From Daucus carota subsp. sativus (lineage: Eukaryota > Streptophyta > Magnoliopsida > Apiales > Apiaceae): a stretch of DNA of 64,000 nt. The position numbers and the translations under genes were made by a program. The stretch spans positions 52,873,214-52,937,213 of the forward strand of contig NC_030381.2 of assembly GCF_001625215.2 (NCBI RefSeq), written 5' to 3'. Positions 1 through 64,000 of the stretch are shown piece after piece. Below the pieces are notes generated by a model that saw only the letters and a list, made by a program, of their open reading frames with translations, was not told the DNA's origin and ran no database searches. Position 1 is the first letter of the stretch; every line of letters begins with the position of its first letter.

Positions 1-174
1 CTTCCGGCTTATGAATCCTTCTCAGAGAAATTTGGTAAACACATACAGAGTGAAAGATACAAGGAGAGATACATCAAGTACTCATCAGAGGACCTCCAGA
101 ATAAAATTCAAAATTTGTTTTTAGAATATCTAATAGTCCCCAGTGGTGCACAAGACATTGCAACAGTTATTTAA
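1..174 (+). CDS. EXO70: EXO70 locus A, 3' end only (partial)
   Basis: The window opens inside the last 57 codons of an EXO70 gene; the stop is TAA at 172-174. The visible residues begin LPAYESF and include the conserved EXO70 C-terminal block ERYKERYIKYSSEDL, nearly identical to locus B. The tail differs: where B stops soon after NLF, A reads on for 18 more residues (from LEYL to TVI). The 3' flank (175-310) is clearly similar to the 3' flank of B (3500-3660), so the duplicated unit included flanking DNA. EXO70 is a subunit of the exocyst, the complex that tethers secretory vesicles at the plasma membrane. The start and most of the body lie outside the window, so intactness cannot be judged. 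Confidence 0.85.
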   Translation, partial: LPAYESFSEKFGKHIQSERYKERYIKYSSEDLQNKIQNLFLEYLIVPSGAQDIATVI

Positions 175-1838
175 GACTCTGTTTCACCATTGAATAAAAT
201 ATTAGTTATTGAGACCAATGCTCCATAAATGACACAATCTTCTTATGTAAACATAGCTTGTCACCATTTACCAGCAACTCTGTTATTGTTTTACTGTTTA
301 TTAGTAACATTTTGTTGATGAAACTCATATAAATGCTATAGAAATAATGGACTTATATAAATCACACTGGCTGCGCAAGATCAAGTTGTGTTAGTATTTA
401 ACCTTTTTCCGAAATAAGGTTAGTGGTATTACCCAGTGCTGAAATCTGATATAATGATTGTTCATTGATTATTTGATATCACCCGGGACTTAAATTACTA
501 ATTATATTAACTTTTGAGAAAATGAATTTGAAAAAGTCTATTAATTTTTCTTACTCAGTCAGGACTTCCTGATTGATCATCTCCCATATTCCTTCCATGC
601 TGTTAAGCTCGTTCTGTTATATTAAAATATATCAAACTAGTAATCATTTCCGAACATCACAATTCAGATCCATATATCAAACTATTATATTTTTAGAATT
701 TTAGTCCTCTTGCCAATGGCCATCCACAAATCTGAAGAAGACGACGATGACAATTACTTTTTTGTTCATGTTTTGTTTTTTTGCTTATGATAAAGACATC
801 GAACAGGCAATATAACTTAGAATATCGTGAGTAACTTAACTACATTTCTCTCTAAGATTTAGACATTTAAATCGATATTAAATAACGGATTTACTGGTTA
901 CTGAAACTTCCTGGAAATTCAGGCCAATTACTCAAGACAAACTTGCCTGCCCGTCTTTTTACAGTTCACAGTAGCTATTATTATTGCTTTCGATCAAGAC
1001 AGTTGTTTATTGATGAACTACTGTTTTTATAATAATTTAATCTTCAATCTTTAGTTACAAGGGTACAAATTAGCAAAAAAATGAAAAAATTGAGAGGGTA
1101 CAGTTAGATTGATAGAGTTTGTTTGAAGGGATTATATATTCCCAGATAACTATCTCTTTAAACAAATATGAGTTGAGGTTTAGAGTTTGGTTAGTCCTTG
1201 CCTGAATATTTTAGTGTAAAATGCTACATGAAATAGCATTTAAGGTTTCAAAATATTAGACAATCTGGCTCATGAAATAGCATTAAGGTTTCAAAATATT
1301 AGACAATCTGGCGTTAATAAGTGAAAGATGGATAAACGCCGCACTATCTAGTGTTTTGGATTGAAAGTGATATTTGGGGTCATCTTCTCCGGTAGTGATT
1401 ATGGAGCCTTATCCCTGAAAAAAAATTATGATATATTGGCCGAACACCCATTTCACCCTGGTGTTCATAGCTCGGTCTGATCCGGATTCAGCAACTTTTT
1501 GAACAAAACCGATAATAGTAGTTTACAATGATCCAAAGAGGTGAAATAATGAGGTGTAACCATAGCTACATTCTCTCTAAGAAGTTGACGTTTAAATCTA
1601 ATATAAATATACGGAAGTACTGATCATTCAACCATCCAGGAAATTTACACAAATTTACACAAATCACTCGAGACAAACGTGCCTGCCAATTTTTACACTA
1701 CGCACTTCAACTACTCTTACAGTATATATATAATTCTTTGATAAGGACTAATAATAGCTTAGGTGCAACTAGATAGTGTTCTACCTTATACGACAAGAGG
1801 TTCAGATTATACCAGTTTGAGAAACCAGATTCGAAGGC
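175..1838. other. Spacer A-B with duplicated flank and a 44-bp tandem repeat
   Basis: No gene is visible. The stretch 838-1010 resembles 1561-1745, the upstream flank of locus B (both run from ctctctaag through a TTTAAAT block to gacaaac and gcctgcc). The spacer therefore holds a second, displaced copy of an EXO70 upstream region, perhaps the footprint of another lost copy. A 44/43-bp direct tandem repeat occupies 1227-1313, each unit starting catgaaatagcat. Confidence 0.55.
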
Positions 1839-3500
1839 ATGAAGGAATCTGATAGCGGAGATGCTACATTTACACGTATGGACTCTGCAGCCAAAGTAAT
1901 CACAGAATTTAAATCTGCATTATGGCTACAACAACTTATCAATGATGGAGACCGCAACAAATTTGATCAGTACTTGCGCGCAGTTAAAAAGATTCAGCGA
2001 TTGATTAAATCAGGCATGATTAGCGGTTATGAGAGTCAGGGAGGTCTTGCTATGAATACACTGCAGATGGTGTTTCAAGGAATATTGGACTGCTCAATCA
2101 GTGGGACTCACTCTGTAGCTTTGAAGTCCACCGTAAACTCCAGTAGTGTGTCTTGCAGTTCCGGCTATGAGTTGCAGGCTAGCAATTATACGGGCCATGG
2201 TGAGCTCTCCTCAGAGCAAGTCTATCGTCTTCGTGCCATAGTAAAGAGGATGAAATCTGCAGAATGCCTTAGGGACTGCATTGGGGCGTACAAAAACTCG
2301 AGGAGAGCAGTAGTGGTTGCAAGGTTTCTGAGGTTTGGTATTAATGACTTGCAATCATGGGACGAAGAGAAGTTTGCTGCAAAAATCACGTTATGGATAC
2401 AAGCGGCCAATACATTTTACAACACTATTTTCCCCAGGGAGAAAAAATATTATGACCAGATCTTCGCGGGGGTAAGGCCTGTTACGTATAGTAATCCTTT
2501 CCTGGATATAGTCGAACTTGTTGCAATTGAGTTGAACCACCTTGTCGATGTAAGTCCTAATGCATCATTTCAAAATTTGTTTGCTGTTTTGGACCTGTAC
2601 AAGGCTTTGCTTGGTTTGTTGCCTAAGATAAAAAACATATTCCACACTGTATCGTGCACAGATATATCCGATGGGGTGAGTAATACTATTAGTAGCCTAG
2701 AAACTCTGGTAAGGAAATTGTTTTCTGGATTCAAGGATGCTGTTCTTAATGAGAGCTCGAACAGTTTATCTCCAGAAGGCGGAGTTCATCATATGACGGA
2801 GTACACAATGAAGTTCATTACAAAAATTTCACTTTACAGGGAAGTGCTAACAAAATTGATTGTATCTCGCCCTACTGAAAGTTTAGGAAATGAGGCAGAT
2901 GCGAAAATTTTGGAAGCTTCAGGTGGTACACCGTTGCAACTGCACATGATTTGGATCATGATTAGTCTGAGAATAAATCTGGAGTCTAAATCTACTTTCT
3001 ATAAAGACTCATCATTAGGCTATTTATTCATTATGAACAATTTTAGCTATATAATTAAGATTCTGACAGATGATCCAGAACTACTAGATGTGATTGGGAC
3101 GGAGTATCAAACAGAGTTGAGCAAAGATGTCTTGCAGGCAGCACAGGACTATGTTTCATCTACTTGGCGCAGGGTTTTGTATTGTTCAAGACGCGATGGA
3201 TTAAGCTATATGTTTTCATTTTTTAGAAGGATTTTAAAGGATTCTGGGAAGAAGAGGTTCAAGGCTTTCAACACTGCACTTGAAAAGGTTTGTCAGACTC
3301 AATCTGCAAGAATCATACCAGATACGCACCTGCGTGCTCAGCTTCATGAGATGATACTGAGTAAGTTGCTTCCGGCCTATGAATCCTTCTTAGAGAAATA
3401 TGGTAGCCACATACAAAGTGAAAGGTACAAGGAGAGATACATCAAGTACTCATCAGAGGACCTCCAGAATAAAATTCAGAATTTGTTTTGGAATATCTGA
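1839..3500 (+). CDS. EXO70: EXO70 family protein, locus B
   Basis: Intronless frame of 553 residues. An N-terminal helical part (LQQLINDGDRNKFDQYL, about residues 30-46) is followed by a Ser-rich linker (about 85-115) and the EXO70 body from GELSSEQVYRL (about 122) to ERYIKYSSEDLQNKIQNLF at the C-terminus. Other family marks are HMIWIMISLRINLE, RFKAFNTALE and the LLPAYESF helix. Canonical plant EXO70s have roughly 600-680 residues, and the missing part is at the N-terminus: the DDIL-x-IFSNFDGRFS-type helix is absent. The ATG at 1839 aligns with an internal Met of locus D (MKVSDSED) and with Met15 of C, so it is a natural paralogue start. The protein would act in or beside the exocyst at the plasma membrane. 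Its 3' end faces locus C 488 bp away. Confidence 0.85.
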   Translation: MKESDSGDATFTRMDSAAKVITEFKSALWLQQLINDGDRNKFDQYLRAVKKIQRLIKSGMISGYESQGGLAMNTLQMVFQGILDCSISGTHSVALKSTVNSSSVSCSSGYELQASNYTGHGELSSEQVYRLRAIVKRMKSAECLRDCIGAYKNSRRAVVVARFLRFGINDLQSWDEEKFAAKITLWIQAANTFYNTIFPREKKYYDQIFAGVRPVTYSNPFLDIVELVAIELNHLVDVSPNASFQNLFAVLDLYKALLGLLPKIKNIFHTVSCTDISDGVSNTISSLETLVRKLFSGFKDAVLNESSNSLSPEGGVHHMTEYTMKFITKISLYREVLTKLIVSRPTESLGNEADAKILEASGGTPLQLHMIWIMISLRINLESKSTFYKDSSLGYLFIMNNFSYIIKILTDDPELLDVIGTEYQTELSKDVLQAAQDYVSSTWRRVLYCSRRDGLSYMFSFFRRILKDSGKKRFKAFNTALEKVCQTQSARIIPDTHLRAQLHEMILSKLLPAYESFLEKYGSHIQSERYKERYIKYSSEDLQNKIQNLFWNI

Positions 3501-3988
3501 TAGTCCACAATGGTGCATAAGAGTTACTTAAGACTCCATTCCACCATTGGATTAACTAGAAACTATTGAATACCAGTGCACCATAAATTGTACTATCTTT
3601 TTATTATGCAAGTATGGCTTATAACCATTTATCAACAACTCTGCAACTGTTACAGTTTAGTTAATGAAGCTCGCCTTGATAATAAGGAAATGATAGACGT
3701 ATTTAAATGTCATTAAATGTCTCAGGCGTTTTAGTAATCAGTTTTTCATTAAAGGTTACGGGTAAGATTGTATATGATGTTGTTACGTGGTTGTAAAACC
3801 AAGTTTCACATCGTAAAGATAAAAGAAGATTTGTCTTGAATAAGCAGTCAAATAACTACATTAGTATGAGGCTTTTTGGGATGAGCTCAAAAACAAATTC
3901 AGTGATAATTGTTACAGGGTTGGTGATAATTGGTAAACACATATGCACTGGAATTCAGTGATTTATTGCCATTCAAGCGGAACGAGCC
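3501..3988. other. Convergent spacer between loci B and C
   Basis: This is the shared 3' spacer of two converging EXO70 genes. The left part (3500-3660) is similar to the 3' flank of A. The right part (about 3890-3988) is similar, in inverse orientation, to the 3' flank of relic H (20553-20680). In between, 3740-3900 has a TRIM-like stretch (cacatcg followed by attagtatgaggctttt) that resembles 43130-43190. No gene is seen. Confidence 0.4.
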
Positions 3989-5758
3989 TCAGGGGATCAT
4001 CAAATTTTCTTCTGTGCCATTGTGGACAATCAGTTTTTCCGTAAACAGAGTTTGAATTTTACTCTGAAGGTCCTCTGATGAGTACTTGATGCATCTCTCC
4101 TTGTACTTTTCGCTCTGTAGATGGCTACTGTACTTCTCTAAAAAAACCTTGTAAGCCGGAAGCAACTTGCTTAGTATCAACATATGAAACTGACTGTCAA
4201 TGTCAATGTCTGGCACAAACAATCTGGATTGACTGCGACAAGCCTCTTCAAATGTCGTGTTGAAAGTCTTGAACCTGTTCTTCACAGAATTCCTCGAAAT
4301 TCTGTTATAGAAGAGGAACTTATGCTTTAATCCATCATCTCTTAAACAGTACAAAACCCTGTCCCAAATTGTTGAAGAATAGTCCTGTCTTGCCTGCGCG
4401 ATATAGGTGCTCAACTTTGATGAATACTCCTTTCCAATTAAGTCTAGTAGTTCTGGAGATGATTTAATGGTCTTAATTACGTAGTTAACATTGGTGGTAA
4501 CAAATACATAGCGACACCACGCATCTCTATAATGACTAGATTTACGCTCCAAGTTGATTCTCAAGCTGATGATGATCCAAACTACGCGGAGTGCTAATGG
4601 GGTTCCACCTGCAGAATTCAGAAATTGATCATCTGCCTGATTTCCCAAGCTTTTAGTTGGGGACTCAATCATATATCTTAGCAGTTCCTTGTGCAATGAA
4701 ATTTTAGTAACATATTCCATTGCATATGCTGTCAAAAAATGAACCGTGCCTTCAGGAAGTAGCGCGGTTGATAGCTCATTTTGCACAGTATCCTCAAAGC
4801 TGCATAACAATTTCCCTACTAGAGTTAAGAGGCTCCGTCGAATATTAATTGCCCCCTGAGATATATTTATTGTCCATGAAGTGGAGAACATGATTAAAAT
4901 GTCAGGCAAGATGACATCCAGCGCGCTGTACAGATCTAAAACAGGAAACAGGTTTTGAAATGAAGCAATAGAACTTACAGCACTCGCAAAATTGTTCAAC
5001 TCAACTGCAACATGCTCGACGATAGGTACAAAACAGTTGTGATACGTCGCAGCTGTTACACCTTTGAAGATCTGCTCAAAAGATAGCCTCTCCCCAACAA
5101 AGAATCCGTCATAAAATATTTTGGCTACTTGAATCCATATGTTAATTTTTGCAGCAAACTGTCTCGAGTCTAATTTTTTCAAGTCGGTAGTGGTCCAGTT
5201 CCCAATCCGAAACCACTGATACTTTGCATCCACAGCCGACCTCCTTAAATTTTTGTACACGTCAATGCAGTCCCCAAGGCATTCTATAGCATTTAGCTTC
5301 TCAACTATGCTACGGAGATAATAAATTTTCTCTGAGGAGAGCTCATATTCGAAAGTACGATTTCTTCCCTGCAACTCATAACTATAAGTGCTAGGCACAC
5401 CACTAGAGTAAAGAGAGGAACTCGAAGGATCAGAACTTGTGTTGGCACTGATTGAGCAGTCCAATATTCCTCGAAACACCAGGTGCAGTGATTTTATAGC
5501 ACGACTTCCATGAGTCTCATAACCGGTGATTAACCCTGAATTGATGGATTGCTGAATCTCAACTACTGCATACAAGTATTGATTAAATTTCTCGCGGTCT
5601 CCATTATTGATAAGTTGTTGCAGCTGGAACGGATATCCTAATTCTTCGATTACTTTTTTTGCTGTCTTCAAATCTGGCACATTGGTATCCTCACATTTGG
5701 AGTTGGAATCCTTCATTTCTTGGAATGCCACAAGCGGTATGTGCAGATCATCTGCCAT
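3989..5758 (-). CDS. EXO70: EXO70 family protein, locus C
   Basis: Intronless frame of 589 residues; ATG at 5758-5756, stop TGA at 3991-3989. A 14-residue leader (MADDLHIPLVAFQE) precedes the segment shared with B. The helical N-terminal part (FQLQQLINNGDREKF) is followed by a Ser-rich linker (about 101-130) and the EXO70 body from about residue 139 (YELSSEKIYYLRSI). Family marks include RVVWIIISLRINLE, RFKTFNTTFEEA and ERCIKYSSEDLQSKIQ. The tail is extended by KLIVHNGTEENLMIP, which reads through sequence that is 3' untranslated in B. No canonical EXO70 N-terminal core helix is seen. The upstream block at 5815-5958 recurs near locus E and in relic H. C and D lie head to tail on the minus strand. 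Confidence 0.85.
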   Translation of the reverse strand: MADDLHIPLVAFQEMKDSNSKCEDTNVPDLKTAKKVIEELGYPFQLQQLINNGDREKFNQYLYAVVEIQQSINSGLITGYETHGSRAIKSLHLVFRGILDCSISANTSSDPSSSSLYSSGVPSTYSYELQGRNRTFEYELSSEKIYYLRSIVEKLNAIECLGDCIDVYKNLRRSAVDAKYQWFRIGNWTTTDLKKLDSRQFAAKINIWIQVAKIFYDGFFVGERLSFEQIFKGVTAATYHNCFVPIVEHVAVELNNFASAVSSIASFQNLFPVLDLYSALDVILPDILIMFSTSWTINISQGAINIRRSLLTLVGKLLCSFEDTVQNELSTALLPEGTVHFLTAYAMEYVTKISLHKELLRYMIESPTKSLGNQADDQFLNSAGGTPLALRVVWIIISLRINLERKSSHYRDAWCRYVFVTTNVNYVIKTIKSSPELLDLIGKEYSSKLSTYIAQARQDYSSTIWDRVLYCLRDDGLKHKFLFYNRISRNSVKNRFKTFNTTFEEACRSQSRLFVPDIDIDSQFHMLILSKLLPAYKVFLEKYSSHLQSEKYKERCIKYSSEDLQSKIQTLFTEKLIVHNGTEENLMIP

Positions 5759-5814
5759 GGGAGAAAGCGATATCGTTGGAGGGATAGTGCTAATACTTTA
5801 AAACTAGTTGCTAG

Positions 5815-5958
5815 TCTGCTTGGGATTAAAAAAGAGTATGTAGTTAGTCCTGAGGTAAACTTTGTATAGAAGATGACTTCTTTGTCTTTTAATGTGCCTT
5901 GTAATATGAGGATTTAGTTTCTAACGATCTATTAAGGATCTGAAAATATTGATGGTTA
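5815..5958 (-). promoter_or_regulatory. EXO70 upstream block shared by C, E and H
   Basis: On the minus strand this block reads ggactaactacatactc, a T-run, then aatcccaagcaga, just upstream of the start of C. The same order recurs upstream of E (12330-12358) and in relic H (20250-20432, where it is split by a small insertion). Conservation across three loci, when much of the spacer DNA has diverged, suggests a promoter core, or simply recent common descent. No function can be assigned. Confidence 0.45.
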
Positions 5959-6209
5959 CTCCCTCTGTCCCATTTAATTCTATACGTTTCTTTTTCACTG
6001 CTCGACACACACTTCAATGCTCTTGTAAAATATAGTTCTATAACTTATTTTTAAAATTTTCTTTTTCTGAATAAAAATATAACATTCAAACTTTTATTCA
6101 GAAAAGAAAAATCTTAAAAATAAGTTATAGAACTATGTAAAACAGGAGCATTAAAGTCCGTGTCGCGTCCCCGTCCCCCAATGTATACAACTCAGGGGGA
6201 CGGAGGGAG
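5959..6209. mobile_element. 251-bp Stowaway-like MITE, copy 1
   Basis: It starts CTCCCTCTGTCCCA and ends GGGACGGAGGGAG (inverted termini), with a TA target duplication at 5957-5958 and 6210-6211. The interior is a long hairpin (ctataacttatttttaa against its complement). A second copy of exactly the same length lies in opposite orientation at 47474-47724. The homologous unoccupied site survives in relic H at 20160-20161. Confidence 0.9.
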
Positions 6210-6409
6210 TACTACTAAAGCAAGTAATTATGCATCCATAACATAAAATAATTGCTCATCCAACTGATATCCCAAACTTTCAATTGGCCTTGATAAAATA
6301 AAATATATGTGCCAAAACACAATCTTTGAGGATTTACAAAATGATAGTGGGAAAACAGTATTAGATTGTAAAACAAGTTTCAAGTATCTATGCCACTTTC
6401 AATTGGTGG

Positions 6410-8842
6410 TCAGTGTTCTGAAAACAAAATTTTTAATTTGTTCTCCAGCTCCTGATTTGAATACTTGATGTATTTCTTCTTGAACCTTTCACTCTGTATA
6501 TGGCTACCAAATTCCTCCAGAAATGATCTATAAGCCGGAAGCAACTTACCTAGTATCAACTTATTGATCTGACAGCGCAGCTGAGTATCCAACACAGACA
6601 TTGTGGATTGGGCCTGACAAAACTCTTCAAAAGCAGTGTTGAAAGTCTTGAACCTATTCTTTACAGAATTCTTTGAAATCCCATTACAAAGTAGAAACTT
6701 AAAGTTTAATCCATCATCTCTTAAACAGTACAGAACCTTGTGCGAAGTGGATGAAGCATAGTTCTGTGCTGCCTGTAGCACATATTTGCTCAACTTTGAC
6801 GGGTACTCCTTCCCAATCAGCTCTAGTAGTTCTGGAGACCCTGTAATAGTCTTGATTACGTAGCTAACATTGTTCATGATGAATATATAACTCATTGACG
6901 AGTCTCCATAAAGACTAGATTTACCCTCTAAATTGATCCTTAAGCTTATCATGATCCAAATCATGTGGAGCCTTAATGGGGTTCCACTCAAAGCTTCCAA
7001 AAATTGTTCATCTTCCTGATTTCCCAACCTTTCTGTTGGTGGAGATACAATTATATTTGTGAGCAGATCTTTGTGCAATGAAATGCTCGTAACATACTTC
7101 ATGGCATATTCTGTTAAAGAATGAACCGCGCCTTTTGAAGGTAGGGTGTCTAATTGCTCATTGAGCACAGTATCCTGGAAGCTGGAAAACAATTTCCTTA
7201 TGACAGTTGTGAGGCTATTGATAATATTACTAGCCCTATAAGATATATTTGCAACTGATACCGAGTGGAACGTGCTCTGGATCTTAGGCAAGATAGCAAC
7301 CAGAACCTTGTGCAGATCCAAAACAGGGAAGAACTTTTGAAATGATGTAGTACAACTTACTGCTTCCGCGAAATTGTTCAACTCAATCGCAGCATGTTTA
7401 ACTATAGCCAGGAAACAGTTTTCGTCTGTGACAGCACTTACACCACTAAAGATCTGCTCATAATATTGCCTCTCCCCAGGAAATATAGCGTCATAACATT
7501 TATAGGCTGCTAGTATCCACATTCTGATTTTTGAGGTAAAGTCTTCGTAGTACAAACTTTGCAAGTCGTTGATGGTCCACCTACCAATGCAGAACCTCAT
7601 ATACCTTGCATCCACTGCTGACTTCCTTGAAATTCTGTACACGTTGATGCAGTCGCCAAGACATCCTGTGGAGTTTAGTCTATTTACTATACTGCACAGA
7701 CGATAGATTTGCTCACTCGAGAGCTCACCCTGGCCAGTCTGATTGCTTCCCTGCAACTCATAATTGTAACTGCTGGTCACACTACTAGAGTAAACAGTGG
7801 TAGTCATAGCATCATACTTTGTCCCAGTAACCGAGCAGTCCAAGATTCTTTGAAAGATCAGCTGCAGCTGTTTAATAGCTCGAGCTCCATGAGTGTCATA
7901 ACCGGAGATACCTGACCTAATTGATTGCTGGATCTCATCCACTGCATACAAGTACTGAGAAAATTTTCTGCGGTCTCCATCATTAATAAGCCCTTGTAGC
8001 TGCGATGGAGATTCAAATTCATTGATTACTTTTACTGCTGACTCCAAATCTGGCAACTTTGTGTCCTCGCTGTCAGAAACCTTCATGCTTTGTGATTTCT
8101 TAAGCTTCATAATCTGATTATTAAGGGATGCAGATAAGTAAGCGGATGTAAAATTACTCGGGGCTGAGATTTCAAATCCTGTACCAGATTCAAGGACTCC
8201 CACCACACAGTTTACTACCAGACAATCATTTTTTAGGTAGCCTAGTTTCTCCAAATATTTTTTTTTCATGTACTGGCCAAATCCCCATTGGCTTCCACGT
8301 CGTCTCATCAAGAAACCAAAATGTGTCTGCATGCTGTGCTTGCCTCTTCCACTCTGATCAACAAGCATCATCTCAAACACGGCATTCACATCAGTTCCTT
8401 CACTGTCCAATCTTATATAGAGCGAGATGTAATCTTTATACTCGTACTTCTTGCCATTGGGGTACAAATTTATGGCCCAGTCATGCCCTCCTGCTGAGAA
8501 AGTATCAGATGTCAAATACTTTCCAACTTCAAATCCTGCTCTTCGCGAGTAGCAATCAAATCTGAAAGTATAAGAACCAGTGACTTCATCATTTGGTGAT
8601 ACACTTGAGGTTTCTGGAGTTGACAGAGGCTCATGGATCTTGGTACTTTTGTACGAGGTTGAATTAACTTCTGGAGATGTTAAAACTCCAGTAGATGCCC
8701 AAGACGACAATAAACTGTTAGCTTCCGCGATCTCTGTTGATGATGCAACGGTCATTTCATCTTGGAAGTCCTCATCCATTGTGTCGGAAGACATGGATGG
8801 GAAATGCAAGTCTATTGCAGAAGGTACAATAACTGCAGACAT
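6410..8842 (-). CDS. MATH-EXO70 fusion protein, locus D
   Basis: Single uninterrupted frame of 810 residues; ATG at 8842-8840. Residues 1-85 are a Ser/Thr-rich leader. Residues about 86-217 are a MATH (TRAF-like) domain of the plant BPM / animal SPOP kind, with VTGSYTFRF, the DWAINLYPNGKKYEY strand, SEGTDVNAVFEMMLVDQSG and GSQWGFGQYMKKKYLEKLGY. W186 and F188 match the substrate-groove pair W131/F133 of SPOP. Residues about 260-810 are an EXO70 body like B, C and G, ending FKKKYIKYSNQELENKL. BPM proteins use MATH to bind substrates and a BTB domain to bind CUL3; no BTB is present here. The fusion could thus bring BPM substrates to a secretion-type scaffold, or act as a decoy (inference). The leader and upstream flank match locus G, which lacks MATH. 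I know of no described MATH-EXO70 protein, though I cannot search. Confidence 0.85.
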   Translation of the reverse strand: MSAVIVPSAIDLHFPSMSSDTMDEDFQDEMTVASSTEIAEANSLLSSWASTGVLTSPEVNSTSYKSTKIHEPLSTPETSSVSPNDEVTGSYTFRFDCYSRRAGFEVGKYLTSDTFSAGGHDWAINLYPNGKKYEYKDYISLYIRLDSEGTDVNAVFEMMLVDQSGRGKHSMQTHFGFLMRRRGSQWGFGQYMKKKYLEKLGYLKNDCLVVNCVVGVLESGTGFEISAPSNFTSAYLSASLNNQIMKLKKSQSMKVSDSEDTKLPDLESAVKVINEFESPSQLQGLINDGDRRKFSQYLYAVDEIQQSIRSGISGYDTHGARAIKQLQLIFQRILDCSVTGTKYDAMTTTVYSSSVTSSYNYELQGSNQTGQGELSSEQIYRLCSIVNRLNSTGCLGDCINVYRISRKSAVDARYMRFCIGRWTINDLQSLYYEDFTSKIRMWILAAYKCYDAIFPGERQYYEQIFSGVSAVTDENCFLAIVKHAAIELNNFAEAVSCTTSFQKFFPVLDLHKVLVAILPKIQSTFHSVSVANISYRASNIINSLTTVIRKLFSSFQDTVLNEQLDTLPSKGAVHSLTEYAMKYVTSISLHKDLLTNIIVSPPTERLGNQEDEQFLEALSGTPLRLHMIWIMISLRINLEGKSSLYGDSSMSYIFIMNNVSYVIKTITGSPELLELIGKEYPSKLSKYVLQAAQNYASSTSHKVLYCLRDDGLNFKFLLCNGISKNSVKNRFKTFNTAFEEFCQAQSTMSVLDTQLRCQINKLILGKLLPAYRSFLEEFGSHIQSERFKKKYIKYSNQELENKLKILFSEH
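8192..8587 (-). other. MATH domain coding segment within locus D
   Basis: These are codons for residues 86-217 of the fusion. The domain is complete, from the first beta strand (VTGSYTFRF) to the last (CLVVNCVVGVL), with no stop or frameshift. An unbroken fold in an open frame argues for selection rather than a chance insertion. Upstream (residues 1-85) and downstream (from DSEDTKLPDL) the sequence aligns with G, where TSATAYA is followed directly by FQDTKIPDL. Confidence 0.85.
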
Positions 8843-8877
8843 TTTTTTTGTTTGAAGGATCTAGTCTAAAGGTTTGA

Positions 8878-8970
8878 AGATGAAGATGTAAGTTCAGATA
8901 GCATCAACAAGTACAATTATAATGAAGACATTGACAAAATGAAGGTGGGAGCCATTGGGAAGCTGCTTTT
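8878..8970 (-). promoter_or_regulatory. D/F/G-type upstream flank
   Basis: Read on the minus strand, the D flank (gcagcttcccaatggctccc followed by acatcttcatc) matches the flank of G (17790-17890: gcagcttcccgatgactccc, then acatcttcatc). Part of it also occurs before F (15326-15350, aatggctcccaacttcatt). The three loci thus share a promoter type that differs from the C/H type. No TATA box is obvious. Confidence 0.45.
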
Positions 8971-9628
8971 GGTCTTCCTGTCTAATTCCAGACTCCTTCG
9001 TGTAATGACTTTTACTTAAAATTCAAACTCCATATGCATAAATGATTCAATTAAGTCAAAATTTTGAACGAGTCCATCGAGTACTATGATCAAAATTCAG
9101 TCAAATTAAGTCCGCTGAATTTCGCTTCATAAGGTAATACTTAAAAAATAAAATCCTCAAATTACAAGACACATAAAAAGACATGCAAGACATAAATTTG
9201 TAACTGCAGAAATATTCAAAGATAGCTGTAAGAACATTATCAACGATAGAAACTCCTTAGTAAATATTCTAGGTAGTGTCAAGCCGCACTTTTTAGATAA
9301 TAATATGTAAAAATTCTAAATCTTCAACCTTGTATCCTCTGAACAAAAAAATATAGCCAATCGGATATCATGTCGAACAAAAAAATCTCTCTAAGTATAC
9401 TTTTACATAAATCATAACTATAGAGAACTCTATTGAAATCTACTATCCCAATAAGCTAAAAATTTAAACCAACAACTATAACCGACCATCTCACCTACTA
9501 GTGTTGAAGATGAACAAGGTATTCATGAGAATACAAAACCAATAAAAGAACAATAATAGACAAATATTAGTCCCCAAGGATGTCCAAATTTCAGGTGTTT
9601 TAGTATTCAACTTTTGTCGAAATAAGTT
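8971..9628. other. Spacer between locus D and the Mutator-like element
   Basis: AT-rich DNA with no gene. The last part (about 9588-9628, ttttagtattcaacttttg) resembles 385-420 downstream of locus A, another trace of duplicated EXO70 flanks. The 9-bp target duplication of the next element is at 9620-9628. Confidence 0.4.
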
Positions 9629-11556
9629 GGGAAAATAAATTGATACGTCCCTAAATTATTCAGCTTTTATTCAAAAGGTCCCTTAATAAAAGATTTCCTA
9701 AACCGGGTCCTTTAACTTTACAATTGTTTGTATCAAGTCCTTCCGTTAAGTAGATTCTAACCGACGTTAGAATCTTGCTGATGTGGCGACACATCACCAG
9801 TTGATCCATTAGAATCTTGCTACATGACGACACTGTCACGAGCTGATTATTACTTATATTAAAAGAAAAATGAAATTGTACTGGAATTTCGACTTGGGGT
9901 TGCTGGAAATCAAATTTCCGGTACCGTTCGACAACAAAACGTCGTCGTCAGATGGGCCACCACTCGAACGTTGGAGCCATTTCTCAATATTTCTCCGACC
10001 CGGATGACAAAATCGACCCTAAATTTCAAGATTTCGAGATGGGTTTGTAAGAAAACGAAAATGTGAAGGACCCATATGAATGATTTTGAAAATTATGATC
10101 TCGTTTCTCGAGAATGAGAATTATTGCAGAGGATATGAATGCCGGATGCGTGTGAAGAAACTGGGAGCTACAGAGATAAAATATGTAAGTATATATATGA
10201 TTTATTTTTTTTTGATACCCATATACTCCTATGTATGATTTGTTCGAGGGCATTAAATAGGGAAGGTTTTTAGATAAGGAATTCTTACAAGGATGGAGGT
10301 GGAAGATGAGTACAAAACAGCTTCATCCTCTTCAATTACATCTGCAGAAAAACAACACTCTCTCATAAGCACTGCTCTTGTGTGCATATACTTTCGAGAC
10401 TTCGAGTAACCCCTGTACTCTGCTGTTTCCTCCTTTTAGCTTTGCAGTGTTATGCGTTTTTAAGTTTTGACTCTTACCACATGCTAAGCACAGAAATTTA
10501 TAGAGAAATTTATAGTTTTAGAGAATTTTGATTGGTGTGATCGTTGTATATGCAGGGGACCATTATTATTGAAGAGTGTAAGCCAATCAAAACCCTCCAA
10601 ATTCATAGATTTTACTATTTTAGTGCTTAATATGTGCGCATGGGCACATCATAGAAAAACCGTTTTTATTAAACATATAGGTAGTTTTTATTAAACATAT
10701 AGGTATCTTTCAAACTTTTTCTTTTATTACCTGATATCTTTATTATATATGTATTATTATTTTTTTAATTTGATGTTTTTTGCTTATATTATTAAATTTA
10801 TTTATTATGCTTTGTACCAGACTCGGTTATTTTATATTCTAAAATCTTCAGTTATCTATTTTATCATTCATATTTTAACATTAATAACAGATCTGTGGTA
10901 TATTATATTTTATATTCTAAATTTTCAATTATTTATTTTATCATTCATATTTTAACATTAATAACAAATATGTGCTATATTTGAAAATTTTAAAATATAA
11001 AATAACCAAGTCTGGTACAATTACAAAGCATAGTAAATAAATTAAATAATATAAGCAAAAAAATCAAATTAAAAAGATAATAATACATATATAATAAAGA
11101 TATTGGATAATAAAAGGAAAAACTTGAAAGATATAATCTATATGTATAATAAAAAATAGCTGTACACTTCAAGACTCAAAACTTAAAAACGCAAAGCACT
11201 ACAAAGCTAAAAGGAGAAAACAGCATAGAGTATAGATGACAGTGGAATCCACGTCATTTTATACATAATTCTGCATCTGTTTCCGTGGATGTAATATTAT
11301 TCTATATTTTTTTCATTTTTTTTATTATATGTACAAATTGGTGATATGTCGCCATATCATATCAGCAAGATTGTGCTGGATTAGCTGGTGATTCGTCATG
11401 TCAGCAAGATTTTAACGTTTGTTAGAGAATCTACTTAACAGAAGGATCTGATACGGACAAATGAAAAAGTTAAAAGACCCGATTTGAGAAATCTTTTGTT
11501 CAGATATTTATCGAATAAAAGCAGAATAATTTAGGGACGTATCAATTTATTTTCTC
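9629..11556. mobile_element. Mutator-like element with very long inverted arms
   Basis: Bounded by a perfect 9-bp target duplication (aaataagtt at 9620-9628 and 11557-11565), the hallmark of Mutator-type insertion. The ends are inverted (GGGAAAATAAATTGATACG against the complement of the right end). The right arm, about 570 bp, is matched over most of its length by the left arm, so the 1928-bp element is largely one imperfect palindrome centred near 10975. The left arm is longer because of insertions, including a small MITE at about 10485-10665. No transposase frame is seen, so it is non-autonomous. Confidence 0.8.
10485..10665. mobile_element. Small MITE nested in the Mutator-like element
   Basis: Similar throughout to 59786-59966: both carry ttgattggtgtg, tgtatatgcagggg, gccaatcaaaa and gggcacatcatagaaaaac in the same order. 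The right end has the palindromic GCATGGGCACAT; the left end is degraded. It is absent from the matching position of the right arm, so it arrived after the element formed. Confidence 0.65.
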
Positions 11557-11650
11557 AAATAAGTTTTGTGAGGAGCAGGAGCTCCTTGTGTTAGGGACGT
11601 ATCAATTTATTTTCTCAAATAAGTTTTGTGAGGAGCAGGAGCTCCTTGTG
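11531..11650. repeat. 60-bp perfect tandem duplication across the element end
   Basis: Two identical 60-bp units (11531-11590 and 11591-11650) start ttagggacgtatcaattt. Each contains the last 26 bp of the Mutator-like element, its 9-bp target duplication and 25 bp of flank. The duplication therefore happened after insertion, and recently, since no mismatch is seen. Confidence 0.95.
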
Positions 11651-11875
11651 TTAGGTTACACTGAAATGTATTATATCCACGTACAGAGGTATCGAATTGG
11701 CTGTCAAAACAAGAAGAACAATGGTTCTCGCCTTAACCAGATCAATTTAAAGCACTAAAATCATCTATAATTCATTCATTTGTCGTTTCTATGAAGATAA
11801 TGCCTGCGTATATAAAACCAATGAAAACTCTTTTATCCTGTAAAATGGAGTACGTGTGTGGACATACACAAAACT

Positions 11876-12009
11876 ATTTTGTATTTGAAGATGCATCTTA
11901 TTGTGTGCAACCAAAACTGGATTTATTCGTCGTATATGTTTAATTTTGTATTTGAAGATGCATCTTATTGTGTGCAACCAAAACTGGATTTATTCGTCGT
12001 ATATGTTTA
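11876..12009. repeat. 67-bp tandem duplication upstream of locus E
   Basis: Two near-identical units with period 67 (attttgtatttgaagatgc to gtatatgttta). A single-copy relative (cctgtaaaatggagtacgtg followed by aagatgcatcttattg) lies at 14986-15056 upstream of F. The repeat is thus part of duplicated EXO70 upstream DNA. Confidence 0.9.
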
Positions 12010-12497
12010 AACGGTCTTTCTGGTATGAGCGCACACAAACAACTATTTTTTACTTAGGTGGAAGATTTTTGTGCAGGGTAGCCATCAATATTTATGAGAT
12101 GGAAACTTATACAAATACTCCACCTAATCAAAAAGTGGTGGTTGACGTGTGAGTAGGAGCACACACTAGACAAATCGATGTTTAAATACAATATGATTTG
12201 GTTAACCCTCTTAGCATGTTCAGATTTTAGAATAACTGGTCACTTGATAACCGGAAGATCGTATATGAAGATGTAAGCTTAAATGAAATGAACTGATTAT
12301 ATGCCTTTGTCTATGTTTACCTTGAAACTAACTACATACTAATCTAATCCCAAGCAGAAAAAATGTCGTTTAAAAATATTATATGAAGGAGCCTGGTATA
12401 TTTCATTTGGTATCTTCACACTTGAATATATTTCTATTTCAATTCTTATATCTTCATCAAAAGACCATCATTGCAGGTCCTTGATTTTACAATAAAT
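12010..12497. promoter_or_regulatory. Upstream region of locus E
   Basis: It holds the C/H-type block (actaactacatacta then aatcccaagcag, 12330-12358). Nearer the start it resembles the G-type leader (tcttcatc, then acaataaat directly before ATG; G has acaataata before ATG). E therefore shows features of both promoter types. The string ttgcag at 12471-12476 looks like a splice acceptor, so an unseen 5' exon cannot be excluded. Confidence 0.4.
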
Positions 12498-14009
12498 ATG
12501 TCGAAGAGTCTTGTCGATTCTACTACAGATGATCTGCAGAAGAATAAGAAGATGTTCCTAGATATATTGGACAGATCAACCTATGCACTCGAATATGATC
12601 GTTTGAGTTCCACTCTCCACTCTAGCAGTGTGACAAGCAGCTATGGCTATGAGTTTCAGGGAAGAAATCGTAATGGTGAAGGTGAGCTCTCCTCACCGCA
12701 AATGAACCATCTGCATAGTATAATAAAGAGGCTAAGCATCACAGGATGTCACGAGGCCTGCATCGAGGCCTACAGAAATTCAAGGAAGTCAGTGGTGGAT
12801 GCAAGGTGTAGGAGGTTTTGCACTGTAAAGAGAACCACTGATGATTTACAGAGATTTGAATGCGAAGAATTTGCCACAGAGATCAGAATTTGGATAGATA
12901 CTGCTAATATTTGTTATAACAATATCTTCCCCGAGGAGAGGAATTATTATGAGCAGATCTTTTATGGCGTGGGATCTGTCACAGATGACAACTGTTTCCT
13001 GGCTATAATCAAGCCTGTGGCAATCCAGTTGAACAACTTTGCAGATGCAGCAAGCTACATTTCATCATTTCAAAAATTGTTCGCTGTTTTGGATCTGTAC
13101 AAGGCTCTGTTCAGTATCTTGCCTAAGATTCAAGGCACGTTTAATTCTGCATCATGCAGAATTATATCAGAAGCGGCACTAAAAACTATTGATAGCCTTG
13201 CAAATCAAGTAAGAAAATTGTTTTGCAGCTTTGAGGATACGGTGTTTAATGAGCAATCAAAAACTTTACCTGCAGAGGGCACAATTCATTCTATGACAAC
13301 GTATGCAATGAAATTTGTTACTAGCATTTCAGTGTACAAGGAAGTGCTAACAAATGTAATTGTATCTCGGCCCACAAAAAGCTTGGGAACTCAGGCGTAT
13401 GATCAGTTTTTGGAAGCTTCAAGGGGAACCCCGTTAGAACTCCACGTGATTTGGATCATAATAAGCTTGAAAATAAATTTGGAGGGCAAATCTAGTCTTT
13501 ATGGAGACTCGTCATTGCGCCAGGTATTTATTATGAACAATGTTAACCGCATATTTAAGACTATTACAGGGTCTCCAGAACTGCTAAAAATGATTCAGGA
13601 GGAGTATCTATCCGAGCTGAGCAAAGAGGTCGTGCAGGCAGCGGAGGACTATTCTACATCAGTTTCAAACAAGTTTCTGTATTGTTTGAGAGACGATGGA
13701 TTAAACTTCAAGTATTCATTTAGTAACTGGATAGTAAAGAACTCTGTGAAGAAAAGGATCAAGGCTTTCAACACTACATTCGAAGAGGCTTCTCGGATTC
13801 AATCAAGAATGCCTGTGTTGGATGTAGACATACCCTTTCATCTTCATGAGCTCATTCTGAGTAAGTTGCTTCCGGCTTATAAGCTGTTTCTCCAAAAATA
13901 TGGGAGCCTTTTACAGAGTGAAAGGAACAAGGACAGATACATTAAGTACACATTGGAGGACCTTGAGCATACAGTAAAAACTTATTTTCAGCATGCTCCT
14001 GAGTGCTGA
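12498..14009 (+). CDS. EXO70: EXO70 family protein, locus E, N-terminally shortened
   Basis: A 503-residue intronless frame from the ATG at 12498. An in-frame TTG at 12471 is not a credible plant start. The ATG aligns with the start of G (both preceded by an acaataa motif), but after about 20 residues the protein jumps to the Ser-rich linker (SSVTSSYGYEFQG), skipping the LQQLI-to-GILDC helical part found in B, C, D and G. The body from GELSSPQMNHLHS to the C-terminus (KDRYIKYTLEDLEHTVK) is complete, with HVIWIIISLKINLE and RIKAFNTTFEEAS. The internal N-terminal deletion keeps the frame open, so it may still make protein, or it may be an early pseudogene. It lies divergent from D. Confidence 0.75.
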   Translation: MSKSLVDSTTDDLQKNKKMFLDILDRSTYALEYDRLSSTLHSSSVTSSYGYEFQGRNRNGEGELSSPQMNHLHSIIKRLSITGCHEACIEAYRNSRKSVVDARCRRFCTVKRTTDDLQRFECEEFATEIRIWIDTANICYNNIFPEERNYYEQIFYGVGSVTDDNCFLAIIKPVAIQLNNFADAASYISSFQKLFAVLDLYKALFSILPKIQGTFNSASCRIISEAALKTIDSLANQVRKLFCSFEDTVFNEQSKTLPAEGTIHSMTTYAMKFVTSISVYKEVLTNVIVSRPTKSLGTQAYDQFLEASRGTPLELHVIWIIISLKINLEGKSSLYGDSSLRQVFIMNNVNRIFKTITGSPELLKMIQEEYLSELSKEVVQAAEDYSTSVSNKFLYCLRDDGLNFKYSFSNWIVKNSVKKRIKAFNTTFEEASRIQSRMPVLDVDIPFHLHELILSKLLPAYKLFLQKYGSLLQSERNKDRYIKYTLEDLEHTVKTYFQHAPEC

Positions 14010-15413
14010 CTATCCACTGTGTTGGAATATAATATGATCCTGGTAAGCCCTCCTCTCAACACCTTGAGATATTGGGAGAATTGGTCACTTAACATGGTAT
14101 GAGAGCTCAGGCTCACGGGAGACTCGGGAAGAATAAGAATCACTGTTCTTACACGAACACAAAATATTTCCAACTAACAAAGTTATTGTGGGGCTGATTC
14201 TGTTTAATAAAAGAAATTGACCAAGGTTTGTAAAGTTAAAAAATCGAGAATTAAAACATTGATGAATCAAAATGTGGTTTTTTCAATGGACATATGTAAA
14301 GATGCTAATAATTCTGATTTCTACTTGAACTACTGTGTCCGTTACCTTGCTTGAAATTCAGAACATGTTCAAATGTGCAACATGGGGCTACTGAGACTGT
14401 GTCCCCAAGTAAATATAATTTAGTGGTGCTAGGGAAGAGCATGGTTCAGTTCGGCTATGTTTTGGGATATGTTGCCTAGATGCTATAGCTCAGAATGTTG
14501 CAAGGGACTGTGATTCCGCATTTGTCTTATGTTTTTCTTCGGATTAAGCCTTTTGTACGGCAGATGTTTTAGGTATTTAAAGAGAAACAAATTCAGTTGG
14601 TCCATCATCATGGCTGAATTCTGCATCTACCTCAGAACTGCAGTCTTCGATCATATATGTAACGATTAATAAAAGAATAATGACTCTGGTTTCACCAAAT
14701 CAATTCAAAAGTAGTGCATTGTCTGGGAACGTGGATTTCATTTGAAATCCTGGATTTGATCAAATGACATGTTTGCATACACAAAAAAAGTTAGATTTGA
14801 ATTTCATTTGAAATCCTTAACATTCAAATACTAGTATAAAACTGAGAAATTGAAGTGACGCCTCGAATCATGTCATTTGAAATCCAAAATTTGAAATGAA
14901 ATACATCATCTCAAAAGCAATCTAAAATCATTTATAATCTGTCGTTTCTATGAAGCTGCATAGATCAAACCAATGAGAACTCTTATATCCTGTAAAATGG
15001 AGTACGTGTATACACAAACTATTTTGTACTTAAAGATGCATCTTATTGGGTGCATCCAAAACTAATCTGGATTTATCTAGCATATAAACCAAGCAGGATC
15101 TGGCCGAAGGCCCAAAGTTAAACGTAAAAAATGATAAGATTGTAGATGATGACACAAAACCAAGTTTACCTCCAAAACTAATTTGGATTTCTCTAGCATA
15201 TAAACTAAGCTGGATTTGGCCGAATGCCCAAAGTTAAATGTAACAAAAGATAAGATTGTAGATGATCACACAAAACCGAGTTTACCTCTTATTTGCCGCT
15301 TCTGATAGCAGACAAAATGTTAATGGCTCCCAACTTCATTCTCTGATTCAATAAAACTGAACGTGCTATCAAAGCCTCAGAGTCGAAAGTCGATCCTTGG
15401 CTTGAGAATAAAT
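14010..15413. other. Spacer E-F with a foldback MITE and a 116-bp tandem repeat
   Basis: No gene is seen. 14737-14902 is a short foldback element: its ends atttcatttgaaatcctgg and ccaaaatttgaaatgaaat pair as inverted repeats about 36 bp long. 15056-15287 is a direct tandem duplication of a 116-bp unit starting ccaaaactaat, about 90% alike. 14975-15056 is related to the E upstream repeat at 11800-11940. Confidence 0.6.
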
Positions 15414-17141
15414 ATGACTCTTGCACCTCCAATGACATCTGATCATACTGATCTGAAGGCATCAGAGTCCGAAGATGCCTTTAAGTCGCAACATTTGGAG
15501 TCAGCAGCAAAGCTAATCATAGAATTTGGATCTCCATTGCAGCTACAACAACTTATCAGAGTTGAAAACCGCGACCAATTTGATCAGTACTTGTGTGCAG
15601 TAGATGAGGTTCAGCAATCAATAAAGTCAGGTACGGCCTCCAGTTACGAGACTCATGGAATTCGTGCTATAAAAACACTGCATACTATTTCGAGGAATAT
15701 TGGGATGCTCAATCCGTGCAACCGCTTCTGATTCTTTGAATTCCACTGTTTACTCTAGTAGTCTGTCCAGCACTAGTTATGAGTTGCAGGGAAGCAATCA
15801 AACGTCCCATCGCGAGCTCTCCACAGAGGAAGTTTATTATCTCCGTGACATTGTAAAGAAGCTGGACTCCACAGGATGTCTTGGGGACTGCCCTGACGTG
15901 CACAGAATTTCAAGGAAGTCCGCGGTGGAAGCAAGGCTTCTGCAGTTTCACATTAGGAACTGGACCGCTAATGACTTGCAAATTTTGGACAGTGTACAGT
16001 TTGCTGAAAAAATTAGAATGTGGATCCAAGCAGCCAACATATGTTACACTAATATATTTCCCGTGGAGAGGCAATTTTTTGAGCAGATGATGGTGTAAGC
16101 GATGTCAGAGATGACAATTGTTTCCTGGCTACAGTCGAACATGTTGCAGTTGAGTTGAACAATTTTGCGGAAGCTGCAAGTACTATTGCCTCATTTGCAA
16201 AACTCTTTGCAGTTTTGGATCTGTACAGGGCTCTTTCTGTTATCTTGCCTATGATTCAAGATATTTTCCATTCTGTTTCAAGCATATCCCGCGGGGCAAT
16301 TAAGACTATAAATAGCCTCCCCACTCTAGTAAGAAAATTGTTCAGCAGCTTTGAGGATACTGTGCTTAATGAGCTATCGAACGCTCCAATTCCAGAAGGG
16401 AAAATTCATTTTCTGACAGAATATGCAATGATATATCTGACTAGAATTTCACTGCACAAGGAACTGCTAACACATATAATTGTATCGAAACCGACTAAAA
16501 GCCTGAGAAATCAGGAAGATGACCTGTTTCTGGATGCTTCAGGTGGAACCCCATTAGAACTTCACATGATCTGGATCATAATAAGCTTAAAAATCAATTT
16601 GGAGCGTAAATCTGAATTATACCAAGACTCCACGTTACGCTATGTATTCCTCACAACCAATGTCAACTACATAATCAAGACTATTACAGCATATCCGGAA
16701 CTACTAAAGATGATTGGGAAGGAGTATCTATCAAAGTTGAGCAACTATGTCGTGCAGGCAGCACAGGACTATATTTCATCCATCTGGCACAGGGTTTTGC
16801 ACTGCTTAAGAGACGATGGACTACATTATCAGATTCCATTTTATAATGGAATATCGAGGAAATCTGTGAAAAATAGGTTCAAGGCTTTCAACACTACATT
16901 CGAAGAGGTTTGTCAGACTCAATCTAGTATGCTTGTGCCGGATATTCACATACACTGTCAGCTTCATAAGCAGATGATAAGTAATTTGCTTCCGGCTTAT
17001 GAGTCGTTTCTGCAAAAATATGGTATGCAGATACAGGGTGAAAGGTACAAGGAGAGATACATCAAGTATACATCAGAGGAGCTCAAGTTCAAGATGTTAT
17101 CAATTACTGAAGCTAATCTAGCTCTAAATTCATTTGAATAG
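15414..17141 (+). pseudogene. EXO70: EXO70 locus F, two frameshifts
   Basis: Three overlapping pieces in different frames together cover a full EXO70. Piece 1 (ATG 15414 to about 15680) has the N-terminal helical part (LQQLIRVENRDQFDQYL). Piece 2 (about 15680-16098) runs from the Ser-rich linker through KSAVEARLLQFHIRNW to FEQM. Piece 3 (about 16092-17141) begins GVSDVRDDNCF and continues to ERYIKYTSEELK. Alignment with B shows a 2-bp deletion near 15680; alignment with G shows a 4-bp deletion near 16088. The rest is little decayed, so loss is recent, although sequencing error at these two points would also give this picture. A GTG upstream at 15363 is in frame but not a plausible start. The upstream flank is of the D/G type. 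Confidence 0.8.
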
Positions 17142-17917
17142 AGAAATCGACCAAAGTCTGTGCTTTGTAAAGTTAAAATTACTAAATTCGAAACATTAAT
17201 GAATCTATATGTAACAGGGATTCCTGATTTCATCTTAAGCATTCTTTTCTATTCACCTAATATGATGGACAAGTAGTATATAGCCTTATGTGGGATAACC
17301 AATCACACTACTTCTGTTTTACAAAGGTTAAGTATAGACGTAGCAGAAATAGACGTGTAAGCTATGATGAATCACGCGGAAGAACTGAAGTTGAACTATC
17401 CTGGAAACGCTTAATCTAACAGACCATGATCATTCAAGAACCACTAACTCCTACTTGGTCTCCCTCGCGACTTAATTCTGCATCTCCCCCTGGAGTTACA
17501 GATATTTATTGATCAATTATTAGAACTACCATACAAGAATGTCCAAATTCAACACTTGTGAAAAAAGACTAATATGTTCCCTCTTCACTGGTCCCCTGAT
17601 GCTAACAAGTTTCAAACTTGAAGTTGACAAATACTAACTCAGGGATGCAAAGTCAATGGAATTGTGAAGTTGTGCAACTATAGTGATGGATGCACTAAGT
17701 GTACAAGTCAATGACTAGAATTTGCGAGTGCAATTTACTTCTAAAATTTTATAAGAGGAAGGAGTCCGGAAACTCAATAAGAAAACTAAAGGCAGCTTCC
17801 CGATGACTCCCACCCTTGTTAAGTTATCCAATAAAATTGTACTACAAGTCCATCTGAGCACTAATTTTACATCTTCATCGCCAATCCCTTAGGCAAGATC
17901 TTTGTTAAACAATAATA
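17142..17917 (+). promoter_or_regulatory. Spacer F-G, upstream region of G
   Basis: No gene is seen. The last 130 bp (17790-17917) match the upstream flank of D, including gcagcttcccgatgactccc, ataaaattgtact and acatcttcatc. This supports D and G as direct sisters that share promoter and leader. Confidence 0.5.
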
Positions 17918-19843
17918 ATGTCTACATTTGTTTTACCTCCTCTAATAAAACTGCGTTTCCCTACTGACACAATTGGTGAAGACTACTACAGAGAAGAAAC
18001 AAGCGTTTCATCATCAGCAGAGATCACGGAAACTAACAGTTCTTTGTCATCTTGGACATGTCCAGGGGTTCTGACATCCACAGAAATTACTTCAACTGCT
18101 TATGCAGACACCAAAGTCCAGCAGCCACCATTAACTTCAGCAACCGCTTATGCCTTTCAGGACACTAAAATACCAGATTTGGGATCAGCTACAAAAATAA
18201 TTAACTATGTAGATGGACGCAGCTCATTCAGTTCTTTAATGCAGCTACAAGAACTTATCTATGATGCGCGGAGCACGTTCACTGAGTACTTGTATGCAGT
18301 AGATGAGGTTCAGCAATCAACTAAGTCCGGTATGATCTCCAGTTATGAGACTCAAAGACGTGCAATGAAAACACTGCAGCTGGTTTTTAAAGGAATATTA
18401 ACCTTCTCAATTAGTGGAACCAGATCTTATCTCAGGAGTTCCACAGTGTACTCAAGTAGTGTGACTAGCAGTTCTAGCTATGAGTTGCAGGGAAGCGGTT
18501 ATACTGTGCAAGGTGAGCTGTCCTCAGAGCAGGTCTATCGTCTCCAAAATATAGCAGAGAGGCTGAATTCCACAGGATGTCTTGGGGACTGCATAGAGGC
18601 TTACAAGATTTCAAGGAAGTCAGCAGTGGATGCAAGGTTTCTGAGATTTGGCTTTGGGAAGTGGAGCATCGACGACTTACAGGGCTTGGACTCTGAAGAA
18701 TTCACTGCAAATATTAGGTTATGGATACAAACAGCCAGGAAATTCTACAACAGTTTCTTTCCCGGGGAGAGGCAATATTATGAGCAGATCTTCGGAGGTG
18801 TAAGCTCTGTCACATATGACAACTGTTTCCTACCTATAGTCAAAGAGGTTGCAATTGAGTTGAACAATTTTGCAAATGCTGTAAGTTCCATTGCATCATT
18901 TCAGAAACTATTTGCTGTTTTGGATCTGTACAAGGCTCTGTCTGTTTTAATACCTGAGATTCGAAACATGTTCTCCACTAAATTATCTGCATATATATCT
19001 CAAGGGGCAATAAAGACTATTGAAAACCTTGCAACTCTAGTAAGGCAACTGTTTTCCAGCTTTGAGGATACTGTGCTCAACGAGAGATTGAACACTCTGA
19101 CCCGAGATGGTTCAATCCATTCTTTGACTAAATACGCGATGAATTATGTTACTAGCATCTCACAGTATGAGGAACTTCTGAAAAGTATAATCTTATCTGG
19201 GCCAATTGAAAGTGTGGGATATCAGTTGGATGAGCAATCATTGGAGGATTCCGGTAAATCTCCATTGCAACTCCACCTGATTTGGATCATGATTAGCCTA
19301 AGAATTAATCTGGAAGGCAAATCAAGATGTCATGAACATTCATCACTGCGCTATGTATTCATCATGAACAACGTTAACTATGTAATCAAGACAATTATAG
19401 GGTCTCCGGAATTACTAGAGTTGATTGGGAAGGAGTATGTGTTGAAATTGAGCAAAGATGTCATACAGGCAACACACTTCTATTCTTCATCCATGTGGCC
19501 CAGGCTTTTATACTGTTTAAGGGATCCTAGACTAAGCAATAAGTTTACATTTTACGACAAGCTTTCAAAGGATTCCCTGAAGGATAGGTTCAAGGCTTTC
19601 AACACGACATTTGAAGAGGTCTGTCAGACTACATCTTTTGTGTTGGATATTCAGTTGCGCGATCAGCTTCATAAGTTCATACTTAGAAAGTTGCTTCCGG
19701 CTTATAAGTGCTTTCTAGAAAAATACGGGAGCCACACACTGAGCAAAAGGTACAAGGAGAAATATATCAAGTACTCCCCAGAGGACCTCGACTATGCTTT
19801 CAGAACACTGACTAATGACAATGGTTTTTCTGTTGAATGTTAA
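17918..19843 (+). CDS. EXO70: EXO70 family protein, locus G, with D-type leader but no MATH
   Basis: Intronless frame of 641 residues. Residues 1-80 form a Ser/Thr-rich leader that aligns with residues 1-80 of the fusion protein D (shared FP, then D-DEDF/GEDYY, SSAEI, NSSLSSW, GVLTS, TKV). Where D has its MATH domain, G continues at once with FQDTKIPDLGSATKI. Then come the helical part, a linker (SSSVTSSSSYELQG), and the EXO70 body from GELSSEQVYRL to EKYIKYSPEDLDYAF. HLIWIMISLRINLE, YVFIMNNVNYVIKTI and RFKAFNTTFEEV are intact. This is the longest plain EXO70 here and close to canonical length, but its leader is unlike the usual EXO70 N-terminal helix. It is probably functional, and it is the key comparison for the origin of D. 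Confidence 0.87.
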   Translation: MSTFVLPPLIKLRFPTDTIGEDYYREETSVSSSAEITETNSSLSSWTCPGVLTSTEITSTAYADTKVQQPPLTSATAYAFQDTKIPDLGSATKIINYVDGRSSFSSLMQLQELIYDARSTFTEYLYAVDEVQQSTKSGMISSYETQRRAMKTLQLVFKGILTFSISGTRSYLRSSTVYSSSVTSSSSYELQGSGYTVQGELSSEQVYRLQNIAERLNSTGCLGDCIEAYKISRKSAVDARFLRFGFGKWSIDDLQGLDSEEFTANIRLWIQTARKFYNSFFPGERQYYEQIFGGVSSVTYDNCFLPIVKEVAIELNNFANAVSSIASFQKLFAVLDLYKALSVLIPEIRNMFSTKLSAYISQGAIKTIENLATLVRQLFSSFEDTVLNERLNTLTRDGSIHSLTKYAMNYVTSISQYEELLKSIILSGPIESVGYQLDEQSLEDSGKSPLQLHLIWIMISLRINLEGKSRCHEHSSLRYVFIMNNVNYVIKTIIGSPELLELIGKEYVLKLSKDVIQATHFYSSSMWPRLLYCLRDPRLSNKFTFYDKLSKDSLKDRFKAFNTTFEEVCQTTSFVLDIQLRDQLHKFILRKLLPAYKCFLEKYGSHTLSKRYKEKYIKYSPEDLDYAFRTLTNDNGFSVEC

Positions 19844-20129
19844 ATCAGGATTCTGATATTATCTAGGCCGTTTCCTTAGTATCTGCACATAGCTTATCAC
19901 CATCTATCCGCAACTCTGTAATTGTTTCTTATCTAGTAATTTAGTGCTCAGATGACCTTTGTATGCTGCATAATCTTTAAACCTTTACTTTGTTCTTTCT
20001 ATGCAATACTTCTAGTTCATGGTGGCCAGCACAAGGAAGTGCTAAAAAAAATAAAATAATGAATAAATCAGCTCTTGAAGGTTATGAGATTGTGAGATTA
20101 TCTGAGTTAGGGAAGAAATTACTTGGTTG
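19844..20129. other. 3' flank of locus G
   Basis: Short AT-rich stretch. A frame of 90 codons (19990-20262) has no recognisable domain and overlaps the promoter relic of H, so I do not call it a gene. Confidence 0.4.
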
Positions 20130-20680
20130 TTATGGATGCATAATTACTTGCTTTAATAGTAACCATCAATATTTTCAGATCCTTTATAGACCGTCAGAAA
20201 CTAAATCATCATATAACAAGACATTGAAGTCATCTTCTATACAAACTTTAGCTCAGGACTAACTACATGCTCTTTTTTTTCTATAAACTAAATACTCTTT
20301 TTTGGCGGTTGGTCCAGAACATACGAATGATATTAGTATACATCCGGCGGAAGAAAGCACCGGACGTATTCCTTCCGCTGAACGTATGCTACTAACATAC
20401 GTATATCAGGATCCGTACCCCTCTTTTTTAATCCCAAGCAGACTAACAAAGTTTTAAAGTATTATATAACAAGTAGTTGTAAAATTCAAATCTTGTTTTC
20501 GGAAAAACTGACTGTCCACAATGGCACCGAAGAAAATGTGATGATCACCTAAGAATCGCTTGAATGGCAATAGACCACTGAATTCCAGTGCGGCGTTAAC
20601 CACACTACACAGTACCCCCTCTGTAAGCAAGCATATGAGTTTACCAAATATCACCAACCCTGTAACAATTTATAGTGCTC
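20130..20680 (+). pseudogene. EXO70: EXO70 locus H, gutted relic (promoter joined to last codons)
   Basis: Three parts follow in the order expected for a C-like gene with its body removed. (1) 20130-20270 and 20414-20463 match the C upstream region (read on the minus strand at 5780-6245). (2) The homology stops at tttaaagtatta, then a filler of about 15 bp follows. (3) 20481-20552 match the final 24 codons of C including the stop position (KIQILFSEKL to ENVMIT, stop TAA), followed by C-type 3' flank to about 20680. About 1.7 kb of coding body is missing. A short insertion splits the promoter part. At 20160-20161 the site occupied by the MITE at 5959-6209 is empty. Confidence 0.8.
20306..20413. 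mobile_element. Short inserted element within relic H
   Basis: It interrupts the C-type promoter block (compare 5815-5850). The insertion is flanked by ctctttttt on both sides (about 20297-20305 and 20405-20413), a possible 9-bp target duplication, and contains a hairpin (ccggcggaag against cttccgctg). The exact ends are uncertain because the flanks are T-runs, and a further 20-odd bases to the left may belong to it. Confidence 0.5.
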
Positions 20681-22177
20681 TGGCCTTTCATCAGTTCACT
20701 AGTATAAGATTTAATATATATTTTATAAAATAATACATTAAAAATTTATATTTAAAATATATTCTAATTAAATTTCATTATTATATTTATATTAAATATA
20801 CACAAAAACTACATGACACATTGAAAATGGATATGAGTTTGGGATTAGATATATGAATTCTAATGAATCAGATATGAATTTCGCCTTTAGGTTCACAAAA
20901 CTTTCGAAACCGGAGTTTACAATTAAATACACGACTTATTTCCTAAATAAGTCGAATATGAATGTCACCTTCAAATATACAAAACACACGACTGACTAGT
21001 GACTGCTATAACTTAAACCAACCACACTGCTTTGCCGATCGAGAAAAAAGTCCGGGTCTTTCTCTACAAAATATGAAAGCAAGAAATGAAACCACCAAAT
21101 CTGATATGACCATATAACAAAAGAAAATATAACAAACAAAAATAAAAAAGGAGAAATATTTGGTCCCTCTTTGTCTCACATTTATCTCAACACTGACCAC
21201 TTCACATCCCAACCACTTCAAAACTGCAAATATACACACCACACTTACACTAGTTAATGTATACCATTCACAAGTGCCCCACTATTCCCTTATCACCATG
21301 ACCCATCAAATTTTACTTGTTCAGCCCAACCAAAACCACCACTACAATAGTACAATTATCCATCCACCCAAAACTAGAAAACAACTAATAAAATCATTAT
21401 ATTTTCAAAAAAAATAATTTATAATACTACTTGTTTAGGCATATAACATCCCCACGTGCACCACCAACCAAGCAAACACCATATACAAACTTTGCATTTG
21501 TTCCCAACAAAATGCAAGATTGACTTAACTGCCCTTGCCAAGTAATATGGTTTCTCCCAATGTCATAAACCAAGTTTGTCTTCATCAATCACTAACAATC
21601 TCCATTAGCCACCGCAATTACCATTATGACCTTCATGATTTAGTAAAGAAAGAGGGTATTTAAGGGTATATTTGGAAAAACAGATCAAAGTCACATCAAT
21701 TTAATTCCTAACTAACAATAAACAATGGAGTATAATATAAGTTGTAACCAACACCTATCTACCATAGTTATCATATTGCCCCTCCATGCTTAAAAAGATG
21801 AAATATGAATTAAAACGAAACCCCTGCTCACCCAAATTACCATTATACCCCCTTATGCCAACCAATTGCATAACAATTAACAAGAGAAGGATAAAGGGTA
21901 TGCTTGAACAAACAAAAAATATATTATCAATTTATCATATTCCATAAGAAAAAAAACTTACCCTCCTCCATTAATCTTTCATTACACTTTGCATAATCAA
22001 AAGGACGAAAATGCCCTTTAATGATTGTTTTCCACTTTTCAACAACAGCCCACCAAGAACCAGATCTAAACATCTCATCCAATGTTTTACGAAAGAACCA
22101 CTATACTTTCCCCACTTTCCAGAACAACCCCCCAACTTACAAAAGTTTCATAAACCGCCCCAAACTTCCCATTTCTT
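20681..22177. other. Spacer between the EXO70 cluster and the DUF4408 gene
   Basis: AT-rich DNA without a credible gene. Frames at 21006-21417 and 22011-22481 have no domain, and the latter is antisense to the DUF4408 gene. No clear transposon ends were found. Confidence 0.4.
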
Positions 22178-23054
22178 TCAGTTAGCACCTCTGTTTATCA
22201 CTTCTTTGTACCTCATTATCGAATCAATCCTCTGTAACTTCAGCTGCTGCTTGAATTTGTTGATGAAATCATCAGCTTTTGCATCGACTTCTTCGTCAAC
22301 GGCCGTCACTTTAGCACCCCGTTCCCTCACAGTCACCGGCCGGCGAGCCTCCACAATGTCGTCCTCCTCGAAATGCGCAAAAGGGGACTTCATGCTCGCC
22401 GACTTCTTCATCTTCGCCGACAACTTCGCTGGAACCTCGCCGGAGGCCGGTTTTGTATCGGAAGTAGTTCTGCTAAAATGACTGTCGGTGAGCTTCTCAA
22501 AATGACTGTACACTTCATCTAAGCTCTGTGGGACCACATCTTCCACTTCCGTTGATTCCTCTTCATGGGGTTCTTGGATCTGAGATTCTGATTCATGGGG
22601 TTCTCTTAATGGGCCTGATTCTTGATGGGTTTGTTCAAAACTGAACTGGGCTTGGACTGCCATTGTTTCATGGTCATCAAACAAGTAATGTGTTTGTGTC
22701 TCTATAGCTGACTGCAGTTCTTGATTCAAATGTTGTTCAGTTGTGTCTGAATCTAATCCTTCAGTAAAACTCTTGAAATTGATAGATTTGATGCGTTGGA
22801 GCACCGATGGGGATTTTTGAAGCACAGGGGTATTTTGGTCATTCTGGTGGTTCTGAGTGTTGGATTCTTGTTTTTCTTGTTTGTGTTCTTGGTTTTCTTG
22901 GTTTTGTTGTTGTTGTTGAGGGGAGGTTGATAAGTTGGAGCTGAAGAGAATGGTGCCTATCATGACATTGAGAAGAACAAAGAGGACAGTTGGAGTGAAC
23001 CAGCTGTTCATTGATGCCCAGATTGAAGAAGGGTTAGACACAGATTCTTCAAAC

Positions 23055-23056
<2 letters not shown>
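22178..23056 (-). CDS. DUF4408/DUF761 membrane-anchored protein
   Basis: Encodes 292 residues in one exon; ATG at 23056-23054, stop TGA at 22180-22178. An in-frame ATG further up (23230) would add 58 residues, but these are mostly Ser/Pro/Thr and a His-Thr run read from a dinucleotide repeat, so I prefer the inner start. Residues 12-40 (SSIWASMNSWFTPTVLF, then a hydrophobic run to FSS) match DUF4408, with one membrane helix at about 21-40. The middle is Gln/Glu/Ser-rich and disordered. The end (DDFINKFKQQLKLQRIDSI, about 264-282) is the DUF761 motif of cotton-fibre-expressed-type proteins. The family is plant-specific with no established biochemical role; some members respond to stress or pathogens. 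Confidence 0.85.

Positions 23057-23090
<34 letters not shown>
23057..23090. repeat. (GT)n microsatellite abutting a start codon
   Basis: A run of about 16 GT units directly precedes the DUF4408 start (CA repeat in the 5' leader on the coding strand). Length variation here would alter the leader only if the start at 23056 is right, and an N-terminal His-Thr tract if the upstream ATG is used. Confidence 0.9.
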
Positions 23091-23092
<2 letters not shown>

Positions 23093-23997
23093 GTGGGGAG
23101 AGAAGGTGAGAAAGTGTGTGTTTTGTAGGGGGGAGAGAGAGGAGTGGGAGAGTGTGGTTGATGTTATAAGGTATAGTGGTGGAGTAAAGAGAAGGGGAAT
23201 AGGGGAGGGGGATGATTGATGGTGATTCAATTCAACTTATTTTTAATTTTTATGGTCATGGATGTTTTATTTCGTATACTTAAATAAAAATATTTATGAG
23301 GGTGTTGGAACTTGGAAGTGCACAGTTTATTTCAAATGATGAATTTTAGATGATAAAATTTTTATTTTCATTTTATTTTTTGAATTTATATTATTTAAAT
23401 ATCTTGAATGTTAAATGAAATTTAAATTCGTTCGAATTCAGAATTTCAAATGAAATTTGAATTTTCATATAGATCGTAAAAATATTTGAAAAAAATGAAA
23501 GAATGTATAATAAGCATGACCCGTATGTGGGGATAATCCGTTATAATTTGTAACCGTTGTATTAAAAAATGACATTATAATTTATAACTATTGTATAGAA
23601 AAATACAGATGAACGTTTCTTATGATGATGGAAGTAAAGTAAGAGATTATTTTATTTATTATGGTCGATATAGATATATGTTTTATTACGATTGAAATTT
23701 GTAACGTAAAATATTATCTTTGTATTATATTAAGATGAATGTCCGTTTTTAGACGGTTGAAACATGAAAACGTTGAGATTCTTTCTAGTGATAAATTTTG
23801 ATACAAAAATTTATAAATATATAATGTAAGGATTATCTTTTTATTATAATTTCTTACATGTTTTTGTGTGTATATTTTCTCTTGACTGAAGTATATGATG
23901 TAAAAGATTATCTTTGGATTGTGTAAGAATTATTGAGATATAAGGGTCATATTCCAGAGAGAATCCCTAAAGCCACTATCTTATTTCTCGTATTAAT

Positions 23998-24200
23998 TAG
24001 GGTCCTGTAGCAGAATTTCAAATGTAAAAAAATATTAGTTAAGGTTCTGCGGCAGACCTTCAAATGAAAAAATATCTTATTTATATATTACATATTAAAA
24101 TTACTTTTGAACACACACAACGATGCAAAAAACATGTATTTATATTTAGATCCTGAAAATTTATGAAAAATATAGATTTCTGCAACAGAACCTTAGTGGT
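23998..24200. mobile_element. Possible MITE with GGTCCTG-like ends
   Basis: Imperfect inverted ends: agggtcctgtagcagaatt at the left, and ttctgcaacagaacctt at the right reading back as aaggttctgttgcagaa. A second left-end-like copy (aaggttctgcggcaga) follows at about 24041. The target duplication is not clear. Confidence 0.4.
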
Positions 24201-24250
24201 TCTATGATTCTATTATAAGATGGTTGTGGACAGGTTAATTGGCCCACAGT

Positions 24251-24439
24251 TTTCTGGCCGTTGGATGCATATCCAGCGGTCAGGATTATAACAAAATCTT
24301 AACACGGCGCGCTAGACACATTTTCCCCGTCTAGCGGTTTTTAGACACATTTTTCCCGTCTAGCGGTTAAAAACCGCTAGACGTGTTAAAAAAAATGTTA
24401 TAATCTGGACCGCTGGATATTCATCCAACGGCCCAGAAA
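24251..24439. mobile_element. Foldback MITE with GGCCGTTGGAT arms
   Basis: The arms tttctggccgttggatgcat and its near-complement (gatattcatccaacggccca) pair over about 60 bp, continuing through ccagcggtc. The centre has a tandem repeat of cgtctagcggtttttagaca. Host duplication is not visible. Confidence 0.65.
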
Positions 24440-25456
24440 CCATATGTCAGTTACCGCGTCCCTGGCACTCGACTGCCAGGGACCAGCACCCCTATTATAA
24501 ACATCAGTTCGCTTTTGAGCGCGACCCTATAAATTGAACATGATTTTTTCTTGAAAAGTATCCCAAATTACGTTTCTAAATTTTTTTGCCCAAATCCAAA
24601 TGACAGTGAATAATTGGTTCCACAACTTCGCCCGCGGTAAATCATCATTACCATCTAAAAATTAACGTAATTATTTTTTTAAAACTTCACCATCACATCA
24701 CAACACACACCTCTTCAATTCAGCAAATCGACATGATCGACTCGCCCATGACGCATACCTCGCCACAATCTTATTACTCGTTTCCTGTCTTTAATATGTG
24801 ATTTTGGTGTGTATTTTAGGGTGACGCAGAGATTTTTTTTTTATTTTTTTTGAGTGATTTTACTCGGTTGTTTAATTATCATCACAATCGATCTTGATGT
24901 ACATTTTTCTGCGATTCAAACTGATATCCAGATTAAAAAAATCAAATCCCTTACAAACACATAATTATATATTATAATTTTACTATATATCTATCAATAA
25001 GTATACAGGTGTATCACAAAGGTGTATATATCTATCAATAAGTATATACTCTATAATTTTGTTAATAGATCCCGATTTCAGCGCAATCCAAACAACCTCG
25101 GTAACCTCATTCCCAAACCCGATTCCCCCCATTCCCATTCCCTTGATTCTCATTTCCGATTCTCATTCCCATCAACAATCCAAACGGCCCCAAAATAGAT
25201 ACTTCCTTCAGAAAATGTCAATGATATACTGCCCAAATTTATCTGGTTTGTTGGTATCAGAAGAAATTGAATATTAGAACTGAGAAATGGACAAAAAGCA
25301 AAGAGTTGGATATGGGAAGTAAATGTGAGGTTCGTTTGTATTTAATAAAAGGCAGCAGACTGAGACAGCACATATAAAAGAAGAAGGGAGTTTTTTATGG
25401 CCATTGCTTTATGTCTTTATTAGCACCAATTTTAATTTTAATTATTTATTTTATAT

Positions 25457-25815
25457 AGTGTTCTAAAAATCTCCTATTTAACCGATTAATCTCTGATTAA
25501 TCCCCTGTAAGGTTGGTCACCGATTCGATTTTTGAAATCCGATTAATCCTTATATATATTTCTTAATCGAAGTATATATGATAAATTATTAAAATTAAAA
25601 TACTATATTACTTTAAATATGAATATGAATAATTATAGAGTTTATGAATATAGTAAACGTATTAGTTACTAAATAGCTAATATAATAATAACTAAATATT
25701 AAATAATATTTTAATATTAAAATAAATTCGATCTTCACTCCGATTAATCCTTCCGATTAATCTCTGTATCGATAGCTTAACCGATTATATCCGATTTTCG
25801 ATTTCTGTAACACTG
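25457..25815. mobile_element. hAT-like non-autonomous element, 359 bp
   Basis: Inverted ends AGTGTTctaaaaatc and (from the right) CAGTGTTacagaaatc, flanked by attttatat on both sides (25448-25456 and 25816-25824). The 8-bp part of this duplication fits hAT. The interior repeats ccgattaatc. Confidence 0.7.
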
Positions 25816-26792
25816 ATTTTATATTATTTCATCTTTCATGTGAATATTCGAGTATTTGCGCGATGGCTATCAAGTGTCAACAGAAAAAAGAACATGCATG
25901 TTATATAGGACACACACATCAAGCTTTTTCGCAAGTGAATTCAAATTTTCGAGTCCTCCATCCTCTCAGATTCTTTTGACGTTGACGCAGTGTGTGAAAA
26001 TGTGACTAAACAATCTTTTATAAGTTGTCAAGACTACAAACTCCATACAATTGTGAATTCGATTCAAAATTTTATTGTATTGATTAAAAAGATTGAGAAA
26101 ATATAAGAATAAGATTTACTAAAAATGTTGTTCATTTTTTACAAGTAATTACTCGTTTTGTCCCTTTCGATTTTTAATATTTTAGAAAAAGAATTCAACA
26201 CGTATTTTAATACTCTTATATCATATAATTTTATAAATTATTTAATTATTTAATATATTCTTTCTGGGGGAAAATTAATGCTTAAATTTTAACTAAATAT
26301 GAAATTATATTTCATTTACTTCGTAAAATGTGTGTTAAACAATATTAGAAAAATGTTAACAAATGAAAGTCAAGGAAGGAGCGTAAATGGTTCGTGGGAA
26401 CTTTGTCTGGGAGCAAAGATGTTTAGATCAGTTTGGTATTATTATTGCAGGTTTTTTTTATTAATTGGGTGAAAGATTATTTGATAAATTAAAAAAGTTT
26501 GATAATTATATTTTTTTGAATAATAGTTTTTATCTCGAATACTATTTTAACAAAGTAAATCTTCATGTAATTAGAAAAAAATATTCGTAGCTTTTGCGTA
26601 AGATTGTTACAGGTTTCATTACCTAACTTATCAAACTTATTATTTTTTAACACTATATTTAAGGATATGCTAATATCATAATAATCACTCCTTTTAATAT
26701 TGTATTTTAATTATATTAATCTTAAAATTAAAATTATTATCAAATTTGTAACACTTTTTAACGGCACACAATTTTAAACTAACATTCTCGAA

Positions 26793-28436
26793 TCTATACT
26801 ATACTATTAAAGCCGAAACATTAAAAGTTTGGTCGGTCGGTCGGTACTTGGGCCAAAATACGGGCCTATCTATATAACCAATTATTCTGGGCCTATTTAT
26901 ATAAATAATTATTCTTTTTAATTTGGGCCAAAGTACGGGCCTATCTATATAACCAATTAATAATAATCCTTTTAAAACTGAAACATTGGGCCTATCCATA
27001 TAACCAATTATTCTGGGTCTATCTATATAACCAATTATTCTTTCGGTCGGTACTTGGGTCAAAATACGGGCCTATCTATATAACCAATTATTCTGGGCCT
27101 ATTTATATAAATAATTATTCTTTTTAATTTGGGCCAAAGTACGGGCCTATCTATATAACCAATTAATAATAATCCTTTTAAAACTGAAACATTGGGCCTA
27201 TCCATATAACCAATTATTCTGGGTCTATCTATATAACCAATTATTCTTTTTAATTTGAGCCATAGTACGGGCCTATCTATATAACCAGATAATCCTTTTA
27301 ATTGAAATATATTACTTTTTTATATTTTTGACTAAAAAACTCAATCTTCTAAAATAACATTGAGAAACATGGTAATTACTTTTTTAACTAAAATATATTA
27401 TCTTTTTATAAATTTTCCAACTAAAAAATTAATCTTTTACAATTAATACGGACATGGGCGACATATTTATACGTAAAGATGTGTGCCAAAAGTCTAAAAG
27501 TCAAATAATAAAAAATAGAGGGAGTATTATTATACTGGTCGGGCGGTCGGTACTTGGGCCGAAGTACGGGCCTATCTATATATATAACCAATTATTCTTT
27601 TTAACTAAAATAAATTATCTTTTATATATTTTTTAGATAAAAAAAACTCAATCTTCTAAAATAATATCGAGCAACATAGTAATTGTCTTTTTAATCAAAA
27701 CGTTTTATCTTTTTTAGATTTTCTAACTAAAAAAACCGAGTTTTTACAATTAACACGGGCGCCATATATATAAAAATATAATATCATTAAATATAATTAT
27801 TAATAAATAACATGTGATATTATTCAACCAAAATACATTAATAACATTATTTTTAAATACTCTAATGATCTCATATTAAAATAAATATTACAAATCTGTC
27901 ATATACTATATATTATTACACTATTAAAGCCAAAAATAAAAATACATTTGGTTGGTCAGTTAGTTGAGTTTGGTGAATCGTTTGGTATTCGACCCACGGA
28001 GCTCTTAAATTTATAACATGTTATAGTATATTTTTTATTATCAATTAAACCAAAACATTAAATTTAGGTTAGTATGATGGGGAGATATTTGGTTTCATGC
28101 GTATGTTTTATACCATATTATTAATTATTAATAACGAAATATCAAAGGTTGATTGGTTAGTTTATATCTGAGTTTATAGGCCACCTTAAATTATAACATC
28201 TAAAAGAAAAATATTTTAACATTCTCATTAAAATATATATGTTCGACCTAATTTTCAATTAGCCATTTGACGGACTTAACTATGAAGAATTTATCCAACT
28301 GTTAAGTAAAAAATTTATTAAACCATGTTATTCTATCATAATTATATTTTTACAATAAAATTAGATAACTTTAAAATATATATAATAAAATAACAAATAT
28401 GTTAACCGCCTGTGCATTGCACGGGTTATAAGCTAG
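26793..28436 (+). mobile_element. Non-autonomous Helitron, 1644 bp
   Basis: The 5' end is TCTATACTATACTATTAAAG after an A. The 3' end is CTAG before a T, preceded 7 bases earlier by a hairpin (cctgtgc-att-gcacggg, 28409-28425). Both are textbook Helitron ends, and there is no target duplication, as expected. No Rep/helicase frame is present. A 206-bp unit is tandemly repeated near the 5' end, and a second Helitron-like 5' end near 27898 (tcatatactatatatta, then ctattaaagcc) suggests nesting or two start points. Confidence 0.75.
26836..27247. repeat. 206-bp tandem repeat inside the Helitron
   Basis: Two near-identical units (markers tacttggg at 26845 and 27051), each made of shorter cgggcctatctatataacc-type modules; a further partial copy lies near 27537-27600. 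Frames through it (for example minus strand 26799-27062) read as IGYIDRP repeats, which is only the repeat in translation. Confidence 0.85.
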
Positions 28437-29497
28437 TATATTTTACAAGACGGATAATGAATTCAGAACCTTCCTTCGCATATCGAAGATGGTAATGAAA
28501 TTGAGTTAAAGGAATAAATTGGTAAAATTAAAAACTCAACTAAGATTGTGATGAGGACGCCGTCATGGACTGTACCGGACACAGCTCATCTGGATTGATT
28601 TGCTGGACACTAGCCCTAGGCCCTGGCTTAGCTAGAGGCTGTACTTGCTTTTTTGGACTTTGTGTCTGGATTGATAGTAATGGTTTTTAATTCGCCATTA
28701 AAATAGTAATTTCAAATCTTGAAAATTGAAATACTCTCCAGTTTTTTTTAAAAAAAATAGGTGAAGAAAAATATAAATAATAATACTCGCATTCAAATCT
28801 GTAGCGTCGGAGAGGTCGAGTGCCTGAGAAAGAAAATTCAAGAAAGTAAATTTATTAGAATTTATCTCAAAATTTTCATTCACAAAATAGAATAAACAAA
28901 CTAGTTCACTTTTCAATTTTTAAAACTCATAAGCAAGTGAGTAAAATTAAACTGCCGTTCTATTTATTTTCATTATGTTTGGTTCATTTTTTATCTATGA
29001 AAAAATCGTATAAGATTGAGTCTGTTTAATTTTTTATATATCAGTCGACATCAAGACAAAGAACATATATATAATTTTATAAATTATTAAGATCCTATAT
29101 GTAAATGACAAGATTAATTGTTAAACCAATTTAAAGATTGATGGAATATGACCATATCCAATAATTTGTTACAGTCATCAATAAATTTAAAATGTATTAA
29201 CTTTTTAAAATTTAATAGAATAATTGATGATCTATCAAATTTGTTTGATTAATCAATATATGACCACGATATCAATAAAAATTCTCATTGGATAAACGTT
29301 TTACCTATATTGATGTAACAGTTATACAAAACATAATTATTATTTCATATATATAAATAAACTAAATCAGATAATACAATAAATTCTGTAAAAAAAATCA
29401 ATAAATTAATGAATTGAGGGCTTTCTGAGTGAATTGTGTGGGGGCTATTTTATTGAGTTTTTTTAGATACTTGTCTCCCGCCACTGAGTATTTTCCA

Positions 29498-29748
29498 TAG
29501 AGCTGTAATTCGAGTCGGGCGGCTCGCGAGCCCGCCCCGCTCGAACTCGTTTAACTAGGTTCGACTCGGCTCGTTTAGTTAAATGAGCCGAGCTCGAACA
29601 ATGATTCCGGTTCGTTTAGCTAAACGAGCCGGCTCGATTCGACTCGTGAAATTAAACGAATCGAGTTCGGACGGAAATTTAGGCTCGATTAGTTAAACGA
29701 GCCGGCTCAGCTCGAAATCTGGCTCACTTGACCCGAATTACACCCCTA
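29498..29748. mobile_element. hAT-like MITE, 251 bp, GC-rich arms
   Basis: Ends TAGAGCTGTAATTCG and (from the right) TAGGGGTGTAATTCG. Perfect 8-bp target duplication attttcca at 29490-29497 and 29749-29756, typical of hAT. The interior is made of gctcg/cgagc modules that fold back, and it stands out against the AT-rich surroundings. Confidence 0.85.
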
Positions 29749-29756
29749 ATTTTCCA

Positions 29757-32026
29757 CCTACTTATCTGTGTCGTTTGGAAACAGGTGTCCTTAAGTCGAA
29801 AGTCATTCGAATTTCGAGTTTTTCTTTGAGAGTATGGCACAGGTTACCTTTAACTCCATTGTCTATGGTACTTGAAAAGATATATTACTGCTTAAATACA
29901 ATTATTAAAATATAAACTAAACTACAAATGAAGAAAAATCATACTTAAACGACATTAATCTAGAGTCTATTTTGTGATTTTTGTCTCACTCAATTCATCT
30001 CGAACCTATTAAGGTCTTTTTATTCATCCATGCAAGCTATAGGCCTCACTCTAGCTCTACTAATCCTGTTTGATCCATCTCATCCCGAAACTCTTCTCAT
30101 TCTACTTAAATGTATTAATTTTATTTAATTTATATTTTAATGATTTATATTAAAAATAAAACTATATATGTATATGTATATATAATAATAATTACAATAA
30201 GAAAGTAGTATAATACTAAAATAAACCATAGATAAGAAAGAAAATACAAACGTGAATCTCGACTGTAGAATAGAAATTTGCTGCATTTAATATGCAAGTG
30301 TACTAGTGTCCTGACACAATGCTTTAGCCCAGTTAAAAGTGTTTTTGCCTTTTCTTATGAAACACGTTTTTACCCCCATTTTCAGATCCTAAAATTACTC
30401 TGCTTGAAATGCAGAGAACACAATTGTTTCTGCTTTGACGGCATAATATATGATTTTTCAACGCCTATCGTAAAAACAGCAGTCAAACCACGCATGTTCA
30501 TTCAGATCCCAGCATAATAAAATAGAAATCGTTAAACATCTAAAATAAAGTTTTAAATTTTCTTTTCAAAAGATGAGTTATCATCCACTTTATGAATAGT
30601 AACTTCATAATACTATAAATTTCACTACATACATAATAACAATAAAAATAATATAAATCAAAATATGTATATCTGTCATTTGAGATGAATTTCAATTAAT
30701 CATTCGCAAGATGAAATCTGCACAATATTAACACAGTCAACTAATTCAATTGGTTGTCGAATATGTCAAAGACGTTCTGGCACAATTTACTAGTTGTCGA
30801 ATACTCGATAGTCGACTTATTTTATCTTGTGCACTTTGATTTATCGTAAAAATAACTTAGTACGATTAATTAATTTAAAGACTAAGTTGAATATTCGGTC
30901 ATCTGATTTGATTTATCTTATCTACATTTGTTGCTTTAACAAGATATTGTATACCATGAACTCAATTTATTTATTTTTTATTTATAAATAAGTTATTTTT
31001 TTTCAAGAAAATAATTATTGAAAGTGATTTTTTAATAAAAACAAGTATCTTGATTCTGGGAATAAAAAATATTAAACTATTATCAAATAAAAGTAACATA
31101 TAAATATAAAATATTTTTTCTATAAGCAAGTCCATATCTTCACCATTTAGACGTTAGAGGACACAAACGGCCTCTGTACAGGGGGCCGAACCCGAATTGT
31201 TACCCCAAATTGCAGAGTACATGAAGCTGTCCGGACTATATAGACTTTATACTAGCCCACAAAGAGACGATCCAACAACCTAGCCCAAAACAATGCCAAA
31301 AGGCCACCATATTCTAGAGAATGAGTTGCAAATAAAATATGTTACTATTATTTTGTGTCGCCTTTTATCATAATAAAAATCCTCTCACCAAAATATAAAT
31401 GTAATAATTATATAAATATTCTTGACATATAGAAGGAGCTCATATAAAAGGAGCTAGATCATGTATAATAGAGTACATTTTAGTCATTCGTGGTTATACC
31501 GTAATGATTAGTACTCCTACTTCTGTTGACCAACATGTTTGCCTAGATTTTAAATCACAGGTCTTAAATTGTTCTAAACTTAAAAATATGTATTTCTCTG
31601 ATAAAACAGAAATTCGTTTAAAATCAGATATAAATTGGCTTTGAGTCAGAAGTTAGATTGAGTATTTTTCAGTAACATATTTACTCAACACTTTTTTTAT
31701 AGAAGAAACTCATACATTAATCTATCTATAAATCATTTTTATTTTTTATTATGATATTTTTAATAATCCATAACTCATTAATTAGTCAAAATTATCTAAA
31801 CAAATATTTTAAATTCACAGCTTATCAAATTAAGGCAGACAAATGATCTTTGTTACAATGTGCATGATAAATATGATCTGTCACACTATTTTTGAAATGA
31901 TGTAAATTTAATTATATTTTATCAAAATCGTTTGACATAAATTAGAGAAAATATATATTAATTATGAACACGAAGTTATTTATAAACAAAAAGAAGATGT
32001 TTGACATAACTTAATAAAATTACTTA
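29757..32026. other. AT-rich spacer, nothing recognised
   Basis: No gene or clear transposon ends were found. Frames such as 30278-30517 lack any domain. Confidence 0.4.
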
Positions 32027-32272
32027 CTCCCTCCGTTTCAATTTACATGTTCATTTTTGAATAAAAAATTTGTTTCAAATTAATTGTTCACTTCAAATTT
32101 CAATGCAAAATTATATTTCCAAAGTCAATTCTACTCCACAAATCTCTTATTTATATTTCCTAGATCAACCTCATGCCACATATTATGGTCATTAAATGCA
32201 TTTAATTTGTAGACAATCATTTTTCTTAAACTGTATGATTTTTTTAAAGTGGACATCTAATTTGAAACGGAG
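32027..32272. mobile_element. Stowaway-like MITE
   Basis: Starts CTCCCTCCGTTTCAATTT and ends TTTGAAACGGAG with flanking TA. The right end lacks four bases of the usual GGGAG terminus. Confidence 0.7.
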
Positions 32273-32452
32273 TAAGTATTAATGTATGATTACAAATTTT
32301 CGAGTTCAAATTCGCATATGTCGGTGTTCCTCAACACAAATTGTACCGGTCCAAGTACTCAATTTGAATTGATCTAGCCCCAAATTAATAAGAGAAATGT
32401 TAGACGTCACAAAAAGATAGTCAGTTTTTTTTTAATTGATTGTCAATTACTA

Positions 32453-32687
32453 CTCCCTATGTTTTTTTTTATATGACACTTTTGACTTGGGCACGTAACT
32501 TTAGGTGGGTTGACCGGATAGTAAAAAACATTATTTTTGATTGATTTTTTTTGTGAATTAAAATTTTGATTGTATATTTTTATTCAGAAAAAGAAAAATT
32601 CAAAAATAATATTTTTAACTATCCGGTCAAAGCACTTAAAAGTGTGTGTCAAAAAGTCAAACGTCATATATTAAAAAACAGAGGGAG
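32453..32687. mobile_element. Stowaway-like MITE
   Basis: Starts CTCCCTATG and ends AACAGAGGGAG with TA on both sides (32451-32452, 32688-32689). The interior folds back (gacttgggcacg and tttgactttttga-type arms). Confidence 0.7.
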
Positions 32688-32703
32688 TACTTCTTTAGAA
32701 ATA

Positions 32704-33389
32704 CTCCCTCCGTTTCAAATTAGATGTCCACTTTTAAAAAATCACACAGTTTAAGAAAAGTGGTTGTTCACAAATTAATTGCATTAAATGATCAAAATAT
32801 GTGGAGTGAGATTGACTTAGGAAATATAACTAAGAGTAACTCCAAGTCTCCAACCATAAGAAGCCCTTAGCTAAAAGTCTAGTTGGCTTTTCAAAATTAA
32901 AATTTTTAGCCAATGCTTACAAAAAACACCACTCCAACCATAGCAAGCCCTTATCTATAATTATAGCCATCCCCCTATGGATAGCTATATTTGTCGAACC
33001 ACTACAGATCTGTAGTGAATTCCACGTCATCTCCCGCAATTTATTTTCCTCCTTCCCACTGATTACATATAAATTATTACCATATTAAACTGATATATTC
33101 TATTTATAACAATCTAAATATTGATAACATACTATTTTTAAATTGTAGCCAGCCAATATAGCCAATACCATTGAAGCACAATGTCTTACAGGTTCGGCAA
33201 ATTTTACATAATATCTAACAGATCCAATTTAGCCAACGATTATAGCCAACGCCATTGGAGATGCTCTAAGTGATATGTGGAGGAGAAGTGACTTAGGAAA
33301 TATGATTTTGCATTGAAAATTGAAGTGGACAACTAATTTGAAATAAATTATTTTTTTGAAAGTGGACATGTAAATTGAAACGGAGGGAG
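32704..33389. mobile_element. Stowaway-like MITE holding a nested MITE
   Basis: Ends CTCCCTCCGTTTCAAATT and AAATTGAAACGGAGGGAG with flanking TA. From about 32834 to 33268 it is interrupted by a second element with ends taactccaagtctccaacc and gccattggagatgctcta, a common plant MITE type (gagcatctccaa). The outer element resumes with gtgacttaggaaatat, matching the mirrored left side. Confidence 0.7.
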
Positions 33390-33704
33390 TATAACTTATC
33401 CTCTTATACACGTCAATTTCACAAATTAAAATTATTATATACATATTTTCTCGAAAAAATCTACAACCTAGCATTGCTCAATTAATAATGGTAGAAAATT
33501 TCAATTAATTATCCAAAATTCATCTGAAATGATTGTGTCGTTGATAATATCTCGATTGATATATAAGTCTAAGATTCTTTAATTGATAAAATTATTATCT
33601 ATGCAGAGCTTCATCAAATTTATTAAAAATTATAGTTATCTAAATTATAACAAATGATATTTAAAATTCATTTTCAAAATAAATATGAGTGCAAGCGCTA
33701 TATT

Positions 33705-33900
33705 GCGGTCGTTTGAATGAGTTTAAAATAAGTACCTTTATTTTAAAATAAAAAAATGAAGTAGAATTCAAAAACAAGTTAAAACTTATGAGTGATTAAA
33801 ATGTCTGGCAGAAAAACAAAAATCATGAAACAAAAATCACTATTTCTAATTTTTTTTTTATAAATACTTATTTACTTTTTGTTTAAACGATACGAAAAAG
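33705..33900. mobile_element. Degraded MITE upstream of the zinc transporter
   Basis: Related to 39007-39253: both have cgtttg, ttaaaataagt, gtctggcag/gtttggcaaa, atcatgaaac/cctgaaac and acgatacgaa/acggtacgaa in order. The ends are worn. Confidence 0.5.
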
Positions 33901-34002
33901 TGCAAGAAAAACATCCTAACGAACACGCAAATATTAGTTCAAAACCTCCTAAAAACACTACGAAAACAAAGTCGAAACCAGCAAAACAGAGATCCCTACG
34001 AT

Positions 34003-34012
34003 GTGTCGACAT
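34003..34012. promoter_or_regulatory. Zinc deficiency response element 1 (ZDRE)
   Basis: GTGTCGACAT fits the RTGTCGACAY consensus exactly. In Arabidopsis this palindrome is bound by bZIP19/bZIP23, which switch on ZIP genes under zinc shortage. It lies 884 bp before the chosen ATG, in front of the apparent non-coding 5' exon region. Confidence 0.8.
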
Positions 34013-34091
34013 CATAACGACCATATTATAAACCAAAACCGAAACATGTAATGCTTGTATCATTCGTTCAAACTCTTGTCACCCTTGAATA

Positions 34092-34101
34092 ATGTCGACA
34101 T
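34092..34101. promoter_or_regulatory. Zinc deficiency response element 2 (ZDRE)
   Basis: ATGTCGACAT is a perfect palindromic match to RTGTCGACAY, 89 bp after the first. Paired ZDREs are typical of bZIP19/23 target promoters. A TATA-like tattataaa lies at 34024-34032, so this second site may be just downstream of that box, or transcription may start further on. Confidence 0.8.
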
Positions 34102-34895
34102 TTTTCTCTCATTCTCCTTCTCTCTCTGCATATACATACACACTTTTTTCATCACAAAAACAACCCAATTCCAAATCCAAACAAACCCCAGGGATCGATC
34201 CTGCGCGGCCCATCTGCGTGCTGCAGGATAACAAAATCCCATTCAGTCATTTTCCCCACAATGTGTCATCACCTCTTCTTGATTTCTTCAAGTTTATAGA
34301 GATTTGTGTCGTTTTATGCAGTTCTGATCATTACCCTTTTCAAGATTTGTTATAATTTTAAGACCCATGTCATTTATTGAGGTTCGTTTTTCGATATGTG
34401 AATTTTTAATGTTGGTGTATTTAAGGTTCTTGAATGATGGGCTTATGGGTTGTTTATGTTTTTGCAGGAATTGGCTCCGGGGTTTTGGCTTGGGCAGCTG
34501 AGTGGCAAGATCTCGGGACACACAAGATCTTTTTCTGGTGAATTCACTCCTCATTTTGTGATTTTATGATTTTTTTATGTATATTTGTGATTGAAATGTT
34601 TGTGAGTTTGTTTGTTCTAATACAGTAAGTTTGTTAGAATTCTGTTAGGTGATGTTTCTTAGTATTTGATTTTATATGATTATATGGGAGGTATGAAGTT
34701 TGAGAGAAATGCTTCTTTCATTGCTTGTGCATGTTATTGTTCTAGATTTTTTGCAAATTGGATTGTCTTATAAGTGATAGTTTTGGAGTATTACCATTTT
34801 CGCGATTTAGGCAAGTAGGATTTCTGAATTATTAATTCTTTGAATTGCGAACATTGTACATACCTTATTGCAGCCAACATATTGCAGTATGAACT
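34102..34895 (+). promoter_or_regulatory. Probable 5' leader with introns of the zinc transporter
   Basis: A candidate non-coding exon lies at 34468-34538 (acceptor tttttgcag before it, donor gtgaattc after it), and the coding exon is preceded by acceptor ttattgcag ending at 34873. A short frame (34889-34921, 10 codons) starts 7 bp before the main ATG and overlaps it out of frame. Confidence 0.45.
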
Positions 34896-36697
34896 ATGAA
34901 GTGTCGCTTTGTCGGTTATAATTGTTTTGGTGTTTATATTTGCTCTAATTTGGGGTTTTTTGTTGCGTCTTCAAAAGGCTCTTTGGTGCAGAAAATTTCT
35001 GAATCTGTGTCCACGGCTACTTGTGGCGGCAGTGGTGGTGAAATGGATACTTGTCGTGATGAGAAAGCAGCTTTGTTCCTCAAAATGTTGGCTATTGCCG
35101 CCATACTCTTTTTTGGAGTTTGTGGAGTAGCAACGCCATTGATTGGCAAGAAACGTCGTTTTCTGCAGACAGACTCGAATTTGTTTTTTGCCGCCAAGGC
35201 TTTCGCTGCAGGTGTCATACTAGCAACCGGATTTGTTCACATGTTACCGGATGCTACAGAAGCCCTTACTGATGAGTGTTTACCGACAAACCCCTGGTCC
35301 AAGTTCCCATTCTCAGGATTTTTTGCAATGATGGCTGCACTTATCACATTGGTTGTTGACTTCGTTGCAACTCAATATTATGAAAAAAAGCAAGAGAAAC
35401 AGATTCCTTCCCTTGTGGATTCTGTTGATATAGTATCAGGATCAGGGGCTGTGCCTGTAGAGACTAACGAGAATAGTGGAAAAGTCTTTGGTGAAGAGGT
35501 TGGAGGAGGGATGCACATTGTGGGCATGCATGCTCATGCTGCTCACCATAGTCATAATCATTTGCATGGACAAGAGGCTTGCGATGGCCACATGAAACAG
35601 CAAACTGATTCACACTCCCATTCCCACTCGCACGGGTTTGGTGGGGACGTCGAGAGTAGCATCAGGCATGTTGTTGTTTCACAGGTAACTTTTCCATCTT
35701 GTCTCTTCATTGACGACTTCTTGCCCTTTCTTATTGGAGCAAGAGACACTTGCATTTTTTTTTTTGTATTGTTTAATTAATAATTTGAAAGATCCTGGTG
35801 GAAAGTAACTTAATATGCAGTAGTCTCACTCTCACCACCACTTCAGATTCTCCGCGAGGCACTGTGTTGAGTTCTCCATGACCGCCCCCACCTCCCACTA
35901 TTAATCTCAAATTTCCACAGCTCCCCTGCTCTGCTAGTTGTGAATCGGGTTATTCCGAAAGTTTAGCAATAGATAATTTTTTTTTCATCTTGGCTAAATA
36001 AGTACTAGTAAGATAGTTAACAATCCTGAGAGTCTGAGTCTGCCTGTTTTGTTAATACTAGAAGCACCTATTCAAAGGTGCCTAGGGAAGATCGAAGTAT
36101 ATAGGTTCCAGATTTGACAAGAACAAAATTAAGTGTAATGGGAAACAAATTCCAACTATTGTTTTGTGTCAGGATTAAGTGGATTTTTGGTTGTTGTCAC
36201 TGAAATATCTGGCATTGAAAGTATTGCTATGATCTTTGCAGGTTTTGGAACTTGGAATTGTCTCACACTCGATTATCATTGGACTTTCACTTGGAGTTTC
36301 ACAAAGTCCTTGTACCATAAAACCCTTGATCGGTGCATTAGCTTTCCATCAGTTCTTCGAAGGGTTTGCACTTGGAGGCTGCATATCTCAGGCTCAATTC
36401 AGCACCTTCCACAGCTCAATGATGGCATGCTTTTTTGCAATAACAACACCCGTGGGAATTGCTGCCGGGACTGGTCTCGCATCATTTTATAATCCCAACA
36501 GTCCAAGAGCGTTGGTGGTAGAAGGCATCTTTGACTCCGTATCTGCTGGTATATTAATCTACATGTCTTTAGTAGACTTAATTGCTGCGGATTTCTTGAG
36601 TAAACGAATGAGTTGCAATGTCAGACTCCAAGTTGCATCTTATTTTGCACTTTTCCTTGGAGCTGGATTGATGTCATGCCTTGCACTTTGGGCTTAA
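34896..36697 (+). CDS. ZIP4/IRT3-like: ZIP zinc/iron transporter, IRT3/ZIP4 type
   Basis: Two exons, 34896-35684 and 36242-36697, intron 35685-36241 (GT-AG, phase 0), give 414 residues. The sequence has an extracellular CRDEKAA segment, TM1 ([20 protein letters not shown]), the TM2 block [18 protein letters not shown], and [20 protein letters not shown] cytosolic His-rich loop ([14 protein letters not shown] and HSHSHSHG) precedes TM4 ([12 protein letters not shown]) and TM5 ([11 protein letters not shown]), whose His residues line the metal site; the end is [14 protein letters not shown]. The family imports Zn2+ (and Fe2+/Mn2+) across the plasma membrane. The [16 protein letters not shown] loop and the terminal ADFLSKRM segment place it with Arabidopsis IRT3/ZIP4. 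The start is uncertain: ATG 34896 gives a plausible signal segment, while ATG 35043 (MDTCRDEK) would start just before TM1. Two ZDREs upstream predict induction by zinc deficiency. Confidence 0.92.
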
Positions 36698-37724
36698 GTA
36701 AACTTCAATCTTCTTTCATTGCATCTCTGTTTCTGTTGTCTTCTTTCAACAAATAATCGATATATCTTCTTACTTCTTTTGTTAGTCGTTGTCTTCTTAG
36801 GTGTTATTTGAAGATGAAAATAGTTGTCTACTGATCCCCAAATTCCTTCGCAGCTCTAAAGGTAAAGAAATGAAATTGCAGTTTTTTTTTTCCTCACTAC
36901 TCACACAGCCAATAACAAATGATTACCAGTGCTACATATCCTCATGATATTTGATTGCGAACATAAGCCATACATAATTTGTGTTTATATTTCGCAAAAA
37001 TATACTACTCACATATTAGGCATTTGATTGATTCTTATTGATCCGATTATTCTTTCTCAACGCTTATATATTCAAAATTGTACATTTAATGAATCTGTTT
37101 GTAAATTTATAAGATCTTTTGATGTAAAGTTTAAGCACATATCAGATATGGTTCCGGTTCCTGACATACATATGTTGACATATAGTAGTAGCATACGTTC
37201 AGCCGGAAAAAGAAAATATTTATGTATATTCTGGATAATAACCCCAGGATCGAGACAAAGATTCTGGCGGGCAACATTTTCAATTGAATTGACAGTCATC
37301 TTGCATAATTTTGACTGTTAATTATCCTGTTCATAACCCTAATTGACTGAGCATCCAGCTTTAAATTCTTCTTAAGATATTTTGTCGAGTTCTCCGTCAC
37401 CCCACCCAAATCTAGTTGTGAACCGCAATATTCTGATCAAAAAGCTTAGTTACAGCTAGTTAGCAAGATAGTCACCAATCTTGAGCCCGTGTTCTATTTC
37501 TGTTTTTTAACATGATTCTTATTTTTAATCTTTTGTATAGGAAGTTTACGTCTTTTGTTTAAAAACTCCTGCCCAATTATGTGGTTCACAGTTCACACAG
37601 TGAGGATTGAAGTACATGTATATAGCACCACTGGTTCTGGATTTGTAGTAGTTAAAATCTTGAAGTCGTTTGGCTACACTTGAATTAAAATACGTAATTA
37701 TTATTTATAAGTGGAAAGTTATTA
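36698..37724. other. 3' flank of the zinc transporter
   Basis: No gene is recognised; frames at 37028-37321 have no domain. The stretch 37370-37660 resembles parts of the intron at 35850-36130 (gttgagttctcc/gtcgagttctccgtcacc, attccgaaa/attctgatcaaaa, agttagcaagatagtcaccaatc/agatagttaacaatc), so intron DNA was duplicated locally. Confidence 0.45.
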
Positions 37725-37897
37725 CTCGATCCGTCCCAAAATACATGTTATTTTGACTTTTTTCACGTAATTTGAGATTCAAAAATAATATACTTCTACA
37801 CATTATTTTTCAATTTTTTTTGAATAAAAATATAAATGTTAAATTACGTGAAAAGTCAAAGTGACATGTATTTTGGGACAGGATGGGACAGGATGAG
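37725..37897. mobile_element. Stowaway-like MITE, 173 bp
   Basis: Left end CTCGATCCGTCCCAAAATAC, right end GTATTTTGGGACAGGATGGG and ATGAG, with TA at both sides. The right end carries a 10-bp duplication (gggacaggat twice). Confidence 0.7.
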
Positions 37898-37998
37898 TAA
37901 TAAATAAAATATATATTTTATTGTGTTTGTTAAAAAAAATTAATTAATATTTTTAACTTAGATATGAACCAGAAAAAGCATATAAATCAGGATGGAAT

Positions 37999-38837
37999 TA
38001 GGGATGGGCGCGGGGCACTTCGGGGTCGGGGAGTACTATCCCCGACCCCGATCTCCGAATTTAATACACATCCCCGACCTCGCCCCGAATCCCGAACGGG
38101 GATTTTTTCCCTCCCCGATCCCCGTCTCGAACAGGGGACGGGGATCCCCGCGGGGATTTGTGGAATTTTAATTTTTAATTAAAAAAATAATAACTTTATA
38201 ATACATAATATATTTTTAATAAAAAAACAAACTACTAACTCCTAATATACTAATACTCCCTCTGTCCCATTTTAACTGATGTTTGACTTTCTAGCACGTA
38301 TATTGAGATGTATAAAAATAATATCTACACTAAATAAAATAATTCAATTCTTATATCAAATAAAAGTTTAGGTTCTAAACTTTTATTTGATATAAATTTT
38401 ATAAAGAATTATTATGTTTGAATGTGATTTTTTTAACATCTTAAAATACGTGTAAAAAAATCAAAAGCAGTTAAAATGGGACGGAGGGAGTAATATATTA
38501 TTATTTTATATTTTCAATATCAAATCATATTAAAATTGATTTATAATATAAATAAACGACAATTTAAAATATATTATATTACATTATATTTATTATCAAT
38601 CAATAAAAATAAAGAACATTTTTTAATTTTAATTATATTATAAAAGTTATCTATTTCTAATAATATATTTAGTATAATATATAAACATATTATTATTTAT
38701 ATATATACACAATCGGGGTCGGGGATCGGGGCGGAGAGACACCAATCCCTGACCCCGCCTCCAAAAAATTCCCCGAATCTCCGATCCGAACGGGGCGGGA
38801 ATCGGATCGGGATCGAGTGGGGCGGGGTGAATCCCTA
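37999..38837. mobile_element. hAT-like element with GC-rich ends, holding a nested MITE
   Basis: Ends TAGGGATGGGCGCGGGG and (from the right) TAGGGATTCACCCCGCCCC. Flanked by gatggaat (37991-37998) and gctggaat (38838-38845), an 8-bp duplication with one mismatch. The arms are rich in cggggatcgggg modules; the centre is AT-rich and holds the MITE at 38256-38490. Confidence 0.75.
38256..38490. mobile_element. Stowaway-like MITE nested in the hAT-like element
   Basis: Ends CTCCCTCTGTCCCATTTTAA and TTAAAATGGGACGGAGGGAG are perfect inverted repeats apart from one base; TA on both sides. The interior is palindromic. Confidence 0.85.
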
Positions 38838-39006
38838 GCTGGAATGAGTAATTTACAAGTTAAGTCCAAAGCGGGGATTAATCTCGGAAATGGACAAGGA
38901 TTTAAGTGGCATGGTTGTTGGAGGCTGAAGGCATATGTATGATCATAAATTGTCAAACCAACCGTAAATTAAGGTTCAACTACAAACAGTCCTAATGACA
39001 TTTATT

Positions 39007-39253
39007 GTGGGCGTTTGGGTAAACTTAAAATAAGTGTTTTTTGCTTAAAATAAATAAGTGGAGCAGAAGTTAGAAGTAAATTAAGACTTATAAGTGGTTA
39101 AAGTGTTTGGCAAATAAGCAGAAGTCCTGAAACAAAAGCTAGCATTCCTAGCTTTTTATAAGTGCTTCTTGACTTCTTACACAAACGGTACGAATAAGTG
39201 CTTATAACTTATAATCCAGAAGCTGGGCTTTTAAGCCCTCCCCAAACACCCCC
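39007..39253. mobile_element. MITE with GGGCGTTTGGG ends
   Basis: Left end gtgggcgtttgggtaaactt; right end ccccaaacaccccc reads back as gggggtgtttgggg. Inner arms (aagtgttttttgcttaaaataa against ttataagtgcttataactta) are partly complementary. A degraded relative lies at 33705-33900. Confidence 0.55.
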
Positions 39254-40040
39254 ATTGTCTTTTTAGTTCACTGTCATCTTTTAATCTGCACCATAATTAA
39301 TACTCTTTAAACATAACTAAAATACGATAAATTCCATCATTTTTCTGGCCAAATAAATCCATTCCTATACATATATAAATATAAAATAAAATATGTTCTC
39401 GGTATTATTTTGTTCTAAATTTTCGAAAAATAAATACAATAATTTGATGACGAGCTTGTGCTTTTAAAACAGCATGGGAAGAAAAAATAAATGGCTGAGA
39501 TTGATGCACCATTAACTTGAGAACCAAGAATTGCAACATTTGGAATAAACTTTTTCCTTTTCTCGTACGATCTTTAATAACTCGCTTTCCACATTTTAAG
39601 ATTGACAGAACATATTCTCCTGTATCCTACTTATTTAATGGCCGCACATTAATTTCTCATCTTTAATCCAACGACCACTAACATAAATATCTTCATCTGC
39701 CCTCATCTTTCCTTTTCTTTCTATCTGCGTCCAAACACGTCACGTTCACTATACATCTCTCGCCACATCACTCAATCTTCTTCCCTCCTATGTGTCACCC
39801 TATCTCTAACCCTGCCACGCATTCATGCACAAATATAAATCTCGGAATAAAATTCGATCCATTTTCTTCCCAATTTAATTTTATATTTTAAATTAGTAAA
39901 ATTATCTTCTCATTTTCATGAAAAAATATTTAAAAATAAAAAAGTTGATATTTTATAACTATAAAATTTCCAAATTTACGACAAGGACTTCTGTCTTGTA
40001 GATCAGCAAAACGACTATTTCTTCGGTATCCTGAATTATA

Positions 40041-40344
40041 CTCCCTCCGTCCCAGCCAATTCTTTACGTTTGGTTTGGGCACGGAGGTTAAGAAATATGT
40101 ATAAAGTAGTGGAAAAGAGGAAAAAAAGTGGGTGAAGTGGTGGGGACCCATCAATTTTTAATGAATAAAAGAGAGATAGTGGAGTAAAAGTAGTGTGAAA
40201 AGGGAGTAAAAGTAGTGTGAAAAGGGAGGAAAAGTTGGGAAGTGGTGGGACCCATTGACTATTTTTGGTAAGTTTTGGAATGTAAAGAATTGGATGGGAC
40301 ATCCCAAAAAGGAAACTGTAAAGAACCTGGTGGGACGGAGGGAG
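40041..40344. mobile_element. Stowaway-like MITE, 304 bp
   Basis: Ends CTCCCTCCGTCCCAGCCAAT and GGTGGGACGGAGGGAG, TA on both sides. Related in the interior to the element at 57116-57749 (tgggacatccc, agtggtgggaccc, ggttaagaaa, gtgggtg). Confidence 0.85.
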
Positions 40345-40583
40345 TATATATGGGAGGAGGGGGACACGTCATGTAGTTTAATATTTCTGTAAAATATAGC
40401 TGCTCTTTAACTTGTTTTCAAAATTTTTTTCTTTTAAATAAATTTTTAAAAAAACTGTAAAAATGGATTACAGAATAATATTTTATAATAACATTAAGTG
40501 TATGTTAAGTAGTGAAAAATTATATAAGATTAATAAAACGGAGGAAATATTATTTTGAAATGAAAGAAAAAATATATTATATA

Positions 40584-40842
40584 CTCCCTCCGACCATTTT
40601 TACATGTCCCCGTTTGACTTTTGACTAGTCAAATTGACTATATTTTGACTGAAATTTTACATATATCATATAAATCAAAAAATAATAAAAATTATATCAT
40701 TAGGAAGTATATTTAGTGTATTTTAATATGCAACTTTCAGATTTCGAAAATAATGAAGAAATAATTTGTAATATTTAGTCAAAATTTGGTCAATTTAACT
40801 GATAAAAAATCTAATGGGACCAGTAAAAGGGGACAGAGGGAG
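40584..40842. mobile_element. Stowaway-like MITE, 259 bp
   Basis: Ends CTCCCTCCGACCATTTTTAC and GTAAAAGGGGACAGAGGGAG; TA on both sides. It sits about 260 bp before the next gene. Confidence 0.8.
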
Positions 40843-41033
40843 TATTATGACTTTGAAATACAGATTACGACACCCGTTGCGGACTGTAGATTGGCATCAT
40901 AAAGCCTTTCAACAGCAAACTGTTTGATGTACAAACTACAATTACTCCTCTTCGAAACTGTTTCCAATATTGTTTGGTCTTTACCACTTTAATTTCTTTA
41001 CATACAGACATTCATATTTAATTCCCAAGTGCA

Positions 41034-41041
41034 TATAAAAA
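41034..41041 (+). promoter_or_regulatory. TATA box
   Basis: TATAAAAA, 64 bp before the ATG at 41106, at a usual plant distance with a short leader between. Confidence 0.6.
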
Positions 41042-41105
41042 GACATAACCAAGTAACACTTCTTGCACCAACAATATTTCCCAGCTACATATTCAACCAA
41101 GAAGC

Positions 41106-41630
41106 ATGGAGAAAAGCGTAGAGGCCCAAGAGACTTGCATTGTCAATGGTCTCATGGCAATGATGGAGATGAACGGTGGGGATGAGTCCTCAGAGGTGGA
41201 CATAAAAGAAGAGATGGTTGTTGAGGTGATGCATGAGCTGTGGAAGGAGATCAACTCTTGTTACAGTGATGAATGCGAGCTTAAGAAGAGTTTTAAGAGA
41301 GCTCCGGCGAGTTTTCCGGTGCCGGGGAGTTTTTCCGGTGTCGGTGGGGACAATGAGAGATGTGGGCCAGTGGTTTCGGATGTGGGGTCCACTGTGATGG
41401 CTGGGGTGGGGCCCACAAATGGTTTTTCCGGCGAGGAAGTGGTGCAGGGGAGGGAATTGAAGTGTGGGTGTAGCATGATGCATGGCGGAGGGGAAATGGA
41501 CGGCTATGATGGTGGGGAGTTTGATGATGAGTGGCTGACAAGTGTTCTCAGCATGGACCCACAAGAATTTGAAGATTTGGGTGTGGACCCCATGATTGTT
41601 GATGGTTCTAGGAGTGGGAAGGAAGGGTAA
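41106..41630 (+). CDS. Unrecognised acidic plant protein, 174 residues
   Basis: Single exon from ATG 41106 to the TAA at 41628-41630, with a good TATA box upstream. Residues about 33-50 (IKEEMVVEVMHELWKEIN) form a likely amphipathic helix, followed by a basic patch (ELKKSFKRAP), a Gly/Val-rich middle and a Cys-Gly segment (KCGCSMMHGGG). The acidic end (FDDEWLTSVLSMDPQEFEDL, about 138-157) could be an interaction or activation-like motif. No catalytic motif, signal peptide or membrane helix is seen. The sequence is GC-richer than its surroundings, as real exons here are. I do not recognise the family. Confidence 0.7.
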   Translation: MEKSVEAQETCIVNGLMAMMEMNGGDESSEVDIKEEMVVEVMHELWKEINSCYSDECELKKSFKRAPASFPVPGSFSGVGGDNERCGPVVSDVGSTVMAGVGPTNGFSGEEVVQGRELKCGCSMMHGGGEMDGYDGGEFDDEWLTSVLSMDPQEFEDLGVDPMIVDGSRSGKEG

Positions 41631-42572
41631 TTAGTTCAAAATTAAGGAAAGGTTTAGTACTTTAGTAGTAGGCTAGCCAATAGCAACATCTTTTATTTTG
41701 AATATGTAAATTAGTAGATGCATTATGAATATACTCTTATCTTTCAATTCAAGGGTTAGTCGTGAGTGTTATAATTTATGAATTTGGATGGTTTTGATTG
41801 GCGCAAGGATGATAAGTTACCCGACTTTAGTTTTGATTGGCGCAAGGATGATAAGTTTACCCGACCCGAAAGATACCTGGCTCATTCTGAGCTGATATGA
41901 TCTATCCGAACCTGATTTTCTTATTAGGATCTGGACATGAATCTTATTTGTAGACCCTAAAAAATTTGAATATGCATTTTAAGGATTCTGAAGCGAACCC
42001 GATCCGAACATGAAATCCAATAAAAAAACCAATACAAATTAGTATGTGTGTTAAATGTATACTGTATATTAAAATTTTATGAATTATAAGTTATGTATAT
42101 TAACATTTTACTTAATTTTATGTGTGCGATACGTAATTTACATTCATTTCATCAATATTACATTTTTTTTAATTATTGTGCATTAAATAATCAAAATATA
42201 ATATAATATAAATGATAAGTTCAATGATCAAAATTTAATTAAGTACGATAACTTTTTAAACACTACAATAAATTAAACTAATATGTCATATATTAAAACA
42301 TTTAATTTTAATCTTGTTCTGATTAACCCCCGATTATTCGATTAAACCGTAATCAACACATTTATATTTATTAGTCTCGATTTTCTTTTTATACGATCAC
42401 AATCACTGCTCACGTGTTAGCTTAAATTCTAAAATACAGCTAACATACAATTCTGGAAATAAATTTTATCATCTATATTTAAATTCCGAAATTACACAAT
42501 CACCTACCATGTGATTGTTGGACTTAAATTAATCATAGATATCAATACGACATTATGAACAAAACTTATTTA
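41631..42572. other. 3' flank and AT-rich spacer
   Basis: A short direct repeat (gttttgattggcgcaaggat at about 41792-41811 and 41831-41850) is visible. No gene. Confidence 0.5.
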
Positions 42573-42876
42573 CTCCCTCCGTCCCTATTTATCTGTCCAC
42601 TTTGGAAGTAAAAATTTGTCCCTATTTATCTGTCCATTTATACTTTCAAAACTAACTTAATGATAGTTTTTCAAATATATCTTCATAATTTCAATTTTCA
42701 AGGCTTGACTTATTTAAAACTTGGTTGAATTCATGTTTTCAAGACATAAAGTAGGGGTATTCCACCATCTTCAAGATATTAATTAGAGGTATTTAATGAA
42801 AAAATTTATACAATCAATTATTTCTTGCTATGCGTTTTTTTTTCCAAAATGGACAGATAAAAAGGGACGGAGGGAG
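42573..42876. mobile_element. Stowaway-like MITE, 304 bp
   Basis: Ends CTCCCTCCGTCCCTATTTAT and ATAAAAAGGGACGGAGGGAG; TA on both sides. The left end is partly doubled (ccctatttatctgtcca twice). Confidence 0.85.
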
Positions 42877-43109
42877 TATTTTTCTTTATTGTGAATAGTA
42901 AATGTATTGCAACGATAATAAATACCGACACGAACAAGATGTAAAAATAATATCGAGACATGCATGAAACATTCACGGGGCTACATTAATCAGTGTGTGT
43001 ATAGATAGTTGTGACTCATGAGCTGATATGTTTTTGCCTTGCCGTCATGATTCATGGCAATCTTCGTGACTACGAAATCGGTCCTTTACTCGTTTCTTTT
43101 ACCTTTACA

Positions 43110-43750
43110 ATGGTCTAGAACCTAAGTCCCACGTCGAAGAAATTTGAATGTAAACAGTCGAAAAATTCCATTAGTATTAGGCTTTTTGAGAAGAGTCAAA
43201 TTTGTGCGGACTTAGCCACGGTCCAGAACGGACAATATTATATTAATGCGGAGTTAACGGTGTTGCGCGACCCAACAAATGGTATCCGTCTATTCGAGCC
43301 AGGTTAAAAAAGTTAATGCGGAGTTAACGGTGTTGCGCGACCCAACAAGTGGTATCGGTCTATCCGAGCCAGGTTAACAAGTTGATCCTATGGAGTTGCG
43401 GGTTGCAGTTGTGTGATGTGGAGGATGCTTTTTAGAACTACAATCGAAGGTTTTGGACAGCTTGTGTCGAAAGTCTTTTCGACTAAGGTGGTCGGACGGC
43501 GTGTCCAGCATGCAAGAGCAGTGAGTAGCGACGGTATAAGGGTCACAAGATTAGTGGCTTGGAAATTGAGGGGAGATTGTTGAGTGGGTTCAACCCAAGT
43601 CCTCCATAAAAAAATAAAAAAGATTTATCATGAATATAAGCGGCTCTTTCGTTAGCTTGAGGTCTTTTGGAAAAACAAATCCATCTAAAAGAGACAATAT
43701 CATATTAATATGGAGTTAAAAGTGTTGCGCGGCCAACAGAGGTATGGACA
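43110..43750. mobile_element. Worn LTR-type (TRIM-like) retroelement fragment
   Basis: A cccacgtcg/attagtattaggcttttt stretch typical of short plant LTRs is followed by two direct 70-bp copies (43244 and 43314) containing tggtatc...gagccaggtt, which resembles the primer-binding site for initiator Met tRNA. A third partial copy of ggagttaa...tgttgcgcg lies near 43714. No gag or pol frame is present. A related fragment lies at 3740-3900. Confidence 0.5.
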
Positions 43751-44929
43751 TTATGAATTTTATGTTCTACTTTCCGCTCCTCTGATTTTGATTTGTAAAG
43801 TTACCGACATTACGAAGAATATTGTGGTGTGTTTTATTTTGCTATTCAACGTTCAAAACTTTGATTATTCAGTTACCCGTTCATCCAAGTAATTTGATTA
43901 GATTTGAATTTTCGTTTTTGAAGAAAAGAAAATATATAGTAGGAAAATGATGTGAATAGTTTCGACCCATGCTTTTAGCTAAAAATATCATAAAGAACAG
44001 TAATGTAAAATATATAAAATTCTTCACGAGATATTCAGTTTATCTAAAAACTAGTCAATTTAAAGATAGAAGTTATATTTTTCGAGATTGTGAAAAAAAT
44101 AATATAATTATCTATTTTTTTTGAAACAATATAATATTATCTATTGTTCTCATATAAAATTAATATATTTTATATACGTGACTTGAAATAATATAAAATA
44201 TCATTACATCCCTAGTCAAATCAAGGTTTCAATAAATTTTACTCATTTTAACCAATATCCTAGATTAGATTGCTTCTCCTTTTGACACGAACTGGATGCG
44301 ACGATAATTGAGACTCGATAAAGTCGTTTGGGCTATATATCTGTCGTGTTTGACCAGGCTTAAAAGTTCGGTCTATTACTTTCAAATCAGAAATAATTTG
44401 AATTTTTTATTTGTGTAATAATTTATGATTTGGAAATCCAAACATAAGAAATTAGAAATTTTAATTTTTAAATTTTTAATTTTTATATTTGAAAAATAAT
44501 TTTATAAAAATATAAAAACCCATTTCTAATGATAATGTATGATAATTTGAATAATATTAATTATTTTATACCGATAAAATATTAAAACAATTATATAAAT
44601 ATTTTTTTCATTTATAACTAACTTCTTCTCACACAAGTATTTAATATTTTAATTTCAATAAAATGAAACGGCTCATTATTTTATAGTAAATTATATGGTC
44701 GGCCGGAAATGAAAAGTCTAAATTGTCTTGGCGATGGCCGATGGTTACCGTACCTATGAGTCTATGAAAGCAACCAGGAAATCCCTATCGTACGTGTGGT
44801 GATTAAGACAAATGAAATGATCAAACTAGTGTCTTGATTATATGAGCGAGGGTGATTATTCACGGGGGACATTAAATAATTATTTGTGTTAAAGATAATC
44901 TGTACACGTTCTGTCAAATATCAAACATA
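43751..44929. other. AT-rich spacer, nothing recognised
   Basis: No gene and no clear transposon ends were found. Confidence 0.4.
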
Positions 44930-45161
44930 CTTTTTCGTTTCGAAACATAGATCGTTTGACTTTTTACGCATATTTTTAAGTTTTTTGACCGCATACTTAA
45001 AATTATTGTTTTTGAAATTTTCTTTCTCTGAATGATAATATCAATCATATATTTTTATTCAAAAAATAAAAATTTCAAAAATAACCATTTTTAGCATGTG
45101 GTCAAAAGGCTAAAAATGCCTGAAAAAAAATCAAGCGACTTATATTTCAAAACAGAGAGAG
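44930..45161. mobile_element. Degraded Stowaway-like MITE
   Basis: Right end AACAGAGAGAG followed by TA; left end worn (CTTTTTCGTTTCGAAACAT). The interior has mirrored arms (gtttgactttttacgc and its partner, tttaagtttttgacc-type). A second degraded relative lies at about 46265-46490. Confidence 0.45.
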
Positions 45162-45866
45162 TACGCACGCGTTGTCTTTATCTTTATGATTTCGAATATA
45201 GCAAAGAAAAGAAAGTAGTGCTGTGTACAATTAATCACTAAGCAGTGCTAATAATTAGTTTGAGATACTGCTACTAGATTAAGCAAAACTGGAAAGAGTT
45301 CGCAGAAGAAGCTTGTAGAAAAGTGCTATACATTACTGGAAGTCTGGAACTAAAGGGAAAGGTGTCACAAGCGAGTTCTCGAGCACACTTTCGTTAAAAT
45401 ATAGGACGGATCGATGTTTTATGCACAGTACACCGAAAAGCAATTCATGGAGAAAGTAAAAAACTTCAATCAAACAATGTCAAAAAAGAATTTAAAGTTA
45501 ATTATATATTATAATTCTTAACTTTGACTCAAACCCATATGAGTAGCTATTATATAGGATGTGTCTGGGTGAATGTAAAAAAAAAAATATTTTCCATATT
45601 TTAAAATAAATAAATAATTTATTTCTAGCGTCATAAAAATACAAATTGATAAAGTTGATGTCAAATTCTAATGAAAAAGCGGTTTGGGTCACAAAATACA
45701 AGGATTATAAAATTTAGGTTGCAAACTATCAATAAAAAGTATTAGTACTTAGATGTATTTGTGCCAAAAATTAAAGGTTAAAAACTGTAATTAACTCAAA
45801 ATTTTATATAATCCATTATGTAATTATTTAAACCAAATCAAACCAAACATAAGTATATCCATGTTA

Positions 45867-45950
45867 GGGCAGGATCTGAGCAGGGTAGGATGTACGCAAC
45901 CATACCCCTACCCTTAAAGTAGATAGACTGTATGCGTGAAGACCCCGGCT
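45867..45950 (-). repeat. SINE-like fragment
   Basis: Read on the minus strand it has ccggggtcttcacgc, gggtaggggtatggttgcgt and acatcctaccctgctcag, which resemble the conserved 3' half of Au-type plant SINEs. Only a fragment is left, and no A/B box of a polymerase III promoter was identified. Confidence 0.45.
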
Positions 45951-46849
45951 TAGTGCACAATAAATGCACAATAAATAAAACAGTGTGCGATATATATGAA
46001 ACTTGACTTTTAATTCATGTGTTTGAATCATTTTTTAATTTTATAATTTATTGGGAATAAAAAAAATATTTATAATAAAATATCTTTTGAAGTGGTTCTT
46101 CACATTTTTATAAAATCAATTTCAAAAATAAAAATAAATCACTAATTTTTTGAATTCTAAATTATAAGTTCTTTACGGTACGAATAAGTTGATTTTATAG
46201 TTATAAATCTAGAAATATTTTTTTTAAACCAAACCAAACATCCTAAATATGTGATAGGATTAAAGTGTTCCCCCTGGTGTCCATCATATAGGGCGTTTGA
46301 CTTTTTACCCGTAACTTTAAATGCTTTGACCGTATAGTAAATATTAATATTTTTGTAATTTTTTTAAAAATAATAATATAATATGAATATTTTTATTCAG
46401 ATTTTTTTTTTTAAATATACTAATTTTAAGCATGTGGTCAAGTATCCTAAAAATACGTACAAAAAGTCAAATGCATTTACTAATCATGCATCTAATCATG
46501 TGGACACACGAGCTAATGAGGCTGATAAGACCTGGAAATCCCCTTGACCAATAATAAGTGAAATATTTGGATTGTTCATGGATGAGGATAAAGAACTAAT
46601 CCTTAACCGTATGTCTTTATTTAAGTCTTAAGATCATCTTCTAGGATGATACATCCTGTAGCTAATAAGTACACAAAGTCAGGAGCGGAACTATGATTTC
46701 AGTCTAGGAGGACCGATTCAAATTACTTTCATAATTTTAAAATTTTTACAATATGATTTTCATATTTAAGAACGGTCGGAAAATTAAACTCAACCGTCAT
46801 TAGTACTAATAGTATGGGAAGTAGATCGTTCAAAATTTCATGGCATATA

Positions 46850-47193
46850 GGTCATGTTTGAAAGTTAAAGGTTTTGGACAAAATTAGACGTTTGAAGTGT
46901 TTTAGAGATTTGACCACTAGAATAAGCTAATATTAGTGTTTGGTAGTTAGCGGATCGAAATAGAAATTTGAATAAAAAGGTTAAATTTGAAAAAACTACT
47001 TTGAAGAGTTTTTTGAGTTAGAGGTTTTGGTTTGTACAAGAAAAAGCTAATCAATCAGCTATTTACCAAACAGTTTTATGAGAAACCGCTAATTTAATAC
47101 GCTAGTCAAAACATTTGCTTCAATCAGCTAGTCAAGATATTTGAATCTATCCGTTAACAGCTAACCGTTAACCGCTAATTCCCAAACAACACC
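46850..47193. mobile_element. Possible Tourist/hAT-like MITE
   Basis: Left end ggtcatgtttgaaagttaaa and right end aattcccaaacaacaccata (reading back as tatggtgttgtttgggaatt) are inverted repeats. The inner right arm repeats gttaacagctaaccgttaac. The target duplication is uncertain. Confidence 0.5.
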
Positions 47194-47473
47194 ATAGTTA
47201 TTAAGGTTTTTGGAGAATACGAAATCCCAATAACCTCATGATGAGATTGGTATCTCTGTCGCTCCGCTTGTCAGAGAACATTTTACTCATAGGAGTACTA
47301 GGAACAGTGCATGCTTAGCTAGTTATACACCAATTATGACAATTATTTTGGCTTGACAGTTGACAATGACCACCTTAATTAACAGGCTGATTTTCAATGA
47401 GTATATATATCCACTTATCTTGATATCTTCCACAGTCACAGTGTTCCCCTCTCCAGGACAACATATATACCTA

Positions 47474-47724
47474 CTCCCTCCGTCCCAATCAATAGTATAC
47501 ATTGGGGGACGGGGGCGCGGCACGGACTTTAATGCTTCAATATAATATAGTTTTATAAATTATTTTTAAGATTTTCTTTTTCTGTATAAAAGTATAACAT
47601 TTATATTTTTATACAAAAAAAGAAAATCTTAAAAATAAGTTGTAGAACTATGTTTTATAAGCGCCTTAAAAAGCGTGTCGAGCAGTGAAAAAGAAACGTA
47701 TACAATTGACTGGGACAGAGGGAG
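47474..47724. mobile_element. 251-bp Stowaway-like MITE, copy 2, directly before a GATA gene
   Basis: Reverse-orientation copy of the element at 5959-6209 with identical length. Ends CTCCCTCCGTCCCAATCAAT and GACTGGGACAGAGGGAG, TA at 47472-47473 and 47725-47726. Its right end is only 23 bp from the ATG of the GATA gene, so it must form the 5' leader or core promoter. Confidence 0.9.
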
Positions 47725-47747
47725 TACGTAAATACTAAAATCTTGGC

Positions 47748-49169
47748 ATGAATCCAGCATATAATTTCAATTCATCAGCCTCTTCTTTTGGCTTTTTAGA
47801 TCTTAATAAAGATCATATGCCAGAATATCAACAATATGCCTCCACCACTAATCATTCAGCACTACTTCAGCAGGCTACTGCAACTTCTTCAAAATGTCCT
47901 GCTTTCTTCAATTTAACTCCAGATCACCAGACCGGGAGTCACCTCGGAGACTATCCTCAATCTTTGCAGAAGGTAATTAAGATCACAGAAGAAGTACATA
48001 TGTCATATGATACTTTTTGAAATATAACATAAGATCCATTTATAGCTTTCTTTAACACTTAAGATTTTAGATGGACTGGTTCTTAACATGTTATTAGAGG
48101 TCAGACTTGACGGATGTCTCAAGTTACTCTTTGTCACCCCCAGTATTCCTTAAGCTATGATAATAGTAAAACCTAAAGAGTTACAAGTTCTTCTAGTTCA
48201 TGTATTGATGGAGCAATATTAGTTCAATGTTCAATATTATTAATTGCAATTTTGTTCAATGTTCAATATTATTTAATTGCAATTTTATTTGTTAATTAGG
48301 TCACTGAAAAGTCTGTGCTAGAGGGATCAAGTGCAGGGCATGTATTTTATGCTTCTTCTCCGCAAACAGAAGAAGATAATACCAAGGACCACAAGAAAAT
48401 GGTTGATCATGAAAACATAAGTACGAGTACTGAAGGTGACGGATCAATGAGATGGATGTCCTCCAAAATGAGGGTGAAGAGAAAAATATTGCCTTCGAGT
48501 AATAACCATAGTGATCAGATCAATTTTTCTGACCACGGTAATAGCAGCACTGACGTGGTCGTTCGAGTATGTTCTGATTGTAACACAACCAGAACTCCTC
48601 TTTGGAGAGGTGGTCCTCGAGGTCCTAAGGTAATCTACCTGTGTACTAGTTTTATCTTTTCTGAACTTAAACACACGCTCTCAGGCTACGTTCACTTTGA
48701 TGGAATGAAATGAAATTTGTATTCTATTTGGCGAAGGTTCGAGAAAATGTTTATAATTTTCGTTCTTTTCATCATTCCATTCTACCTTGTTTGAACTAGA
48801 AATCAAATAAGCTAATTTTATATAAGTTTGAAATCATATGTGTTGCAGTCACTGTGTAATGCTTGTGGGATTCGTCGAAGGAAAGCAAGAAAGGCCATAG
48901 CACTAGCAGCTCATAATAGTATCGAAAGCGTTAGTAAAATGGATCAGCACTCTTCTACAAGGCCTTCAAAATTTCACAAGGGAAAGAAATTGCATACAAC
49001 TTATCATGATGTCACACACTCTCGCCAAACAACTGGCAACTCAAAGCTTAGTTTCGAGGACTTTGCAATGAGTTTAGTTAACAAGAAATCAGCTGAATTG
49101 TTCCCTGGGGACGAAGAAGAAGCCGCAATCCTTCTAATGACTCTTTCTTGTAGCCTTATTTCTGGTTGA
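47748..49169 (+). CDS. GNC/GNL-like: B-class LLM-domain GATA transcription factor (GNC/GNL type)
   Basis: Three exons, 47748-47972, 48300-48629 and 48849-49169, all with GT-AG introns in phase 0, give 291 residues. Exon 1 encodes a FGFLDLNKDH-type N-terminus found in long B-GATAs. The zinc finger spans the second intron: CSDCNTTRTPLWRGGPRGPK (166-185), then SLCNACGIRRRKARKA, giving C-x2-C-x18-C-x2-C. The C-terminus has EEEAAILLMTLS, the leucine-leucine-methionine (LLM) domain that defines GNC, GNL/CGA1, GATA15-17 and GATA23. The long N-terminus favours GNC/GNL. Such factors work in the nucleus and promote chloroplast development and greening under light, cytokinin and nitrogen control. A 251-bp MITE occupies the space just before the start. 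Confidence 0.92.
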
Positions 49170-51295
49170 AGCTAACTAATCAGTTTGCTACATGATTATG
49201 TACAATGGTATCTGTTAATTTTGTGAACTTGTGCCTGTATTAATGTGGAGAAGTGAGATCTAATATTGTAATAAGAGCAAGTCCAACAGTGTCTAGTTGG
49301 AGCCCTAAACATAATATAAGAAATTATGTCCTGGTAGTTTATGACATATTCTACTTGTAATTTTAACTCCAACGATGTGCTTTATTTTCACTATATGTTT
49401 AATATTTTATTATTAAAAGTTCACTTTCATCATTAAAACATAATATAAAATAGAGAGAGAAATAGAGTGTTGGTAAAAATTTATTATAAAATATTAGATA
49501 GGGCGAGCCTCAAAAATAGGGTTTGAATGGGTTGTCTAGTGATATAGGGCATCACTAGGACATTCATCAAGTTTTTTCATCAAAAGCCTTATATTATGAC
49601 TTAGGACACCAGGGCAAGTGTTTCTTTTTGACAGGAAATAGGTAGTTTCGCTGGATTAATAAAGTTTTGTTATTTTTTTTTTTTTGCCAAAATAAAGGTT
49701 TGTTATGGTAACAATAAAACATGCATTTGTTCATGTTTTATGAGTAAGAAGCATAAAATAAAACCCTAATACCATCCTTGGCAACTCTACTTCCAACAAT
49801 TAATAATTTTTTGACAAAAGTAAAAGAATTAATGGCATACTCAATCCAGGTTAATAATTTAATGAATTGATAATAGTATGTGGATTTTAATGAAATATAT
49901 ATGATTTTGATTTCATGTTGAATATGGTGGATTTAAAAATTTCATAAAAGATTCACGTGAAATCTTGTTACGAGAAAGTTGGCCAAAATTATAGATAATA
50001 TCAGTGTTCTACTGGAATTGATTTTTCATATGTATAACTTTATAATTTATATTAAAAACATATATTAATTAAAACAAATTCATATGTTTCTCAATATAGG
50101 ATTAATTTTAATATATATTAATTAAAAATATATATTAAATAAAAATATTATTAAATATTAAATTTATTCCTGAAATAATTATAAACAAATAATAAATAAT
50201 TGACCGCAGGGGCAAAAACTGCTGGTTTTAATAATCGCACAACAGAGTTAAAGCTTCTGGGCTTTACTGAGAGATGGACCATAAACTACTAGAAATAGAC
50301 TTGGAGCTGGATTCATATGTGTAAAATTAAAAGAATTGCATGCAGGCCCACCAGCCCAAAATTTCTACCACTACTAACTTATTTGTATATTTTGAATTTA
50401 AAATATTGATACATTTTAGTTCAAATAAATTGATCCTCCAATAATATTATTATAATATAATGATAATTTTATCATAAATATTTTTTTTATTAAATTAAGA
50501 CAATATTATTCTAATTTTGTTAATTAATATAATATTGTTCCATTTATATAGTAATTAAATTTTAAAAAAACAGTTACCAAGTAAACTTCTAATTAAAACA
50601 AACCAACAAAGACAATAATATATTATTTTAATATTATATGTAATGACGAGCCAAACATATTCAACCCAACAAATCGTTATAAGCACTAAATACCAGTACA
50701 CCGTGAATTTGCTAATTTGAAATTATATCATTATATAAATAAATATATCGCATATTGAATTAAACTAAAAATATTTTTTTTTATATTATTGATGACATAA
50801 AATCGATCCACCGTACACAATGTACTCACAAAATACAAAAGCACAACTTTTCATGTCTAAGCTGAAATCACCGGTCTTTAACAAATTTGTTATTGCGCTG
50901 TTTTGCATACGTAAAATTGTTCATATGATTGTCTGAACCAAAAATGCATCATCCCGTATAAAGCCAATTTACTATTTTTTAACATAACATGTGATAATTA
51001 GTTTAGTTTAGAGTATTTGGTTATATTAATAAGTTATTATTATAATGCAGCTTATAATATCTACATTTTATATATTTAAGATATTTCTTATTAAATTAAG
51101 TTATGTGGGAAAAATATACTAAATAATCAATTCTACGGGTGTCTTGCTATTTTCTAGAGAAACTTCATCTCATAATTCAAATTTGTAGTGAAGTTATTTT
51201 AACTTTTTAAAATATTTTCATTTCTAATAATTATTTAATTTGTCTGGAAAAAATAATTAATTGGAGGGGTTAAGAACTTAAGATTAAGCGAGTTC
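49170..51295. other. Spacer between the GATA and kinase genes
   Basis: No gene. A weak MITE-like stretch from about 49274 (gagcaagtccaacagtg) to 49620 (ccagggcaagtg) is present; the remainder is plain AT-rich DNA. Confidence 0.4.
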
Positions 51296-51296
51296 C

Positions 51297-51306
51297 ATAT
51301 TATATA
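51297..51306 (+). promoter_or_regulatory. Probable TATA box of the kinase gene
   Basis: The string attatatacc lies about 305 bp before the ATG at 51609. The following leader is C/A-rich (cacacctatacacacaactc), as in many plant 5' leaders. No other box fits better. Confidence 0.4.
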
Positions 51307-51608
51307 CCCTGCGCCTGGAAGCAGAGGATAAACCGCGTCAGCCACTGACTACATACACCTAATAAATTAAACACCACCGAGCTACTTGATATATACAAAC
51401 AATCTATACATACACCTATACATACATTCCATTCCAGTCCAATGGAGGGAACCCTCGATCACTTAATTTAATCTCCACACTTTGCTTCTTCAACAAGCTG
51501 CTGCAACTTCATCGATCCCAATCTATACACACACCTATACACACAACTCGCCGGAGCTGTTTCGATTCTGATTCGTTGCGTTTGTTTTGTGATGCGATTC
51601 TCTCGACT

Positions 51609-54600
51609 ATGTCGAAGATGAAACACTTGTTGCGTAAGCTTCACATCGGCGGCGGTGGCGCCGACAATTTCGCCGATCACCACCGCGTGGAGGCGAGTTC
51701 GTCGGTGAGCGCGAGCCCGACGCCGCAGACGACGCCGGTTGCGGCGGAGACGGCGGCGTATTCGGCATTGACGAGCGGGGAATCGGCGGCCGCGGAGGAG
51801 GCGTACTTCGAGGAGGAGTATCAGATGCAGTTGGCGTTGGCGATCAGTGTTTCGGATCCTGAGACGAGAGAAGATGCGGAGACGGCGCAGATCAAGGCTG
51901 CCAAGCAGCGGAGCTTGGGGCTTTCGGGTTCGGAGAGTGTAGTGGAGTTTTTGTCGGTTCGGTATTGGGTAATTTGCTGATTTGCGGTTAATTTTTGTTA
52001 ATTGAAGTGTTTAATTGTTGTTACTGAAGGTGTTGATGTATTGTGCGGTTAATTAAGTTAAAACTGTTGGTATTGTTATTAATTAAAGTGTGTAATTGTC
52101 ATTTTGTTGTATTGAGCATTTAATTAAGTGAAAACTACCGATTTTGGTATTATTCTTTAAGCATTTCTTTTTCATTTGTTACTGTTCTGCTGCGCGGGAC
52201 AGTTAATTAAGCTAACATTGTGAGATTTTGTCATTAATTGAAGCCTTTGATTCTTGTTTCTATATTGGGAAGTTAATTAGGTTAAAATTGATTTGTTTTT
52301 TTAGTTTGTTGGAGTTTCTAATCTCAAAATTGGCCTATCACTGTCTTTATATTAGGATCTAGATGTTGAGCGGTACTTTGAGCTCACTTTAACTAGTAAA
52401 CCTTCATACTGTGGAATTAAAGTTTTGTATTTGGATTATTGTCACGGTAACGAATAGGTATTAGTTTTCCTTTGCGGGCAAATATAAGTGCTTGTTCTTG
52501 TTTGTGTTAATTATGTTAGCAGTGGCGTAGTAGGGTTTTGCTTAAAGTAGATGCTAGTCTGTCATTCTTATGTTTTCCCTAGGGTTTGAATACTGACTAA
52601 TTAGCCGAATTTCTTCTCTGCAGAGTAATAATGTTGTTAATTACGACGAGAAAGTGATGAATGGATTTTATGATATTTATGGAGGTTCTTCAAACTTAAC
52701 CACCCAAGGGAAAATGCCATCACTAGTGGATCTTGAAGCAATTCCTGTATCAGACAGTGTTGATTATGAAGTTATATTAGTGGATCGGGCAAATGATATA
52801 GAGCTGCGGAAACTTGAGGAGAAAGTCGTTGGATTATTATTGGATTATCAGGCATTGGGGGCTGGTCAAATTATGAATGGTTTGGTCCAGATTATTGCTG
52901 ATATAGTCGTCGATAGAATGGGTGGTCCAGTCAGTAATGCAGATGAATTGCTAAAAAGATGGACTAGCAGGAGTTATGAAGTGCGGAATTCCCTAAAATC
53001 TGTCATAATCCCCATTGGTTGTCTCGAAGTGGGGCTTTCACGCCACAGGGCCTTACTTTTTAAGGTTTGGAAATTCGAAGTTTCTCTTTCTCGCATCTCT
53101 CAAGTCACATGTGTGTTAATGTAGTTCACGACAATTTTTTCCCATTGGACATAATTCATTTTATATTTATTACCGCTCTTAGGGTGTAAGAATTAAGAGA
53201 CCAATCCTTAGTTTAAAAAAATGAGCAAAATTATTTGTAGAACTTGTCTTCACTTCGTAGTATATCACTATTAATATTATTTGATGTGTAAAGGTTTGGG
53301 TACTATGTGTTTACTTTGGTCATTGCAAATTAGGTTAGGACTTTGTTTTCACACTCATCTATAAGAAGTGAACATGAACTCAAGCATTACATAAGTACCT
53401 TGGTTCTCATCTCTTCTAGTAATATTTAAAATCATAAACTTGTTCTGGTATATAGTGTTCTTACTACAGACCTGATCTTTTTAATCATTTCAGTCTTTCT
53501 AGTTGCACCCCAATATTTGGTAGACAGCATTCTACATTGTGTTAAAACGGGTTTGCGACAGTGATACGAGACATACAGGTGGACAAGTTCCTATGCTACT
53601 ATGGAGAATCGAAAATCAATTAGGACTAAAATTTTCAGTGACAACCTTGAATAGATATCAAACAGAATTGAAAATGTTTTTATCAAAATATCTTTCTGCA
53701 AAATATTTATGTGAATTAGAATTGCTAATAATTTGAGTCATAACAATATTTGGTTCTTTTTGCCAAGTAGAAGTAATATAGAGCCATTGATTAATAATTA
53801 AGAGATAATTTTGTTAGTTTTTTATGCACGTGTAAATGAATTGTGTGGAAGCATTATTAATTAATGGATTTATGTATAAAAGTTATATTGTAATATTTTG
53901 TACAATGGTTGCTAGGTACTCGCGGATAGGATCAACCTTCCATGTATGCTGATTAAGGGTAGCTATTATACTGGCACCGATGATGGAGCTGTAAACTTGA
54001 TCAAAATTGATGATGGAAGGTATTTACGATAATAATATGTGAAAACTAATTCTGTTAAGTTCTATTATTCTATACATTACTTCTATATATAGCTCTGTAC
54101 TGATTGTGTATATGTTCTAAATTAAAGTTTCATACTGAATTCTTAACTCATCATAACTTAGGCTAACTCTTAAATGAAAAGAAAAAAGACTAATATTAGC
54201 TGGTAGATAGTATGTGAGGTAAAAGAATTTCTGAGTGAATCTTGTTATAAGTAATGCAATTCTATTTTGTGTTTAATTGTTCCCATTGTCATAGAACCAC
54301 ATGTATAAAAGCCGAAAATACTTGCCTTGATCTTCCATCTGTTAAAGATCTTATGTTCCGAAATTATTTGGTTCAGTGTATTATAATCTAATGTATGCAT
54401 TCCGATTGCTGATAATCTGTTCTCATTGTCGTGGTTCTGATATTTTTAAGCTTTATAACATGGATCCCTCATTTGGCACAAAGCATCCTTGACTAACAGT
54501 AGGCACTGTAGAAGGGTTTGAGGTTTTGGACCATTGGTGAGCCACAGTTCTTTCGTATTATGATGTCAAATGAACACTCAATAGAAATATGAATACAATG

Positions 54601-57600
54601 TTAAATTTGAGTATTCACTGTTGTTGACCAGTTTTGGAGTTTGTTCTCTTCTGTGAAACATGTCAAATGGTGAACAGTATGTTTAGGTGGTAATTGTCAA
54701 ATGCAGATTACTCTTCTTCTGCCGCTTTGTTTTTTAAGATACACTGTTAAAAAGTGAAATGTAGCAAGTGAACTTTACTGGCATAGTAGGTGGATGTCCT
54801 GCATATACTAATCCACAGTTGACAATTTAGAAGTCATATTACAAACAACAATAAAGTTGTGATGTTGCTGATTGTCGGATTGATGCAGCGAATACATAAT
54901 AGATCTAATGGGAGCTCCAGGCACATTGATCCCAGCTGAGGTTCCCAGTTGCAATCTTCAGAATTTTGGCCTAGATACCAGGTCTTATACTGATATATCT
55001 GACACAGTTATCGGTCATGAAAGAGTTGTCACAGCTTCTAGTTCAAATTCAGTTACTGCATTATCTGAAGGTATCCCATCAAAAAAGGATGATAAGAACG
55101 TTGGTGATAAGAACCAAATGGAGAGGTTTGAATATGACTTCGGAAAGCTTCTTCCATCACTATGCAAGTCAAACGAAGGGTTGTCGAGCGGCGGAGAGAA
55201 ACCATCAGCTGCAAAGAAGTTACAAGTTAAAGATGTCTCCAAATATGTCATCAGTGCTGCTAAAAACCCTGATTTTGCACAAAAGCTTCATGCTGTTTTG
55301 TTGGAAAATGGTGCATCACCTTCTTCAGATATGTTTTCTAATACAAATCCTCAGTATCTTGGTGAAGATAACATGCTAGCAAAATGTAATATATATGATG
55401 GAAATATGGCGGATTGGGGTGCACAATGTGATCATACATTCTTGCGTAACAGTGAACAGTGTTTTGTACCGTTTACTGGAGCACAATTATTTGAAAATGT
55501 AAGCTATGATACTGAGCAAAATGTGATCAAGAGGCCTCAGACAGCACAGGAGGAACTGAACTTCCCTAACACTGATTTCATGTTACCGTTGTTTGTTGCT
55601 AATAAAGAGGGTTCTGTGCCTAATTACAGTGAAACTACGACAAACTTTTCGACTCATGATGCCAATGCAGTTGGTTCCTCTCAGCTAGTTGCTAGTGTTT
55701 TACAAGCCGATCACACTAGTGTATCATCCTTGTCTCGTGCATATAATCCTATCAATGGACAACCCAGAGACGCTCTTGTTGGTAATGATGCCCTATGCTC
55801 CAAAGAGAGTACCACAGATGTTTCCGAGAATATTGAAAAACAAGAAGAAACCTGCATGCAATTGATTACTAAATCCAATGGTGATCAGAATATTTCCTGC
55901 AATACTTACAATGAGAAGAGCAGCCCAGTGCTGGGAGAGGTTGCAGAGTGGGAAATACCGTGGGAGGACCTGCAAGTTTTTGAACGCATTGGTATTGGTA
56001 AGAATTTACAGAAGTTTCTCCTAATGAAGATTAAATTTAGGTATAAAATTGATATGTGTGTGTGTGTGGTGGTGGGGGGTGTTAGATAATGCTTATGTGC
56101 TTTTCCTAGTTTCAGCAGGCTAAAATGTAGAAGGTGTTTTGAGATCTTTTAACGGTGTGGCACTGCAAATTGTGTTGTTCTGGCATGAAACATCAAAAAA
56201 TTAGCTCACAGCATTTTTATTACTTAGCCAGTATAGGATTTAGCCAGACAAAACTAGGTTTCGTCTTGACTTTATCTTTAGCATCTACAAGGCTTGATTA
56301 ATATCTATAATGAGTCTGATGGCCGAGGAACCAGGAGGTAAAAGTTGATGGTGTATAATTATAACAATGTAGAGATGGTTGGAAGAATTTTATATATTAT
56401 AAGCATGAATAAGAGATGGATTACAGGGGGAGTGACTGGATAATAGAAGGATAACTAAAGGAGGATGTCCAACCCTAATCATCAGCTCAAATTTGTAGGA
56501 TACATGCTATTTATCAGGAATTTATTGATATAAATTGGAATGTAGCATCATGATTGATAATACATCCAAGTGCAAACTATTTCTTGAAATCCCCAACTAT
56601 TCTCTGTTTCCATAGAATCAGTGTTCATCTCCTTTTTATACTGAAAAACAAATAAGAAAGGTTCTCTGCTAGAAGATTTCTGTAGATAAATGCATGAAGT
56701 AGAAGAAATTAAAGGCGACTAAACTGAGCTAAGTACAATTAAGAGATTCATCTTCATGTGTGCCTGGTAAATTAACAGATTTTCACATATTAAAGATGAG
56801 ACAGTTCTCGACGTTGCAAGCTGTGTTACATGGGCACTTTTATGTGGGTAAAGTGAATTACCTGTAATAATGCCAATAGCAAACATAGATGTTTCATATT
56901 TGTGCTTAGCATTCATGTCCGGTCGACATTTTATTGATAAAAAAGATGAAAATGATTTAATATAACAGCAAATTTAACAAGTGTTTGCCACGGTACGAAC
57001 AAGAAATATTATTATTGTTATGCCCTCTGCATGTCTTTATGTTATGTAAGTGTTTATCATACTGAAATTTTGCTTAAGATGGTATAGAAGTCGCTAAACT
57101 TGTTATTAAATAGTACTCCCTCCTTCTCAACCATTTCTTTACACTTTCCTTTTGAGATGTCCCATCCAATTCTCTACATTTTAAAACTTACTAAGGTGCT
57201 GTTTGGGATTGCTGTTGCAGACAGCAACAGCAGCTTTTTGCTGAAAAGCAGGTGAAAAACTGTTTGGTAAATGTTAAAGCAGCTTTTCTGAACAGCAGCT
57301 TTTGGCTGAAAAGCTGCTTTTAGAAAAAGCAGGTCCTCCTATGCTTTTGGAAAAAGCTGCTTTCAGCTTTTGCAGGATGCTGTTACAAATTTCACTATCA
57401 AACTTCATAACAAAAAATATTTTTTTATATTATAACTTAAAATAAACAAATATCAAAAAAATTACCAAACAGTTATCTGATTTCTACAACAGCACTTTTT
57501 TTACCAGCACTTTTACTGACCGCACAGCAATTTTTAACAGCACCCCCAAACAGACCCTAAATATAGTAAAATTTTATAATATAGAATTCAACTAATCCCA

Positions 57601-60600
57601 CTACTTTTCTCCACTACTTACTTTATACATTAAATATCAAGCGGTCCCACTGCTATCCTCACTTTTCTTACCTTTTCACCATTACTTTACTTACTTTCTT
57701 AACCTCCTTGCCCAACCTAAATGTTAACATTTGGGTGGGATGGAGGAAGTAACATATAACAAATATGAATTTATCGACCTTGTCTTGTTGTCAAAGAAGC
57801 TGGCTCATTTCAGTCCAAAATTAAGCGCACATGTATGCAATTACCTCCAACAAACTGTGTCCATGTAACATCACTCCGTATTTTCTTGAGCAAAGCTACG
57901 GTAAATTGCAGCTGTTAGTTCAAAAGGCTGTAGCATTTATTTCCTCCTTGGATAAATTTAAATAACCATTGATTGCCGTCCTCCTTTGAGCAACTATTAT
58001 TGCCTCTATGCATATTAGGCTCTCTTTGCTTAGAGAAAAGAAAATCAAATTTGTCATTGCTTTTGGAAGAAGTATTATCTTCTTGTGATTGAGCACGTAG
58101 ATATTTTATTAGAAGTGTGTAGAGTAAAAGTTAACTGTCAAAGCTCATTGTTTCCATCTCTAGATGTATGCATGTATATATGACACATATGTGTCCAGCA
58201 ATTGTTTTTATCTGTGAAAATTTGAAATTTGATTTACATTGATATAATTCTTAATGAGAATTATGATACAATTTGCAATGTTTATTTTGCAAATGTATTA
58301 TTTTATAATTTTGTAGAGTATCTGCTTATCTGGTAACCTCTACCAGAATAATTAGTTTTGTCTCTACGAAATGTGATACTTAAATGCAGGCACTCCTGCT
58401 ATGCCCATAACTCATTGTCTAATTATATCTTATATGGATTTTGCTAGTGGTTTCTTGCAAAGACTAATCCTCTTGTGTATTTACATGGGAATTGGAATTT
58501 AATGTCAATGTTAGTATTACAATGACTCAGTTCTTTTAATAATCTTTTTATTTTGTATGGGCTGGCAGGTTCATATGGTGAGGTTTTTCGTGCGGAATGG
58601 AACAGCACCGTAAGTTAAAATCCTTATTTATTTATTTTTTTATTTAAGCTCTGATCCTGATCAGGAGTTCCCTTTATAATGCATGATCTCCTTATTAGTT
58701 TCACATTGTCCATTATCCAACATGTTGGCAGAAACCGTAAGAACTTGATGGGAAAAACATGCGCGCGCGTGTGTGTGTGCGCACATTTTTGCCCTTAGAT
58801 TTTTTTTGCAAAAGCTGATTGAACAGTTCTATTTTTTGGCTCTTTCGAAATATTAAATTTGCCCATCTTAAACATGATTACATGATAATTTGTGCCTGCA
58901 AAATCGTTATTGCACTGCCAGTGAGTTTTGCGATAGCATTTCTAAAAATATTTGATTTCTGATGTTGATCAAATAATTGACTGTGCTCTTCTAACAATAT
59001 ATGTGTCAGTTGTTAATCTGTATTTCTAGCAAGGACACCATATCTCATTAATCAATACTTTGGTATGGTCTGACAGGAAGTTGCTGTGAAGAGATTTATG
59101 AACCAGGATATCTCAGGCGATGCACTTGATCAATTTAAATGTGAAGTAAGTTATATATTTATCTTGCATTTGATTGAACGCTGGTTACGTATGTATCTTA
59201 ATTAACCTTTTAATGTTTTGCCTATTGCAGGTTGAAATTATGTTGAGACTGAGACATCCTAACGTGGTTCTCTTCATGGGAGCAGTTACTCGCCCCCCAA
59301 ATCTGTCTATACTTACGGAGTTTTTACCAAGGTTGATCTCTTTCTCCCTTGTTTATACTAGACGATCTTTACCGGGATTTGTGTGCGCCACACACTCACA
59401 CACACACGCACCAGTTCCAAGGCACACAACATTTCAACCTGCATAAGAGATATAGATTGAAAGAGTACTTTTTTTAAATATGTCATACTAAAATTACAAC
59501 TGTTACTGAAAATAAGATTAATACAGAAAATGAAAGGGTGACCAAGGAAAAAAGACCCTTGTCTTTAGTATTGCACAGGGGTCGTATTCTATGTCCTTTA
59601 TAAATAATGGGCAACTTGACTACACTTATCAGGTGTGAAGTTATATGATAAAAAATAGTCGCGCTCGCATTTTTTTTTTGGAGGGAGTATAGGCGAAGGA
59701 AAGGGAGGCTATTATATTCTGTTAACAATGCAACTGGCACCCTCTCTACTCCCCATAATATGATATTAACTAAACGGTTTGTCTAGTGCGTGCCCATGGG
59801 CACATGCTAAGAATTAAATTTTATGCATTTAGCTCATTTTGATTGGTGTGGTGGTTGTATATGCAGGGGGGGCAACCATTATTAAGAAGTAGGAGCCAAT
59901 CAAAATGAGTTGAATACATAGAATTTGGTGCTTAGGATGTGCCCATGGGCACATCATAGAAAAACTGTTAATTAAAACATTGCACATAGTTTTTCGCAAT
60001 GAACAAAAAATGCTTGTGTTCTGAGCCATGGTCCTGATTACAGAGAGCTATGTAATAGTCATCAGTTCTCTTACCTGCTGTTCAAGTTTCTCGTAGTGCT
60101 GTTAGAATGGTGATATACTGAAAATGTTCAATCACTAGGTATTTTAATAAATAAAGGCTTCCATGTAGATTTATACTGGATTTTGTGCAGGGGAAGTTTG
60201 TTTAAGCTGCTGCATCGTCCAAACATCCAACTTGATGAGAAGAGGCGATTGCGAATGGCTCTTGATGTGGTAAGAGTTGGATACAATGTTTCCACTTGAT
60301 TTCTGCAATTTATTTCGATTGTATCTTATTAAATCTGTTTTAATTTTTTGCAGGCTAAGGGAATGAATTACTTGCATACAAGCAATCCTATGATTGTACA
60401 TCGAGATCTGAAAACTCTGAATCTCCTTGTTGATAAAAATTGGGTTGTTAAGGTTAGTTTGGTATTGGCCTTCAAGTCCTCATATATTACAAAGGAAATC
60501 GGAAATCCATTTTTTCTTTGCTTGAAGAACTCAGAATATTATGATTTTCTGCTGAAACTTATATTTAATTGTTAATGTCTACAGGTTTGTGATTTTGGGA

Positions 60601-61189
60601 TGTCACGGTTGTTGCACCACACGTTTTTATCTTCTACGTCGACTGCGGGAACGGTAAGGCTTTGGGATACTAAAGGTGTTATTTGTCAGTTAATTAGGTT
60701 TATGTTCTATCTACCCTATTTTCGTCTATTTTGTGTTCATTCCTTAAGTTCTGTTTTCCTTGCACCCTAGCGAGGGTGGTAAAAAGTCACAGGGGTAAAG
60801 TGGGAGCTTTTCTATAATTCTTAGAGCATTACATGTACTGATAGATTGTATATGCAGCCTGAATGGATGGCTCCTGAGGTTCTAAGGAATGAATTATCCA
60901 ATGAGAAGTAAGTTCATGCTTCGTATACCTTGAAGATCTTTGTAGGGGTTTAGTAACACTTTTGACGATTTTGTTTCGGACTTGCTGAGAGTATATTGGA
61001 TTCTTTTTGTAGGTGTGATGTATACAGCTTTGGGGTGATATTGTGGGAGTTGGCAACTTTGCGTGTGCCATGGAACGAGATGAACTCTATGCAGGTTGTT
61101 GGAGCTGTTGGATTTCAACATAGACATCTGGATGTACCAGACTGGGTTGATCCCTTGGTAACAGAGCTAATACTTGAGTGCTGGAATCC
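51609..61189 (+). CDS. EDR1-like: EDR1-like Raf-type MAPKKK, 12 exons seen, 3' end outside the window
   Basis: Exons: 51609-51968, 52624-53064, 53916-54019, 54889-55997, 58569-58609, 59077-59145, 59231-59331, 60191-60269, 60354-60452, 60585-60653, 60858-60907, 61013-61189. All borders are GT-AG and frames join, giving 899 residues plus two bases. The ATG at 51609 starts [17 protein letters not shown], like EDR1 (MKHIFKKLHRGG). Residues about 125-315 are the EDR1 domain ([53 protein letters not shown]). The kinase domain has the Gly-rich loop IGIGSYGEVF (668-677), Lys690 in VAVKRF, HRDLKT (784-789), DFG (804-806), [15 protein letters not shown] and [16 protein letters not shown]. Arabidopsis EDR1 (933 residues) restrains defence, cell death and ethylene-induced senescence. 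The final exon (about 35 residues) was not found. Leu790 replaces the usual Pro of HRDLKTPN. Confidence 0.92.
57116..57749. mobile_element. Stowaway-like MITE in kinase intron 4
   Basis: Ends CTCCCTCCTTCTCAACCATT and TGGGTGGGATGGAGGAAG with flanking TA. It is a relative of 40041-40344 and is interrupted by the element at 57195-57557. It sits in the 2.57-kb intron 55998-58568. Confidence 0.75.
57195..57557. mobile_element. Tourist-like (PIF/Harbinger) MITE nested in a MITE
   Basis: Ends GGTGCTGTTTGGGATTGCTG and (from the right) GGGTCTGTTTGGGGGTGCTG, with a TAA target duplication at 57192-57194 and 57558-57560. The interior has gcagcttttgctgaaaagc-type mirrored repeats. Confidence 0.8.
59786..59966. 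mobile_element. MITE in kinase intron 7, palindromic ends
   Basis: Left end gtgcccatgggcacatgctaa and right end gatgtgcccatgggcacatc; each end is itself a palindrome around CCATGG. It is a relative of 10485-10665. The intron is 59332-60190. Confidence 0.7.
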
Positions 61190-61313
61190 GTAAGTTTATA
61201 ATCTTGCTTTCTATTCTGGTCTTTCAATGGTGGATAACTGGGTAATGACATTTTGTTTCAATTACTGATATTTAGTGAACTTCAGTTTTCATAAAATATA
61301 TTAAAACTTAATC

Positions 61314-61439
61314 ATTAGCCTACAAACTACTAGAACCAGTCTCTAACCAATTTTTAATTACTATTTGTAACTACAAAAATCACTCGTTTGTACATCACAA
61401 ATCACTTTTATATATATAACATATCTCAAAAACGAATCT

Positions 61440-61482
<43 letters not shown>

Positions 61483-61959
61483 ACGTATATGATCATAATC
61501 TTCACCCATACTGAAATAATAGACCTGCCGCCATTACCAACACCTTTTATGACTTGCTCCAATAGAAACCAAATTAGCCTACAAACTACTAGAACCAGTC
61601 TCTAACCAATTTTTAATCACTATTTTTAACTACAAAAATCACTCGTTTGTACATCACAAATCACTTTCTTATATATAACATATCTCAAATACGAATCTAT
61701 ACATACATATATATACCACGTATATGATCATCATCTTCACCCATACTGAAATAATAGACCTGCCGCCATTACCAACACCTTTTATGACTTGCTCCAATAG
61801 AAACCAAATTAGCCTACAAACTACTAGAACCAGTCTCTAACCAATTTTTAATCACTATTTTTAACTACAAAAATCACTCGTTTGTACATCACAAATCACT
61901 TTCTTATATATAACATATCTCAAATATGAATCTATACATACATATATATACCACGTATA
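61314..61959. repeat. Minisatellite of 235-259 bp units, interrupted
   Basis: Units start at attagcctacaaactac at 61314, 61573 and 61808. The first unit is longer because of a (TA)n run (about 61453-61482). The third unit breaks at 61959 and resumes after the hAT-like element, at 63918, up to the window end. It most likely lies in the last intron of the kinase gene, since the exon encoding the end of the kinase domain has not appeared. Confidence 0.9.
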
Positions 61960-63917
61960 CATAGTTACACGGATCGCGGATCGATCCGGTACGCGGTACG
62001 AGTTCGGGTACGTGGGACGTTACTTTGGACGAATCGGGTACGAAGAGCCGTGAATCGGGTTCGCGGGTCGAATCAAGGATCCCGTGCAAAATATTTTTTA
62101 TTAGATAATTTAAAATTATATTTTTTATTTATTGAGAATGTTACGAGAATATCAATAAAATATTTATGCAAAGATTGACAATGAATTAAAACTAATATTT
62201 TTATAAATATTATAATTTGAAGTTAATCTAAATTGGATAAGAATCAACACTGTCATTATAAGTTGACTTTAATAGATTGTTTTAATAAAAATTATGCTAG
62301 TTGATGTTTTTCTTTTTTATTCAAATTGGTATAAAAATGATAATTTTTTATTTTTAAATGTTATTCAATAATTAAAATTTAAATATAAATATAATTTCTT
62401 TTTTACAAACTAAATAAACTAAATAAAATCGATTAAAATTAAAATAGATATACGTTACATAGTTGATGTTGCGTGAATAAGACTAATAGAAAGAGAAAAA
62501 ACAAGAGTACTGACTGTCCAGTTGTCTAATATGTGTTGACTGTATTGACTTTCATATTAATATCCACCATCCACGTGTTCCTCGGTTTCTCTGTGACGCC
62601 CCCCTTCCTGCCAATACTCGAGTTCCCAACTCACACCAACAAGCTTCAACCCATAATTCACACAATTAGTATCACCAATTTAAATCAACAACCACTCCAA
62701 TTTTTAGGACATTCTAACTTTAATTCTTGAAAGATTGATTCCATTATAAAAGGGTTGATTTACGAGTGTATACTACAGCCATTTAGTTCTCCATTTTCAT
62801 GCTTAATATATTGTACTACTGGTGGGCACCAATTGAACATTACAATTATGTAAGTTATGAATTTAATTCTTTTAATCACCACTATAGAGCAAAATAAGAA
62901 TTAAATACCTTAATAATGGAAACTTGCACACTCAGAATCTTTCTTCCTTTTTCTACCGTAAGTCTTCCAACCCCCTGTCTCAACTCAATGATTTACTGAC
63001 CATCCTTTATTTCTTACATTTATCAGCTTTATATACTACTTCACTAATCATCATTAAGTGCTAATAATCTCTTAATTTTATTATTTATTTATTGAACTTT
63101 GCTTGGCCACCAAGCATTCGACTTGGGCTCCAAGTCTAATACTTGGGCCCCAAGTTCCGCCACGTCAATAATAAAACAAATTCCGCTCGGCTCGGTTATT
63201 CTCGTATCGGTTTTTAACTAATTGCAAATTAAATATTGTACAAAATAATTAAATAAATATATTATTAACTATTTTAATATTTTCTGGCCAATCCCCAAAC
63301 TTATAAAATAACGATAACAAAATGATCATCTCAGCTCAAACGTAATATTTATTCACGAGTCGGTAAATAAATATCCGTGTCTACTATAATTTCTGTATAA
63401 ACGTAACTCTCGGGTTAACGTACATATTTAAATAAAAAGATTGGCGCACACCAACTAATATAATACGTTTTCTAGAATTCTCACAGTTACGATATTTTTA
63501 GTTAATACTACTCGCATTAAATGCAAGACTAATAAAATAGTATTTTCGCACAATATATATTTTTAATTAAATAACAATATTTTTTACGCACTTGTAATTT
63601 CACGGGTGTTACATTCTCCCCACTTCATCTTCTCCCTGCTTCATCTTCTTCACCACACATCCTCTTCTGTCATGCTGCAATTTACATACATATATCCACA
63701 TAAATATATATATATATATATATCACAGGTCATGTAACCCATCTTTATCTTCTTCCTTTCTTCCTCGTTTTATAGTCGCCGGTAAGTAAAAAGGATTCGC
63801 CGGAAATGACGAACTGGAACGCGATCCCGAGCATTCCGGGTCGACTTCGACCCGCGTTTCGGAACGCGCGTACCAGTTCGCGGATCCCTAGGTTGACCCG
63901 CGAACCGGGTAACTATG
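61960..63917. mobile_element. hAT-like non-autonomous element, 1958 bp
   Basis: Ends CATAGTTACACGGATCGCGG and (from the right) CATAGTTACCCGGTTCGCGG, flanked by a perfect 8-bp duplication cacgtata (61952-61959 and 63918-63925). The terminal 100-150 bp are GC-rich (ggtacgcg, cggatcc modules), while the centre is AT-rich with no transposase frame. The interior (62560-63790) includes short Pro/Ser-coding frames without domains, possibly captured DNA. Confidence 0.85.
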
Positions 63918-64000
63918 CACGTATATGATCATCATTTTCACCCATACTGAAATAATAGACCTGCCGCCATTACCAACACCTTTTATGACTTGCTGCCATC
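63918..64000. repeat. Resumed third minisatellite unit, cut by the window end
   Basis: Begins cacgtatatgatcatc and continues ctgccgccattaccaacacc as in the first two units, so the array continues past the window. Confidence 0.85.

Follow-up and report, generated by a model that had tools for sequence, protein, structure and literature searches.

The N-terminal (CorEx) region of EXO70 is the part that docks it to the exocyst, through EXO84. In Marchantia, association of an EXO70 with the exocyst is reported to be determined by an N-terminal helix, and negatively charged EXO70 N termini are reported to accompany loss of exocyst association (PMC12626893). For the Arabidopsis EXO70 subclades B, C, D and F, the same source gives a predicted negative N terminus and diffuse localisation, and AtExo70E2, H1 and H7 are described there as found at the cell plate (PMC12626893). 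Reduced N termini have been reported for EXO70D, E and H (PMC9258809), and in autophagy EXO70D1-3 reportedly act as receptors with type-A ARRs as their cargo (PMC11864678). BPM proteins are the plant MATH-BTB adaptors of CUL3; their clients, as given in a review, include DREB2A, by way of a Ser/Thr-rich region, ATHB6 and the clade A PP2Cs, and the passages of that review on EXO70 and on MATH-BTB proteins handle the two families separately (PMC8125534). An earlier note on the DNA studied here, made from its letters alone, knew of no described protein with a MATH-EXO70 layout, and we likewise found none among 5.39 million open-access papers.

The window, that is the whole stretch of 64,000 nucleotides analysed here, comes from chromosome C1 of carrot (C1:52,873,214-52,937,213) and is without any N. 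It carries an 810-codon frame, FUSa, that the ORF list confirmed to be uninterrupted from ATG to stop, just as the earlier note had read it. Its parts, in window positions, are as follows.

6410..8842, minus strand: FUSa, the whole MATH-EXO70 frame, 810 codons plus stop (ORF list and Pfam)
8588..8842, minus strand: leader, residues 1-85, acidic and Ser/Thr-rich
8201..8575, minus strand: MATH domain of BPM type, residues 90-214 (Pfam and sequence comparison)
8285..8287, minus strand: codon of Trp186, the intron place of BPM-like genes, unbroken in FUSa
8087..8200, minus strand: linker, residues 215-252, fast-evolving
6413..8086, minus strand: EXO70 body, residues 253-810 (Exo70_C at 6434-7522)

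A Pfam search placed MATH_2 (residues 90-214, E 1.8e-29, model positions 1-136 of 136) and MATH PF00917 (residues 107-214) ahead of Exo70_C (residues 441-803, E 7.2e-78, model positions 2-370 of 372) in this same frame. The BPM/SPOP-type MATH domain is therefore complete, as claimed before, with its WGF motif at residues 186-188. The accompanying claim of a complete EXO70 body stood for the Exo70_C part, which is near full, but not for the N-terminal end, which is missing in an alignment with the EXO70s of the genome; Exo70_N is matched in part (residues 266-312, model positions 2-48 of 83). Among solved structures, the MATH part comes closest in sequence to human SPOP, and the EXO70 part to OsExo70F2 (7pp2) and AtEXO70A1 (4rl5). 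BTB, already thought absent, gave no Pfam match in FUSa at E 0.1, nor at E 0.01 in the three related frames described below (FUSb, FUSc and FUSd); NB-ARC had no Pfam match in any of the four frames, and a search of NCBIfam returned a single match, far below its cut-off. Residues 217 to 260, where by the earlier note a stop or frameshift would speak against a fusion, are read without a stop. A crude splice scan counted 14 YAG triplets in codons 201-310 and found no donor-like site (GTRAGN and GTATGN) in codons 1-110; a bacterial-type promoter scan was set aside as meaningless in plant DNA. Between FUSa and the neighbouring gene E2, at 5957-6210, lies an inverted-repeat element whose ends, CTCCCTC..GTCCC, resemble those of Stowaway MITEs.

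Profile searches covering the window's own genome alone (441,086,747 bases, 11 contigs) returned at least 103 matches of MATH_2 and at least 38 of Exo70_C. The two share one frame in four cases, always in the same order and with both domains above the Pfam cut-offs, at two places on one chromosome (C1, ~3.80 Mb and ~52.8 Mb).

FUSa: in the window, C1, 810 codons
FUSb: C1:52.844 Mb, 768 codons stop to stop
FUSc: C1:3.799 Mb, 772 codons stop to stop
FUSd: C1:3.803 Mb, 749 codons stop to stop

Leader, MATH, linker and EXO70 read through stop-free in all four, and four frames so ordered exceed chance. Among the 49 genome matches of the whole FUSa protein there was no fifth intact fusion. A 280-bp relic at C4:24732191-24732470 (L072) is 89.7% identical in nucleotides to positions 583-863 of the FUSa coding sequence; it runs from the last part of MATH through the linker into the first part of EXO70, with one frame change by translation. 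On C3, two tandem structures were also seen: three exact 1695-bp units at 5449300-5453700 (L073), each with a 206-nt FUSa-like EXO70 fragment (91.7%) that is longer in the third unit, and a big array of MATH_2 exons at 60.21-60.33 Mb, many of them with internal stops.

In an alignment, the MATH parts of FUSa and FUSb share 46-50% identity with six BPM-like genes of the genome, and 29% and 24%, respectively, with the TRAF-like gene L012. L019, the one of these six BPM-like genes put through Pfam, has a BTB after its MATH (E 3.2e-15). All six have a GT donor inside the codon for the WG-motif Trp. The acceptor side was located in four of them, where the reading frame picks up again behind an AG, whereas none of the four fusions is interrupted at that codon. 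Since the fusion MATH is without the intron that BPM-like genes carry, a processed (intron-free) BPM transcript is its likely, and simplest, source. The MATH parts of FUSa and FUSb are 54-55% identical to those of FUSc and FUSd, above their identity to the BPMs, and in the MATH tree all four fusions share one side of a branch. A single gain of MATH is nevertheless unproven, because the FUSc and FUSd domains are only 42% identical to each other (either being 37-48% identical to the BPMs) and the support of that branch is just 79/81.

The positions of the SPOP groove (Y87, F102, Y123, W131 and F133) were compared by aligning the fusion MATH parts with the BPMs. FUSa, FUSb, FUSc and FUSd have Y, Y, Y and F at Y87, and all four have F, W and F at F102, W131 and F133; at Y123, which lies beside an alignment gap and was counted back from the Trp to the BPM Tyr, they have F, F, S and C. 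Four of the five positions are aromatic in every fusion, Y123 being non-aromatic in FUSc and FUSd. BPM and SPOP have already revealed the peptide code of MATH, which makes the clients of the fusions directly searchable. We also considered the SPOP-type Ser/Thr motifs of the leader as a built-in pseudosubstrate and rejected this, for they occur in three of five leaders but 16-42% of shuffles equal that.

FUSa lies in a cluster of EXO70-only genes and copies, whose members in the window are the following.

1..126, plus strand: 3' end of E0, an EXO70-only gene starting before the window (C1:52871693-52873339)
1839..3500, plus strand: E1, EXO70-only gene (Pfam)
3989..5758, minus strand: E2, EXO70-only gene (ORF list and Pfam)
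12498..14009, plus strand: E4, EXO70-only frame, shortened N-terminally (Pfam)
15453..17141, plus strand: E5, EXO70-only copy in three frame pieces (two frame changes)
17918..19843, plus strand: E6, a FUSa-like leader followed by EXO70, without MATH (Pfam)

The pieces of E5 overlap slightly (15453-15701, 15682-16092 and 16068-17138), and E5, broken as it stands, is probably a recent pseudogene unless introns explain its frame changes. Residues 1-79 of FUSa align with E6 residues 4-80 at 47.5% (E about 1e-15); since the leader ahead of MATH is common to the EXO70-only E6, MATH sits inside an EXO70 gene. Elsewhere in the window Pfam identified ordinary neighbours, namely a DUF761/DUF4408 protein (22181-23236), exons of a ZIP transporter (34893-36694) and an EDR1/CTR1 peptidase-like exon (52597-53121), and a 401-codon open frame at 54884-56086 had no Pfam match at E 0.1.

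The EXO70 tree has FUSd branching first and FUSc next, followed by the 52.8-Mb cluster, where FUSa and FUSb stand among EXO70-only copies; cluster and fusions together are sister to L039/L041 and away from OsExo70F2. The trees omit the intron-split loci L063-L068, and the split genes E5 and L047 entered as one open piece each. With groups picked after viewing a first tree, AU tests rejected a single clade of fusions (p-AU 9.8e-7 for 15 rows and 5.1e-5 for 26 rows) but not a single clade of EXO70-only copies (p-AU 0.068). The EXO70-only neighbours would thus probably be later losses of MATH, and one gain with one to four losses appears the simplest reading of these trees; alternatively, MATH may have been gained repeatedly or gene conversion may have acted inside the cluster. 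A search for MATH remnants in the DNA upstream of L039, L041, L058 and six EXO70-only copies gave two hits of at most 20.8 bits; these were discarded, shuffled sets (n=20) reaching 25.0 bits.

Aligning the members of the genome allowed the residues ahead of the EXO70 core to be counted. There are 64-110 in seven of them (L040, L042, L043, L044, L047, L048 and L052), 49 in L045, 33 in L046, 7 in L039 and 5 in L041; E0 and E1 have 13, E2 has 29 and E6 has 87, which are its leader, and L058 and E4 begin within the core. The fusions have 190-265, made up of leader, MATH and linker. The canonical CorEx region is absent from them and MATH stands in its place; because the EXO70 part is without this region, membership of FUSa in the exocyst is not a given. 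Furthermore, the 70 residues after MATH (a stretch chosen here, not by PMC12626893) are net negative in all four fusions, at -3 to -13. The charge of the EXO70 C terminus was tried as a distinguishing mark and is not distinctive, being net negative in FUSd. It seems likely from these comparisons that the fusion proteins are outside the exocyst, and only likely, because EXO70E and EXO70H proteins with reduced N termini still reach the cell plate. These two subclades, in which a good deal of the N terminus is missing and some members are nonetheless reported at the cell plate, could favour a fusion that joins the exocyst by other contacts, bringing the clients of MATH to sites of secretion. We regard such a variant as improbable, as the N-terminal helix is reported to decide association in Marchantia (PMC12626893) and the residues after MATH are negative throughout.

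Selection on the two halves was estimated as dN/dS (Nei-Gojobori with codon bootstrap). Between FUSa and FUSb it is 0.11 (0.05-0.21) for MATH over 133 codons and 0.29 (0.22-0.38) for EXO70 over 558 codons, MATH being the lower in 999 of 1000 bootstrap pairs; the leader, at 0.70 (0.29-1.70) over 45 codons, is under little constraint. In the five farther fusion pairs the synonymous sites of MATH are near or past saturation, and for this reason their ratios were not used. Selection keeps the MATH-EXO70 genes in working order, and MATH is the more constrained half in the FUSa-FUSb pair. This speaks against an artefact, whether a chimaeric assembly, a pseudogene or halves transcribed separately. 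The Met near FUSa residue 252 does match the start of E0 and E1, so that a shorter EXO70-only product is possible; four open copies that have diverged, both halves under purifying selection, and a junction relic on C4 make an artefact very improbable all the same.

The strong constraint on MATH is in keeping with a binding role, and it does not discriminate among the three roles put forward in the earlier note, namely recruitment to a membrane, protection of BPM substrates and bait for an effector. In the second of these, the fusion, acting without CUL3, would occupy either the substrates of BPM or BPM itself and thereby protect them, EXO70 serving for localisation only. A strongly constrained BPM-type MATH with no BTB match would suit such a competitor, yet MATH by itself would suffice for it, and in four copies constraint acts jointly on the two halves; we consider it somewhat unlikely. 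As immune bait, the fusion would be a decoy or a guarded effector target, like EXO70F/FX of grasses. The tandem cluster with its gain and loss of copies is in keeping with this, as are EXO70s reported as integrated in NLRs of Poales (PMC13291817) and the EXO70 bodies of the cluster, which are less constrained (dN/dS 0.28-0.44 in ten other pairs) than those of the sister pair L039-L041 (0.12). However, MATH evolves slowest, unlike a fast-changing surface, and NB-ARC is absent from the FUSa frame and from eight further window frames scanned, which makes a bait quite unlikely. The earlier reading of FUSa is thus partly supported, and what is new here is the four-gene family, the origin of MATH and the replacement of the N terminus.

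Our preferred reading, held tentatively at a probability of about 0.42, is that FUSa belongs to a small family of EXO70 adaptors that recruit clients independently of CUL3 and perhaps of the exocyst, in which an EXO70 with a short N terminus gained a retro-copied MATH. The gain, probably a single one from a processed BPM transcript, would have set MATH between the leader and the EXO70 body. Its groove probably still binds Ser/Thr-rich peptides of the BPM/SPOP type. Without BTB, the part for CUL3 and for dimers, a client would not be passed to CUL3; without the canonical N-terminal region for EXO84 docking, it would most likely not be passed to the exocyst either, and would be taken along whichever route, to a membrane or to degradation, is served by this EXO70 body. 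We guess that the L039/L041 pair, sister to the fusions in the EXO70 tree, may be EXO70D; if so, a vacuolar route can be put forward as a hypothesis. A BPM MATH retrocopy might then have made an EXO70D-like protein, uncoupled from the exocyst, act as a selective autophagy receptor that moves clients of CUL3 and the proteasome to the vacuole. This is speculative and unlikely; if true, it would be a case of protein fate re-routed through gene fusion. Of 14 recurrent [WFY]xx[LIV] columns, four are kept in all four fusions; each of these lies in the EXO70 body and occurs in EXO70-only copies as well, and they are uninformative on ATG8.

Like BPM and animal SPOP, the fusions have a MATH of BPM type with aromatic residues at four of the five SPOP groove positions; unlike them, they have no BTB match, no MATH intron and an EXO70 behind MATH. 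With the CorEx-short plant EXO70s (D, E and H) they share the EXO70 body and a short N terminus as in L039 and L041, but they carry leader, MATH and linker in front. EXO70D1-3 have the same kind of body and, as far as they are described in PMC11864678, no MATH; the bringing of proteins to degradation, reported for them there, is only proposed for the fusions. MATH-EXO70 may serve as a natural test of whether EXO70s freed from the exocyst become modules elsewhere, the 'complex escape' of PMC12626893. NLR-EXO70 fusions and the EXO70FX of grasses, as presented in PMC13291817 and PMC9258809, likewise combine an EXO70 with a foreign domain, loss of CorEx and changes in copy number, whereas the partner here is MATH and not NB-ARC, and the position in the tree is away from OsExo70F2.
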